DNA of 47,188 bases from an uncultured Porphyromonadaceae bacterium (GTDB lineage Bacteria; Bacteroidota; Bacteroidia; Bacteroidales; Muribaculaceae): assembly GCA_947174235.1 (NCBI GenBank), contig CAMWID010000020.1, forward strand, positions 1 through 47,188, given 5' to 3'. This document shows positions 1-47,188 of this stretch, one piece after another. The first letter of the stretch is position 1. Every line of letters starts with the position of its first letter. The position numbers were made by a program, and so were the translations under genes. The notes beneath the pieces are model-generated. The model made no database searches. It was given only the letters and a program-made list of their open reading frames with translations, and was not told the DNA's origin.

Positions 1-25
1 AAGTATCTCTTACGAAGAGATACTT
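1..25. repeat. 10-bp inverted repeat at the window edge
   Basis: Positions 1-10 and 16-25 are perfect reverse complements around a 5-nt loop. The right arm runs into the first copy of the 86-bp tandem repeat. It could be a terminator of a gene left of the window or part of the repeat; the truncated edge prevents a decision. Confidence 0.6.
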
Positions 26-210
26 AAGTCAGGCATCAAATATTAGAGCATTTCCATAGGATGCGATCCAATATGCCAAAGGCACGTCCGTACATTTCCG
101 AATAGATACTTAAATCAAGGATTAAATATTGGAGCATTTCCGTAGGATACGATCCAATATGCCAAAGGCATGTCCGTACATTTCCGAAGATATACTTAGT
201 CAAGCATTAG
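19..210. repeat. 86-bp tandem repeat, two full copies plus a partial third
   Basis: Copy 1 is 19-104 and copy 2 is 105-190, with few differences between them. A third copy starts at 191 and decays after about 20 nt. Each unit carries the segment GATCCAATATGCCAAAGGCA. The period is exactly 86 bp. Short reading frames cross the repeat but look non-coding. It fills the region upstream of holA, so it may be an intergenic repeat family or a regulatory array. Its origin is not recognised. Confidence 0.8.
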
Positions 211-282
211 ATTTAACAACGGATAAAGACAATTTCATGTTGAATTTTCGCGCCATGTATGGTAAGATTGGGAAAGTTTTAA

Positions 283-290
283 TATCTTTG
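283..290 (+). promoter_or_regulatory. Candidate -7 element for holA
   Basis: TATCTTTG matches the Bacteroidota -7 consensus TAnnTTTG and would place transcription start near 297, about 53 nt before the chosen holA start. No convincing TTTG-like -33 box is seen 19-21 nt upstream, so this is only a moderate call. Confidence 0.4.
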
Positions 291-349
291 CGTAGTAATC
301 GGACATGCCGGATTTATCAGCGTGTATCTTGATTGCCGAATACTCCGCT

Positions 350-1393
350 ATGGCTAAAAAATCTAACGGCCCCACATTCCGGGAGGTGATGACCTCCGTA
401 AAGAAACATAAGTTCGCCCCTGTCTATATCCTGATGGGTGACGAACCGTATTATCTTGACGAACTTTCGCGCGCTCTGGAGAACAATGTAGTAGACGAGG
501 CTGACCGAGACTTCAATTCAATAGTATATTATGGTGCTGATTCCGATATCGGGAGTGTCATAGCGAGCGCACAGCAGTATCCGGTCATGTCAGACCGTCA
601 GCTTGTCATGCTGAAGGAGGCGCAGTCGATGACGGGAGCCAAGTCACAGCTTGACAAACTCGCATCGTATATCAACCGTCCTAATCCTACAACAGTGTTA
701 GTGGTGGTATACAAAGGGGATTCGTTGCCTGCCACATCCCAGTTGCTGAAAAGCACGAAGGATACGGAATGTGTGGTGTTCCGCAGCGACAGGTTGCGTG
801 ATTACCAGTTGGCGGGACCGATCATGGATTATTGCGCGTCGCGGGGAGTGGGGATCGATGACAAGGCGGTTTCCCTGATGTGCGACTATATCGGGAATCC
901 GCTCAGCAAACTGTTTGGGGAGATCGACAAACTGATACTTGCCGCCGGCAATGATATCAAGCGGATCACTCCTGATCTGATAGAAAAAAATATAGGGATT
1001 TCAAAAGATTTCAATACCTTTGAGCTTGTCAAAGCCCTCGCCCGTAAGGATTATCCGAAATCGATGATGATCGTGGAGTATTTTTCAAAGAATCCGAAAC
1101 AGAATCCGGGGGTGATGATCGTAGCCACTCTGTTCAGTTTCTTCTCCAAACTTTTTGTGGCTACGGTGACTAGAGACAAAAGCGACGCGTCGCTGATGTC
1201 GGAGCTTGAGCTGAAGTCGGCTTACGCGCTCAGGGATTACCGTGACGGACTACAATATTATAACGCGAGGATGGCATTAGGGGCTATCCACGCGTTGCGC
1301 GAATATGATGCCCAAAGCAAAGGGATCGGTTCTACACAGAATGAATATGAACTTCTGAAAGAATTGATCTTCAAAATTTTCACGGCGTCGTGA
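350..1393 (+). CDS. holA: DNA polymerase III, delta subunit
   Basis: This 347-residue protein is the delta subunit of the replicative clamp loader, which opens the beta sliding clamp. The N-terminal segment PVYILMGDEPYYLDE (residues 24-38) is the typical HolA opening, and the length is normal for the family. The frame is open from 305, but the first 15 codons look non-coding. The ATG at 350 gives MAKKSNGPTFREVM, which matches the family start, and lies sensibly downstream of the -7 element at 283-290. The gene is followed 16 nt later by the EFR1-type protein, possibly co-transcribed. Confidence 0.88.
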   Translation: MAKKSNGPTFREVMTSVKKHKFAPVYILMGDEPYYLDELSRALENNVVDEADRDFNSIVYYGADSDIGSVIASAQQYPVMSDRQLVMLKEAQSMTGAKSQLDKLASYINRPNPTTVLVVVYKGDSLPATSQLLKSTKDTECVVFRSDRLRDYQLAGPIMDYCASRGVGIDDKAVSLMCDYIGNPLSKLFGEIDKLILAAGNDIKRITPDLIEKNIGISKDFNTFELVKALARKDYPKSMMIVEYFSKNPKQNPGVMIVATLFSFFSKLFVATVTRDKSDASLMSELELKSAYALRDYRDGLQYYNARMALGAIHALREYDAQSKGIGSTQNEYELLKELIFKIFTAS

Positions 1394-1409
1394 CAATAAG
1401 AGGGGTGAT

Positions 1410-2174
1410 ATGATATACTATTTTTCAGGCACCGGCAACTCCCGGTATGTGGCGCGTGAACTTTCCGGTATGACCGGGGAGGATCTCGGTTTTATTCCTG
1501 ACATCGATGCCGTCGGCGAAACGGCGGAAGGTATGTCTGTAGGCTTTGTTTTTCCTGTCTATTCCTGGGGGGTACCACCGTTGGTTCTGGATTTTATATC
1601 GCGGCTTCCGGATAGTTTCTGGAATGACGTGAGGCGGTTGCAGCTCCCTGTGTGGTGTGTGATGACCTGCGGCGACGAGGTGGCTTTGGCACCGGAGATG
1701 TTTGAGAAATCCGTAAGGGAAAGGGGGGCGGAAGTGGAGTCCGTGTGGAGCGTGATCATGCCCAATGACTATGTGCTTCTCCCCGGATTTGATGTCGATC
1801 CTAAAGATGTGGAGCGTAAGAAGCTCCATGATGCTCCGGCAAGGTTAAGGGAGATAGGTGTGGGGATAGCGCAACACCGCAAGGTGGTGGACGTGGTGAG
1901 GGGAAGTTTCCCCGCGCTCAAGACCCGGATGATTTATCCGCTGTTCAAGAGATGGGGTATATTCCCTGATAAATGGAGGGTCTCGTCGGGATGTGTGGGA
2001 TGCGGCATTTGCGCGAAGAGTTGTCCGCAGAAGAATATAATTATGGACGAGGGGCGCCCGCGCTGGGGGAAGAAATGCTGTTCGTGTCTCGCCTGCTACC
2101 ACAGATGTCCGCGACATTGTGTGGAATACGGAACCAAGACCAAAAGGAAAGGACAGTATTTTTTTTGCAAATGA
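1410..2174 (+). CDS. EFR1-type flavodoxin/4Fe-4S ferredoxin fusion protein
   Basis: The protein has 254 residues. The N-terminus reads MIYYFSGTGNSRYVA, a flavodoxin-like phosphate loop for FMN. The C-terminal third carries two clusters of four cysteines, CVGCGICAKSCP and CCSCLACYHRCP, the classical 2x[4Fe-4S] bacterial ferredoxin arrangement. This fusion defines the EFR1 family of low-potential electron carriers found in anaerobes; the redox partner is unknown. It starts 16 nt after holA and ends just before a 29-bp perfect hairpin shared with the convergent alaS gene. Function beyond electron transfer cannot be read from the sequence. Confidence 0.85.
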   Translation: MIYYFSGTGNSRYVARELSGMTGEDLGFIPDIDAVGETAEGMSVGFVFPVYSWGVPPLVLDFISRLPDSFWNDVRRLQLPVWCVMTCGDEVALAPEMFEKSVRERGAEVESVWSVIMPNDYVLLPGFDVDPKDVERKKLHDAPARLREIGVGIAQHRKVVDVVRGSFPALKTRMIYPLFKRWGIFPDKWRVSSGCVGCGICAKSCPQKNIIMDEGRPRWGKKCCSCLACYHRCPRHCVEYGTKTKRKGQYFFCK

Positions 2175-2179
2175 TGACT

Positions 2180-2246
2180 GATAAATGATAAAGACAGAGC
2201 CGCAGGAACCTATCGGATTCCTGCGGCTCTGTCTTTATCATTTATC
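2180..2246. terminator. Bidirectional terminator, 29-bp perfect stem
   Basis: Positions 2180-2208 pair perfectly with 2218-2246 around a 9-nt loop. The GC-rich core (GCCGCAGG) is flanked by A/T-rich outer stem, so either transcript ends in a hairpin followed by a U-rich tract. It sits between the convergent EFR1-type gene (ends 2174) and alaS (ends 2255). Confidence 0.85.
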
Positions 2247-2254
2247 AATTATCT

Positions 2255-4873
2255 TTAGAGATTTAGAAGCTCGAAGATCTTGTCGGCGGCTGCCGACAGT
2301 CCGTCGGGATCTTTGCCGCCTGCCTGAGCGAAGAAGGGTTGACCGCCGCCGCCCCCCTTGATGAGCTTCGCCGCCTCACGTACGATGACGGACGCGTTGA
2401 ATCCCTCTTTCACGATGTCGTCGGAGATCATGAGTGTCAGCATCGGTTTGCCCGCGTTAGTGGTCGAACCGATGAAAACGGTATGTTCCGGAGAATCCTT
2501 GCGGATGGTGAATGCCACATTTTTCACGACTTCGGGCAGTTTGGGACCTTTCAGCACACATACCTTGATACCGTTTCTGACAGCGGCACGGGATACAAGC
2601 TCATTGGCGAGGTTGCGGGTGCGCTCCTCCATATAGTCTTCCACCTGTTTGCGCAGTTCGGCGTTTTCCTTGATCGCCTTTTCCACAGCGGCTTTCACGT
2701 TTGACGCGTTACCGAGGAATGAAGCCATGTCGTTCATTGTGTCCTGGAGGTTGTCGAGCACATCCTCCACGCCGTTTGCCGACACAGCCTCTATTCGCCT
2801 GATGCCTGCAGCGATCGAGCTTTCGGAAAGGATTCGTACCATGCCGATGTTGCCGGTGTTGGCAACGTGTGTGCCGCCGCAAAGCTCTACGGAAGAACCG
2901 TACTTGACCACGCGCACCTTGTCGCCGTATTTCTCGCCGAAGAGAGCCATCGCCCCGAGTTTGCGCGCCTCTTCAATAGGCATCTCACGCGCTTCCTCAA
3001 GAGGCATAGCCTTGCGGATACGGCTGTTGACGATATGTTCCACCTTGCGCAACTCTTCCGGGGTCACCTTCTGGAAGTGGGAGAAGTCGAAACGCAAAGA
3101 CTCCGGCGAAACGTATGAACCTTTCTGCTCCACATGATTGCCGAGAACTTCCCTCAGCGCCTCGTGGATCAGGTGGGTGGCGGAGTGATTGGCGGAAATC
3201 GCGGCACGTGCCTCCTCGTCGATGTGGGCTACAAATTCAGCCGCAGGGTCGGAGGGTAGTTTGTGCGCGAGATGCACGCCGATATTGTTCTCTTTCTTTG
3301 TATCGAAGATCTCTGTCACCTCGCCGTCGGCAGAAACGAGGGTGCCGCGGTCACCGACCTGACCACCCATTTCAGCATAGAACGGGGTTTTTGAAAGGAT
3401 TATCTGATAAAATTCCTTCCCTTTCTGTTTCACCTTTCTGTAGCGCAGGATAGATGTGGGGGCGGAAACCTCGTCATAACCCACAAACTCCTGTTCGCCG
3501 TTGTTTACGACAGTCCAGTCTCCGGTCTCCACGGCAGCGGCGTTGCGGGCGCGGGTTTTCTGTTTAAGCATCTCCTCGTCGAATTCCTTCTGGTCGAGAG
3601 TCATGCCGTTCTCGCGAAGTATGAGTTCGGTGAGGTCGAGAGGGAATCCGTAAGTGTCGTAAAGCACGAACGCGTCTTTACCGGAGATGACGGTTTTCCC
3701 TTCGGCTTTAGCTTTTTCGATAAGAGAGTCAAGAAGTTTGATACCGTTGTCGAGAGTGCGTAGGAAAGATTCCTCTTCCTCTTTGATGACCTTTTTGATA
3801 AGTTCCTGCTGCGCTTTGATTTCCGGGTAAGACTCACCCATCTGTTCCACGAGCCGGTCCACGAGCTGATACATGAACGCTTCCTTGCGGTTGAGGAAAG
3901 TATATGCATAGCGCACGGCACGGCGGAGTATTCTGCGGATCACGTATCCTGCTTTCGCGTTGGAGGGGAGCTGGGAATCGGCGATAGAGAAGGCGATGGT
4001 GCGGAGATGGTCGGCTACAACCCGCATCGCGACGTCAACTTTGGCGTCGGCTCCATACTTCAGACCGGTGAGGGTTGAGATCACATCTATGATGGGGGTG
4101 AAGACGTCAGTGTCGTAGTTTGATTTCTTTCCCTGGAGCGCCATGCAGAGGCGTTCGAATCCCATACCGGTGTCGATTACTTTCGCGGGGAGCGGTTCGA
4201 GAGATCCGTCAGCCTTGCGGTTGTATTGCATGAATACAAGGTTCCAGATCTCGATTACCTGAGGGTTGTCTTTGTTGACGAGCGACGCGCCGTCGACTGC
4301 GGCACGCTCCTCATCTGAGCGGAGATCGATGTGGATCTCGCTGCACGGTCCGCAAGGTCCCGTGTCGCCCATTTCCCAGAAATTGTCATGACGGTTGCCG
4401 TTGATGATATGAGACGCGGGGAGATGTTTTTCCCAATATCCGGCAGCCTCGTTGTCGCGTTCGAGCCCTTCCGGGGCATACCCCTCGAAGACAGTGGCGT
4501 ATAGTCTGTCTTTATCGAGCTTCAATACATCCACAAGATATTCCCAAGCCCAGTCGATAGCCTCTTTCTTGAAATAATCGCCAAACGACCAGTTGCCGAG
4601 CATCTCAAACATGGTGTGGTGGTAAGTGTCGTGTCCCACCTCTTCGAGGTCGTTGTGCTTTCCGGAGACGCGCAGACATTTCTGGCTGTCTGCCACTCTC
4701 TTGTTGACTGCGGGACGGTTGCCGAGGATAATGTCCTTGAACTGGTTCATGCCGGCGTTCGTAAACATTAGCGTCGGGTCATCCTTTATTACCATAGGTG
4801 CCGAAGGCACGATCTGGTGTCCTCTTTCACGAAAAAAAGACTTGAACGATTCTCTGATTTCGTTAGATGTCAT
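2255..4873 (-). CDS. alaS: Alanyl-tRNA synthetase
   Basis: This class II synthetase charges tRNA-Ala and edits mischarged Ser/Gly. From the ATG at 4873 the protein is 872 residues, as I recall the normal length in Bacteroides; the frame runs open to 4942 but the 23 extra codons do not resemble the family. The catalytic region contains [17 protein letters not shown] (about 85-101). The editing domain has HSATH and CGGTH zinc-site residues. The C-terminal DHHA1 region ends with a glycine-rich [15 protein letters not shown] consensus promoter at 5045-5015 predicts a leader of about 135 nt, within which no alanine-specific element was recognised. Confidence 0.97.
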
Positions 4874-5011
4874 CATATATGTATAGAAGTTGTTTACACT
4901 TTCTCGCGCAGACTGAAGTGATTGAAGCTTTATTGCTGTCAACTCACCTTAGTCTCCGCCCCTAAAATCGGGAATAATATTCATAATCAGCAGGACGTAG
5001 TCCTGTTCAGG

Positions 5012-5042
5012 TTGCAAAATTATTTAAAAATCATTAATTTTG
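5012..5042 (+). promoter_or_regulatory. Promoter for the M23 peptidase gene
   Basis: TTGC (5012-5015), a 19-nt spacer and TAATTTTG (5035-5042) fit the Bacteroidota primary sigma consensus. Transcription would start near 5049, which rules out the upstream part of the open frame and supports the GTG start at 5075. It overlaps the opposite-strand alaS promoter almost completely. Confidence 0.75.
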
Positions 5043-5045
5043 CAA
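5015..5045 (-). promoter_or_regulatory. Promoter for alaS, symmetric with the plus-strand promoter
   Basis: On the minus strand, TTGC (5045-5042), a 19-nt spacer and TAATTTTG (5022-5015) form a second consensus promoter. The two promoters form an 11-bp perfect inverted repeat (5012-5022 / 5035-5045), so each -7 box abuts the other promoter's -33 box and the two RNA polymerases cannot bind at the same time. Confidence 0.7.
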
Positions 5046-5074
5046 CTACAACCGAGATAATCAATATTAATAAG

Positions 5075-6043
5075 GTGTCAAAAAACATATATTACAGGTA
5101 TAATCCGGATACAGACAACTTCGAGAGGATCTATCCGTCGATGAAAATGCGTCTCGCCGCCTGGGGGAAAACCTGGGCGCTTGCCGCCGCGCTCGCCGTG
5201 GTTATGTTTTTTGTCGTGTTCTATTGTTTTGACTCGCCGACAGAGGAGAACCTGAAGGCGGAAAACTCCCAGCTGCGGACGCAATACGGAGTGTTGAACC
5301 GACGTCTTGACAATTCACTGAAGGTGATGGAGCGTATAAGGGAGCGGGATGATAATTTCTATCGCGTGATGATGCAGATGGATCCTATGAGCGAGACCCA
5401 GCGTCATGCCGGTCTTGACAACGAGGGGCGCTACCGTGAGCTTCAGAATATGTCGGACGCCGGTCTGGTGACAGAGCTTACCCGACGGATGGACCTGCTT
5501 GAACGCCAGATTTTCGCCCAGGTGCAGAGTTTCGATCAGCTGAGGGAGTCGGTTGGACAACAGCAGGATAAGCTGGCTCACATACCGTCAGTGCTTCCTA
5601 TAAACATAAAGGACTACACGATGTCTTCAGGTTACGGCTACCGCAGGGATCCGATCTATGGATCGTCGAAATTTCATGAGGGTCTTGATTTCGCGGCAGC
5701 CACCGGCACGCCGGTGTTCGCCACGGGCGACGGGGAGATACAGCTTGCCCGCCGAGAGGTGGGTTACGGCAACTGTATAGATATCAATCACGGTTACAAT
5801 TATCTCAGCCGTTATGCCCATCTGAGCGAGATTCTCGTGAAGGAGGGGGAGAAGGTGAAGCGCGGTCAGCTTATCGGGAGGGTGGGATCCACAGGAAAAT
5901 CAACCGGACCCCATCTGCATTATGAGGTGCGTTTCAAGGGGGAGGCGCAGAATCCGGTCAATTATTATTTCATGGATCTCACGCCGCAGGAATATGCCGA
6001 CATGATCCAGCTTGCCGACAACGCGGGGCATGTGATGGATTGA
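5075..6043 (+). CDS. M23 family (LytM-type) metallopeptidase, membrane-anchored
   Basis: A predicted zinc endopeptidase acting on peptidoglycan cross-bridges in the periplasm. I place the start at a GTG (5075), because transcription should begin near 5049 and the protein then opens with SKNIYYRYNPDTDNFERIYP, the usual start of this Bacteroidota family. That gives 322 residues. A single membrane helix lies at about 30-52, followed by a coiled-coil stretch (about 55-165). The catalytic domain has HEGLD (H201, D205) and HLH (H280, H282), so all metal ligands are present. merR follows 34 nt later. Confidence 0.88.
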   Translation: MSKNIYYRYNPDTDNFERIYPSMKMRLAAWGKTWALAAALAVVMFFVVFYCFDSPTEENLKAENSQLRTQYGVLNRRLDNSLKVMERIRERDDNFYRVMMQMDPMSETQRHAGLDNEGRYRELQNMSDAGLVTELTRRMDLLERQIFAQVQSFDQLRESVGQQQDKLAHIPSVLPINIKDYTMSSGYGYRRDPIYGSSKFHEGLDFAAATGTPVFATGDGEIQLARREVGYGNCIDINHGYNYLSRYAHLSEILVKEGEKVKRGQLIGRVGSTGKSTGPHLHYEVRFKGEAQNPVNYYFMDLTPQEYADMIQLADNAGHVMD

Positions 6044-6077
6044 CCGGGGTACACGCGGATTAAATATCTATTGTATT

Positions 6078-6419
6078 ATGGCAGCATCAGATCTTACCAA
6101 GAAATATTATAAAATCAAGGACGCCGCCGAGCTTGTCGGTGTCTCGCAGACAACGCTACGCTTCTGGGAGAGTGAATTTCCGGAGGTTGACCCTTACCGC
6201 AGTCCGAAGAACCAGAGGTATTATACTCCTGACGACATAGAGACGCTGCGTCTGATATATTATCTCGTAAAAATACGTGGACTTAAGATAGAGGCGGCGA
6301 AGGAGCAGCTGCGTCTCAACAGGAGCAACATCTCACGGCGCATGGAGATAATAGAGAAGCTCCAGGACGTCAGGGACGAACTGGAGCTTATGCTTAAGGC
6401 GCTTGAGAAGCGGAGGTAG
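6078..6419 (+). CDS. MerR-family transcriptional regulator
   Basis: This 113-residue protein is a minimal MerR-type regulator: a winged helix-turn-helix beginning YYKIKDAAELVGVSQTTLRF, the characteristic RYYTPDDIETLRLIYYL segment, then a C-terminal helix that would form the dimer coiled coil. There is no cysteine-rich or larger ligand-binding domain, so a metal-sensing role is not supported. It lies 34 nt after the M23 peptidase gene and is probably co-transcribed with it, an arrangement I recall as common next to alaS in Bacteroidales. The target is unknown. Confidence 0.88.
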   Translation: MAASDLTKKYYKIKDAAELVGVSQTTLRFWESEFPEVDPYRSPKNQRYYTPDDIETLRLIYYLVKIRGLKIEAAKEQLRLNRSNISRRMEIIEKLQDVRDELELMLKALEKRR

Positions 6420-6446
6420 TCGTTGGAGTTTGTTAGAGTTTGACCG

Positions 6447-8261
6447 TTATTTTATTGCTATTTTTTTGGAGCGCCTTTCGTTGGGGGCGGAGGCTGTGAC
6501 GATATATATCCCTTTGTCAAGGTCCGGCAGAGTGTAGGTGTTGTCTGCCGGAGATGTGGTTCCCGTGCAGACTGTTTTCCCGGAGATGTCGAAGACTTGT
6601 ATGTCGGTCACTCCGGAAAATGTACCGCTGTGGATGCTTATTTTTCCGTTGTCGTATATAAGCCAGTTTTGCTCAGTATCAGTTACTGTCTCGACTCTGG
6701 AGGAGCCTCCATTGCTCTTTTTTTGAAAGAAGCGTACGTAATCCACATAATAGGAAATAGGGAAGCAGGATTCGTCAATACCGTCTGATGAGTTGAGCGC
6801 AAGGTTAAGGAGAATGAACATGGGGGTACGGAAAGGGTAATCTGTCTTGCAGTAATCTCCCACCGGCTGAACCGTACGCGACTGTGCGGTGGTGTTCAAC
6901 AGTTCGTCATCAAGATATAGTCTGATCGACTCCTCATCCCATTCCAAAGCCCATACATGATATTTGTCTGCCCATTCACTGTCGCGGTCGGTGAAATGAG
7001 TGAACGGAGTCTGCACGGTGCGCCATTGTGCTGTGCCGGAGGCGTTGGACCATGCCACGTTTGCGAAAATGCTCTTCTTGTAATATTCAAGTATATCGAT
7101 CTCCCCGCACGCCGGCCATGAGCCGTTGGTCTGGGGATATCCCTTTGCCCATATCGCAGGCCACGCTCCGCTGCTGACAGGTATTTTGGCACGTATTTCC
7201 ATACGGCCGTAGAGAAGGTCTACCTTACGCTCCGATATGATCGAACTTGATGTGTATTCGGCATATTCCCGGTTCAGCATCCAGTTGGATGATTCCGGGT
7301 CATATTTGGGATTTGCCACCCGTTCTTTTCTGGCTGTTATGACAAGATTTCCGTCCTTACAGATGGCGTTGTCTTCCTGATACCACTGAGGTTCCGAATT
7401 CCGTACAAAACCTTTTTCAAAAGTCCAGCATTCAGGGTCTACAGGTCCGTCCACGTTGAATTCGTCCGCCCATACGAGTTCCCAGTTTTCGTTGCCCATG
7501 TCTATTTCTTCCACTACAGCTTGAGGGACAGGATCGAAAATCCATGCCCCGTTGTTTCCGAGGGATGCGCTTTTCGCAGAGACGGCTGTTCCGTCGCGGT
7601 ATGCGTATATCACATTTCCTACGGTATTTTCTTTTAAAGCGAAAGCCCGCTGTTCACCTAAAGATTCAATTGATAATGGAGTGGCATTTTCCGGTTCATC
7701 TTCAGAAGTGGTCTTTCCCGCCACAACTCCGGGATTGTAGATTGCCCTGTGGGAAAATTTATTGACTGCCAATACTCTGCCGTCTCCGGCATCCACAAAT
7801 TTCCACATGAACCGTGGATCGGGGGCTGTGTCATTCCATTTCAGGTTTTCTCCGCTTGCGAGGGATGTGTCGTAAAGTCCTGTGCCTTTATAACCGGATG
7901 AAGATGATCCCGAGGAGATGTAATACCAGTATTCATTATTATCATCGCTGACCGATACGGTTATAACGGAGTCGATATATGTCTGTATGGCATCTGCGAT
8001 CTCTTCGGCGGAGACTGCTTTCTCAATAGCGTTTTTGAATGTCTCGCGGTCGGAGGTGGAATAGCATCCGGGCGTCTCCCCTTCGAGGGTGCGGTTTTCA
8101 AGAAGATCAAGCGCGTTTTTTTTGAGAGTGGCGATATCCGCGGAGTCATACTTCTGTATGGAAGAGGGTAGTTGTATACTGTTGTCGGCATATATGAAGG
8201 ATGCCGCTGTTCCCGAAAGGAGCAGAATGCCGACAAATAGCCCTGTTTTAGAAAGATTCAT
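6447..8261 (-). CDS. Secreted GH16 beta-glucanase-like hydrolase with T9SS sorting domain
   Basis: The protein has 604 residues and a signal peptide (about 1-25). Residues 40-100 are helical and FIVAR-like, and 105-250 look like a beta-rich, possibly trefoil, carbohydrate-binding region. The GH16 catalytic domain (about 257-510) contains GEIDILEYY with E387, D389 and E392, matching the ExDxxE active site for beta-1,3/1,4-glucans or related glycans. The last 70 residues end with DLDKGIYIVTAS and KKIAIK, a type A C-terminal signal for type IX secretion. Exact substrate is not determinable. No SusC/SusD neighbours are present. Palindromes lie in the upstream region at 8312-8350. Confidence 0.88.
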   Translation of the reverse strand: MNLSKTGLFVGILLLSGTAASFIYADNSIQLPSSIQKYDSADIATLKKNALDLLENRTLEGETPGCYSTSDRETFKNAIEKAVSAEEIADAIQTYIDSVITVSVSDDNNEYWYYISSGSSSSGYKGTGLYDTSLASGENLKWNDTAPDPRFMWKFVDAGDGRVLAVNKFSHRAIYNPGVVAGKTTSEDEPENATPLSIESLGEQRAFALKENTVGNVIYAYRDGTAVSAKSASLGNNGAWIFDPVPQAVVEEIDMGNENWELVWADEFNVDGPVDPECWTFEKGFVRNSEPQWYQEDNAICKDGNLVITARKERVANPKYDPESSNWMLNREYAEYTSSSIISERKVDLLYGRMEIRAKIPVSSGAWPAIWAKGYPQTNGSWPACGEIDILEYYKKSIFANVAWSNASGTAQWRTVQTPFTHFTDRDSEWADKYHVWALEWDEESIRLYLDDELLNTTAQSRTVQPVGDYCKTDYPFRTPMFILLNLALNSSDGIDESCFPISYYVDYVRFFQKKSNGGSSRVETVTDTEQNWLIYDNGKISIHSGTFSGVTDIQVFDISGKTVCTGTTSPADNTYTLPDLDKGIYIVTASAPNERRSKKIAIK

Positions 8262-8311
8262 GATGGAATTAGATTAATAAAAGATTTATGATGATTGGAT
8301 GAACAATGGCA

Positions 8312-8350
8312 TGCAGCTGCAAAAAATAAATATTTCAGGCAGCTGCCTGA
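8312..8350. promoter_or_regulatory. Palindrome pair upstream of the GH16 gene
   Basis: A 10-bp palindrome TGCAGCTGCA (8312-8321) and a 16-bp palindrome TCAGGCAGCTGCCTGA (8335-8350) share the core GCAGCTGC, centred 26 bp apart. They lie 50-90 bp upstream of the GH16 start. Spacing of about two and a half helical turns would suit a dimeric regulator, but the 16-bp site could also be the CYTH terminator stem. Both readings are inference. Confidence 0.35.
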
Positions 8351-8449
8351 CAAACGCATATCTCCGGAAAAGACAAAAGAATGCCTGACATCATTTCAAG
8401 AGATCAGCAGTTGTGCGAAATTACAAATTAATTCTGAATAAAGCAAAAC

Positions 8450-8893
8450 TCAGCCGAGGTTGGAGTTGTAGTATGCGGGATCGCCGGTCACTTCCTTGCC
8501 GATAAACGGAGGTAAGTTGAACGGTTGGTCTTCCGCCTGTAGCTCTACCTCAGCGACGATCAGCCCTTCCTTTGCTCCATGAAACTCATCCACCTCCCAG
8601 GTGAGACCGTCATACTCCACAAGATAGCGCGATTTCTCAATAATGGGAGGCTCGCACATGCGCAGCATCTCCAAGGCATCCTCAACAGGAACCTGATACT
8701 CGAACTCGTAGCGCACCGCCCCGGTGTTTTTGCTTTTTACAGTGATGAATCCTTTGTCGTCGAGACGTCTGACGCGCACGGTGCGTTCAGGCACCCGGCT
8801 CAGATAGCCCTGGCATATATCAACGCGGTGGGATGCCATATCTTTGAATCCGCTGTCTTTGACCAAAAATTTTCGTTCTATTTCAAGTGGCAT
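8450..8893 (-). CDS. CYTH domain protein (inorganic triphosphatase-like)
   Basis: This 147-residue protein opens with PLEIERKFLV, the ExExK signature (E4, E6, K8) of the CYTH/triphosphate tunnel metalloenzymes. Further basic and acidic tunnel residues alternate through TVRVRRLDDKGFITVKS and WEVDEFHG. Bacterial relatives hydrolyse inorganic tripolyphosphate, though the cellular role is uncertain. The length is that of a single-domain member without a CHAD domain. It is divergent from the DUF5686 gene, with 95 nt between the starts and no clear consensus promoter. Confidence 0.87.
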   Translation of the reverse strand: MPLEIERKFLVKDSGFKDMASHRVDICQGYLSRVPERTVRVRRLDDKGFITVKSKNTGAVRYEFEYQVPVEDALEMLRMCEPPIIEKSRYLVEYDGLTWEVDEFHGAKEGLIVAEVELQAEDQPFNLPPFIGKEVTGDPAYYNSNLG

Positions 8894-8988
8894 ACAAAAT
8901 TGAAATTATGAAGTTGTTTACGATTTCATGAATGTTTCCCAAAAGTTCTAAAAATTCATCAAAAGTGAATATCCTATACCATTTTTGA

Positions 8989-11625
8989 ATGAAATGTCCG
9001 TTAATAGGGAAGTTGGAAGCAAAAGTAAGAAATTTGGGAAAACTATCCAAACATATCGTTTCAGTTTTATTTCCGTCATTCTCCAGACACAGATTGCATG
9101 CGGCGGCAATCTGCGGGCTGATGTGTCCGTGCGTCCAGGGTGCCCCAATGCCTGTAGGCAGGGTTACGGTCAATGTCACGGATTCCCTGACAGGAGAACC
9201 GCTCCCTTATGCCAATGTCAATTCCAGAACTGACGGCAGAAAGAATTTTGTTTCCGATGAAAAGGGAAGTTTCATTATCAAAGAGATTCAGAAGGGGGAA
9301 TGGGAAGTGACCTATGCCGGGTATGAACCGAAGGAGCTTCCATCTGTATGCGGTGATACACTGCTGAATATCACCCTTGTCCCGTCGGCTGTTGAATTGA
9401 CTGAGGTCGTTGTGCGTCCCGGGAAAGAGAGATATTCGAAAAAGAATAATCCTGCCGTGGAGTTTGTGAAGAAGATCAGAAGCCGGTCAAAAGAGTCCGA
9501 TCCGCTGAAAGAGCCGTTCTACAGTTACGACAAATATGAAAAGACAGTGTTGGGTCTTAATGATTTCAACGGAGATTTCTCAAAGGGCATTCTGTCCGGT
9601 CAGGGGCGCTTTATGGAAAACTATGTCGACACGTCATCATGGACCGGCAGACGCATACTTGACTTGATCTTCAAGGAAAAGGCGTCGACACGTCTTATAA
9701 GCCGGGATCCGGGGTGTGACAAAGAAGTGGTGCGCGGATACCGCAGCGCGGGGCTTGACGAGGTGCTGAACCAGGAGAATATACAGGTGATACTTGAGGA
9801 CGCCATACGCGAGGTGGACATATTTTCCAATAATATAGTGATACTTCAGAATCGGTTTGTAAGTCCGTTGGCGGCTATCGGTCCGGATTTCTATAAATAT
9901 TATCTCACAGACACGGTGTATGTGGGAGACACGCGTTGTGTGGAGCTGACGTTTGTCCCTCACAATCCCCAGACCATGGGATTCAACGGGAAGATATACG
10001 TTCCGGAGGGAGATTCCTCAATGTTTGTAAAGAAGGTCACGATGCGAGTGCCACAGGATATAAACCTCAATTATGTTGACAATCTTTTCATAAGCCAGTC
10101 GTATGAGAAAGATTCGTTGGGCAACCGCCACAAGACTTACGACGATGTATGCATAGAACTGCAGATCGTGAAGGGCACACCAAAATTATATGGCAGGAAG
10201 ATTACGGCATATGATAAATTCAGCTATAGCAAACGGAGGGATCTTGAAGATTACTATGACAGATCGGGACGTAACCTTGAGCTGGATGGCGCCAGGGCGC
10301 GGTTGCCGGAGTTCTGGACACCCGAAAGAATGGTGCCTCTGTCTTCCGCCGAATCAAGGATGGGAGGAATGATGAAAGAGATGAGGAAAGTGCCCGTGCT
10401 GTACTGGGGGGAGAAACTGCTGTCGCTGATGGAAAGCGGATATGTGCGCACCGGAAAGCCGAGCAAATTCGATTTCGGTCCTGTCAACACTATAGTGAGC
10501 TCCAATACGGTGGAGGGTGCGAGGTTTCGTGTCGGCGGAATGACGATGGCTCCACTCAATCCGCATCTTTTCGCGAAAGGGTATGTGGCATATGGCACCA
10601 AAGACCGCAAATGGAAATATAAGGGGGATCTCGAATATTCCTTCACTCCGAAGAAAAATCATTCTTATGAATGGCCGCGACACGGGGTATATGCCTCGTA
10701 TTCCTATGACCTTGACATGATAGGTCAGCATTACCTTTTTACGAATTCCGACAATATGTTTCTGTCGCTGAAGCGAAAGAAGAGCATACTGGTGACGTAT
10801 CGCCGTCTCGCCTCCGCAGGCTACATACTCGAGCTTCCCAACAATTTCTCGGTAGAGGCAGGTTTCAGGCATGAGATACAGGAGGCTACACGCTGGTTGC
10901 CGTTCGTATTTGCTGACGGAAGGTCGGAAAGCAGATATTCCCAGTCGGCATTCAGCATGTCGGTCAGGTGGGCTCCCGGAGAGAAATTCATACAGGGAAG
11001 GTCGCAGCGGGCACCTGTCAACATGGATGCCTGGATATTTCAGTTTACCCATGAATTCGGTCCGAAAGGATTTGCAGGGTCGGCATTCTGCCTCAACCGG
11101 AGCGAGCTTTCCATCCAGAAGCGGCTATGGCTTTCCGCTTTCGGCTACACGGATATCATTCTCAGGGCGGGAAAGATATGGAGCAAGGTCTATTATCCGG
11201 CATTGATGTGGCCCAACGCCAATCTGTCGTATACGATACAGCCGGAGAGCTATTCCCTGATGAACGCCATGGAATTTGCCAACGACCGTTATGCCTCCAT
11301 AGACTTCACATATTTCGGCAACGGCATACTGTTCAACCATATCCCGCTGATAAATAAACTGAAAATCCGCGAGGCATTCACGTTCAAGGGACTTATCGGC
11401 GGTCTTGACAAGAGAAACGATCCCTCATGCAACACAGACATCTACATGTTTCCCGCCGATGCCTCCCCGCGTATCATGACCTCCACCCCATATATGGAGA
11501 TCGGAGCCGGTCTTGACAACATATTTACGTTTCTGAGGGTGGATTATGTGTGGCGTCTGACATATCGGGATACGCCGGACTGTGACAAAAGCGGAATAAG
11601 AGTATCGCTTCATTTCTCATTTTGA
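8989..11625 (+). CDS. DUF5686 / carboxypeptidase-regulatory-like outer-membrane protein
   Basis: The protein has 878 residues. After an atypical N-terminal segment with a possible signal sequence (hydrophobic near 35-50), residues 55-135 form a CarboxypepD_reg-like beta-sandwich (VTVNVTDSLTGEPLPYANVN). The rest is a long beta-strand-rich region of the DUF5686 type ending in LHFSF, a typical terminal aromatic for outer-membrane insertion. The family is common in Bacteroidota and its function is unknown; there is no TonB plug. The start is uncertain because the N-terminus is unusually long and polar, but no better in-frame ATG precedes the sandwich. Confidence 0.82.
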   Translation: MKCPLIGKLEAKVRNLGKLSKHIVSVLFPSFSRHRLHAAAICGLMCPCVQGAPMPVGRVTVNVTDSLTGEPLPYANVNSRTDGRKNFVSDEKGSFIIKEIQKGEWEVTYAGYEPKELPSVCGDTLLNITLVPSAVELTEVVVRPGKERYSKKNNPAVEFVKKIRSRSKESDPLKEPFYSYDKYEKTVLGLNDFNGDFSKGILSGQGRFMENYVDTSSWTGRRILDLIFKEKASTRLISRDPGCDKEVVRGYRSAGLDEVLNQENIQVILEDAIREVDIFSNNIVILQNRFVSPLAAIGPDFYKYYLTDTVYVGDTRCVELTFVPHNPQTMGFNGKIYVPEGDSSMFVKKVTMRVPQDINLNYVDNLFISQSYEKDSLGNRHKTYDDVCIELQIVKGTPKLYGRKITAYDKFSYSKRRDLEDYYDRSGRNLELDGARARLPEFWTPERMVPLSSAESRMGGMMKEMRKVPVLYWGEKLLSLMESGYVRTGKPSKFDFGPVNTIVSSNTVEGARFRVGGMTMAPLNPHLFAKGYVAYGTKDRKWKYKGDLEYSFTPKKNHSYEWPRHGVYASYSYDLDMIGQHYLFTNSDNMFLSLKRKKSILVTYRRLASAGYILELPNNFSVEAGFRHEIQEATRWLPFVFADGRSESRYSQSAFSMSVRWAPGEKFIQGRSQRAPVNMDAWIFQFTHEFGPKGFAGSAFCLNRSELSIQKRLWLSAFGYTDIILRAGKIWSKVYYPALMWPNANLSYTIQPESYSLMNAMEFANDRYASIDFTYFGNGILFNHIPLINKLKIREAFTFKGLIGGLDKRNDPSCNTDIYMFPADASPRIMTSTPYMEIGAGLDNIFTFLRVDYVWRLTYRDTPDCDKSGIRVSLHFSF

Positions 11626-11671
11626 TTCCCTTGACAGTGAGTTCTCTATAAGTGCATGGGATGAGGTCTTA

Positions 11672-11718
11672 ATGGCTGCGCTTTCACTATAACCAAAGCA
11701 TAACAAAAGCGCAGCCAT
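11672..11718. terminator. Bidirectional terminator between DUF5686 gene and the ten-gene block
   Basis: Positions 11672-11684 pair perfectly with 11706-11718 (ATGGCTGCGCTTT against its complement), with a 21-nt loop. The hairpin lies between convergent stops at 11625 and 11724. The flanking U-runs are modest. Confidence 0.6.
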
Positions 11719-11723
11719 AAAAT

Positions 11724-13049
11724 TTATTTAAGATACTTTATCTTGTATTTTTTACTTCTTTTGTCGAAAGTAACGTCTCTTATGACTCCAAAATCGTCCG
11801 CCTGTTCTACGTCCATGAGAATTGGAGATCCTTGATTGTCGAAAGAATATATGATGACTTTCCTTTGTCCTAAGTAAGGATTTTTTATAATGAATGCAAA
11901 ATCCTGAATGCTGTCATACCCGTTTTTAAGATCCGGGAACGACACATTGTTATAGGAATAATATGGTCTGTTTTCAATTTTCCAATTTGAAACAGAGTCT
12001 TCAAGTACTTGAGGTGCTTGAGATTCAACAAAATCAAGAATGCCAAGGCGGAAAATGCTCTCACTAACCAATTTGCGTATCTCCTCATCGTCCCATACAT
12101 TGTCAAGCAATTTGAATCTGTCAGGAGAAAGAAGATATTTCCCCGCCACGTATCCTTGTTTCCCGTCAGCTTTGACTTTATACCATCCGTCATTCGAGTC
12201 TTCCATAATGAGCACGTCTGTGCCGTAGGGGAGAAGACATATGACGTTGTTCTCATCCTCGGAATCTTTTGAAGAGCGAAGAATTAGATTTTCCGCGAAA
12301 ACATTGCCGTGTGGCAGTTTTCTTTCATTGAGATAATCTTTGAGCCAGAACCAGTATATCCCGGCAAATAAAAGAATCATAAAAAACCAGAAGTTCCTTA
12401 CTTTACGTTTCGTTGCCTTCCTTTCAGCTTCTACCTTAAGTTTACGTTGCCTTTCAGCTTCTTCTTGCCGGCGCAGCCATTCGGCAGCCTCTTGCTGTTT
12501 CCAAAGTCTGTCTGCTTCCTCGCGCTCCTGACGTATACGTTCTTCTTCTTCTCTTTGCTTGCGCCTCCTTTCGGCTTCCTCATTTTCCTTACGTTGCCTT
12601 TCGGCTTCCTCATCCTTCTGTCGCTGCTGTTCTTCCTCTTTGCGTTTATTCTCTTCAATATTCTTTTCAATCTCCTTATATTTTAGAGAGAAATAATTCA
12701 GACTTCCGTTTTTGTCATTTTTTACAAGCAGATTGTAGAATTCAAATATTTCAGAATCATCGAGATCAAGAATTCTTTGAGCAAAACCGGTGGCAGCCAC
12801 TTTCATATCAAGATTTTCTCCTGAATCATTATATTCCTGCGCCTTGGAAATAATATCCGGGCAGCAGGACTCTTTTATCAGTTTGATAAAATCAGGATCC
12901 TCATTTTTCAGACATTCTATAATGACGCTGACAGATACGAGAATTCCCCAATATTTAGATATATTGGCATCGGAACGAGAAAGGATTGCCGCAAGGGTAT
13001 CAAGATCTTTTGATGATTTTGATGCTTTAAAAGTCAATACGGACGACAT
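11724..13049 (-). CDS. Membrane-anchored coiled-coil / SH3b protein (last gene of the TerY-P block)
   Basis: The protein has 441 residues and I know no named family for the whole. Residues 1-125 form an unrecognised helical domain. Residues 125-215 are an extremely charged Glu/Arg/Lys/Gln coiled coil built from imperfect EEAERQRK-type repeats. Residues 219-236 (FWFFMILLFAGIYWFWL) are a transmembrane helix. Residues 246-308 are an SH3b-like domain ending GWYKVKADGKQGYVAGKYLL, followed by a 130-residue C-terminal domain. The helical domain and coiled coil are probably cytoplasmic and the SH3b part periplasmic, where it might touch the cell wall. It follows hsp70 by 15 nt, so it could be the membrane sensor or effector of the block. 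Confidence 0.72.
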   Translation of the reverse strand: MSSVLTFKASKSSKDLDTLAAILSRSDANISKYWGILVSVSVIIECLKNEDPDFIKLIKESCCPDIISKAQEYNDSGENLDMKVAATGFAQRILDLDDSEIFEFYNLLVKNDKNGSLNYFSLKYKEIEKNIEENKRKEEEQQRQKDEEAERQRKENEEAERRRKQREEEERIRQEREEADRLWKQQEAAEWLRRQEEAERQRKLKVEAERKATKRKVRNFWFFMILLFAGIYWFWLKDYLNERKLPHGNVFAENLILRSSKDSEDENNVICLLPYGTDVLIMEDSNDGWYKVKADGKQGYVAGKYLLSPDRFKLLDNVWDDEEIRKLVSESIFRLGILDFVESQAPQVLEDSVSNWKIENRPYYSYNNVSFPDLKNGYDSIQDFAFIIKNPYLGQRKVIIYSFDNQGSPILMDVEQADDFGVIRDVTFDKRSKKYKIKYLK

Positions 13050-13064
13050 AAGAATCGGATTTGA

Positions 13065-14582
13065 TTAAACAATTTTAGTGGCGAGCAGCTTCCTTTTTTT
13101 CTCTATTTCTTCATCAGAATACATTCCTTTGTAGTCAAGTTCAAAATCAATTTTAACACCTTGACATTCACACCATATTTTTACAGTGGAATCAGACGAA
13201 CGGGAAACCACGACAGAGACTGTTGTGTGTGCCGGGACACCATACCCCCAATTGATGTCTCCGCTCCGGACAAGGGTGCATAAATCGGGATTGACATATT
13301 TTTCGGTCATTTTGTTTTCATAAATAGAAATATTGACCGAAGTCTGTCCGTCAAATGCCGTCTCAAACGTATGTTTGCTATCATGTATGAGATCATCAGT
13401 GCGAAGGATAATATTGGAAACAAAAAATTTATTTTTGTCATTGCAATCAATACAAAGGATCCCATATGATCTGCTGCCCATATCGTTGCCGATTTCAACT
13501 GAGGTCGTTTTATCTCCGGCAAGCCTGGACGCATGTAGCGCCGCCCCTTTAGCTACGGCAAGATCCGGCTCAAGATTGTCAAGCCTGATAGGGCAAGAGA
13601 ATATTTTTTTAAGTTTCTCTTTTACCATAGGCATGTAGGAAGAACCTCCGACAAGAATTATTTCATCGATATTTGCAGACGGATCGCGTGAGATGTTGAT
13701 GGCATGGTTTACAATGTTGATCGTTTTGTTCAATAAGTCTGCGGTGATTTCTTCAAAAAGAGACCGTGACACCTCACAGGTATATTGTTTTCTCTTATAG
13801 ACAAACTTGAACATTGCCTTGTCATTCTTTGACAATCTTTTTTTACACTGCTCTACATCATTCAGCATTTTTCCGGCATCCCGCTCATCTTTAATGTCGT
13901 TATAGGTTATATCAAGTCCGCAGGTGAGCAGTGCATAATCGAGGAGAGAAATGTCCCAATCAATACCTCCGAGCTGATGGTCGCCGTCGGTCGAAAGGGT
14001 ATCGAGCACTCCGTTTTTCATTCTCATTATGCTTACATCGAATGTGCCTCCCCCCAAATCATAAATCATGAAAGTTTTCCCTTCAAGTCCTTTGGTGCCG
14101 TAATTGAGTGCGGCAGCGGTTGGTTCGTTGAGAAGGTCCAATATCTCGATGCCTGCAATTTGAGCCGCCTGTTTGGTAAGTTCGCGTTCCATGTTTCCAA
14201 AATATGCGGGCACTGTCACCACAGCTTTTTTAATAGGATCTTTACCATCTTCCGACAATTGCTGATTTGCATCGTCAAACACTTTTTTAAGTATTAAAGC
14301 CGATGCATCGACAGGAGTCACAATCTGACCGTCGATATCCCTGGTATAGCCGGGTTTTGACATTTCTCTTTTTATAAAAGCCACTGACCGTTCCGGCTCG
14401 CCGTTCATGCTGTATTTTGCTTCTTCTCCAACAAAAACGCCATCCTCGTCTTCATAAAAAACCACAGAGGGTGTAGTGTTTTTCCCTTCAAGATTTTTAA
14501 TGACCGTAGGAAGCCCGTCTTCCCCGATTGTGGCAATACATGAGTTTGTGGTGCCGAGATCTATTCCATATATAGGTTCCAT
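13065..14582 (-). CDS. Hsp70-family chaperone lacking the helical lid
   Basis: The protein has 505 residues, against about 640 for DnaK. The ATPase domain is intact: IDLGTTNS (7-14), the conserved lysine in FIKRE (K71), VPAYFGNMERELTKQAAQIA, DLGGGTFDVS (175-184) and GGSSYMP near 322. The interdomain linker lacks the hydrophobic VLLLD-type motif of DnaK. The beta-sandwich substrate domain remains but is followed only by about 20 residues (DEEIEKKRKLLATKIV), so the alpha-helical lid is missing. It would bind clients without the usual lid latch. It lies between a GrpE-like gene and the SH3b gene, so it is a dedicated Hsp70 rather than the housekeeping DnaK. Confidence 0.92.
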   Translation of the reverse strand: MEPIYGIDLGTTNSCIATIGEDGLPTVIKNLEGKNTTPSVVFYEDEDGVFVGEEAKYSMNGEPERSVAFIKREMSKPGYTRDIDGQIVTPVDASALILKKVFDDANQQLSEDGKDPIKKAVVTVPAYFGNMERELTKQAAQIAGIEILDLLNEPTAAALNYGTKGLEGKTFMIYDLGGGTFDVSIMRMKNGVLDTLSTDGDHQLGGIDWDISLLDYALLTCGLDITYNDIKDERDAGKMLNDVEQCKKRLSKNDKAMFKFVYKRKQYTCEVSRSLFEEITADLLNKTINIVNHAINISRDPSANIDEIILVGGSSYMPMVKEKLKKIFSCPIRLDNLEPDLAVAKGAALHASRLAGDKTTSVEIGNDMGSRSYGILCIDCNDKNKFFVSNIILRTDDLIHDSKHTFETAFDGQTSVNISIYENKMTEKYVNPDLCTLVRSGDINWGYGVPAHTTVSVVVSRSSDSTVKIWCECQGVKIDFELDYKGMYSDEEIEKKRKLLATKIV

Positions 14583-14603
14583 GTCTGTTAAGTTTTTATT
14601 AAG

Positions 14604-15575
14604 TTATAAAGATTTATCTTCAGGACAATATTTTATTTTAACCACTTCTTCCGGTCTCACTATGAATGAGAACATTTGTGGCATTCTGTTTTCTTCGAGG
14701 ATTTTGTTCAGTTTCACTTCTGAATTTATCACAAGATATGGTATTGACCATTCATATCCCGGTGCCACACTTTTATATACACCGTCAAGAAGAGGATCGG
14801 AAGTATGTTCTGTATCCACTACTTGCTGACGCCGTCTGTTCAGTTGTTTTGGATCTTCTGCAGACTCCGTGAAACACCTTACAGAATTGTTGGAGAGAGA
14901 TGCGTGTACACTTTTTTCAAGATCCTTTACAGCAGACAGAATGTCATAGTTTTCAACATTCTCGGAATCCTCGATTATCATCCTGATGCGGTCCGCGACA
15001 TCGATGAGCTCCATGATCAAATTTCTTTGAGTTTTGTAGATAACGTCATCGTTATATTTTAGAAGAGAATCGTGGAGTTTCTTGATGGTCTTTTCCTGGG
15101 AGAGCAGAACCTTTTCCGTATCATTAAGATTGTTGAGACATGCAATAATATCCTTATTGCTTTTTTCATTCTCTTTTATTATCGTGAACAGATTTTGCTG
15201 TCTGGTCATGATTAACTTGGAGATTGAATTTAGCTCATTGATTTTGTTGATCAAAACGTCATTATCCTTTTTATTTTCTCCGATCTCAGATATAGAATCT
15301 GAGCGGTCATTATAAAAGGCTGTATCATATTGATTCGGGGGGAAATGCAAAGTCCCAGCAGTTGACATGCTTTCTGACGGTTCAGATGTTTCCTGGTCGG
15401 TGTCATTGGAATTTGCAAAACTTCCTTTTCCGTTTTCGTTATCTTCAATTGAATAAATTATAGAAGAATCATCATCTCTGACATCCCGGTCATGACCATT
15501 TTTGTCGGGCTTATCCGTATTGTCGTTAGAGCTTTTGGATGTTTGTTTACCAAAGTTTATAAAAGGAAATTCCAT
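14604..15575 (-). CDS. Divergent GrpE-like nucleotide exchange factor (predicted)
   Basis: The protein has 323 residues. Residues 1-100 are low-complexity, rich in Ser, Asn and Asp, and probably disordered. Residues 100-185 form a long coiled coil. Residues 185-235 (ELIDVADRIRMIIED, then VKDLEKSVHASLSNNSV) follow the hydrophobic pattern of the GrpE helical bundle. Residues 240-290 (DP, GVYKSVAPGYEWSIPYLV, SEVKL) resemble the beta-wing of GrpE, which ends in a Gly-Tyr and a V-rich strand. The order of long helix, bundle and wing matches GrpE, and the gene is 21 nt upstream of hsp70, where an exchange factor is expected. Identity is too low to be sure by eye. Confidence 0.62.
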   Translation of the reverse strand: MEFPFINFGKQTSKSSNDNTDKPDKNGHDRDVRDDDSSIIYSIEDNENGKGSFANSNDTDQETSEPSESMSTAGTLHFPPNQYDTAFYNDRSDSISEIGENKKDNDVLINKINELNSISKLIMTRQQNLFTIIKENEKSNKDIIACLNNLNDTEKVLLSQEKTIKKLHDSLLKYNDDVIYKTQRNLIMELIDVADRIRMIIEDSENVENYDILSAVKDLEKSVHASLSNNSVRCFTESAEDPKQLNRRRQQVVDTEHTSDPLLDGVYKSVAPGYEWSIPYLVINSEVKLNKILEENRMPQMFSFIVRPEEVVKIKYCPEDKSL

Positions 15576-15616
15576 AAATAACTGTTTTTAGGTTTTAGAT
15601 ACTTTTTGATTGCGGT

Positions 15617-16510
15617 TTATTGTTTGCGACCGTTTTCCCATGTTTCTTCAATGATACCTCCGTCAGTTAAGAATCTTATACAATATCCGTCAGGTCCTGA
15701 AGAAGTCATTTTCCCATATATTATGCTTCCGTCTTGAAGCAGATATATTCCGCGATTTCCGGAAAGCTTGCCATCGGAATAGAAAGCCAACATCTTCTCT
15801 CCGTTAGGAAAGAAAAGAATCCCCGTGCCATCTTCACGGTTGTTGCGCCATTGCCCGGAATAGCAAGAGCCGTCAGGATAACTGGCTGTGCCTATACCGT
15901 TTTTCCTGTTAAAACGATATTCTCCGGCATATTTCTGTTTGCCATGAGAGTGTTCGATTCCCATTCCGTTGCGCATTCCTATTTTCCATTCACCGGCGAA
16001 CAATCCGTTATTTTCAATTTGAGATATCCCGAACCCGGACTTTCTTCCCTCAGAATCAAAATTTCCAATATAGGTTCCATCTTCAGAAGCTGTCATATCG
16101 AAAGGATTTTTGTTTTTCCTGTTTAATTCAAGCTCCGGATTGTAGGGTAGAGGTTCTTCATCTAATTCAAGGGCATATAGGAAAGAGTTTACCATATAGT
16201 CCGCTATCCCTTGTATCAGAAAATTGTCTTCCTGAAAAGCGTGACGTAGATTGTTAAACTTTATAGAGTATTCACTTTCGTCACCTTCTCTAATAGAAAT
16301 GATTTTATTGCCTAATCTGTAGCTGACAGCTAAAGATAGCACATTCATTATCTTGCGGGAAGAGTCATTCCCGAAATCAGACATCAGAGAATATAATCTT
16401 CGGTCTGTGATAACTTCCTCTCCAAATTGGAGTATCACAGATCGAAAAATGTCATGAAATTCACTATTGCCGTTTATCCCCACTTCAACAGGGTCAAGAT
16501 CATTCTTCAA
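15617..16510 (-). CDS. MORN-repeat protein
   Basis: The protein has 297 residues. Residues 1-135 are an unrecognised helical domain. From about 145 there are five or six MORN repeats with the Gly-x-Phe/Trp...Gly-x-Gly pattern: GTYIGNFDSEGRKSGFG, GLFAGEWKIGMRNGMG, QKYAGEYRFNRKNGIG, SCYSGQWRNNREDGTG, and weaker ones after these. MORN repeats form beta-hairpin stacks that act as protein or lipid scaffolds. The gene sits between the GrpE-like gene (41-nt gap) and the phosphatase gene (31-nt gap), so a scaffold joining phosphatase and chaperone is plausible but inferred. Confidence 0.8.
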   Translation of the reverse strand: MKNDLDPVEVGINGNSEFHDIFRSVILQFGEEVITDRRLYSLMSDFGNDSSRKIMNVLSLAVSYRLGNKIISIREGDESEYSIKFNNLRHAFQEDNFLIQGIADYMVNSFLYALELDEEPLPYNPELELNRKNKNPFDMTASEDGTYIGNFDSEGRKSGFGISQIENNGLFAGEWKIGMRNGMGIEHSHGKQKYAGEYRFNRKNGIGTASYPDGSCYSGQWRNNREDGTGILFFPNGEKMLAFYSDGKLSGNRGIYLLQDGSIIYGKMTSSGPDGYCIRFLTDGGIIEETWENGRKQ

Positions 16511-16541
16511 TTTAAAAGTCGGTATTGATATTTTTAGACAA

Positions 16542-17945
16542 TCAGGATTCCGGAATGTTTTCTAATGAAGATTCATCAGCATCGCATGATGAAGAATCAA
16601 GGGGAGCGCATGAGGCGATTTTTGCCAACTGATCGTTAAGCGACTTATAAATCTCTTTATTCTCAAGTTCCCATTGTTTAAAGTGTTCAGAAAGCCGGTC
16701 GATTTCATCTGAAACTTTAGCTGCCTCTTCTTTTTTCAGAACCAGACCGGTTTTCAGCAGTTTAATAGATTCTTCTTCCGTTTTTTTCTTCTGAACAATA
16801 GAGTTCAGCCATGCAGAGAAAGACCGGTCTTTCTCTCCGATTTTTTCTTCAAGATCTTTGATCCCGTCTTCAATTTCGTTTTTCTGAACAGTCAGTTTCC
16901 TTAGCTTCTCTTCCAATTGCCTTTTTTCAGAATCAATCGCATTGATTTTTTTCTTTATAGAGAAAGACTCAACGGCATTTGGAAGCGTATCCATGTCGAG
17001 GATGGCAGCTATAGTCATATCGTCTCTACTTCCCTTACGGCTCATTTCAGGAAGATACTCTTCTAATTCTTTTGTAGCGGTATCAGCTCCGAGCCGATTG
17101 AAAATGGAAAGGGTTTCAGAGTAGAAATCGGCAAGGTTTTCAATAGTTCCCCATGAATCATCTATTCCATCCGAGCCTAAAAAGACAGCGGTAGGAAAGT
17201 CTCCTCTGCCGCTGAAGGCGTAGCGAAACATTCTGACAGGTTCAGTATTGCATAAGGATGTTGTGACATTTAAAAAGCAGTTACAATCCCAGGGCACGGG
17301 TTCAGACCAATTCATTGAGCGGTCGAAAGCTACCATTTTACCGTCGCCTATTTGAAAGGCAAACCAGTAATCGGGAGTTCTGACAAAAGCCATGAGTGTA
17401 GATCCGTAAGCTTTGACGATTTTGTTGTTTCCCAAGGTGGATTTTTCATCCTCATTCAAGGGATTTTCAGCAGTATACTTATCTAATGCATCCACCCATT
17501 GCAGATAGATAGAGCCGAAAAGACGTTTGAATATTGCCTCTTCCTCCTGCAGATCTTTTACAGCATCGTAATAAGCTTTATCCTGCTCAAGCTGCTCGGT
17601 TTCAGACTCTGAAAGATTTGTAGTGTTCCTTTTCCCTTGCATAGGGAAGAGGTTGTCCTCTATAGTATAAGGCGCGGCGGTGACTTGACCAGATTTCCCT
17701 GCAAAAAAATCTTTAGGAATATTAGAGACAAAAGACTTTATATTTTCAAGAGCTATTTCGCAAGCAAGTCTGGACCCGACATCGCTTCTGACGTATGTCT
17801 TGCTACCGTGTCCGTCAGCGATCACAACCGCATGAATGGAATTATCATCAGAAGTCCAATTCAGCGAATAGTCCTGACATGGCTTTCCGGATCCGATATG
17901 GCTGTAACCTTTGACAGATATATTGAAATTGAAAATGTCTACCAT
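16542..17945 (-). CDS. PP2C-type serine/threonine phosphatase with C-terminal coiled coil
   Basis: The protein has 467 residues from the ATG at 17945; an upstream ATG at 17963 adds six. I choose 17945 because the small neighbour (18036-18296) starts identically relative to the shared FNFNIS segment. The metal-dependent phosphatase motifs, counted from the longer form, are ADGHGSKTYVRSD (D50), a GDG near 207, SDGIDD near 264-269 and SRDDMT (D314/D315), so the catalytic core looks complete. The core has an acidic insertion at about 80-170. From about 330 to the end is a Lys/Glu-rich coiled coil, unusual for PP2C. It is the presumed antagonist of the kinase at 19191-20486. Confidence 0.9.
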   Translation of the reverse strand: MVDIFNFNISVKGYSHIGSGKPCQDYSLNWTSDDNSIHAVVIADGHGSKTYVRSDVGSRLACEIALENIKSFVSNIPKDFFAGKSGQVTAAPYTIEDNLFPMQGKRNTTNLSESETEQLEQDKAYYDAVKDLQEEEAIFKRLFGSIYLQWVDALDKYTAENPLNEDEKSTLGNNKIVKAYGSTLMAFVRTPDYWFAFQIGDGKMVAFDRSMNWSEPVPWDCNCFLNVTTSLCNTEPVRMFRYAFSGRGDFPTAVFLGSDGIDDSWGTIENLADFYSETLSIFNRLGADTATKELEEYLPEMSRKGSRDDMTIAAILDMDTLPNAVESFSIKKKINAIDSEKRQLEEKLRKLTVQKNEIEDGIKDLEEKIGEKDRSFSAWLNSIVQKKKTEEESIKLLKTGLVLKKEEAAKVSDEIDRLSEHFKQWELENKEIYKSLNDQLAKIASCAPLDSSSCDADESSLENIPES

Positions 17946-18288
17946 ATTTTTTTTGATAAGCATTGTTATTGGGCGAATCCAGATAAAACTTATGAAATCT
18001 CTACCTGAATAGTGATTCGCTACCTTATTATTGTATTAATCCCAACAGTCGAATGCCGAATGGGAATCATCACGTGCTGATATATCTACATTTATATCAA
18101 TATTTTCCGAGTTAAGGTTGGAGCTAAGTCGGTTTTGTAAATCTTCGCAAAAACTTTCGTCTGAAAAATCCCAATCTTCATTTTTTGATGTCGAGTCATG
18201 TCTATGAGAGATTTCAGGATTAAAAGAAATACATTTTAAAAGTTCTTTAAGGTTTTCTCCTGTTATGGATATATTGAAATTGAAAATG
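17917..18288. repeat. 21-bp direct repeat encoding the shared FNFNIS N-terminus
   Basis: GATATATTGAAATTGAAAATG occurs at 17917-17937 and again at 18268-18288. It encodes the IFNFNIS segment at the start of both the PP2C protein and the small acidic protein. The short downstream CCATAT, which includes both start codons, is also shared. It points to duplication of a gene start. Confidence 0.8.
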
Positions 18289-18296
18289 AGTCCCAT
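18036..18296 (-). CDS. Small acidic protein sharing its N-terminus with the PP2C phosphatase
   Basis: The protein has 86 residues and no known family is recognised. It begins MGLIFNFNISITGENLKELL, nearly the same as the phosphatase start MVDIFNFNISVKG, and the underlying DNA is identical over 21 bp. The remainder is strongly acidic and Ser-rich (DWDFSDESFCEDL, DINVDISARDD) and ends SAFDCWD. It lies between the VWA gene (76-nt gap containing a hairpin) and the phosphatase gene (72-nt gap). The acidic Ser-rich body could be a kinase/phosphatase substrate or inhibitor; this is inference. Confidence 0.68.
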   Translation of the reverse strand: MGLIFNFNISITGENLKELLKCISFNPEISHRHDSTSKNEDWDFSDESFCEDLQNRLSSNLNSENIDINVDISARDDSHSAFDCWD

Positions 18297-18330
18297 ATCA
18301 ATTATTATAAAATTATTATCGAAAGTTTAA

Positions 18331-18361
18331 CACAGGCAGAAATTTTTGGTTCCTGCCTGTG
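18331..18361 (-). terminator. Intra-operon hairpin between VWA and small acidic protein genes
   Basis: CACAGGCAG (18331-18339) pairs with CTGCCTGTG (18353-18361) around a 13-nt loop, in the widest gap of the ten-gene block. On the minus strand it follows the VWA stop by about 12 nt and is followed by an AT-rich stretch. It could be a partial terminator or RNA-processing site lowering expression of the phosphatase and chaperone genes relative to the kinase side. Confidence 0.5.
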
Positions 18362-18372
18362 CGTCAATCTCA

Positions 18373-19152
18373 TTAACCCCATCCGGAGTCAGACCAGTCA
18401 GATTCTGTGGTTGCCGGGGCGTCAACTCCGATTTCCACTTTCTTCAAATCCTCATTTGTTTCAAGTCCATTTTTTAAAGTTTCGGAAAATTCCTCTTCTT
18501 TGGAAGCCGGAGCTTCTTTACCTACAGAAGAACTTGAACTCTGAATCTGGGTTGAACTGACTGTGACAAATCTTATAAGATCTTTGAGAGTGTCACGGTC
18601 TTTCACGGTAAGTACAAGTTCCGAACTCTTTGTAAATTTGCCGAGAACCTCCTGATAGTTGTCTTCAGTCCTTCCGATACCGACAGCTATTTTAATTGCA
18701 TATTTGAACCAATTGTTTTTCCAAAGGTTTTCCACTTCTCTTTCCCAATTATCATTAGGCATCCCATCAGACAGAAGAATGATTACAGGAGCATAAGAAC
18801 CTGTGGCATTTTTCATATATCCATTGGATCGCGATAATTTGCTATTGAGTTCGTGACATGCCTCTCCAAAAGAGGTTGCACCTTTTGCAACTAAATCTCT
18901 CCATTCGAAAGACTCCACATCTAACGGTTCGGGATACATCCACTCCACGCCGGTGGCGAATTCAAGGCATGCCATCTTGATCATGGCATCAGAGTTTTTT
19001 TGGGCTATTTCTCTTAGTTCCGGAATTGTCTCTCTGACCGCTACATTCACGGATCCAATTTTATCACCTTCCATGCTTCCGGAAGAATCGACTAAAAAGA
19101 AAACAGTCATGACTCTCCGAGGTATTCCTTTTACTTCTTCAAAAACACTCAT
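18373..19152 (-). CDS. TerY-type VWA domain protein
   Basis: The protein has 259 residues. Residues 14-200 are a von Willebrand factor A domain with an intact metal-ion-dependent adhesion site: DSSGSM (D22), the threonine of GATSFGEA near 95, and SDGMPND near 135. This matches TerY of the tellurium-resistance-associated TerY-P triads, where a VWA protein is encoded with a PP2C phosphatase and a kinase. The C-terminal tail (about 205-259) is acidic, Ser-rich and ends SDWSDSGWG. The protein has no signal peptide, so it is cytoplasmic, probably a metal-dependent adaptor. The kinase gene lies 38 nt upstream. Confidence 0.88.
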   Translation of the reverse strand: MSVFEEVKGIPRRVMTVFFLVDSSGSMEGDKIGSVNVAVRETIPELREIAQKNSDAMIKMACLEFATGVEWMYPEPLDVESFEWRDLVAKGATSFGEACHELNSKLSRSNGYMKNATGSYAPVIILLSDGMPNDNWEREVENLWKNNWFKYAIKIAVGIGRTEDNYQEVLGKFTKSSELVLTVKDRDTLKDLIRFVTVSSTQIQSSSSSVGKEAPASKEEEFSETLKNGLETNEDLKKVEIGVDAPATTESDWSDSGWG

Positions 19153-19190
19153 ATCTGAAATATTTAGATTGTTTAAATTGGGAATTTATA

Positions 19191-20486
19191 TCACACTTTT
19201 ATTGTCCCTGTTGAGTCTTTGTTAAATTTTATTTTCACTCCGGGAATTACAGGAACAACTCCTTGATGAGGGATAAGCCTAAATTTTCCATCCGGAGGGA
19301 TTGCCTGCCATTCAAAAGATGAAAGGTTTCTGATTGCCTTTTTTGTCGGATCCTGAAGATTAGAGAGGATTTCCCCAATCACTTTGCCGTAGTCCTTATC
19401 TGGAGACACTTGACATGAGTATATCTTTTGATGATGTGTCAGAGGTATTCTGTATCTTCCAACTTCAAGGAATGGAACGTGTCTGAAAGGTTTTCCGCAT
19501 TCTATACATTTAGATACATCAGCTGTCAGGTCGTGGAATGTCTCTTTCCCACAGAGCGGACATTTAGCATACATTGCTCTGACTTGTACCAGCCGGTCCA
19601 ACCATTCTTTCTCCATGACTCTTTTTTCGGGGTGATGCATAGCATCTTTTGAAAAGGTCTTTATAAAAGCATCCCTTATCAATGATGGGAATAGGGGCCA
19701 ACGCTGTATTACATTTGTGTGTATTCCGTTGACCGGACGGTTGGAATTGTCAGAGGGATCAAGGATAAATACAGAATTTTTACCATTAAGGATTTTTTCA
19801 GCTTCTGTGGTAAGACACGGACAAGAAATAGCTTTGGTACCCTCGAACGGGCGGTTCATAAAAATGAGAATGAAGAGAATGACAGACAAGGAGAAATAGT
19901 CTGTGTAGATGTCGGGAAGCTTTTCGCCATCAACTATTTCCGGAGCCATATATCCACCTTTTCCTGCAATTCCCATATTCGTTCCATGTGGTGCGACATT
20001 ATCATTATCGCATATGAGAACATGCCCTGTCTGCGGATTTATGAAGAAATTGCCGTCGTTCATGTCCTGATAGCTATATCCCAGGATATGAAGCTGCTGG
20101 AATGCTGAACAAATTTGCAGACATGCATCAAGAAGAATTTTTACTGATGCAAATTTTACCTTTGCCAGCATAAAGGCACTTAATTCTTCGTAACCTTTAG
20201 GTCGTAGTTTCATGACATACCCAAAGCTTCCATTCGATTTCTCAGTCACAGCTTCGGGCCAAAGAAAATTAGGGGCCGGTGTTCCTTTTTTAGCATTCTC
20301 TTCCAGATTGGAATAAAAAGCATTTGCGTTTATGAAATTCTGGGTGTACCATTTCAGGGCATAGTCATGACCTTGATAATCTACCTGATAGACTATTCCT
20401 TGACCGCCTCTGCCCAATTCTTTTTTTACAGTGCACGAGGATCCGTTTCTGAGCTTGACCTTCGTGCCGGGAGTTAATTCTGCCAT
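19191..20486 (-). CDS. Serine/threonine protein kinase with zinc ribbon (TerY-P triad kinase)
   Basis: The protein has 431 residues. The kinase domain spans about 12-295: glycine loop GRGGQG (25-30), VAIK-type lysine in YALKWY (K45), catalytic loop SYQDMNDGNFF in place of HRDxKxxN (D141, N146), and APE at 181-183. The DFG motif is replaced by DND (160-162), keeping the Mg-binding Asp. At about 310-345 there are two CxxC pairs (CPLCGKETF and CIECGKP), a zinc ribbon, and the C-terminal 80 residues are beta-rich. There is no transmembrane helix. It is the likely writer opposing the PP2C eraser; the substrate is unknown. Confidence 0.88.
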   Translation of the reverse strand: MAELTPGTKVKLRNGSSCTVKKELGRGGQGIVYQVDYQGHDYALKWYTQNFINANAFYSNLEENAKKGTPAPNFLWPEAVTEKSNGSFGYVMKLRPKGYEELSAFMLAKVKFASVKILLDACLQICSAFQQLHILGYSYQDMNDGNFFINPQTGHVLICDNDNVAPHGTNMGIAGKGGYMAPEIVDGEKLPDIYTDYFSLSVILFILIFMNRPFEGTKAISCPCLTTEAEKILNGKNSVFILDPSDNSNRPVNGIHTNVIQRWPLFPSLIRDAFIKTFSKDAMHHPEKRVMEKEWLDRLVQVRAMYAKCPLCGKETFHDLTADVSKCIECGKPFRHVPFLEVGRYRIPLTHHQKIYSCQVSPDKDYGKVIGEILSNLQDPTKKAIRNLSSFEWQAIPPDGKFRLIPHQGVVPVIPGVKIKFNKDSTGTIKV

Positions 20487-20513
20487 ATTATATTGTATTT
20501 TAGGAAATCATAA

Positions 20514-20876
20514 TCAGAGATCTGTTCCGGAAATTTCGAAAGAGTCGGCAAAAGTGAAGCCACCTTCCTTTCCGCAAACCGGACATTTTCCCCAATCCGC
20601 AGTATGATGCACGCATACAAATCTTTTGCATCCGCCGCATTTGTACCATGTGTCGTTGCCACAATGAGGGCAGCCCGGAAATTCGGGACCGTCGTAAATA
20701 TTGCCCGACACTTTATTTTTGTCAAAACCTTCCCTTTTTGCTGTGGAGTCAGACATCTTAAACGCCCATTTGAAAGTGATCGCGTCTTTTTCAATGAGAG
20801 CTGTAATGCCGAAAGGCTTACCGGTTTTTTGGCATACTGCCGGAACTATAATCTCGTTTCGTTTTGGATTTTTCAT
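20514..20876 (-). CDS. TerY-C-like zinc-binding protein
   Basis: The protein has 120 residues. The N-terminal half (about 8-40) is a small beta domain with QKTGKPFG. The C-terminal half has seven cysteines: C69/C72 (GCPHCGN), C80/C83 (YKCGGCKRF), C88 followed by two histidines, then C98/C101 (KCPVCGKEG). This matches the TerY-C metal-binding domain, which is usually fused to or encoded beside TerY VWA proteins. Here it is a free-standing gene, 27 nt upstream of the kinase. It may be a metal sensor or a docking subunit for the VWA protein; the role is inferred from association. Confidence 0.8.
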   Translation of the reverse strand: MKNPKRNEIIVPAVCQKTGKPFGITALIEKDAITFKWAFKMSDSTAKREGFDKNKVSGNIYDGPEFPGCPHCGNDTWYKCGGCKRFVCVHHTADWGKCPVCGKEGGFTFADSFEISGTDL

Positions 20877-20897
20877 GATGGTTCTATGTCAGGATGG

Positions 20898-21602
20898 TTA
20901 TTTATTGTTGATGAAGGCTGCGAGATCCTTAATTGATTTTTTTTTGTGGTATAAGGACAGTATACTCCTGAATCCATCTCCGTAAACAGGATCGGGATTG
21001 TCATACAAGTTTTGAATCAAAATCTTTGATAAAGGGGTATTGGCAGAAGTATATACAAGCCATGAGCCAAGATTGCAGAGTCCTTCTTCAAGATTCAACG
21101 ATAGCTTTAAGTTCTTGATATCAACCCAGAGATGAATAAGTTCATGAGCAAGAACACCCGCGAATTGCAACTTGGGGAGCATGTTGAATATGTAAATTGA
21201 AGAAGTTGTTTTTTTGAAAGGATATATTCCTGATGTCGAGATAGTGTTAAGCCCCCTGTTGTGGAGATCCACGCAAGACTTTCCTGTGAGCACACTCATT
21301 TCCTCGGGAGATACTATCTTTATGGGAACATTTGAAGGCAAGCTGTCAAATCCATTTGAGGCAAGTATGGCGCGGGTCTTTTTATCTACCCATCTGATAT
21401 GTTCGGGAAGGCATACTGTTGTTGACAGGCATGAGCTGCAGATATGTCTTCCATCTGACAGGCTAAGATCAGACGGCATTGTGAATCTGCCGCAAGCATC
21501 GCATAAAGGAGCATTGTGGCGGTCGCAGATTGCGTTTCCCCACAGATCCTTTTTGTAGATACCTGTTATGGTGTTGTCACAGATAATACATCTCATATTC
21601 AT
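20898..21602 (-). CDS. LIM-like zinc finger / DA1-like metallopeptidase
   Basis: The protein has 234 residues; ATGs at 21602 and 21596 are both possible starts. Residues 5-58 carry paired ligands C5/C8, C26/H29, C34/C37 and C55/C58, a LIM-like double zinc finger. Residues 145-205 contain LAHELIHLWVD, an HExxH zinc-peptidase motif (153-157), followed by LEEGLCNLGSWLVY, whose Glu (172/173) would be the third ligand, then DPVYGDGFR. LIM plus HExxH...EEG is the layout of DA1 proteases, best known in plants as ubiquitin-activated peptidases. It is the first gene of the ten-gene block, so proteolysis is probably part of the response. Confidence 0.8.
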   Translation of the reverse strand: MNMRCIICDNTITGIYKKDLWGNAICDRHNAPLCDACGRFTMPSDLSLSDGRHICSSCLSTTVCLPEHIRWVDKKTRAILASNGFDSLPSNVPIKIVSPEEMSVLTGKSCVDLHNRGLNTISTSGIYPFKKTTSSIYIFNMLPKLQFAGVLAHELIHLWVDIKNLKLSLNLEEGLCNLGSWLVYTSANTPLSKILIQNLYDNPDPVYGDGFRSILSLYHKKKSIKDLAAFINNK

Positions 21603-21656
21603 GCCATCAGGTTAAATTGTTAACTGGGATGACACAAAAAAACGTGGACTCATTCA

Positions 21657-21713
21657 GTTGTCTGTTCCACGTATCGAGGCTCTTGCACTGCCTATCAAAG
21701 ATGAACAGACAAC
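21657..21713. repeat. 11-bp perfect inverted repeat in the leader
   Basis: GTTGTCTGTTC (21657-21667) is the reverse complement of 21703-21713, with 35 nt between. In the predicted minus-strand leader it would form a stem-loop about 55 nt before the first start codon of the ten-gene block. Confidence 0.65.
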
Positions 21714-21720
21714 GTTAGAA

Positions 21721-21997
21721 CCCACGCCGATATGATAATGCAACTGTAGTTTTATCACAATGGTAAAACTGCACTTCCATCAGCGCAGTCTTACCCCAAG
21801 CGACAAAACACAGGTGTATGTACACCATACCCGTGGCATCTACCGTTGCTATGTCCAAGACTTTGATGATCGAGAGGTTGCAAGATTCCGATACGTCTTA
21901 AACAAAGAAAGCGAGTAAACGCCTTTATCATGTCTGATACATCCCGCCGCACTCCTTCAGTGGCAAATATTTAGGAGCCAACTGACATCGGCGTGGG
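21721..21997. repeat. 11-bp inverted repeat enclosing a 255-bp segment
   Basis: CCCACGCCGAT (21721-21731) is matched by ATCGGCGTGGG (21987-21997), with some further partial matching outside. Both arms are GC-rich in an AT-rich region. They could be ends of a small mobile or invertible unit, or a long-range RNA stem in the leader. Confidence 0.6.
21760..21918 (+). CDS. Possible 52-residue small ORF
   Basis: A plus-strand frame starts ATG at 21760 and stops at 21918, giving a basic peptide beginning MVKLHFHQRSLTPSDKTQ and ending RYVLNKESE. It is enclosed by the inverted repeat 21721-21997 and runs opposite to the predicted leader of the ten-gene block. The composition is protein-like, but no family or promoter is recognised. 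It may be a gene remnant. Confidence 0.25.
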   Translation: MVKLHFHQRSLTPSDKTQVYVHHTRGIYRCYVQDFDDREVARFRYVLNKESE

Positions 21998-22051
21998 CTT
22001 GATGATTTGATATAAAATATTGATAAAATCATTCAAGCGTTGTATCGTCCA

Positions 22052-22083
22052 CAAAGTTAATAATATGAATTGAATAATGCAAA
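22052..22083 (-). promoter_or_regulatory. Promoter for the ten-gene TerY-P/Hsp70 block
   Basis: On the minus strand TTTG (22083-22080), a 20-nt spacer and TAACTTTG (22059-22052) match the Bacteroidota consensus exactly. Transcription would start near 22045, giving a leader of about 440 nt before the DA1-like gene at 21602. No other consensus promoter was seen in the block. Confidence 0.65.
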
Positions 22084-22279
22084 TGATTAAATAAAAATTT
22101 TGTTTTTTTGGCAGAAAAATGAAAAAATGTCAGTACAATAGTCCGCGATAGCAAGTGGAATCTAACATTTTTGTGGATTAGGCATCGCTGATGTGATCAG
22201 ATGTCTCCTGACCTTTTTTCAAGAAATTTAGATGAAACATCCGTTTGAACTGAACAATGTAACCTGATGTCGCATTTTA

Positions 22280-22382
22280 TTAATGAAGTAGTTTAGTTCG
22301 CTTAATTACCTTTTCAAGTTAAAGGTCGCCTCGAAAATATGACGAAACTTTGAAATGGAAAATTAAAAAACCACTTCATTAA
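22280..22382. repeat. 15-bp inverted repeat (one mismatch) upstream of the fimbrial operon
   Basis: 22280-22294 (TTAATGAAGTAGTTT) pairs with 22368-22382 with one mismatch, around 73 nt. A further 9-bp hairpin is at 22392-22400/22412-22420. The pair lies 126 nt upstream of the DUF3575 start and could mark an invertible element or an RNA structure. Confidence 0.55.
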
Positions 22383-22507
22383 AAACTGCAATCAAATAAA
22401 GTCTAACCGGATTTATTTGAAATGGTTGCTTTATGGGAGTCAGAATTTGTTTTTGAATCCCGACTGCAGATGGTTGCTTATTTCCACCCGATTAACTGTA
22501 TCAGACT

Positions 22508-23200
22508 GTGATTGAATCACGAAAATCCATATTAATGTATATACTGCCAATGTCTTCCAGGTTTAAGATGATGGCATTCAATCTTATGGTCTGGGTATAT
22601 CTGATTCCATATCTTACAACGTTTGCCGTTTCTGCCCAGAATAAGAGTTGTGATGACTGCTATCCCCGCATCGGGATAAAGACCAATCTTTTGCACGATG
22701 TAGTTCTGACGCCGGATGTTGGCATAGAGGTATCTGTCGCCAAAAAGTTTTCTTTGAGTCTGGAAGGGGTATATGCGTGGTGGAGCAACGATAGCCGCCA
22801 TCGTTATTGGCGAGTGAGAGGTGGTAGTCTGGAGATGAGGATATGGCTTGGGGAAAACCATAAAGAGCGTGCCATGTCGGGACATCACGTAGGGGTTTAT
22901 GGATCAGTACATGACTATGATTTCGAGTTCGGCGGCAAAGGCTGGCAGTCTCCTGACGCTACGTATGGCGCCGGTATCAGCTATGGTTTCGCTATCCCGA
23001 TAGGGGAAAGATTGAATCTTGATTTCGGAATCAAGGCGGGTTATTCGGGGGGCAGCATTATACGTTACCGTCCGGAATGCGGCAGTTATACAGGACTGAA
23101 CAAGACATTCCATAAATATGTGGGAGTCACGGGTCTTGAGGTGACATTGGTATGGTTTCCAGGCAGACATCATAAGAACAATCCGAATTTCGGCATATGA
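22508..23200 (+). CDS. DUF3575 family protein (fimbrial operon)
   Basis: The protein has up to 230 residues. ATGs at 22508, 22535, 22550 and 22568 are possible; 22550 would put the signal peptide (hydrophobic LMVWVYLIPYLTTFAVSAQ) close to the N-terminus. The mature part shows the DUF3575 signature: IGIKTNLLHDVVLTPDVGIE, EGVYAWWSNDSRHRYWRV, YDFEFGGKGWQ and YGFAIPIGERLNLDFGI. The alternating strands predict a small outer-membrane beta-barrel. Such proteins are commonly encoded beside fimbrillin clusters in Bacteroidales, and the stop overlaps the next start by 4 nt (ATGA). Confidence 0.85.
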   Translation: MIESRKSILMYILPMSSRFKMMAFNLMVWVYLIPYLTTFAVSAQNKSCDDCYPRIGIKTNLLHDVVLTPDVGIEVSVAKKFSLSLEGVYAWWSNDSRHRYWRVRGGSLEMRIWLGENHKERAMSGHHVGVYGSVHDYDFEFGGKGWQSPDATYGAGISYGFAIPIGERLNLDFGIKAGYSGGSIIRYRPECGSYTGLNKTFHKYVGVTGLEVTLVWFPGRHHKNNPNFGI

Positions 23201-24153
23201 AAAATATATCCTCAAATATCATCAGTGCTCTATTGTTTGTGTCGCTTGCGTCGTGCGAACACAAGGATATCATGTGGCCGGGCGAGTCAGTGCGTGAGGT
23301 CACGGTGAAATTTGAATGGGATAATGCTCCGGACGCGGATCCGGAAGGTATGAGCCTTTATTTCTTTCCTCAGTCTCCTTATGGGGAGGTGTGGAAGTTT
23401 GACATAACCGGACGTGAGGGTGGCACGGTTGAACTGCCAACCGGCGATTATCAAATGGTTGCATATAATACAGGAGTGCAGGGAGTGAAAATAGAAGGCA
23501 CGGATTCCTATGAAAGCATAATGGCAGCTGCCATGTCTACAGGCAAGGAAGAAGTGGTAACACCTGTCGGCACCATGTATGGCGCCACTGTCAGTCATAT
23601 TGAGGTTACGGAATGCGGGGTGAGATACATCACTTCCGCCGGCACCATAAAGGAATGCGGTCAAAGTCTGGTAAGATGCAGTCCTGACTCCATTACCACA
23701 GATTATACAGTGATTGTGAAAAATGTGGAGGGTACGGCAGGTGTCTCGACAGTGAGAGCTTATCTCGAAGGTGTTGGTTCCGGGATATTTTTGTCGGATT
23801 TAAATGTGTCCGGAGTGCCATCGACTGTTGCGTTTCCCTTGTCTGTAGATAATGACCATAATCTGTTTTATGGCAAGTCATGCGCCTTTTCGTCTTTCGG
23901 GAAGAGAAATAGCTATGATCTCCAGATAGCCGTCACGTTTTCAAATCATAAGACGATAGCCCGCAAATATGATGTGACAGCGCAAGTTGTGAACTCTCAT
24001 TCCATGCGGAATGTTCTAATAATAGTTGACGGACTATCGATTCCACACCCCGGTGACCCGGATTATCCGGATGATGACATAGGGGGAATAGACACCGATG
24101 TAGAAGGATGGGTTACAATAGAGACCGATATTCTTGTTGACATCATTCCCTGA
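23197..24153 (+). CDS. DUF5119 family lipoprotein (fimbrial accessory)
   Basis: The protein has 318 residues. The N-terminus ends in the lipobox LASC, so it should be a lipoprotein. The mature part begins with VTVKFEWDNAPDADPEGMSL and YFFPQ, then GGTVELPTGDYQMVAYNTG, the pattern of DUF5119/FimB-like fimbrial proteins. Those proteins form the tip or anchor components in Bacteroidales fimbria loci. The acidic C-terminal tail has PDYPDDDIGG. The start overlaps the DUF3575 stop, and the fimbrillin gene follows 47 nt later, so the three form one operon. The exact structural role is inferred from the family. Confidence 0.8.
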   Translation: MKNISSNIISALLFVSLASCEHKDIMWPGESVREVTVKFEWDNAPDADPEGMSLYFFPQSPYGEVWKFDITGREGGTVELPTGDYQMVAYNTGVQGVKIEGTDSYESIMAAAMSTGKEEVVTPVGTMYGATVSHIEVTECGVRYITSAGTIKECGQSLVRCSPDSITTDYTVIVKNVEGTAGVSTVRAYLEGVGSGIFLSDLNVSGVPSTVAFPLSVDNDHNLFYGKSCAFSSFGKRNSYDLQIAVTFSNHKTIARKYDVTAQVVNSHSMRNVLIIVDGLSIPHPGDPDYPDDDIGGIDTDVEGWVTIETDILVDIIP

Positions 24154-24200
24154 CAATATCAGGGCGTGTGAATTTTGATAAACTTAATAATATTATAGCT

Positions 24201-25301
24201 ATGAAAAAGATTTACATTATCAGTGCTCTCTCACTTCTGGGATTGGTTCCATCGGTAGTGTCGTGCTCAAGCGATGAAGATATTTCAGGTATTCCTCAAA
24301 GCGGGTCAGCAAGGGAGATCAGGTTCGCTACAGAAACTGATCTTACAAGAGCGCATAAAGATATCACCGCTACAAACCTTGCGACATTCAATGTGTATGC
24401 ATACACTTCGGAAAGCGACAGCCTCGCGCCTTATATGGATAATGTGGTGGTGACCAAATCCGCGAATAATGTATGGACATACTCACCGGTTAAGTATTGG
24501 CCGGCAAATAACAGTCTGGATTTTTATGCCTTCTCTCCTGCGGACTGGGTGGGAAGCAACAGTCCGTTGCGTCCGGTTTCTTATGACGCGAATCCTTATT
24601 CAGGAGGGATGAAAGACATTGTATATGCAGTGTGTTCAGATATCAAAGGGAATCTTGATCGCCCGAATCCTCAGGTAATGTTAAATTTCCGACATGCGTT
24701 GTCGAAATTAACATTGAAGCTAAGTTCCAACACACCCAATGTCAAGGTTGAAATTTCAAGTGTGGCGCTTTCCAACGTAAAGACAAAAGGTAACTTCCTT
24801 TTCCCGAAAGAGACCACATCAAAAGATCAGACTGCGGAAAATACAGGCAAATGGACAGATCAGAATGACGCCATCCATTATAATCTTCTTTGGCCGCAGG
24901 CTACTGACGAATTTGTGACACTGACATCCACACCTACTGTATTGGAGGCACAGGGATTGGGTCTCGGTGGAGATCTGTATGTGATTCCCCAGACTCTGAG
25001 CTGGGCTAACAAAGGAGCCGGAGATGATGATTATATAATGGTAGTGGGGTCTATATTTGATGCCGAGACCGGAGACAAATTATGGCCGAGTGAAAATACT
25101 CCTGAAGAAAATCTTTCAGGAAATAGCCGTGGAGATGGAACTATGAAGTTCCCGTTGACAACGAGCAGCCTCAGCGAGTGGCAGCCCGGGTATCATTACA
25201 TATACAGTTTGGTAATAAATGTGGATGATCAGATGGGTGCTATCCAGTTCGGGACTCCATCCGTAGACAGTTATGTGGAGGTCACCACGACTTACGAGTA
25301 A
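24201..25301 (+). CDS. Fimbrillin family lipoprotein (FimA/Mfa-like)
   Basis: The protein has 366 residues from the ATG at 24201; an upstream in-frame ATG at 24168 would add 11 residues and spoil the signal peptide. MKKIYIISALSLLGLVPSVV is followed by a lipobox ending SC. The mature protein has the fimbrillin pattern of an early Arg-Ala cleavage-like region (ETDLTRAHK), then FNVYAYTSE, YWPANNSLDFYAFSP and LNFRHALSKLTLKL. Family members are exported lipoproteins, processed by an Arg-specific protease and polymerised into fimbriae. It is the last gene of the operon and ends at a 28-bp hairpin. Confidence 0.85.
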   Translation: MKKIYIISALSLLGLVPSVVSCSSDEDISGIPQSGSAREIRFATETDLTRAHKDITATNLATFNVYAYTSESDSLAPYMDNVVVTKSANNVWTYSPVKYWPANNSLDFYAFSPADWVGSNSPLRPVSYDANPYSGGMKDIVYAVCSDIKGNLDRPNPQVMLNFRHALSKLTLKLSSNTPNVKVEISSVALSNVKTKGNFLFPKETTSKDQTAENTGKWTDQNDAIHYNLLWPQATDEFVTLTSTPTVLEAQGLGLGGDLYVIPQTLSWANKGAGDDDYIMVVGSIFDAETGDKLWPSENTPEENLSGNSRGDGTMKFPLTTSSLSEWQPGYHYIYSLVINVDDQMGAIQFGTPSVDSYVEVTTTYE

Positions 25302-25306
25302 TCATT

Positions 25307-25366
25307 GTCAGAGCAATCTATAAAAAAAGGCGGGTATTCCCGCCTTTTTTTATAGATTGCTCTGAC
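25307..25366. terminator. Bidirectional terminator, 28-bp perfect stem
   Basis: 25307-25334 pairs perfectly with 25339-25366 around the tetraloop TATT. The GGCGGG core is flanked by A7/T7 runs in both directions, so it would stop both the fimbrial operon and the convergent yjbQ-like transcript. Confidence 0.9.
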
Positions 25367-25376
25367 TTATGAGGCT

Positions 25377-25790
25377 TCATTCACCTATAATTGTCGCTAC
25401 AATCTTTCGCGGTCCGCCATGGTCTCTGAACTCACACAGGTATATTCCCTGCCATATTCCCATATTCAGTCGACCACGGCTTACAGGGATTGTCAAAGAT
25501 GCCCCGATGATTGAAGACTTTGCGTGGGCGGGCATATCGTCATCACCTTCCATAGTGTGGAGGTAATATGGCTGACGCTCCTTTACAAGACGGTCGAAAA
25601 TACTCTTTAGATCAATCCTGACATCAGGGTCTGCATTCTCGTTTATGGAGAGCGCGGCTGATGTATGTTTGATAAAGAGATTAAGAATCCCTGTATGGGG
25701 AAGTTCCTTGAGATTTTCCAGAATTTCCGCTGTTATAAGATGGAAACCCGAGTTGCGCGGACGCAAGGTAAATTCAATCTGTCTGATCAT
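25377..25790 (-). CDS. YjbQ family protein (UPF0047, secondary thiamine-phosphate synthase)
   Basis: The protein has 137 residues and is a full-length UPF0047/YjbQ protein. The characteristic segments are LFIKHTSAALSINENADPDVR, HTMEGDDDMPAHAKSSIIG and IWQGIYLCEFRDHGGPRK. E. coli YjbQ has a weak thiamine-phosphate synthase activity; the physiological role is unknown. It is encoded about 1 kb from the thiamine uptake locus, on the opposite strand, which may be coincidence. Confidence 0.92.
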   Translation of the reverse strand: MIRQIEFTLRPRNSGFHLITAEILENLKELPHTGILNLFIKHTSAALSINENADPDVRIDLKSIFDRLVKERQPYYLHTMEGDDDMPAHAKSSIIGASLTIPVSRGRLNMGIWQGIYLCEFRDHGGPRKIVATIIGE

Positions 25791-25853
25791 ATGTGTAGAT
25801 GTATCGGATTTGAAATATTCATTGTTTTCGCTTGTGGACGCGTTAATTGTAAA

Positions 25854-25876
25854 AGCCCGGCGGGTAACGCCGGGCT
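25854..25876 (-). terminator. Terminator after the ECF sigma factor gene
   Basis: AGCCCGGCG (25854-25862) pairs with CGCCGGGCT (25868-25876), 9 bp with a 5-nt loop. On the minus strand the stem is followed by TTTT, which makes it an intrinsic terminator for the sigma factor gene ending at 25996. Confidence 0.7.
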
Positions 25877-25995
25877 AAAGGAGTCAAATAAATTAAACTA
25901 AACAAAGCCATGTCATGGGGTATCCCCCGGGATGGTTATAATGTTTGGCTACAGCTGTCTAAAGAGAGGTATTTTTTAGTCTTTATAAAAACAGA

Positions 25996-26502
25996 TTATC
26001 TGAAGTCTTTCAACTGTTCGCGAAGCCGTTTTCTTGCAAAGAAAATGCGGCTTTTTATCGTGCCGAGAGGGAGATTCATCTTTTCAGCGATCTCATTATA
26101 TTTGTATCCCGCCACGTACATGTTAAACGGTATCCTGTAATCGTCAGAAAATTCGTCAAGGGCGGCAGAAATCTCTTTCACGGCGTAAGAACCTTCAGGG
26201 GTTTCAAGACCGGAATCCTGTGAAATATTAAGATGGTAAAGATCTTCCGTCTGATCAATGACCGTGGCTTTCCTTACCGTCTGACGATAATTATTAATGA
26301 AAATATTTCTCATGATCGTAAAGATCCACCCTTTGAAGTTGACATTGTCAACATATTTCTCTTCATTGTCGAGAGCTTTGAGGGTAGTGTCCTGCAAGAG
26401 GTCTCTTGCTTCTTCTTTATCGGTCGTGAGCTGATAGGCGAAACTCAGGAGATTGCCCTGAAGGCCTAAAAGTCTTTGTTTGAAGGAATCGTTTTTTTTC
26501 AT
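25996..26502 (-). CDS. RNA polymerase ECF sigma factor (sigma-70 family)
   Basis: The protein has 168 residues. Region 2 (about 15-80) contains AYQLTTDKEEARDLLQDTTLKAL and FKGWIFTIMRNIFINNYR, the promoter -10-melting helix. Region 4 (about 110-168) has YKYNEIAEKMNLPLGTIKSRIFFARKRL, the helix-turn-helix for -35 recognition. Length is typical for extracytoplasmic-function sigma factors. No anti-sigma gene is adjacent: the upstream neighbour is the divergent thiamine locus. The trigger cannot be read from the sequence. Confidence 0.93.
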   Translation of the reverse strand: MKKNDSFKQRLLGLQGNLLSFAYQLTTDKEEARDLLQDTTLKALDNEEKYVDNVNFKGWIFTIMRNIFINNYRQTVRKATVIDQTEDLYHLNISQDSGLETPEGSYAVKEISAALDEFSDDYRIPFNMYVAGYKYNEIAEKMNLPLGTIKSRIFFARKRLREQLKDFR

Positions 26503-26663
26503 TTTGACAGTTGTTCTAATTGATTTAACAGAGATATAACATTATGTGTGATGAAATAGTTCTGGTAATTGAAATTTTTTTTATTAAATATTATTATAGA
26601 TTATTAATTTGTGTATTGTCAGGCAATTGTGGCTGATGATTCCGGAAATGTATTTCTTGATTC

Positions 26664-26694
26664 TTTCCAATGCGGATACAATTTATTAATTTTG
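26664..26694 (+). promoter_or_regulatory. Promoter for the thiamine uptake operon
   Basis: TTTC (26664-26667), a 19-nt spacer and TAATTTTG (26687-26694) predict transcription start near 26701, about 60 nt before the TPP riboswitch core. This fits transcription through the riboswitch. Confidence 0.65.
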
Positions 26695-26761
26695 CACGTA
26701 GAATTGACGCGTGTACGCGCGACATCCCGGGAGGTCTGTAGTAACGTCCCGGACTGACATT

Positions 26762-26862
26762 ACAGGGGTGTCTGTCTTCGGATGTCATAAAAATTATGGC
26801 ATCTGAGATGGTCTGAGATCATACCCTTTGAACCTGATCCGGGTAATACCGGCGTAGAGAAA
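26762..26862 (+). promoter_or_regulatory. TPP (THI-element) riboswitch
   Basis: The conserved THI-box parts are seen in order: AGGGGTGTCTG-like 5' arm (from 26763), CTGAGATGGTCTGAGATC, ACCCTTTGAACCTGATCCGG and GTAATACCGGCGTAGAGAAA. The start codon of the TonB receptor is only 5 nt downstream (26867), so control is probably at translation initiation through occlusion of the ribosome site. When thiamine pyrophosphate is plentiful, uptake genes would be off. No separate intrinsic terminator is visible between the box and the start. Confidence 0.95.
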
Positions 26863-26866
26863 CATT

Positions 26867-29104
26867 ATGGACAAGATCATTTTTCCTGCTGCCCTTGTCA
26901 TAGGGCAAGCAAGCCTTTATGCTGCCGCGCAGTCTCCGTCAGTGGAGACATTTGATTCTATCGCCTCCATGCTTGAGGAGATAGAAGTCGTGGCAAACCG
27001 TGCGAATGCCAAAACGCCGGTCGCGTTCACGAATGTAAGCAAAAAAGAGTTGCTTAAGTCGAATGACGGACGAGACATGACCCATCTTCTTCAGCTCACA
27101 CCCTCTGTGACAGTGACATCGGATGCCGGGACCGGAATTGGGTACACTTCTATGCGGATAAGAGGAACCGACGGTTCCCGAATAAACGTGACCGCCAACG
27201 GCATTCCGATTAATAACCCGGAAAGTCACAATGTATATTGGGTCAACATGCCTGATCTCGCGTCTTCGTTGCGCGATGTGCAGGTGCAGCGCGGAGCCGG
27301 GACATCAACCAATGGCGCGGGAGCTTTCGGGGCGAGTGTGAACATGATTACCGACGCGCCTTCTGAAGATCCATATGCCGAGCTGTCGGGAGCATACGGG
27401 GCATACAATACGAGCCGGGAGACAATACGCGTGGGTTCCGGACTTCTTTCCGACCACTGGAGTTTTGACGCGCGTATAAGCCACCTTTATTCCGACGGCT
27501 ATATCGACAGGGCGTCAACGGAATTGTGGAGTTATTTCGGACAGGCGGCTTACCGTAATTCCAACACTCAGGTACGGCTCTTGGCTTTCGGCGGGAAGGA
27601 GAAGACCTATATGGCATGGGATTATGCCTCCTTGGAAGATATGAAAAAATACGGTCGCCGTTACAACCCCTGCGGACAGTATCTGGACAAAGAGGGAAAT
27701 ATAGCCTACTATGAGGATCAGAACGACAATTATATCCAGCACCATTTCCAACTCCTGCTGTCGCAGCATATAGGGGAGAGATGGAACCTCAACGCCGCTC
27801 TCCATTATACAGCCGACAATGGTTATTATGACCAATACAAGACCAACCGTACTCTTGAAGAGTATGGTCTTGCGGATTATTATAATCAGGAAGGGGAGAA
27901 AATAAGCAAGTCAGATCTCATAAGGCTAAAGAATAATGTAAATGACTTTTATGGTGCGCAAGTTTCCATGAATTACCGAGACGGGGGCTGGAATGTGTCG
28001 GGAGGTGTTGCCGCGACCGACTTTCACGGGCACCATTTCGGACAGGTGAAGTGGGTACGTAATTATACGGGACCGATAGATCCTCTCCAGAAATATTATG
28101 ACAACACAGGAGACAAATGGGATGTCAACACATATGTCCGTGCGGTGTATGACATAAATGAGGCATTCTCCGCTTTCGCCGACATGCAGTACCGGCATAT
28201 CGATTATAAGATACAGGGGGAATCAGACAATTTCGATTGGAACACAGGAGCCCCCGCCGCGCTTGATATACACCGCAAGTGGGATTTCTTCAATCCTAAA
28301 TTGGGTGTGAACTATACGAACGGCAACCACAGGGCGTTCGCTTCGTGGGCTGTGGCGCAAAAAGAACCCACACGGGATAATTTTACCGACGGGGATCCCG
28401 ACAGGTTGCCAAAATCGGAGCGTCTGGATGATTTCGAACTTGGATACGCGTTCAACCATAGTATTTTCTCTTTGGGTGTCAATCTTTATTATATGCTTTA
28501 TAAGGATCAGCTTGTGGCAACCGGAGAATTGTCTGATACGGGAAATCCGATAAGTGTGAATGTGCCGGATTCGTACCGTATGGGACTGGAGCTGCAGACC
28601 GCTCTCAAGCCGGCGGATTGGTTTGAGTGGCAGTTCAACCTCACGTGGTCACGCAACCGTATCAAGAATTTTGTGGAATATATATATGAGGACGAATGGA
28701 CAAATCCGATAACATTCGATCTCGGAAGCACCCCCATCTCTTTTTCTCCTGACCTGATATTCAACAATACGTTTTCTTTCGCCTATAAGGGTGGCGACGC
28801 CGCCCTCGTCAGCAATTATGTGGGAAGACAATATATGACGAACGCACATAGCGAGGAAGCAAGACTCGACGCATATTTCGTAACCGACCTTCAGCTCGGC
28901 TACACCTTCAGGAATATCGCCGGCATGAAAGAATTGAAATTAGGATTGACCGTGTATAATATCTTCAACAAAAAATATTTCAACAACGGCTATGCCGGCG
29001 CGGGCTATTATGTGGAGAACGGCGAGAATGTCATCTATCGTTATGCGGGATATGCAGCCCAGGCTCCTGCACATGTAATGGCGACAGCCACATTAAAATT
29101 CTGA
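26867..29104 (+). CDS. TonB-dependent outer-membrane receptor, predicted thiamine transport
   Basis: The protein has 745 residues. After a short signal-like N-terminus (DKIIFPAALVIGQASLYAAAQ), the plug domain (about 40-165) has AFTNVSKKELL, TSMRIRGTDGSRINV and VQRGAGTSTNGAGAFGASVNM. The rest is a 22-strand-type barrel ending in the aromatic TATLKF. There is no SusC-type carboxypeptidase domain. The TPP riboswitch immediately upstream and pnuT-like gene 2 nt downstream make thiamine the likely ligand, as in the Omr1/OMthi receptors of Bacteroides. Substrate identity is inferred from context only. Confidence 0.9.
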   Translation: MDKIIFPAALVIGQASLYAAAQSPSVETFDSIASMLEEIEVVANRANAKTPVAFTNVSKKELLKSNDGRDMTHLLQLTPSVTVTSDAGTGIGYTSMRIRGTDGSRINVTANGIPINNPESHNVYWVNMPDLASSLRDVQVQRGAGTSTNGAGAFGASVNMITDAPSEDPYAELSGAYGAYNTSRETIRVGSGLLSDHWSFDARISHLYSDGYIDRASTELWSYFGQAAYRNSNTQVRLLAFGGKEKTYMAWDYASLEDMKKYGRRYNPCGQYLDKEGNIAYYEDQNDNYIQHHFQLLLSQHIGERWNLNAALHYTADNGYYDQYKTNRTLEEYGLADYYNQEGEKISKSDLIRLKNNVNDFYGAQVSMNYRDGGWNVSGGVAATDFHGHHFGQVKWVRNYTGPIDPLQKYYDNTGDKWDVNTYVRAVYDINEAFSAFADMQYRHIDYKIQGESDNFDWNTGAPAALDIHRKWDFFNPKLGVNYTNGNHRAFASWAVAQKEPTRDNFTDGDPDRLPKSERLDDFELGYAFNHSIFSLGVNLYYMLYKDQLVATGELSDTGNPISVNVPDSYRMGLELQTALKPADWFEWQFNLTWSRNRIKNFVEYIYEDEWTNPITFDLGSTPISFSPDLIFNNTFSFAYKGGDAALVSNYVGRQYMTNAHSEEARLDAYFVTDLQLGYTFRNIAGMKELKLGLTVYNIFNKKYFNNGYAGAGYYVENGENVIYRYAGYAAQAPAHVMATATLKF

Positions 29105-29106
29105 TT

Positions 29107-29721
29107 ATGGATTTCTCAACATTCCGTGAACTTCTCGGTTTCTGCGTTGGCATACTCTATCTTTGGTGGGAATACCATGCCGATGCGAAGGTATGGCTCG
29201 CATCGGTGGTGATGCCCATGATCTCCATGTGGATTTATTTCTCCAAAGGTCTTTATGCCGATTTCGCGATCAATATATATTATCTCGTGATAGCGATATA
29301 TGGCTTCGCCGTATGGACGCGTGGCGGAAAAAAGAAAAATAAAGATGAGTCGGAGGAGGAAAGGGAGAATAATGAAAAGGGTACGAGGAAAATAACGCAT
29401 GTCGGGGTTAAAGTGGCGTCGCTGTGCGCTGTCTCCGCGTTGCTGATATGGTATGTCATATGGTGGATCCTTGTGTCGTTTACGGATTCCACAGTGCCTG
29501 TGGCTGACTCCTTCACCACCGCGCTTTCCATAGTCGGATTGTGGATGATGGCGAGGAAATATGTCGAGCAATGGCTCGTATGGCTTGTGGTAGACGTGGT
29601 GTGCAGCGCGTTGTATCTTTATAAGGAGCTTCCTTTCTATTGTGCGCTTTATGCGATATACACGGTGGTGGCTCTCCTCGGCTATCGCAAATGGCTGCGG
29701 CTTATGAAATCAGGAATATGA
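29107..29721 (+). CDS. PnuC-family transporter, predicted thiamine permease (PnuT)
   Basis: The protein has 204 residues with six to seven hydrophobic segments. The N-terminus FSTFRELLGFCVGILYLWWE and the segment KLYADFAINIYYLVIAIYGF-like region (about 35-60) match PnuC-type facilitators, with WMMARKYVEQWLVWLVVDVV near 145-165. An internal Lys/Glu-rich loop (about 72-95) is cytoplasmic. The start follows the receptor stop by 2 nt and shares its TPP riboswitch, so thiamine rather than nicotinamide riboside is the expected substrate. A thiamine pyrophosphokinase gene (tnr3), common after pnuT in Bacteroides, is not present here. Confidence 0.87.
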   Translation: MDFSTFRELLGFCVGILYLWWEYHADAKVWLASVVMPMISMWIYFSKGLYADFAINIYYLVIAIYGFAVWTRGGKKKNKDESEEERENNEKGTRKITHVGVKVASLCAVSALLIWYVIWWILVSFTDSTVPVADSFTTALSIVGLWMMARKYVEQWLVWLVVDVVCSALYLYKELPFYCALYAIYTVVALLGYRKWLRLMKSGI

Positions 29722-29760
29722 CAGGGGGCGGTTGAGTCGGGAGCAACCGCCCCCCGTCAT
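29718..29760 (+). terminator. Terminator after the thiamine operon
   Basis: 29718-29733 pairs with 29745-29760 (ATGACAGGGGGCGGTT against its complement, one mismatch), with an 11-nt loop. It overlaps the pnuT stop codon and is followed by ATTGTGTTTG. The next gene has its own promoter. Confidence 0.75.
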
Positions 29761-29766
29761 ATTGTG

Positions 29767-29798
29767 TTTGCGGCTACTGATTTTTTTATTTAATTTTG
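29767..29798 (+). promoter_or_regulatory. Promoter for the DEAD-box helicase gene
   Basis: TTTG (29767-29770), a 20-nt spacer and TAATTTTG (29791-29798) are a perfect match to the Bacteroidota consensus. Transcription start near 29805 gives a very short leader of about 17 nt before the ATG at 29822. Confidence 0.8.
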
Positions 29799-29821
29799 CA
29801 GAAAAATAAGCGGAAACAAAA

Positions 29822-31153
29822 ATGAAATTCGAAGATATCCTGACAAACGACGACCTGCTCGACGCCTTGTATGACATGCATTTTGATGAGTGTACACCGA
29901 TTCAGGAAATGGCAATACCACCTGTCCTTGCGGGAAGAGATCTTCTTGCCGTGGCGCAGACGGGCACGGGCAAGACTGCCGCTTACCTTCTTCCAGTGAT
30001 CGAGCGTCTTGTCAACGATAATTATCCTCAGGACAATGTCAATTGTGTGGTTATGGCTCCGACCCGGGAGCTTGCCCAGCAGATCGACAGACAGATGCAG
30101 GGTTTTTCTTATTTCATGCCGGTAAGCAGCATGGCTATATACGGAGGCACTGACGGCAATACCTATGAACAGCAAAGAAAGGGACTGAAAATGGGGGCGG
30201 ATGTGGTGATCGCCACTCCGGGAAGGCTTCTCGCGCATCTCAGCATGGGATATGTAGATCTGTCGAAAGTGGCGTTTTTCATCCTTGACGAGGCGGACCG
30301 AATGCTTGATATGGGATTCTTTGACGATATCATGCAGATCGTGGGTCACCTTCCCAAGGAAAGGCAGACATTGCTGTTTTCCGCAACCATGCCTCCCAAG
30401 ATACAGCAGATGGCATCGCAGATACTTAGGGATCCGGCGGAGATAAAGCTCGCCGTGTCCAAACCTGCCGAGAAGATCAGACAGCGCGCCATAGTATGTT
30501 ACGAGACTCAGAAACTTCCGATACTTGAAAGGATGTTCAAGGAGAATCCTCCCGAGAAAGTGATCGTGTTCTCATCTTCCAAATTGAAAGTGAAAGAGCT
30601 TGCAAGAGCGTTGAGAAAGCATAAGATCAAAGTGGGGGAGATGCACTCCGATCTTGACCAGAAGGCGCGCGAGGACGTTATGCTTGATTTTAAATCCGGC
30701 AAGATAAAGGTTGTGGTCGCCACAGATATCATTTCCCGGGGTATTGATATCGACAACATAGAGACTGTCATCAATTATGATGTGCCTCACGAGGCGGAAG
30801 ATTATGTGCACCGCATAGGACGCACCGCCCGTGCGGACAGAGAGGGTAGCGCCTACACTTTCATAAGCGAGAAGGAGAGAGGTGGATTCCGAGTGATAGA
30901 ACGTCTCCTTGAAAAAGAGGTTGAGAAGATTCCTGTGCCCGAGGATCTCGGTCCGGCTCCTGAATATGGCACGAACCATGACGGAGGGAAAGGAAGAGGC
31001 AAGAGACGTTATTCCCGAGGCTCGGGCAACAACAGGAATAAAAAAGGGAACGGTGGAAACCGTCCCCATAACAATCGTAATAAGAATCAGACCAAGAAGG
31101 GAGAGTCGGGTAAACCTGTTGACAATACGGCATCTTCCCGCAAAAACGGTTAG
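29822..31153 (+). CDS. DEAD-box ATP-dependent RNA helicase
   Basis: The protein has 443 residues. The helicase core is complete: Q motif (CTPIQEMAIP), AQTGTGKTAAY (Walker A), APTRELAQQ, TPGRLL, DEADRMLDMGF, SAT, and HRIGRTARA. The last 65 residues are a basic tail rich in Gly, Asn, Lys and Arg (for example KGRGKRRYSRGSGNNRNKK), which would bind RNA. It resembles RhlE-type helicases involved in rRNA maturation or mRNA decay. Its stop codon overlaps the convergent transporter stop at 31150-31152. Confidence 0.95.
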   Translation: MKFEDILTNDDLLDALYDMHFDECTPIQEMAIPPVLAGRDLLAVAQTGTGKTAAYLLPVIERLVNDNYPQDNVNCVVMAPTRELAQQIDRQMQGFSYFMPVSSMAIYGGTDGNTYEQQRKGLKMGADVVIATPGRLLAHLSMGYVDLSKVAFFILDEADRMLDMGFFDDIMQIVGHLPKERQTLLFSATMPPKIQQMASQILRDPAEIKLAVSKPAEKIRQRAIVCYETQKLPILERMFKENPPEKVIVFSSSKLKVKELARALRKHKIKVGEMHSDLDQKAREDVMLDFKSGKIKVVVATDIISRGIDIDNIETVINYDVPHEAEDYVHRIGRTARADREGSAYTFISEKERGGFRVIERLLEKEVEKIPVPEDLGPAPEYGTNHDGGKGRGKRRYSRGSGNNRNKKGNGGNRPHNNRNKNQTKKGESGKPVDNTASSRKNG

Positions 31154-32094
31154 ATGGTCTCTTTCCCTGATTTCATTCTGTCGGCTTCCAGACTGTTCTG
31201 ATGTCGCATCAGTTGCCAAGAATTTATAATGTTCTGCCACGCCACGTATGACGCCGGTGCAAGAGACGCAATTGGATTCAGATATGCAAGCGCGAGCCAT
31301 ACGGCAAGCACTGTGTTTTTTTGTCCCAGTCCCTGTCCCCCAGCCACCTTGTCGCCGAATCTGCCTCCTATGATTCTGCCGATCTTGAACTGCGCAAGGC
31401 ATGCCACAAGGGCTCCGAGCGCGAGCAGAATAATCGTGAGGGTTGAAGAGGGAGTCCAGTTTTTTATAGCGAAACTCACACAACTTCCTACGACAATTAA
31501 AAGCGATACAGCCCACAGGTAGAAAGATAGCTGCTGCATCCCCACGATTTTAGAATGTACTTTCGGAAGGCAGTAACGAAGGATCAGGGCGAGCGCGAGG
31601 GGCATGACAATAAGCGGGAACACCTGTGAAAGTATCAGCTTGAAGGAGTCAAGGAACGAGATCTCGCTGTGTTCTCCTATGGCTGCGAACACCAGCGGTC
31701 CTGCCACCGCTATTACCGCGTTGCACATAAGGCTGTAGGTCGCGACCTTCGAGATGCTTCCGCCAAGCATGGAAGTTATCACCGGAGCTGCTGTGGCGGT
31801 AGGAATAAAGAAGCATATGAAGAGCCCTTCGGCGAGTGTGCGGTTCCAGAAGAAAGTGGCTCCGTAAGCCGCCGCCGCCAGCGCGATCTGTGCCAAAAGA
31901 AGAGTCATCTCAAACTTGTTGGGTTTGAAATCAGAAATCTGCAGTTTGCAGTAGGTGATGAAAAGCATTGTGAAGATGAGATACGGCGACAGGAAAGTCA
32001 GGTGTCCCATCCATTGGTAGAAGACCGCTCCCGCCACCATGGCGATCGGCAGCATGAGGGTCTTCATTTGCGATTTTTTTATAGAATGTCTCAT
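31150..32094 (-). CDS. BASS-type (bile acid:sodium symporter family) transporter
   Basis: The protein has 315 residues from the ATG at 32094. The frame is open to 32259, but that extension lies inside the upstream nucleosidase gene; the chosen start lies 4 nt after its stop. About nine to ten membrane helices are visible. The segment FFIPTATAAPVITSMLGGSIS (near 110-130) and a second GQGLGQKNTVLAVWLALAYLNP (near 265-285) resemble the two substrate-binding crossover regions of this fold. The substrate is unknown. It is the last gene of a four-gene minus-strand operon. Confidence 0.68.
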   Translation of the reverse strand: MRHSIKKSQMKTLMLPIAMVAGAVFYQWMGHLTFLSPYLIFTMLFITYCKLQISDFKPNKFEMTLLLAQIALAAAAYGATFFWNRTLAEGLFICFFIPTATAAPVITSMLGGSISKVATYSLMCNAVIAVAGPLVFAAIGEHSEISFLDSFKLILSQVFPLIVMPLALALILRYCLPKVHSKIVGMQQLSFYLWAVSLLIVVGSCVSFAIKNWTPSSTLTIILLALGALVACLAQFKIGRIIGGRFGDKVAGGQGLGQKNTVLAVWLALAYLNPIASLAPASYVAWQNIINSWQLMRHQNSLEADRMKSGKETI

Positions 32095-32098
32095 CCCG

Positions 32099-32770
32099 TC
32101 AGAGCTTTTCAATAAGCGTTTTGACCACGTTGAATGTCTTCTGTGGAGCGTCTTGCCAGAAATTTTGATATTGGGACAGATTTTCCCCTTCTCCCGGGGT
32201 GTCGCTGACAACCCTGACGATATTGAACGGAACGGAAGCGGCGCGACATACCTGCGCAATCGCGGCTGATTCCATGTCGACTGCCTGCACGTCAGGAAAA
32301 TGGGAACGTATAAAACTGATCTCTTCCGGAGTGGAAATGAATTTGTCGCCTGTGCATATAAGTCCGAACCGTATATCGCCCGATAAATGTTTTGCGAGGA
32401 TTAGTATGTTGTCGGAAGGCAGGAAGAACAGCGGACATCCGTCTGCCTCTCCGTAGTGAGTTCCGGGTCCGCACCATACGTCGTCATATGCCACCCGGTC
32501 TGCCACTAAAACAGATCCGACAGGGATGCCGGCTCCACCCGCCACCCCGCTGTTGATCACAAGATCGGGATGTGTGGCTTCGATAAGTCTGAGAGTATTT
32601 ATCGCGGCGTTGACTTTGCCGATGCCGCATTTCGCGGCATATATCTCATGGCTGCTGATTACACCATGTTCCACCACGATATCACCGACAGATATTTCTT
32701 CAGAATTGTCTAAAATATTTTTAATGAGCTGCAGCTCTTTGTCCATTGCAGCTAAAACAAGAATTTTCAT
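32099..32770 (-). CDS. 5'-methylthioadenosine/S-adenosylhomocysteine nucleosidase
   Basis: The protein has 223 residues. The MTAN/Pfs signatures are present: catalytic base region AAMDKELQ (E12), GVAGGAGIPVGSVLVAD, VDMESAAIAQVC (substrate ribose contacts) and VVSDTPG (catalytic Asp near 197). It cleaves the glycosidic bond of methylthioadenosine or S-adenosylhomocysteine, recycling products of methylation and polyamine synthesis. It is 26 nt downstream of the dus gene and 4 nt upstream of the BASS-type transporter, so the transporter could move a metabolite of this pathway. That link is speculative. Confidence 0.93.
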   Translation of the reverse strand: MKILVLAAMDKELQLIKNILDNSEEISVGDIVVEHGVISSHEIYAAKCGIGKVNAAINTLRLIEATHPDLVINSGVAGGAGIPVGSVLVADRVAYDDVWCGPGTHYGEADGCPLFFLPSDNILILAKHLSGDIRFGLICTGDKFISTPEEISFIRSHFPDVQAVDMESAAIAQVCRAASVPFNIVRVVSDTPGEGENLSQYQNFWQDAPQKTFNVVKTLIEKL

Positions 32771-32796
32771 ATCGAGTTATATTTATGATGTCGGTT

Positions 32797-33726
32797 TCAA
32801 ATTTCGATTGAAGCTACCGCGGAATGATACTTCGCGATGTTTGACGCCTTTTTGATAGCTTTCCAAGGTTTGCGACCTATCTCTTCTTCCGCATATTCCC
32901 AAAACGGTTTTATCTTTGAAATGATCTGGCTCTCTCCACATAGCGACGCGGAATAATAGTCAAGAAGATCCCGATGGAATCTTATCATCTCGGCAACACG
33001 CCGCTCGCGGCTCCATTCATTCCCGGACAGGTATTCTTTTACAAGCGACGGACGGGCGAGAAGACCTCTTCCAATCATTATACCGGCTATACCGGGAAAT
33101 CTGTCAAGGATGTTGTCGATATCTTCCGGAGTACGGATCTCTCCATTGAAAACCACCGGATTGGAACTTTCTTGCAATATCGCGGCAAACTGGTCAAGAT
33201 GTAGCTCGCCTGAATATTGCTGTCGTGCGACTCTCGGATGAACGGCGATGTGTGTAAGCTTGATCCGGTTCAGGACATGGATCAGGTTGCGCCACTCATC
33301 GGGCCGGTCAAGACCGAGCCTGATTTTTGCGGAGAAGTCTATTTCCGGATTCCCTTCAATGATCTCCGCCACAGCTTTCGCGAGTTCTGCGTCCGCCACG
33401 GTTGCTGCGCCTCTTCCGTGTCCCGTCTGAAGCGGAAACGGGCATCCCATGTTCAGATCGATTTCGGAAGCTCCGTTCTTCTTTAATATGCCGACAAGCG
33501 TCGTAAGTTCTTCAGGATTCCGGAAAATGATCTGGGGGACAAGATGGGTGCCTTCGTTAAGGTGTGAGGATAAATCTTTGAGATCCCTTGTTCTCAACTC
33601 ACCTTTCTCAAGACGGATGAAAGGGGTGTAATAATTCGTTTCCGCACCGTAATTATGTGCATGGAAATGTCGGTATGGCGCGTCGGTATGTCCTTGCACC
33701 GGAGCAAAATGATATATCATGTGCAT
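32797..33726 (-). CDS. tRNA-dihydrouridine synthase
   Basis: The protein has 309 residues; an in-frame ATG two codons downstream is also possible. This FMN-dependent enzyme reduces uridine in the tRNA D-loop. The signatures are FAPVQGHTDAPYR (FMN region), DLNMGCPFPLQTGHGRGAA (catalytic Cys near 95) and IAVHPRVARQQYSGE (phosphate contact), followed by GIMIGRGLLARP. The usual DusA/B loop sequence differs slightly (GHTDAPYR), so the exact Dus class is not assigned. It starts 3 nt after the DUF486 stop and is followed by the nucleosidase gene. Confidence 0.92.
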   Translation of the reverse strand: MHMIYHFAPVQGHTDAPYRHFHAHNYGAETNYYTPFIRLEKGELRTRDLKDLSSHLNEGTHLVPQIIFRNPEELTTLVGILKKNGASEIDLNMGCPFPLQTGHGRGAATVADAELAKAVAEIIEGNPEIDFSAKIRLGLDRPDEWRNLIHVLNRIKLTHIAVHPRVARQQYSGELHLDQFAAILQESSNPVVFNGEIRTPEDIDNILDRFPGIAGIMIGRGLLARPSLVKEYLSGNEWSRERRVAEMIRFHRDLLDYYSASLCGESQIISKIKPFWEYAEEEIGRKPWKAIKKASNIAKYHSAVASIEI

Positions 33727-33728
33727 AG

Positions 33729-34106
33729 TTATTTATCAGGTAAGAAAGTGAAGCATACAGCGCCAATGAGGCAAACGAAAGCCGCGACATGATTCCAATG
33801 CAGCTTTTCTCCGGAAAAGAAAAACATGGCGAGGATGGTAAACACGGACAGCGAAATGACTTCCTGGATCACCTTGAGCTGGAACAACGAAAACGGTCCC
33901 CCGTTCTCGGAGTATCCTATCCGGTTCGCCGGAATCATGCAGCAATATTCCAGGAGCGCGACTCCCCATGATGCCAGAATCACTACAAACAGCGGCCAGT
34001 CTTTGGATATTCCGGATGACTGCAGTTTTAAATGTCCATACCACGCTACGGTCATAAAGACATTTGAGATCACAAGGAGAATAATGGTTACTAAATATGC
34101 TTTCAT
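33729..34106 (-). CDS. DUF486 / DMT-family small membrane protein
   Basis: The protein has 125 residues from the ATG at 34106, which lies 24 nt inside the predicted transcript. The long open frame to 34223 includes promoter DNA. Four hydrophobic helices are visible: AYLVTIILLVISNVFMTVAW, WPLFVVILASWGVALLEY, LSVFTILAMFFF and AFVCLIGAVCFTFL. The segment EYCCMIPANRIGYSENGGPF is characteristic of DUF486, a drug/metabolite-transporter-like family. Function is unknown. It heads an operon with dus, the nucleosidase and the BASS transporter. Confidence 0.85.
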   Translation of the reverse strand: MKAYLVTIILLVISNVFMTVAWYGHLKLQSSGISKDWPLFVVILASWGVALLEYCCMIPANRIGYSENGGPFSLFQLKVIQEVISLSVFTILAMFFFSGEKLHWNHVAAFVCLIGAVCFTFLPDK

Positions 34107-34129
34107 TTCAATTGTCTTCAAAGATTGTG

Positions 34130-34137
34130 CAAAATTA
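34130..34137 (-). promoter_or_regulatory. Candidate -7 element for the DUF486-dus operon
   Basis: TAATTTTG on the minus strand (34137-34130) is a consensus -7 box; transcription would begin near 34123. The best -33 candidate (TTGC, 34164-34161) is 23 nt away, longer than usual, so the call is moderate. Between here and the fprA promoter (34387) I see no gene, only a short hairpin at 34211-34233. Confidence 0.5.
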
Positions 34138-34386
34138 CAGAAATTAATCCATAAGTGGTTGCAAAAAATCCGGTGAATATATAAAATATATATATTTCTG
34201 CGGGATAGCAGGCATGTCAACATTCTCCATGCCGCCAGTTTCGGTCTATCAAGACAGTGGTTTATCTTTTTTATGAAACGAAGGCGAAAACAACGTTGAC
34301 ATACGCTTGCTTATGCATTCACTGACATGATAACAAATTTAAAGCGACAATTCCGTTTTAAAAGTTGCCACAACTTCATGCCGATA

Positions 34387-34417
34387 TTGCCAATGCGCGG
34401 AATTTTGAGTAATTTTG
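34387..34417 (+). promoter_or_regulatory. Promoter for the FprA flavodiiron gene
   Basis: TTGC (34387-34390), a 19-nt spacer and TAATTTTG (34410-34417) predict transcription start near 34424 and a leader of about 90 nt before the ATG at 34513. No operator-like palindrome was recognised in that leader. Confidence 0.7.
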
Positions 34418-34512
34418 TAAATTGAAACCAGTACAGTTGGCGTTTTCCTGATTTCCGCTTGTATCTCGGAGTAATTTCAGGATTTATGCGGCTGCCATAA
34501 TTCTATTAGATA

Positions 34513-35706
34513 ATGAATATCCGCGAAATTACTAAAGACGTTCTTTATGTAGGGGTGAACGACCGCAACACCGACCGGTTTGAAGGTTTGTGGCCGCTAC
34601 CATTTGGAGTAAGTTATAATTCATATATAATAAAGGGAGCAGAAAAGACAGCTCTTATAGACACAGTCGAGATCGGCACTGTAAGGGATTACATCCATTT
34701 TGTCAATTCCGAGACTGATAACAAGGCTCCGGATTACCTCGTGGTCAACCATATGGAGCCGGATCATTCCGGAGGTATCCCTGTAGTTCTTGCCAATTAT
34801 CCGGCTATCAAGATAGTAGGCAACCGGCAGACTATTTCGATGGTCAAAGGTTTTTATCATGTGGACGATTCCAGGTTTATAGAAGTGAAGGACGGAGATG
34901 TGCTTGACCTTGGGGGAAAGACCTTGAAATTTTATATGACCCCCATGGTGCATTGGCCTGAAACCATGATGACTTATGTCGTGGAAGACGGGATATTGTT
35001 CTCGGGAGACGCTTTCGGTACCTTCGGTGCTCTGAACGGTGGGGTGACGGATACTGAAATGGAAACCGGATGGTATTGGGATGAGATGTATAGATATTAC
35101 ACCAATATCGTCGGGAAATACGGTAAATTCGTACAAAAAGCTTTGGAAAAGACAGCCGGGTTGGAAATTAAATATATATGTTCCACCCACGGGCCCGTAT
35201 GGCATGACGAGATCGGGAAAGTGGTGGCAATATATGACCGTCTGAGCAGATATGAAAGTGAACCCGGAGTGACGATCATATATGGTTCGATGTATGGAAA
35301 TACGGCGGAAGTGGCGGAAGAGATAGGACGCCAGCTTGCGGCACGCGGCGTGAAAAATATCAAGATTCACAATGCTTCAAAGTCCAATCTTAGTTATATG
35401 ATAGCCGACGCTTTCCGCTACGAGGGGCTTATAGTCGGGTCGCCCACTTATTCAATGCATATCTTCCCTCCTGTAGAACAGTTTATGATCGCCATGGAGA
35501 CAAGGGAAATTAAAAATAAGGTGCTCGCAACCTTCGGATCGTTCACATGGGCCTCAGCCGCTTCAGGCAAATTGAAAGAGTATGCAGAGAAGATGAAGCT
35601 TGAGGTGGTTGATTCCCTTGATATGAAACAATCGGCAGATGAGACTGTATATGAGGCGGCCTCACGTCTGGCGGAGAATGTGGCTGCGGCTCTCAAATGC
35701 AAATGA
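34513..35706 (+). CDS. FprA-family A-type flavodiiron protein
   Basis: The protein has 397 residues. The N-terminal metallo-beta-lactamase-like domain carries diiron ligands in HMEPDHSGG (H80, E82, D84, H85), a further set in MVHWPETM and FSGDAFGTFG, and the last in STHGPVWH. The C-terminal domain (about 255-395) is a flavodoxin: IIYGSMYGNTAEVAEEIG for FMN binding, then GSPTYSMHIFPP and FGSFTWA. Such proteins reduce oxygen to water or nitric oxide to nitrous oxide, protecting anaerobes from oxidative or nitrosative stress. The next gene overlaps its stop codon. Confidence 0.96.
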   Translation: MNIREITKDVLYVGVNDRNTDRFEGLWPLPFGVSYNSYIIKGAEKTALIDTVEIGTVRDYIHFVNSETDNKAPDYLVVNHMEPDHSGGIPVVLANYPAIKIVGNRQTISMVKGFYHVDDSRFIEVKDGDVLDLGGKTLKFYMTPMVHWPETMMTYVVEDGILFSGDAFGTFGALNGGVTDTEMETGWYWDEMYRYYTNIVGKYGKFVQKALEKTAGLEIKYICSTHGPVWHDEIGKVVAIYDRLSRYESEPGVTIIYGSMYGNTAEVAEEIGRQLAARGVKNIKIHNASKSNLSYMIADAFRYEGLIVGSPTYSMHIFPPVEQFMIAMETREIKNKVLATFGSFTWASAASGKLKEYAEKMKLEVVDSLDMKQSADETVYEAASRLAENVAAALKCK

Positions 35707-36305
35707 ACTCAGAAATGCCGTCAGAGACACATCCGCTTGAGCCGTTCTTCCCTCCGCATGCAAAATTGCTGATGTGCGGCACTTTCCCGCCCAAACAGAA
35801 CAGATGGTCTATGCCGTTCTATTATCCGAATTTCATCAACGACATGTGGCGTATATTCGGTCTTATATATTTCGGTTCGAGAGATGCGTTGGTGGATGCG
35901 TCTGAAAAGACTTTCAAACTGGATCTGATCAAATCATTGCTGACCGAAAAGGGCATAGCGTTGAGTGACACAGGCAAGGAGGTTGTCAGGATAAAAGATA
36001 ATGCGTCTGACAAGTGGCTTCAGATAGACAGACCTATAGATCTTGTCTCGTCCTTGGCAGAGCTGCCGGAATGCCGGGCTCTTGCTACCACCGGGGAGAA
36101 AGCCGCCGGAGTGATCGCCATGCTTACTGGCTCAGAGGTTCCGAAGGTCGGCGAGTATTGTGATTGTACAGTGAGAATGGGGGATGGCGTCGAACGTAAA
36201 TTCCGCCATTGGAGAATGCCATCCTCCTCGCGGGCATATCCTATGAAGCTTGAGTCAAAGGCAGAGTTTTACCGGCGTATGCTTGTCGACACAGGTTTGG
36301 TTTAA
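35703..36305 (+). CDS. Uracil-DNA glycosylase family protein
   Basis: The protein has 200 residues from the ATG at 35703, which overlaps the fprA stop as ATGA; an earlier ATG at 35697 is possible. The N-terminal motif AKLLMCGTFPPKQNRWSMPF resembles the uracil-DNA glycosylase fold with its G-x-FP loop. The C-terminal HWRMPSSSRAYPMKL would hold the DNA-penetrating loop. This Bacteroidota subfamily is normally annotated as a DNA glycosylase, but the catalytic residue is not obvious by eye and the substrate base is unproven. Translational coupling to fprA may link base repair to oxidative stress. Confidence 0.75.
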   Translation: MNSEMPSETHPLEPFFPPHAKLLMCGTFPPKQNRWSMPFYYPNFINDMWRIFGLIYFGSRDALVDASEKTFKLDLIKSLLTEKGIALSDTGKEVVRIKDNASDKWLQIDRPIDLVSSLAELPECRALATTGEKAAGVIAMLTGSEVPKVGEYCDCTVRMGDGVERKFRHWRMPSSSRAYPMKLESKAEFYRRMLVDTGLV

Positions 36306-36361
36306 ACCAAAAAGGCGACCTTGTGTTGTAGTAAATAGTCATAACCTAAATAGCTGATAAA

Positions 36362-37093
36362 ATGAAAGACGTATTATTTGTCTTCTCAGCTATTTGCTTA
36401 CCAATTTTAAATATGCTTGATTTGATTCCACTGGCGATTTTTGATGCCAGTCAGTTTTTTCAATGGTTTGTAGACAACGCGAACTATCTGTTTGTTTTCT
36501 TATTCATGGTGATAGAGAGTTCGTTTATCCCGTTCCCATCTGAAGTAGTGGTGCCCCCTGCGGCTTATCTGGCATGCACCAACACCGGAGCCGGCAGCGA
36601 CATGAATATTTTCATGGTAGTTGTCTTCGCGACACTTGGGGCTTTGGTGGGCGCGTTTATCAACTACTATCTGGCATTATGGATAGGTCGTCCGGTGGTA
36701 TATGCGTTTGCGGACAGCCGTTTCGGCCATATGCTTATGATCAACAGGCAAAAGGTAGAGAAAGCGGAGGCTTATTTCGACAAGCATGGAGCAATCTCTA
36801 CTTTCATTGGCAGGTTGATACCCGCTATCCGTCAGCTGATCTCAATACCAGCCGGCATATCGAAGATGAATGTCGGACAGTTCGCTGTATTTACAACATT
36901 GGGCGCCCTTGTCTGGAACAGCATACTCGGCGCACTCGGCTATTGGCTTTCAACCACCGTATCGCCGGATCAACTGTTTGAGAAAGTTGAGGAATACAAC
37001 AAATATCTGACCTGGTGCGGATACGGAATAGCATTGGTATGCCTTGGATTTATTCTTTGGAATGCTTTCAAACCAAAAACGAAAACGAGTTGA
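36362..37093 (+). CDS. DedA family membrane protein
   Basis: The protein has 243 residues. It has the DedA/VTT layout: a first amphipathic-hydrophobic region, then FLFMVIESSFIPFPSEVVVPP with the acidic and proline residues of the re-entrant loop, GALVGAFINYYLALWIG, and FIGRLIPAIRQLISIPAGIS, the conserved arginine/proline loop. The last helices lie near 175-235. DedA proteins are flippases for undecaprenyl phosphate or phospholipids and matter for envelope integrity; the substrate here is not known. The gene lies 33 nt before rpe, so they may form an operon. Confidence 0.93.
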   Translation: MKDVLFVFSAICLPILNMLDLIPLAIFDASQFFQWFVDNANYLFVFLFMVIESSFIPFPSEVVVPPAAYLACTNTGAGSDMNIFMVVVFATLGALVGAFINYYLALWIGRPVVYAFADSRFGHMLMINRQKVEKAEAYFDKHGAISTFIGRLIPAIRQLISIPAGISKMNVGQFAVFTTLGALVWNSILGALGYWLSTTVSPDQLFEKVEEYNKYLTWCGYGIALVCLGFILWNAFKPKTKTS

Positions 37094-37126
37094 ACGCGAT
37101 AAATTAACCTTAAACATCACTGAGAA

Positions 37127-37774
37127 ATGGAAGTTTCCCCGTCACTATTGGCTGCAGATTTTCTTGATTTACGAGGAGAAATCGAGATGATCAATAGCTC
37201 AGCAGCAGATTATCTTCATCTTGATGTAATGGATGGAGTTTTTGTACCTAACATATCGTTTGGCTTTTCAGTGCTTGACGCAGTCGGTAAAATCTGTGAG
37301 AAACCGATGGATGTGCATTTGATGATAGTTGAACCGGACAAATGGATCAGCCGTGTAAGAGACACCGGGGCGCACCTTATGAATGTTCATTTCGAGGCGT
37401 GCCGTCATCTCCACAGCACAATAGGTTTGATTCACAAAGCCGGGATGAAATCGGGGGTGACTCTCAATCCCGCCACTCCTGTATCGATGCTTGCGGATAT
37501 AATTCAAGATGTGGATCTTGTGCTTCTTATGTCTGTCAACCCCGGTTTCGGCGGACAGCCTTTTATCCACCACACTCTGGAGAAAGTCAGACAGCTTCGG
37601 CAAATGATTTTTGAGAGTGGTTCGAGGGCGAAGATAGAGATAGACGGAGGAGTAAATGAAACTACGGGAGCGTTGCTTGCGAATGCGGGAGCAGATATTC
37701 TGGTAGCGGGAAGTTATGTTTTCGGAGCCTCGGATCCGCACGAACGCATAGGCATATTGAAAAATCTCAAATGA
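37127..37774 (+). CDS. rpe: Ribulose-phosphate 3-epimerase
   Basis: The protein has 215 residues. It interconverts D-ribulose 5-phosphate and D-xylulose 5-phosphate in the pentose phosphate pathway. The TIM-barrel signatures are complete: SPSLLAADF at the start, HLDVMDGVFVPNISFG with metal and catalytic residues (H31, D33, D36), MSVNPGFGGQPF, and EIDGGVNETT near the end of the barrel. The length is normal. It is followed by an intrinsic terminator at 37818-37850. Confidence 0.97.
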   Translation: MEVSPSLLAADFLDLRGEIEMINSSAADYLHLDVMDGVFVPNISFGFSVLDAVGKICEKPMDVHLMIVEPDKWISRVRDTGAHLMNVHFEACRHLHSTIGLIHKAGMKSGVTLNPATPVSMLADIIQDVDLVLLMSVNPGFGGQPFIHHTLEKVRQLRQMIFESGSRAKIEIDGGVNETTGALLANAGADILVAGSYVFGASDPHERIGILKNLK

Positions 37775-37810
37775 AACCATAAAATGACAGAATATTGGAC
37801 TGTGTCAAAA

Positions 37811-37835
37811 TGAACCGCACCCCAAAAGTTAAACA
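37811..37835. repeat. IS3-family-like terminal inverted repeat fragment
   Basis: TGAACCGCACCCCAAAAGTT (37811-37830) and its continuation resemble the conserved ends of IS3/IS150-group insertion sequences (TG...GCACCCCAAAAGTTxGACA type). No transposase and no second end are seen nearby. The sequence forms the left arm of the rpe terminator, so a remnant end may have been adopted as a terminator, or the likeness is coincidental. Confidence 0.35.
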
Positions 37836-37850
37836 AAAACTTTTGGGGTG
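37818..37850 (+). terminator. Intrinsic terminator after rpe
   Basis: CACCCCAAAAGTT (37818-37830) pairs perfectly with 37838-37850 around a 7-nt loop, followed by TTTTAATT. It would end the DedA-rpe transcript. Confidence 0.85.
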
Positions 37851-37887
37851 TTTTAATTGCTACCAATATCCCTAAATTAAAATAAAA

Positions 37888-37918
37888 ATAGCTAAGAATT
37901 AATTATATCCTTAGCTAT
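37888..37918 (-). terminator. Intrinsic terminator after tRNA-Ala
   Basis: ATAGCTAAG (37888-37896) pairs with CTTAGCTAT (37910-37918), with a 13-nt loop. On the minus strand the stem is followed by TTTTTATTTTAATTT, an intrinsic terminator for the tRNA gene. Confidence 0.75.
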
Positions 37919-37950
37919 CCTTTGTTGTACTTTCCTGTCCTTTAAAGTAG

Positions 37951-38024
37951 TGGAGCATACGAGACTCGAACTCGTCACCTCTTGACTGCCAGTCAAACGC
38001 TCTAGCCAGATGAGCTAATGCCCC
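37951..38024 (-). tRNA. tRNA-Ala (anticodon GGC)
   Basis: The 74-nt minus-strand sequence folds as a cloverleaf: GGGGCAT acceptor arm pairing with ATGCTCC, D-arm GCTC...GAGC, anticodon stem TTTGA/TCAAG with loop CTGGCAG (anticodon GGC, reading GCC and GCU), and T-arm ACGAG/CTCGT. The acceptor stem has the G3:U70 wobble pair, the alanine identity element. The 3' CCA is not encoded, so it must be added by CCA-adding enzyme. Confidence 0.97.
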
Positions 38025-38042
38025 ATTGTCTGTTTATGGTCA

Positions 38043-38074
38043 CAAATTTAATTCAAATTTCTAAATTTGCCAAA
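38043..38074 (-). promoter_or_regulatory. Promoter for tRNA-Ala
   Basis: On the minus strand TTTG (38074-38071), a 20-nt spacer and TAAATTTG (38050-38043) fit the consensus exactly; transcription would start near 38036, about 12 nt before the mature 5' end. Beyond it, 38075-38215 is AT-rich, holds a short direct repeat TCGGTGTGTTTTT, and no gene. Confidence 0.8.
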
Positions 38075-38215
38075 TTTTTCGGTGTGTTTTTTCGGTGTGT
38101 TTTTATGGAATTTTTGTAGATTGGTTGTTATTTGTGTGTTAATATGTTGATATATAATAAAATGACATTAAAATTAAGGGGGTGGGATAATGTGGTTCTA
38201 TTCTTCTGAGTTATG

Positions 38216-39523
38216 TCATTTGTTTTTGGACGGAGCCTGAAAGGATGTGGAATATCCGTCGTTGTGACCGAGGGTATGAAAAGTGAGCTGAGATGCCAGT
38301 TTCAGATTTGATGATCCAGTTGTAGAACCGGAATTGATCCGGTCTATCGCTTTCATCAGGGAGCTGTTGGCACTTACTGATAGGTCTTTTGATTGCATGC
38401 CTGATGGCGAATTTGTTGCTTTAAGGCTATCGGGAATCATATTCTCAAACAGAGAAGGGGTAGTCTGCGAAGATGCTGTTTTTATGTCAGACAAAACGAC
38501 TCCTGCCCGTTTGTATTTTATTCCTTTCTTAAAAATGGAATCTAAACCGTAAATGGCGGCGTTGACTATGTCTCCGGTGTCGTCTGAATAATTTGGCAGT
38601 CTTAAAGTACGGTCAGCCCTGTATACGCCACGTTCAGCGTGAAATCTGTTGGTTCGTAGAAATACAGACACAGCCTTGCAGAGACCTTTCATTTTCCTGA
38701 GTTTGCCTGCACAATCTGAACCGTAGATCACAATCCTGGATCTTATATAGTCGTAATCTCCGATATCTTCAGGAAAAGTGCGTGTCTCGCTTATAGAATC
38801 CTGAAGATCTCTGCCTACGCTTGTCAGCTCGATGCAGCTTGTCCCATGCAATTCAAGCCAGGAACGCTCGCCGTTTACACCTAACTTTGATCTTATCCAG
38901 TCACGATTTTTTGCAGCGAAGTCAGCCACAGTAAATATACCGGACATATAAAGGGTTTTGGATAACCGGCGCCCGATTCCCCATAGGTCTGAGATGGACA
39001 TCGCATTGAAAAGAGCTTGTTTTTGAATGTCGTTGTCAAGCATGCCGACCGACATTTTGTTTTTCTTGCAATATTCTGTAATTATTTTGGCAAGGGTTTT
39101 TGTCGGGGCAAAACCGATAGTGACCGGAATATGTAATTCATTCCAACAAGAATTACATATTTCATTACCTATGGTCAGCAACATGGAGTCAGGTATCCCT
39201 GACATATCGAGAAAGGATTCGTCGATAGAATAGTCTATGGCACGTGGGACAAATTTTCTGAAAATGTCATGAACCTTAAGACTGATGTCTCTATATAACA
39301 GATGTTGTCCTGAAAGAGCTATGACTTTTCCGGAAGATATGAGGTGGCGTATCTCAAAAGCCGGTTGTCCCATTTTTATTCCAAGCGCTTTCGCCTCATT
39401 GCTTCTTGCGACGATGCATCCGTCGTTGTTGCTCATTACAACGACGGCGCGTCCTTCCAGCGAAGGGTCGGCGGCGCGCTCGCAAGATACGAAAAAATTG
39501 TTGCAATCTGCCAGTCCTATCAT
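38216..39523 (-). CDS. Y-family DNA polymerase, UmuC-like
   Basis: The protein has 435 residues. It is a translesion polymerase: GLADCNNFFVSCE at the start (metal-binding D6), SNNDGCIVARSNEAKALGIKMG (finger region), and YSIDESFLD near 98-106 with the catalytic acidic pair. IGFAPTKTLAKI and LWGIGRRLSKTL (helix-hairpin-helix) follow, then the little-finger domain. Length and motifs match UmuC rather than DinB. The partner umuD gene is not adjacent. Its start overlaps the recQ stop as ATGA, so it is translationally coupled to recQ. Confidence 0.92.
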   Translation of the reverse strand: MIGLADCNNFFVSCERAADPSLEGRAVVVMSNNDGCIVARSNEAKALGIKMGQPAFEIRHLISSGKVIALSGQHLLYRDISLKVHDIFRKFVPRAIDYSIDESFLDMSGIPDSMLLTIGNEICNSCWNELHIPVTIGFAPTKTLAKIITEYCKKNKMSVGMLDNDIQKQALFNAMSISDLWGIGRRLSKTLYMSGIFTVADFAAKNRDWIRSKLGVNGERSWLELHGTSCIELTSVGRDLQDSISETRTFPEDIGDYDYIRSRIVIYGSDCAGKLRKMKGLCKAVSVFLRTNRFHAERGVYRADRTLRLPNYSDDTGDIVNAAIYGLDSIFKKGIKYKRAGVVLSDIKTASSQTTPSLFENMIPDSLKATNSPSGMQSKDLSVSANSSLMKAIDRINSGSTTGSSNLKLASQLTFHTLGHNDGYSTSFQAPSKNK

Positions 39524-41439
39524 GGTTTCGAAGAAGTTATACGGTATATATTGTTGTCACATTTCAGAAATCCCTCGTTGCAAAGAAATGAGACAAGCTC
39601 CGCTGTGGATGCGGTGTCTTTCCCACAGAATCTTTCGATGGCGGTAAGCGTGGTTCCTGTCGGACGGGATTTTACAAACGCCGTGATTTTTTGTAATGTG
39701 TCTTGATTTTTGAGTTGTGTGGCAGAGATCGCCTTTTTCTTATCCCGGCATATGTCGCATTTGCCGCATTTCCCGGAATCGGTCTCCCCGAAGTATGCAA
39801 GCATCCGTTGCACGCGGCAATTTTTTGAAGAGAATACATAATCAAGCATTGAATCAGTCCTGACTGTCATGGCATCTTTACGGAACTCATATATATCTTT
39901 GCCTATCAGTAGTGAAGATGTCTCTTCACGTGCGGTGGGGAAATATATCATCGGTATTCCGGAATGGGGGATATAGCTTGCGATTTTTCTTCTTGTCAAT
40001 TCAAGCATCGCTTCATATACGGAGGTCTCTGAAATTTGAAGACTGAAGGCTATCTCGGTTTCGCGAATGTAAACATAATCAGTAAACAGACCGGTGTACA
40101 TCCGCAAAACCATGGCAAGGACTTTGTCAGCAACGTCAGAGATGTCATGTATTTCATAAAGTTCTTCCCTGTCGCATATCATTTTAAATCTTGAGCGGCT
40201 GTCAGGGTCTTCTATGAAATGCAGATATCCTGCCTGCGATAGGAGTCTCAGGGATGCACGGCATTGCCTTTCCTGGATTTCGAATGTCCTACAGAATTTT
40301 TCAATGTCGAATTCACGCACGGAATCGTATCCCTCGCCGACAGATATATGGAGGAAATTGCATATGCGTTCATATGTTTTTTTGATTACTTTTCTTTCGG
40401 GAAAAGCTTCTGTGATTCTACGGTGCATTACTCCGCGGTCGTTACGGGATGCAAGGACAACTGCAAAAGAGGGTAGTCCGTCGCGTCCGGCGCGACCAGC
40501 CTCCTGATAATATTCTTCAAGGGAAGGGGGGAGGTCGAAATGTATCACGACCCTGACGTCAGGCTTATCTATGCCCATTCCGAATGCGTTTGTGGCTACC
40601 ATCACACGTACAGATCCTGATTGCCAGGCGTTCTGTCGCTCTTCCTTAAGCCGGAAGTCAAGTCCGGCATGATAATATGTGGCGGAAATATCGGCAGACA
40701 TCAGAAATTCGGCTATTTCACGACACCGTCTTCTGCTGCGTACATATACAATGGAAGTGCCTGAGGTTCGGGAAATGATGTGGAGAACGTCATGAATTTT
40801 TGTTTCAGAACCTCGCACTATGTAGCTTATATTTTCCCTGACAAAGCTTTTCCTGAAGCATGCGGAATTTTGAAATTCCAATTGCTCCATTATGTCCCGG
40901 GCAGCCTCCGGGGTAGCTGTCGCTGTAAGCGCCAAGACGGGAATGCCCGGTTTCAATCTGCGCAGGGACTTTATGTTCAGGTAAGAAGGTCGAAAGTCAT
41001 AGCCCCATTGTGATATACAGTGTGCCTCATCCACGACAATCAGGCGTATCTCGATATGTCTCAGCTCAAGCATGAAGCGGTCGTTCTGTAGTCTTTCGGG
41101 GGCGATATAAAGGAATCTTGCCTTGCCGTTCACCAGTTTTTCCCATGCGATTCTGGATTCGGACAGCGACATTCCTGAGTGGAAATAGACAGCTTTGATC
41201 CCATGGCGTTTCAGATTGTCAACCTGGTCTTTCATCAAAGAGATAAGAGGGGTGACCACGATTGTCACTCCGGAGTCAAAATACATGCCGGGCACCTGAA
41301 ACGTTATAGACTTTCCACCTCCGGTGGGCATCAGCCCGAGTGTGTCTTTGCCGTCCAATACCGAGTTTATTATGTCTTCCTGCAAAGGACGGAAGCTGTC
41401 ATATCCCCAATATTTTTTCAGAATATCATGAATGTCCAT
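39520..41439 (-). CDS. recQ: RecQ-type ATP-dependent DNA helicase
   Basis: The protein has 639 residues. Helicase motifs are complete: GYDSFRPLQEDII, MPTGGGKSITFQVP (Walker A), VVDEAHCISQWGYDFRPSY (DEAH), LTATATPEA, and YYQEAGRAGRDGLPS. The zinc site is CRVQRMLAYFGE...CGKCDICRD near 545-570. No HRDC domain follows; the C-terminal 70 residues are a short winged-helix-like end. RecQ unwinds blocked replication forks and recombination intermediates. It lies 109 nt downstream of recJ, with which it acts in the RecF pathway, and overlaps umuC. Confidence 0.95.
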   Translation of the reverse strand: MDIHDILKKYWGYDSFRPLQEDIINSVLDGKDTLGLMPTGGGKSITFQVPGMYFDSGVTIVVTPLISLMKDQVDNLKRHGIKAVYFHSGMSLSESRIAWEKLVNGKARFLYIAPERLQNDRFMLELRHIEIRLIVVDEAHCISQWGYDFRPSYLNIKSLRRLKPGIPVLALTATATPEAARDIMEQLEFQNSACFRKSFVRENISYIVRGSETKIHDVLHIISRTSGTSIVYVRSRRRCREIAEFLMSADISATYYHAGLDFRLKEERQNAWQSGSVRVMVATNAFGMGIDKPDVRVVIHFDLPPSLEEYYQEAGRAGRDGLPSFAVVLASRNDRGVMHRRITEAFPERKVIKKTYERICNFLHISVGEGYDSVREFDIEKFCRTFEIQERQCRASLRLLSQAGYLHFIEDPDSRSRFKMICDREELYEIHDISDVADKVLAMVLRMYTGLFTDYVYIRETEIAFSLQISETSVYEAMLELTRRKIASYIPHSGIPMIYFPTAREETSSLLIGKDIYEFRKDAMTVRTDSMLDYVFSSKNCRVQRMLAYFGETDSGKCGKCDICRDKKKAISATQLKNQDTLQKITAFVKSRPTGTTLTAIERFCGKDTASTAELVSFLCNEGFLKCDNNIYRITSSKP

Positions 41440-41548
41440 AATTTTGTATAAGAGAAAGCCGGAGGCTCGTTGGGATGTCAGAAAGATGATGCGGGAATCG
41501 TGGCGGATGAATGTTTGAGGCGAGAGGATAAGCCGTGAGGGGGAATGC

Positions 41549-43282
41549 TTATTCAGCCGACGGGCGTATGTCTTTGATCATAAGCTGCACCGAATCCAGA
41601 TTTCCTGAATGTTTTGTCTGTTCTATCGTATAGCATATGTCGATCGGTTTGTGGGCGTGAATATGTTCAAAATACGGAGCCATGTTGAATGCTATGGCAT
41701 TGATGACGCGGCTTGTGCTGTTGTCTTCAAGCTCAAGCTTTATATGCTCGAGATTTTTCCCCACAAGTTTGCTTGTCCCGAAATCAAACACGTTGCGAGT
41801 GCAGAATATGGGGTTCTGGTTACCCGGTCCGAAAGGATTGAATTTCTTAAGGTGTGCCACAAGTTCCGGGGTTATGTCTGCAAATTCTATCATGGCGTCA
41901 ATTTCGATCATTGGCGTCAATTGGTTTGGCTTGATATGTGTGGCTACATATTCCTCAAACCTGCGTCGGAATTCCTCGATATTCTCTTCTTTCAATGACA
42001 GACCCACGGCATAAGTGTGCCCTCCGAAATTTTCAAGCAGATCTCTCGTGGAATTTACAGCGGAATAGATATCGAATCCCTGAACAGATCTTGAAGATCC
42101 GGTTGCCATGCCGTTGGAGAATGTGAGGACAACAGACGGCTTGTAGTAAAGTTCAGTGAGCCGCGATGCGACAATGCCGATTATACCCTTATGCCAGTCT
42201 TTGTTGTAGACCACTATTGAGCGTTTCCCGTGTATGATATTGACGTTGCGTTCAATAAGGTTGTTTGCCTCGTCAGTTATTTTTTTGTCAAGTTCCTTTC
42301 TGTCGCGGTTATATTGGTCAATATCCTTTCCTTTTTCATAAGCGTCGTGAAGATCCCTGCATACGAGGAGGTCTACAGCCTCGATACCGCTCTGCATTCT
42401 TCCGGAAGCGTTGATGCGTGGTCCTATCTTGAAGATCACATCACTGATAGTGATGTCTTTGTTGGTAAGTTTACACAGCCTTATTATGCTTCTCAATCCT
42501 AAATTGGGGTTTGAATTCAAGCGTCTCAGTCCATGGTATGCCATCACACGGTTTTCTCCGGTGATAGGGACTATGTCAGCGGCGATGCTGACAGCCACAA
42601 GGTCGAGGAGGGATTCAAGTTCATTGTGGTTTGTGAGACCATTGCTCATCGCGAACGCCTGCATGAATTTGAATCCTACTCCACATCCGGAAAGATGCGG
42701 GCACGGATACGTGGAGCCGGGCATTTTGGGATTTAATATAGCCACAGCCGGCGGCAGTATTTCGTCAGGCACATGATGGTCGCATATTATGAAATCAATT
42801 CCTTTCTCTTTGGCAAAGGCGATCTCATCGATAGCTTTTATTCCGCAGTCAAGCACGATGACGAGTTTTACGTCGTTTTCAGCCGCGTACTCTATGCTTT
42901 TTAAAGATATGCCATATCCTTCCTCATATCGCGTCGGGATATAGTATTCGATATTACTATAGTAATTCTGGAGGTATTTATAGACGAGCGCGACCGCTGT
43001 GGTGCCGTCAACATCATAATCACCATATATCATTATTCTTTCTTTTGCCCCCATTGCCTTGTTGAGGCGGTTGACCGCTTTGTCCATATCAGGGAGAAGG
43101 AAAGGATCGTGAAGGTCTGAAATAGATGGAGAGAAGAACGCCTGTGCCTCACGGGTGGTGCTCACCCCTCTGCGGATCAAAAGCTCCGCAATGGGGGCTG
43201 CGCCTCCGCATTGGGACACGATCTCGTCAGCAGCGGTTTTTTGCTGAAGGGTGAGTGGTAGATAATTCCATTTAGTTGTCAT
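41549..43282 (-). CDS. recJ: Single-stranded-DNA-specific exonuclease RecJ
   Basis: The protein has 577 residues, normal for RecJ. The DHH phosphoesterase motifs are present: IMIYGDYDVDGTTA (about 82-95), VIVLDCGIKA, FIICDHHVPD (about 160) and the HLSGCGVGFKF segment. The DHHA1 domain follows with GGHTYAVGLSL, then an OB-fold C-terminal region (FGPGNQNPIF onward). RecJ degrades single-stranded DNA 5' to 3' during recombination and mismatch or base repair. It heads the recJ-recQ-umuC operon and has its own promoter at 43416-43385. Confidence 0.97.
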   Translation of the reverse strand: MTTKWNYLPLTLQQKTAADEIVSQCGGAAPIAELLIRRGVSTTREAQAFFSPSISDLHDPFLLPDMDKAVNRLNKAMGAKERIMIYGDYDVDGTTAVALVYKYLQNYYSNIEYYIPTRYEEGYGISLKSIEYAAENDVKLVIVLDCGIKAIDEIAFAKEKGIDFIICDHHVPDEILPPAVAILNPKMPGSTYPCPHLSGCGVGFKFMQAFAMSNGLTNHNELESLLDLVAVSIAADIVPITGENRVMAYHGLRRLNSNPNLGLRSIIRLCKLTNKDITISDVIFKIGPRINASGRMQSGIEAVDLLVCRDLHDAYEKGKDIDQYNRDRKELDKKITDEANNLIERNVNIIHGKRSIVVYNKDWHKGIIGIVASRLTELYYKPSVVLTFSNGMATGSSRSVQGFDIYSAVNSTRDLLENFGGHTYAVGLSLKEENIEEFRRRFEEYVATHIKPNQLTPMIEIDAMIEFADITPELVAHLKKFNPFGPGNQNPIFCTRNVFDFGTSKLVGKNLEHIKLELEDNSTSRVINAIAFNMAPYFEHIHAHKPIDICYTIEQTKHSGNLDSVQLMIKDIRPSAE

Positions 43283-43384
43283 TGCAGACGAAAAAAACTT
43301 GTTGTTGAACCGGCTGTGTGTCCAACGTTGTGGTTAATCTGATATTTACGCGATGGGCGTCACCACGAGGATGCGAGTTGGATG

Positions 43385-43416
43385 CAAATATACAAAAAAT
43401 CTGTCTGCCCAGCAAA
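43385..43416 (-). promoter_or_regulatory. Promoter for recJ
   Basis: On the minus strand TTTG (43416-43413), a 20-nt spacer and TATATTTG (43392-43385) match the consensus exactly. Transcription would start near 43378, about 96 nt before the recJ ATG at 43282. It diverges from the hydrolase promoter. Confidence 0.7.
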
Positions 43417-43455
43417 TATCCTGCTTCAAGAGGAATCCACATTAAGTATTTTTAG

Positions 43456-43463
43456 TAATTTTG
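43456..43463 (+). promoter_or_regulatory. Candidate -7 element for the hydrolase-murF operon
   Basis: TAATTTTG at 43456-43463 is a consensus -7 box and would give a leader of about 78 nt before the ATG at 43548. No good -33 box is seen 19-21 nt upstream. Confidence 0.45.
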
Positions 43464-43547
43464 TGGCTGGATTAAAAATCTGCCGTTTGTCTGTCATCCA
43501 TGGATCCCTACGGTTGGCGATAGTTTTTGCGGCAATGATATTGTTAT

Positions 43548-44339
43548 ATGGAAAAAGATATATGTATAAACGGGATAAGGCTCCACTATGAAGTGTCTGG
43601 CTCTGACGGCGGCGCGCCGGTGGTGCTGATGCATGGGTGGGGGTGCGACCACTCCACCGTGAGAAGCATAGCATCGGTGCTTGAACCGGCTATGAAGGTA
43701 TATAACCTTGATTTGCCGGGACATGGAAAGAGCCAGGAGCCGCCGGAGGTATGGGGGATAGAGGAATTTACGCAGACTGTGGAAAAGTTTATTGAAGAGG
43801 AAGGGATAGACAATCCGGTATTGATAGGGCATTCTTTCGGCGGCAGGATAGCGATACTTCTTTCTTCTCGAAGAGCTGTATCTAAGGTCGTGTTGGTAGA
43901 TGCTGCCGGGATAAAACCGAGGCGTGGTCTGAAATATTATTGGAAAGTATACAGCTTCAAGGCAGTCAAACATTTTTTGAAGTTGATTTTCGGTAAAGAG
44001 AGAGGAGGAGAAATGGTGGACAAGATGAGAGGGAAGAGCGGTTCCGCCGATTATCGCAATTCTTCTCCGATAATGAGGGGTGTCATGAGCAAATGTGTCA
44101 ATGAGGATCTTAAGCACGTCATGGGGGCTATAAAGGCTCCGGTGTTGCTGATATGGGGAGAGAACGATAGCGCTACCCCGCTTTCAGACGCAAAGACAAT
44201 GGAGCGGCTCATACCGGACTCCGGGCTTGTGAGTTTTCCTGATTGCGGACATTATAGTTTCCTTGACAATCCATTCGGGTTCAGGGCAGTGATGAAGGAG
44301 TTCTTTAAAAATGAACTCCGTGGAGACAAATTATCGTGA
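43548..44339 (+). CDS. Alpha/beta-fold hydrolase
   Basis: The protein has 263 residues. The catalytic triad is visible: nucleophile serine in LIGHSFGG (S96), Asp in WGENDSATP (near 212) and His in DCGHYSFLD (near 240). The oxyanion segment VVLMHGWGCDH and the LDLPGHGKS strand (51-62) place it in the monoacylglycerol-lipase/haloalkane-like branch of alpha/beta hydrolases. No signal peptide is present, so it acts in the cytoplasm. It is followed 67 nt later by the MurF-like gene. Substrate cannot be told from the sequence. Confidence 0.88.
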   Translation: MEKDICINGIRLHYEVSGSDGGAPVVLMHGWGCDHSTVRSIASVLEPAMKVYNLDLPGHGKSQEPPEVWGIEEFTQTVEKFIEEEGIDNPVLIGHSFGGRIAILLSSRRAVSKVVLVDAAGIKPRRGLKYYWKVYSFKAVKHFLKLIFGKERGGEMVDKMRGKSGSADYRNSSPIMRGVMSKCVNEDLKHVMGAIKAPVLLIWGENDSATPLSDAKTMERLIPDSGLVSFPDCGHYSFLDNPFGFRAVMKEFFKNELRGDKLS

Positions 44340-44406
44340 GTGGGTTTATCCCATACGATAGTAACAGGGAAAAATTATCAAATATAAAAAATCATTTTAT
44401 AAACTC

Positions 44407-46017
44407 GTGGACATGAGTGCTTTTTTTATTGTGGTTTATGTGGTCTGCGGTGTGTATATGGTGTTGAATTTCAAACATGACATACACATGCTTCAACAGA
44501 ACAGCTACCGGCTGCCACGTTATTGGAAATATCTCAGACAAGATATCGGGAGCACATGGCGCCTTGTGGACGTGGCGCTTTTATTTTTAGTTTTTTCCAC
44601 ACTTCTTGACGTGCGCCTTTCCGCATTGTTTGTAGCTTTGGTGAGCATTTCCAAAATCTGGCTTATTCTCAGAAAGAAATTTAAAAAGCCATTGGTTTTT
44701 ACAAAAAGAGTGTGGAGACTATATTCAGTGTCGTCGGTAATCTCAATAGTGGTATACGTGACTGTTGTTCTTGTCGCAAATGGCAAGGCGTCTCTTCCCT
44801 TGGGATATGCGGCTCCGGCTCTCTCTTTAGGGGTGTTGCTTCTTATGACTATTTTTTCCTGGGCGATAGTCATGCTTGCCGTGGTGGCACTTATGCCAGT
44901 GGAGAAGATGATCAATCGGAAATATTGGAACGAGGCAGCATCTATCTTGCGTTCTATGCCTGATCTTAAGGTGATAGGGATAACAGGATCATATGGAAAG
45001 ACAAGCACAAAGCATTATCTTAACAGAATCCTTTCTGAAGAATACGACGTGCTTATGACCCCAGGGTCATATAACACTCCCATGGGGGTCATAAGAACGG
45101 TAAGAGAGATGATGAAGCCTTATAATACTGTATTTATCTGTGAGATGGGTGCCAAACAGAAAGGAGACATAAAAGAAATCTGTGATCTTGTGCATCCACA
45201 GATCGGAATTATCACCGCTGTCGGTCCGATGCATCTTGAATCATTCAAGACAATAGAGAATGTGCAGTCAACGAAGTTCGAGCTGGCGGACGCACTCCCG
45301 GGTGATGGCTTAGTGGTAATAAACAATGATTTTGAATACTGCGCCAACCGTTCTGTAAACAATGTTGAATCTGTCAGATACTGTGTCGGAGACAAAAATG
45401 CCGATAATTGCGGATATGTGGCAAAAGATGTGAAATATTCTCCGTATGGGACATCTTTTACAGTAACCGGACCTGATGGATTGCATCTTGAACTTACCAC
45501 GAAACTTGTGGGGGCATGCAATATCTCCAATCTTCTTGCGGCAGTCATACTCGCGCTCAGGATGGGTATGAGCCCAGACAAGATACGGATGGCTGTCGCG
45601 TCGATAGAGCAAGTCGAGCACAGGCTAAGTATCAAACGCACTCCCGGCGGTGTCACGATTATTGATGACGCGTTCAATTCAAACCCTTCGGGATCCAAGA
45701 TGGCGTTGGAAGTGCTCTCCGGGTTTACTGACGGCAGGCGGATCGTGGTGACTCCCGGTATGATCGAACTTGGAGAGCGTCAGGATGAACTCAACGAGGC
45801 TTTTGGAGAAGAGATCGGCAAAAGCTGCGATGTGGCGATAATAGTAGGACAATACAACCGGGAAGCCATTGTCCGAGGCATAGGCAAAAGCGGATTTGAT
45901 GAAAATAATCTGCATGTAGTCGGGAGTTTCAACGAGGCGCAGCAGATATTGTCGTCGTTTCTGAGATCCGGAGATGCCGTGTTGTATGAAAATGATCTTC
46001 CAGATACATTTAAATGA
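44407..46017 (+). CDS. MurF-like Mur ligase with N-terminal membrane domain
   Basis: The protein has 536 residues. The first 165 hold four or five hydrophobic helices (about 4-22, 53-88, 107-125, 138-163), absent from classical MurF. The Mur ligase body follows: ATP loop GITGSYGKTSTKHYL (190-204), MTPGSYNTPMGVI, CEMGAKQKGDIKEIC, HLESFKTIENVQSTKFELA, and the C-terminal VEHRLSIKRTPGGVTIIDDAFNSNP. These match the UDP-MurNAc-tripeptide:D-Ala-D-Ala ligase group. Whether it is the main MurF or a dedicated second ligase is not known from this window. Confidence 0.85.
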   Translation: MDMSAFFIVVYVVCGVYMVLNFKHDIHMLQQNSYRLPRYWKYLRQDIGSTWRLVDVALLFLVFSTLLDVRLSALFVALVSISKIWLILRKKFKKPLVFTKRVWRLYSVSSVISIVVYVTVVLVANGKASLPLGYAAPALSLGVLLLMTIFSWAIVMLAVVALMPVEKMINRKYWNEAASILRSMPDLKVIGITGSYGKTSTKHYLNRILSEEYDVLMTPGSYNTPMGVIRTVREMMKPYNTVFICEMGAKQKGDIKEICDLVHPQIGIITAVGPMHLESFKTIENVQSTKFELADALPGDGLVVINNDFEYCANRSVNNVESVRYCVGDKNADNCGYVAKDVKYSPYGTSFTVTGPDGLHLELTTKLVGACNISNLLAAVILALRMGMSPDKIRMAVASIEQVEHRLSIKRTPGGVTIIDDAFNSNPSGSKMALEVLSGFTDGRRIVVTPGMIELGERQDELNEAFGEEIGKSCDVAIIVGQYNREAIVRGIGKSGFDENNLHVVGSFNEAQQILSSFLRSGDAVLYENDLPDTFK

Positions 46018-46018
46018 T

Positions 46019-46387
46019 ATGAAAGTTTTTCTAAATATAATATGGATTGTATTCGGAGGGTTCATGATCGCAGTTGAATACGTGATATCGAGTGTGGCTT
46101 TTATGCTTACGATCATAGGTATCCCTTTCGGATTGCAGACAATAAAGCTTGCAATGGTCGCGCTTGTGCCTTTCAGTACAAATGTGGTCAGTTCGCCATC
46201 TTCTCCCGGTTGTCTTAATGCTGTTTTGAATGTGGTGTGGTGGTTTGTCGGAGGGATTCCTATAGCCTTGACCCATCTTCTGTGGGGAGTGTTTTTCTGC
46301 ATCACCGTTGTCGGTATCCCTTTCGGCATGCAGCATTTCAAATTGATGCGTCTCGCCATGTTTCCGTTCGGGAAATTGATAGACTGA
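46019..46387 (+). CDS. YccF-family membrane protein (DUF307)
   Basis: The protein has 122 residues from the ATG at 46019, immediately after the MurF-like stop (46015-46017); an open frame from 45974 extends into that gene and is rejected. Two related hydrophobic halves are visible, IIWIVFGGFMIAVEYVISSV and LNVVWWFVGGIPIALTHLLW, each followed by an IGIPFGxQ/VGIPFGMQ motif with the YccF signature. This small inner-membrane protein has no proven function. The tight coupling to the MurF-like gene suggests one transcript. Confidence 0.88.
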   Translation: MKVFLNIIWIVFGGFMIAVEYVISSVAFMLTIIGIPFGLQTIKLAMVALVPFSTNVVSSPSSPGCLNAVLNVVWWFVGGIPIALTHLLWGVFFCITVVGIPFGMQHFKLMRLAMFPFGKLID

Positions 46388-46515
46388 TATTCGAGACCCC
46401 TTTTTCATATAGCGTCACGAATACTGTCAGAACCAAATCCATGTTCATATGTTTTATAGACAAGAGATTATTGCAATCTCCAATTGTTTTGAGCATGGAC
46501 GCGGTGAAATATAAA

Positions 46516-46556
46516 AAGATCCTGCCGCTGTGTCTGTTGTCACCGGGCAGGATCTT
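46516..46556 (+). terminator. Hairpin between yccF-like and DUF308 genes
   Basis: AAGATCCTGCC (46516-46526) pairs with 46546-46556, 11 bp with a 19-nt loop, followed by ATTATATTATGG. It could end the hydrolase-murF-yccF transcript or attenuate transcription into the DUF308 gene, which starts 9 nt after it. Confidence 0.6.
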
Positions 46557-46564
46557 ATTATATT

Positions 46565-47128
46565 ATGGCAAGTTATACTTATCGCGGGGTACCTGTGCGA
46601 TACTGGTGGGTGCCTTTACTGGCAGGAATCTTGTCAGTGGCTATCGGAATATGGTGTTTTTTTGATCCTGTGGCTACACTTTCCGTATTGGCATACTTCT
46701 TTGCGGCGTGTCTGTGTTTTTCGGGATTGCTCAACCTGTTCTTCTCATTGGGAAACATACGGGGTCCGGGTTGGGTGTCGACCATGGCAATAGGATTGAT
46801 AGAGATTGTAGGGGGTGGCTGGATGTTTTTCCTGCCCGAGAACGTGGTCACCGGTGCTTTTGTCTTTGCAGTCGGTATATATATTGTAGTGGTATGTATC
46901 AATTCTATATGTGAAGCGTGCATGATGATGAGCTACTCTTCATCATGGGTGGCATGGCTGATCGCGTTTTTGCTTGCGACTTTGGTATTTGGTGTTATTT
47001 TTCTTGCCGGGCCTATAGCCGGAGGAATAGCGGTATGGCTATATGTCGGCATATCATTCATTTGCTTTGGGATCTACAGAATGATCCTTGCATTTAAGCT
47101 TAAGAATATGAACCGAAGATTGAGATAG
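46565..47128 (+). CDS. DUF308 (HdeD-like) membrane protein
   Basis: The protein has 187 residues and six hydrophobic helices arranged as three hairpins. The repeats WWVPLLAGILSVAIGIWCFF, GLIEIVGGGWMFFLPEN and GPIAGGIAVWLYVGISFICF contain the glycine-rich turns typical of the DUF308/HdeD family, inner-membrane proteins linked to acid stress in E. coli. No signal peptide beyond the first helix and no catalytic motif is present. Its position directly after a hairpin (46516-46556) suggests separate or attenuated expression. Function here is unknown. Confidence 0.88.
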   Translation: MASYTYRGVPVRYWWVPLLAGILSVAIGIWCFFDPVATLSVLAYFFAACLCFSGLLNLFFSLGNIRGPGWVSTMAIGLIEIVGGGWMFFLPENVVTGAFVFAVGIYIVVVCINSICEACMMMSYSSSWVAWLIAFLLATLVFGVIFLAGPIAGGIAVWLYVGISFICFGIYRMILAFKLKNMNRRLR

Positions 47129-47133
47129 CCAAC

Positions 47134-47173
47134 AAAAACCGGTCTTGTTTGTTAACAAACAAGACCGGTTTTT
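47134..47173 (+). terminator. Terminator after DUF308 gene, 40-bp perfect palindrome
   Basis: 47134-47153 and 47154-47173 are exact reverse complements. The GACCGG core is bounded by A5/T5 runs and the hairpin has no unpaired spacer (a TTAA loop). It ends the DUF308 transcript and might serve a convergent gene beyond the window. Confidence 0.85.
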
Positions 47174-47188
47174 AGTCAGCTGCACAGG

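Follow-up and report, generated by a model that had tools for sequence, protein, structure and literature searches.

A ten-gene insertion joining a TerY-P phosphorylation triad to a private Hsp70/GrpE/MORN cassette in Bacteroidales

A block of ten minus-strand genes (positions 11724..22083 of the 47,188-nucleotide stretch analysed here, the window) joins a TerY-P kinase/phosphatase triad to a MORN-GrpE-Hsp70 chaperone cassette and, since distant relatives carry this join too, looks like a real new variant of bacterial conflict systems. On the fuller reading of the sequence, that the block may be an accessory conflict operon, most likely anti-phage, in which the TerY-P switch would control a private Hsp70-GrpE-MORN complex, our judgment is evenly poised.

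All ten open reading frames lie where the preliminary description had placed them, with intergenic gaps of 15–76 nt, which confirms the operon. The gene names given there also hold: Pfam names eight of the ten proteins above its cut-offs, the exceptions being the 86-residue product of g5, which has no match, and the GrpE-like product of g8, whose match (1.9e-3) lies below the cut-off. The block had further been described as AT-richer than its flanks, which is correct to the left, where GC is 0.45–0.54 across 11 kb compared with 0.38–0.43 inside; on the right, GC is 0.41–0.47 over the first 4 kb, so that a sharp contrast exists only on the left. In the sister species G698, only 534 bp separate the flanking genes, measured between their matched ends, leaving a clean empty site, and the ten-gene stretch is thus a cleanly inserted accessory block; about 10.6 kb (11626..22230) have no counterpart in that species. 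An inverted repeat following g10, GGCTGCGCTTT..AAAGCGCAGCC (11674..11716), is a probable terminator.

The phosphorylation half begins with g2 (20514..20876; this and all genes below are on the minus strand), a TerY_C zinc protein (Pfam TerY_C, 8e-7); gene maps of 15 kinase loci, the window counted, show a gene of this type upstream of the kinase in 8. The protein kinase g3 (19191..20486; Pkinase, 1.8e-14) retains its catalytic motifs and ends in a zinc ribbon (CPLC...CIEC), the cysteines of which, C309, C312, C327 and C330, are invariant in all seven rows of alignment A3. It is followed by g4 (18373..19152), a TerY-like VWA protein (VWA, 1.1e-7) with a MIDAS motif, the small acidic g5 (18036..18296), and g6 (16542..17963), a PP2C phosphatase (PP2C_2, 1.1e-33) with its metal-binding motifs and a C-terminal coiled coil. 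Pfam matches and motifs agree with the proposal that VWA, PP2C and kinase form a TerY-P triad, the three genes being contiguous apart from g5. No counterpart of g5 was found in the relatives L015–L017, and its match to a CARF model (0.031) is at chance level. A second kinase locus of the same genome (L023), considered as a copy of the block's, is too distant in the kinase tree, where L023, L082 and L084 carry a long-branch warning.

The TerY_C match and the zinc ribbons of the block proteins also suit a metal or tellurite stress response of the Ter kind, in which the ribbons (in TerY_C, the kinase C-terminus and the DA1 protease) would be metal sensors, and a metal-sensing phosphorylation switch has been suggested in print, as quoted in the available passages of PMC11090510. 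We hold this to be improbable: none of the ten proteins matches a TerD or TerB domain in Pfam, and several triads of the same kinase subfamily adjoin restriction and helicase genes.

In the chaperone half, g7 (15617..16510) has a TTG start and an N-terminal region ahead of MORN repeats (Pfam MORN, 2e-11; alignment A7). The GrpE-like g8 (14604..15575) is, among its homologs, variable at the N-terminus and strongly conserved in the C-terminal half (alignment A1). Some of its relatives carry PF01025, and the GrpE of L098 scores 8.2e-11; a PDB profile search with g8 matched three other proteins, two of them designed Syn-F4 constructs, and no GrpE. The private Hsp70, g9 (13065..14582; 505 residues; HSP70, 1.2e-92), is one of 17 short private Hsp70s that form a clade with support 100/99. 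Aligned to DnaK (2v7y), it retains the ATPase motifs GTTNS, GGGTFDVS and GGSS and part of the substrate-binding beta domain, and has no lid. The VLLLD interdomain linker is missing from all 19 private Hsp70s aligned, that of the window among them, and Pfam finds no J-domain among the ten block proteins, a J-protein elsewhere in the genome being possible. Because lid, linker and operon J-protein are absent and the ATPase motifs are kept, a role as nucleotide switch or scaffold is more probable for g9 than one as foldase. In that role it would be a switch gated by ATP/ADP, or a scaffold for assembly, that is reset by its own GrpE, and not a DnaJ-driven foldase.

The first gene, g1 (20898..21602), encodes a DA1-like zinc peptidase (Pfam, 3.9e-11) with the motifs AHELIHL and EGLCNL and three CxxC pairs; HExxH, the downstream glutamate and the zinc-finger region are intact in the window. 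In alignment A8 (14 rows: the window, 8 of 74 database matches and 5 locus genes), the first histidine is kept in 13 rows (P0063 reads AQELLH), and the glutamate and six cysteines are invariant. The protease occurs in four of six cassette loci and has no fixed place at the triad end, since it lies 3' of Hsp70 in L016 and L018 and was not found in L014 and L015; in L083 and L084 it adjoins triad-like genes without Hsp70. Where present, it might be an effector or activator released by the phospho/chaperone switch.

The last gene, g10 (11724..13049), encodes a charged coiled coil with one transmembrane stretch, read by eye, followed by an SH3b domain (SH3_3, 3.7e-7). An SH3b protein of this kind might read the cell wall, with kinase and PP2C as relay and Hsp70/GrpE plus DA1 handling a fimbriae- or adhesin-type client, which would make the block a device for envelope-stress or surface-assembly quality control. 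Fimbrial genes (DUF3575/DUF5119/Mfa_like) do adjoin the block, the leader RNA family discussed below often stands ahead of adhesin-like genes among the families listed, and no triad appears in the class D GrpE-Hsp70-SH3b loci. These fimbrial neighbours are, however, kept in the block-free sister species as well, the nearest triad relatives are located in defence loci, and the Hsp70 lacks the linker of DnaK-type allostery; we consider quality control of the envelope an unlikely function.

MORN-GrpE-Hsp70 cassettes of this type were found in six loci, window included: four with a TerY-P triad, one with an AAA/trypsin module instead, and one cut by the contig end. The proposed tie of Hsp70, GrpE and MORN to the triad is upheld by its recurrence in three other Bacteroidales loci (L015–L017), and triad and cassette occur together in four of the five cassettes with a visible upstream side. 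The halves also occur apart, the cassette without a triad in L014 and triad genes without a cassette in L020–L022, L083 and L084, as would be expected if the triad, with TerY_C and DA1, and the cassette were unrelated units inserted together by chance. Such an accident appears very improbable in view of the order and strand repeated in four loci at Hsp70 identities of 48–65%, the short gaps between the genes here, and the 18 other GrpE-profile matches in the bacterial family (15 of them beside an Hsp70), none of which has a triad within the fetched stretch. Three of 20 GrpE-profile matches (L035, L088 and L089) have no adjacent Hsp70 and were placed in no class.

Members of the block's kinase subfamily adjoin BREX genes (BrxL, PglZ and a SIR2 protein) in L080 and lie beside or near defence-type helicases in L077, L078, L021 and L082. 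Eight loci of the family pair GrpE with an Hsp70 of the block's kind, and the two tested for such partners contain DO-GTPase2 with an Hsp70-VWA fusion (L085) and GAP1-N2 (L036). These associations favour the reading as an accessory conflict operon, as do the co-occurrence of triad and cassette, the kinase grouping, the private Hsp70 clade without VLLLD linker, the lack of a J-domain among the ten proteins, the clean empty site, and the anti-phage activity of TerY-P alone, reported for other members in the available published passages. Several observations weaken it. The kinases beside the cassette group with L075 at 92/95, under 95 bootstrap, and the L075 genome, however, shows no Hsp70 of the cassette type and, judging by its handle that it belongs to the searched set, no such GrpE either. 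Of the 15 kinase loci in the family sample, the cassette was seen in just 2, with 4 of the other 13 cut by the contig end after the triad. Simple motif patterns found no MIDAS in either of the two VWA proteins of L017 and no SDG in the PP2C of L016. Furthermore, the four flanking genes examined (DUF5686 and the fimbrial operon) include none recognised as a defence gene, no relative of g8 was found in viral contigs, plasmids or phages, and PADLOC returned only partial matches to other systems for the block.

Expression of the block probably starts at a single promoter, as had been proposed: TTTG (22083-22080), a 20-nt spacer and TAACTTTG (22059-22052), together 22052..22083 on the minus strand. 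We take TTTG-N20-TAACTTTG to follow the Bacteroidota promoter consensus. Of 24 leader copies, 22 have a TAnnTTTG box in the 180 nt ahead of them, where base shuffling would give 2.47. Scans for sigma-70 promoters (32 hits; 27.9 in shuffles, sd 5.4) and terminators (12 hits; 9.1 in shuffles, sd 3.1) stayed within the shuffle range, and the Bacteroidota-type box alone is therefore used as promoter evidence.

Between promoter and g1 lies a structured leader of about 440 nt, on which the preliminary description was silent. Folding, covariation and a match to covariance model R1 (188.7 bits, the window's own sequence being part of R1) define a giant-hairpin leader RNA at 21636..21926 on the minus strand; the hairpin, of about 290 nt, ends 3' in a stem and U-run resembling a terminator, 33 nt ahead of g1. 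The 429-nt leader has a folding energy of -156.8 kcal/mol (z -8.35), and its hairpin shows covariation and attenuator-like alternative structures. Alignments A4 and A5 contain 24 rows and omit L122 and L128 (cut), L126 (near L125) and L127; three weak matches (E 0.012–0.089) were excluded, and matches of 160–170 nt near E 1e-14 may be chance hairpins. No Rfam family was matched by the window leader or in 18 loci with leader copies, and the literature searched, including the available passages of PMC8040213 and leaving aside supplementary lists of thousands of candidate RNAs, names no similar leader. Leader relatives sit ahead of surface and defence operons in the bacterial family, and one copy (L124) precedes a NusG-like gene. 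Among the 25 of 39 and 25 of 73 families listed, surface genes (LRR_5, Big_2, fimbrial) follow the leader more commonly than defence genes, and the leader is absent from L015–L017, both of which count against a conflict function. The leader might keep expression of the operon low until transcription is allowed to read through.

In the conflict operon as we picture it, kinase and PP2C would determine whether the Hsp70/GrpE/MORN complex, or else the SH3b membrane protein, is phosphorylated. A bolder proposal can be offered only tentatively: that the block founds a new immune-system type, in which TerY-P would gate a J-protein-independent Hsp70/GrpE/MORN switch that releases the DA1 protease or a membrane effector, expressed via an undescribed giant-hairpin attenuator RNA family that would be a shared Bacteroidales gate for accessory defence and surface operons. 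The join itself shows that a direct coupling can exist between two modules described in print as non-overlapping partners of GTPase conflict systems, and points to a physical link, with kinase and phosphatase acting on an Hsp70 switch. The Hsp70 clade, with ATPase motifs and a GrpE-like partner but without the allosteric linker (in the window also without lid or J-protein), is a natural test of what an Hsp70 can do without these parts. Should the leader RNA be confirmed, it would hint at the way in which long acquired operons are kept silent in Bacteroidales and offer a means of locating unknown accessory systems.

Compared with the DnaK-GrpE-DnaJ machine, the block has an Hsp70 ATPase domain, part of the beta domain and a GrpE-like partner, but no lid, VLLLD linker or operon J-protein, and g9 is 32% identical to the cell's own DnaK, encoded elsewhere. 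NusG/UpxY-type antitermination leaders are a feature of Bacteroides surface operons; the block's leader resembles them as a long leader preceding an accessory operon, but has its own conserved structure, with no shared sequence shown. The block contains all three TerY-P proteins, the kinase zinc ribbon and an adjoining TerY_C protein, and departs from the triad as known by the addition of MORN-GrpE-Hsp70, the SH3b membrane protein and the DA1 protease and by the absence of a restriction or helicase partner from its operon. TerY-P and an Hsp70-like domain share one operon in CoCoNuT type III-A, according to the available passages of PMC11090510, as TerY-P and Hsp70 do here; the block's Hsp70, however, has a GrpE-like partner and retains the ATPase motifs, and none of the ten proteins matches McrB GTPase/CnuC, McrC/DUF2357 or HEPN in Pfam. 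For the GAP1-N2/DO-GTPase conflict systems, the available passages of Kaur et al. 2020 (PMC7159879) give HSP70 plus GrpE as theme 2 and kinase-ZnR, PP2C and vWA as theme 3, describe the partner themes as non-overlapping, and mention SH3 domains and membrane spans. Neither DO-GTPase nor GAP1-N2 is found by Pfam among the ten block proteins; the block too links HSP70 with a GrpE-like protein (g8, below the Pfam cut-off), but holds both themes in one operon. The earlier statement that no described system has this gene set stands for the combination of triad and chaperone genes, which is absent from the available parts of the literature searched, and not for its halves, which have been published separately. 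As both halves are published as alternative GAP1-N2 themes, the block is a recombination of known modules.

The block consists of ten minus-strand open reading frames running from 21602 to 11724 with intervening gaps of 21, 27, 38, 76, 72, 31, 41, 21 and 15 nt, which bears out the ten-gene operon with gaps of 15-76 nt claimed in the preliminary description. The gene names proposed there stand for eight proteins, which match Pfam above cut-offs (DA1-like, TerY_C, Pkinase, VWA, PP2C_2, MORN, HSP70 and SH3_3); the GrpE match of the GrpE-like protein is weak (1.9e-3), and the 86-aa acidic protein has no Pfam match. Pattern checks located the glycine loop, lysine, YQDMNDGN and DND in the kinase, DGHG, SDG and RDD in the PP2C, DSSGS in the VWA protein, and AHELIHL plus EGLCNL in the DA1 peptidase. 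The same simple patterns, run on two loci from other genomes, located no MIDAS in the two VWA proteins at L017 and no SDG in the L016 phosphatase; catalytic motifs are therefore not claimed for every relative. PADLOC gave partial matches only, mainly of the kinase with PD-T4-6 and Mad6 models.

The block is an insertion relative to the sister species G698. There, the counterparts of window 8989-11625 and 22508 onward, each with 77% protein identity, have matched ends 534 bp apart, and further neighbor genes keep the window's order. Nucleotide similarity ends with the stop codon at position 11625 and picks up again at ~22231, leaving ~10.6 kb extra in the window. A fimbria-type operon (DUF3575/DUF5119/Mfa_like, 22508-25301, plus strand) adjoins the insertion and is also present in the sister species, which lacks the block; a TPP riboswitch lies at 26754-26877 (plus strand). 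In another relative, the insertion site behind the DUF5686 gene is occupied by 5.3 kb of sequence (L119:8143-13490) that includes an M16 peptidase gene and encodes a 564-aa protein with no family assignment.

Two peptide patterns taken from the GrpE alignment, scanned against 84,980 species genomes, yielded 20 stretches and six confirmed loci. Three carry the triad and cassette together, in the orders kinase-VWA-PP2C-MORN-GrpE-Hsp70-SH3b/Sel1 (L015), kinase-VWA-PP2C-MORN-GrpE-Hsp70-DA1 (L016) and DA1-kinase-VWA-VWA-PP2C-MORN-GrpE-Hsp70 (L017); the contig of L018 begins just upstream of MORN-GrpE-Hsp70-DA1, and L019 has GrpE-Hsp70 without MORN or triad. In L014, which has no triad, the cassette follows a radical-SAM and AAA/trypsin module (1289-9009: a 567-aa protein, a radical SAM protein, a 496-aa protein and an AAA/AAA/trypsin protein). 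The triad thus accompanies four of the five MORN-GrpE-Hsp70 cassettes with a visible upstream side, the window counted, and the proposed association of the two halves is supported.

Relatives of the GrpE are scarce: profile A1 matched six of 149 family genomes (window included) and, among 393 order genomes, the window alone, and the wider profile A2 matched 20 of 397 family genomes, 18 of them of other kinds than the window's. The triad occurs in two of these 20 family loci, the window and G370 (L032, by length and map on the contig of L017 and counted once in the cassette tally), and in none of the other 18 within the stretch fetched, which for L034, L085, L087 and L093 is less than 1 kb of contig 5' of GrpE. 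The 18 comprise four GrpE-Hsp70-MORN2 loci (class B), eight of the DO-GTPase/GAP1-N2 kind (class C), three GrpE-Hsp70-SH3b loci (class D) and three without Hsp70. Class C (L036, L085-L087 and L091-L094), from Bacteroidales, combines GrpE with two Hsp70s and a zinc-ribbon protein, L094 showing GrpE and one Hsp70 only before its contig end; in the two members tested, L085 has DO-GTPase2 plus an Hsp70-VWA fusion and L036 has GAP1-N2.

Searching 247 family genomes for the kinase gave 15 loci from 14 of them, with the cassette in two (window and G370); for L072, L075, L077 and L079, whose contigs stop at or shortly past the triad, its absence covers the visible stretch. One locus adjoins BREX genes (L080), three lie beside or near defense-type helicases (L077, L078, L082), and in two (L083:6352-10350 and L084:8673-12895) a DA1 peptidase stands directly 3' of a triad-like PP2C, with the kinase upstream and no Hsp70; the remainder have other neighbors without assignment. 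Joined loci are thus in the minority among triads, but a cassette of this type usually has the triad beside it. Downstream of the triad at L073 is a 473-aa radical SAM protein (2098-3519; viperin-like PADLOC match, 4.2e-12), and L074 has an equally long candidate gene at the corresponding position. The window's own genome holds a second, distant VWA/VWA/VWA/PP2C/kinase cluster (L023, G000:C25, 779-7253).

In the kinase tree, the four chaperone-linked kinases group with L075 at support 92/95 (not starred). The L075 genome (97% complete) yielded no Hsp70 of the private type and no GrpE row in the A1 search, its inclusion in that set being read from its handle, and this result speaks against a strict kinase-chaperone link. 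In the Hsp70 tree, the private proteins make up a single clade of 17 members (100/99), with the cell's DnaK and two Hsp70-VWA fusions outside it; classes A and B and L019 fall together at 100/99. As L014 nests with L015 at 99/98 inside the clade, its missing triad is best read, on the tree, as a module swap.

The window's Hsp70 has 505 residues versus 633 in the cell's own DnaK, which is encoded on another contig and is 38% identical over the matched part. Its ATPase motifs align with those of DnaK; the VLLLD linker is replaced, and the same holds for all 18 further private Hsp70s in the alignment. Judged by what is established for DnaK, a linker unable to dock would speak against folding driven by a J-protein, and the ten genes encode no such protein; the Hsp70 may rather act as a nucleotide-gated scaffold.

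Between promoter and first gene lies a leader (window 21636-21926, minus strand) predicted to fold as a single giant hairpin (-156.8 kcal/mol, z -8.35), with a terminator-like stem and U-run at its 3' end. Applied to 24 leader sequences, RNAalifold gave 34 pairs, of which 23 show one or more double changes. In a second helix, GUUGCUCGUUC pairs with GRACGAGCAAC of the terminator loop and competes with a stem of the consensus for one and the same strand; 94.6% of its cells are paired, with both-side changes in six of 11 pairs, a number reached by nine of 500 shuffles, and a covariation score reached by none of the 500 (kinship ignored). An attenuator would require competing structures of this kind, though their presence is no proof of one.

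DNA relatives of the leader occur in 21 of 149 family genomes (window's included) and 13 of 30 genera. Arm profiles derived from 20 of these loci plus the window placed it in six of 30 operon start regions tested, window included, the others being just 5' of the first gene in L014, L019, L072, L073 and L075, loci fetched for their proteins. At L015, L016 and L017 they found none ahead of the operon, and the triad-chaperone system therefore does not always come with the leader. On 50 loci (796,464 bases), a covariance model gave six strong matches, all at operon starts, all themselves in the model and five found earlier by the arm profiles; arithmetic predicts ~2 matches in these bases and ~0.02 in the 30 start regions, a fair null of other accessory operons being higher. 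In 12 genomes (35.7 Mb), selected for holding triads or used in the site comparison, it gave at least 90 matches, at least 2-16 copies per genome, with the best 150 candidates per genome scored. Order-wide, at least 45 of 247 genomes have a match at 1e-10 (best eight candidates per genome scored; weak short matches are unsure), other families included. The leader family, with further sites at L122-L145, L146-L185 and others, has no match in Rfam 15.

Among 40 copies fetched from family genomes, 26 have a mechanically called ORF starting 38-85 nt past the hairpin. Among the 25 families listed per database for 70 downstream proteins (at most two per copy, 150-1300 aa) are LRR_5 (11), Big_2 (8), SNF2/helicase (3), Mfa2, Fimbrillin_C, DUF3575 and DUF4391 (2 each), and DNA methylase, Fic and nuclease domains (one each) in Pfam, and DrmD-like/HmaA helicases (3), a type III methyltransferase (1) and SspB (1) in PADLOC. 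These surface and defense types indicate that the leader marks accessory surface and defense operons in the window's family, not the triad-chaperone system specifically, and judged from sequence it may be a larger discovery than the operon.

The preliminary observation is confirmed and its interpretation holds in part. Our literature search did not find the window's gene combination described, in line with the statement that no such system was known, but both halves are published. TerY-P, comprising VWA, PP2C and kinase-zinc ribbon, is described as accompanying restriction systems and CoCoNuTs (PMC11090510) and protects P. aeruginosa, where some cells die but most survive (PMC10889362); HSP70 plus GrpE and kinase-ZnR plus PP2C plus vWA are two of three non-overlapping GAP1-N2 themes (Kaur et al. 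2020, PMC7159879). Made up of known conflict modules, the window's operon is a variant new in its combination: compared with the GAP1-N2 systems of that paper, it lacks the GTPase and unites both themes.
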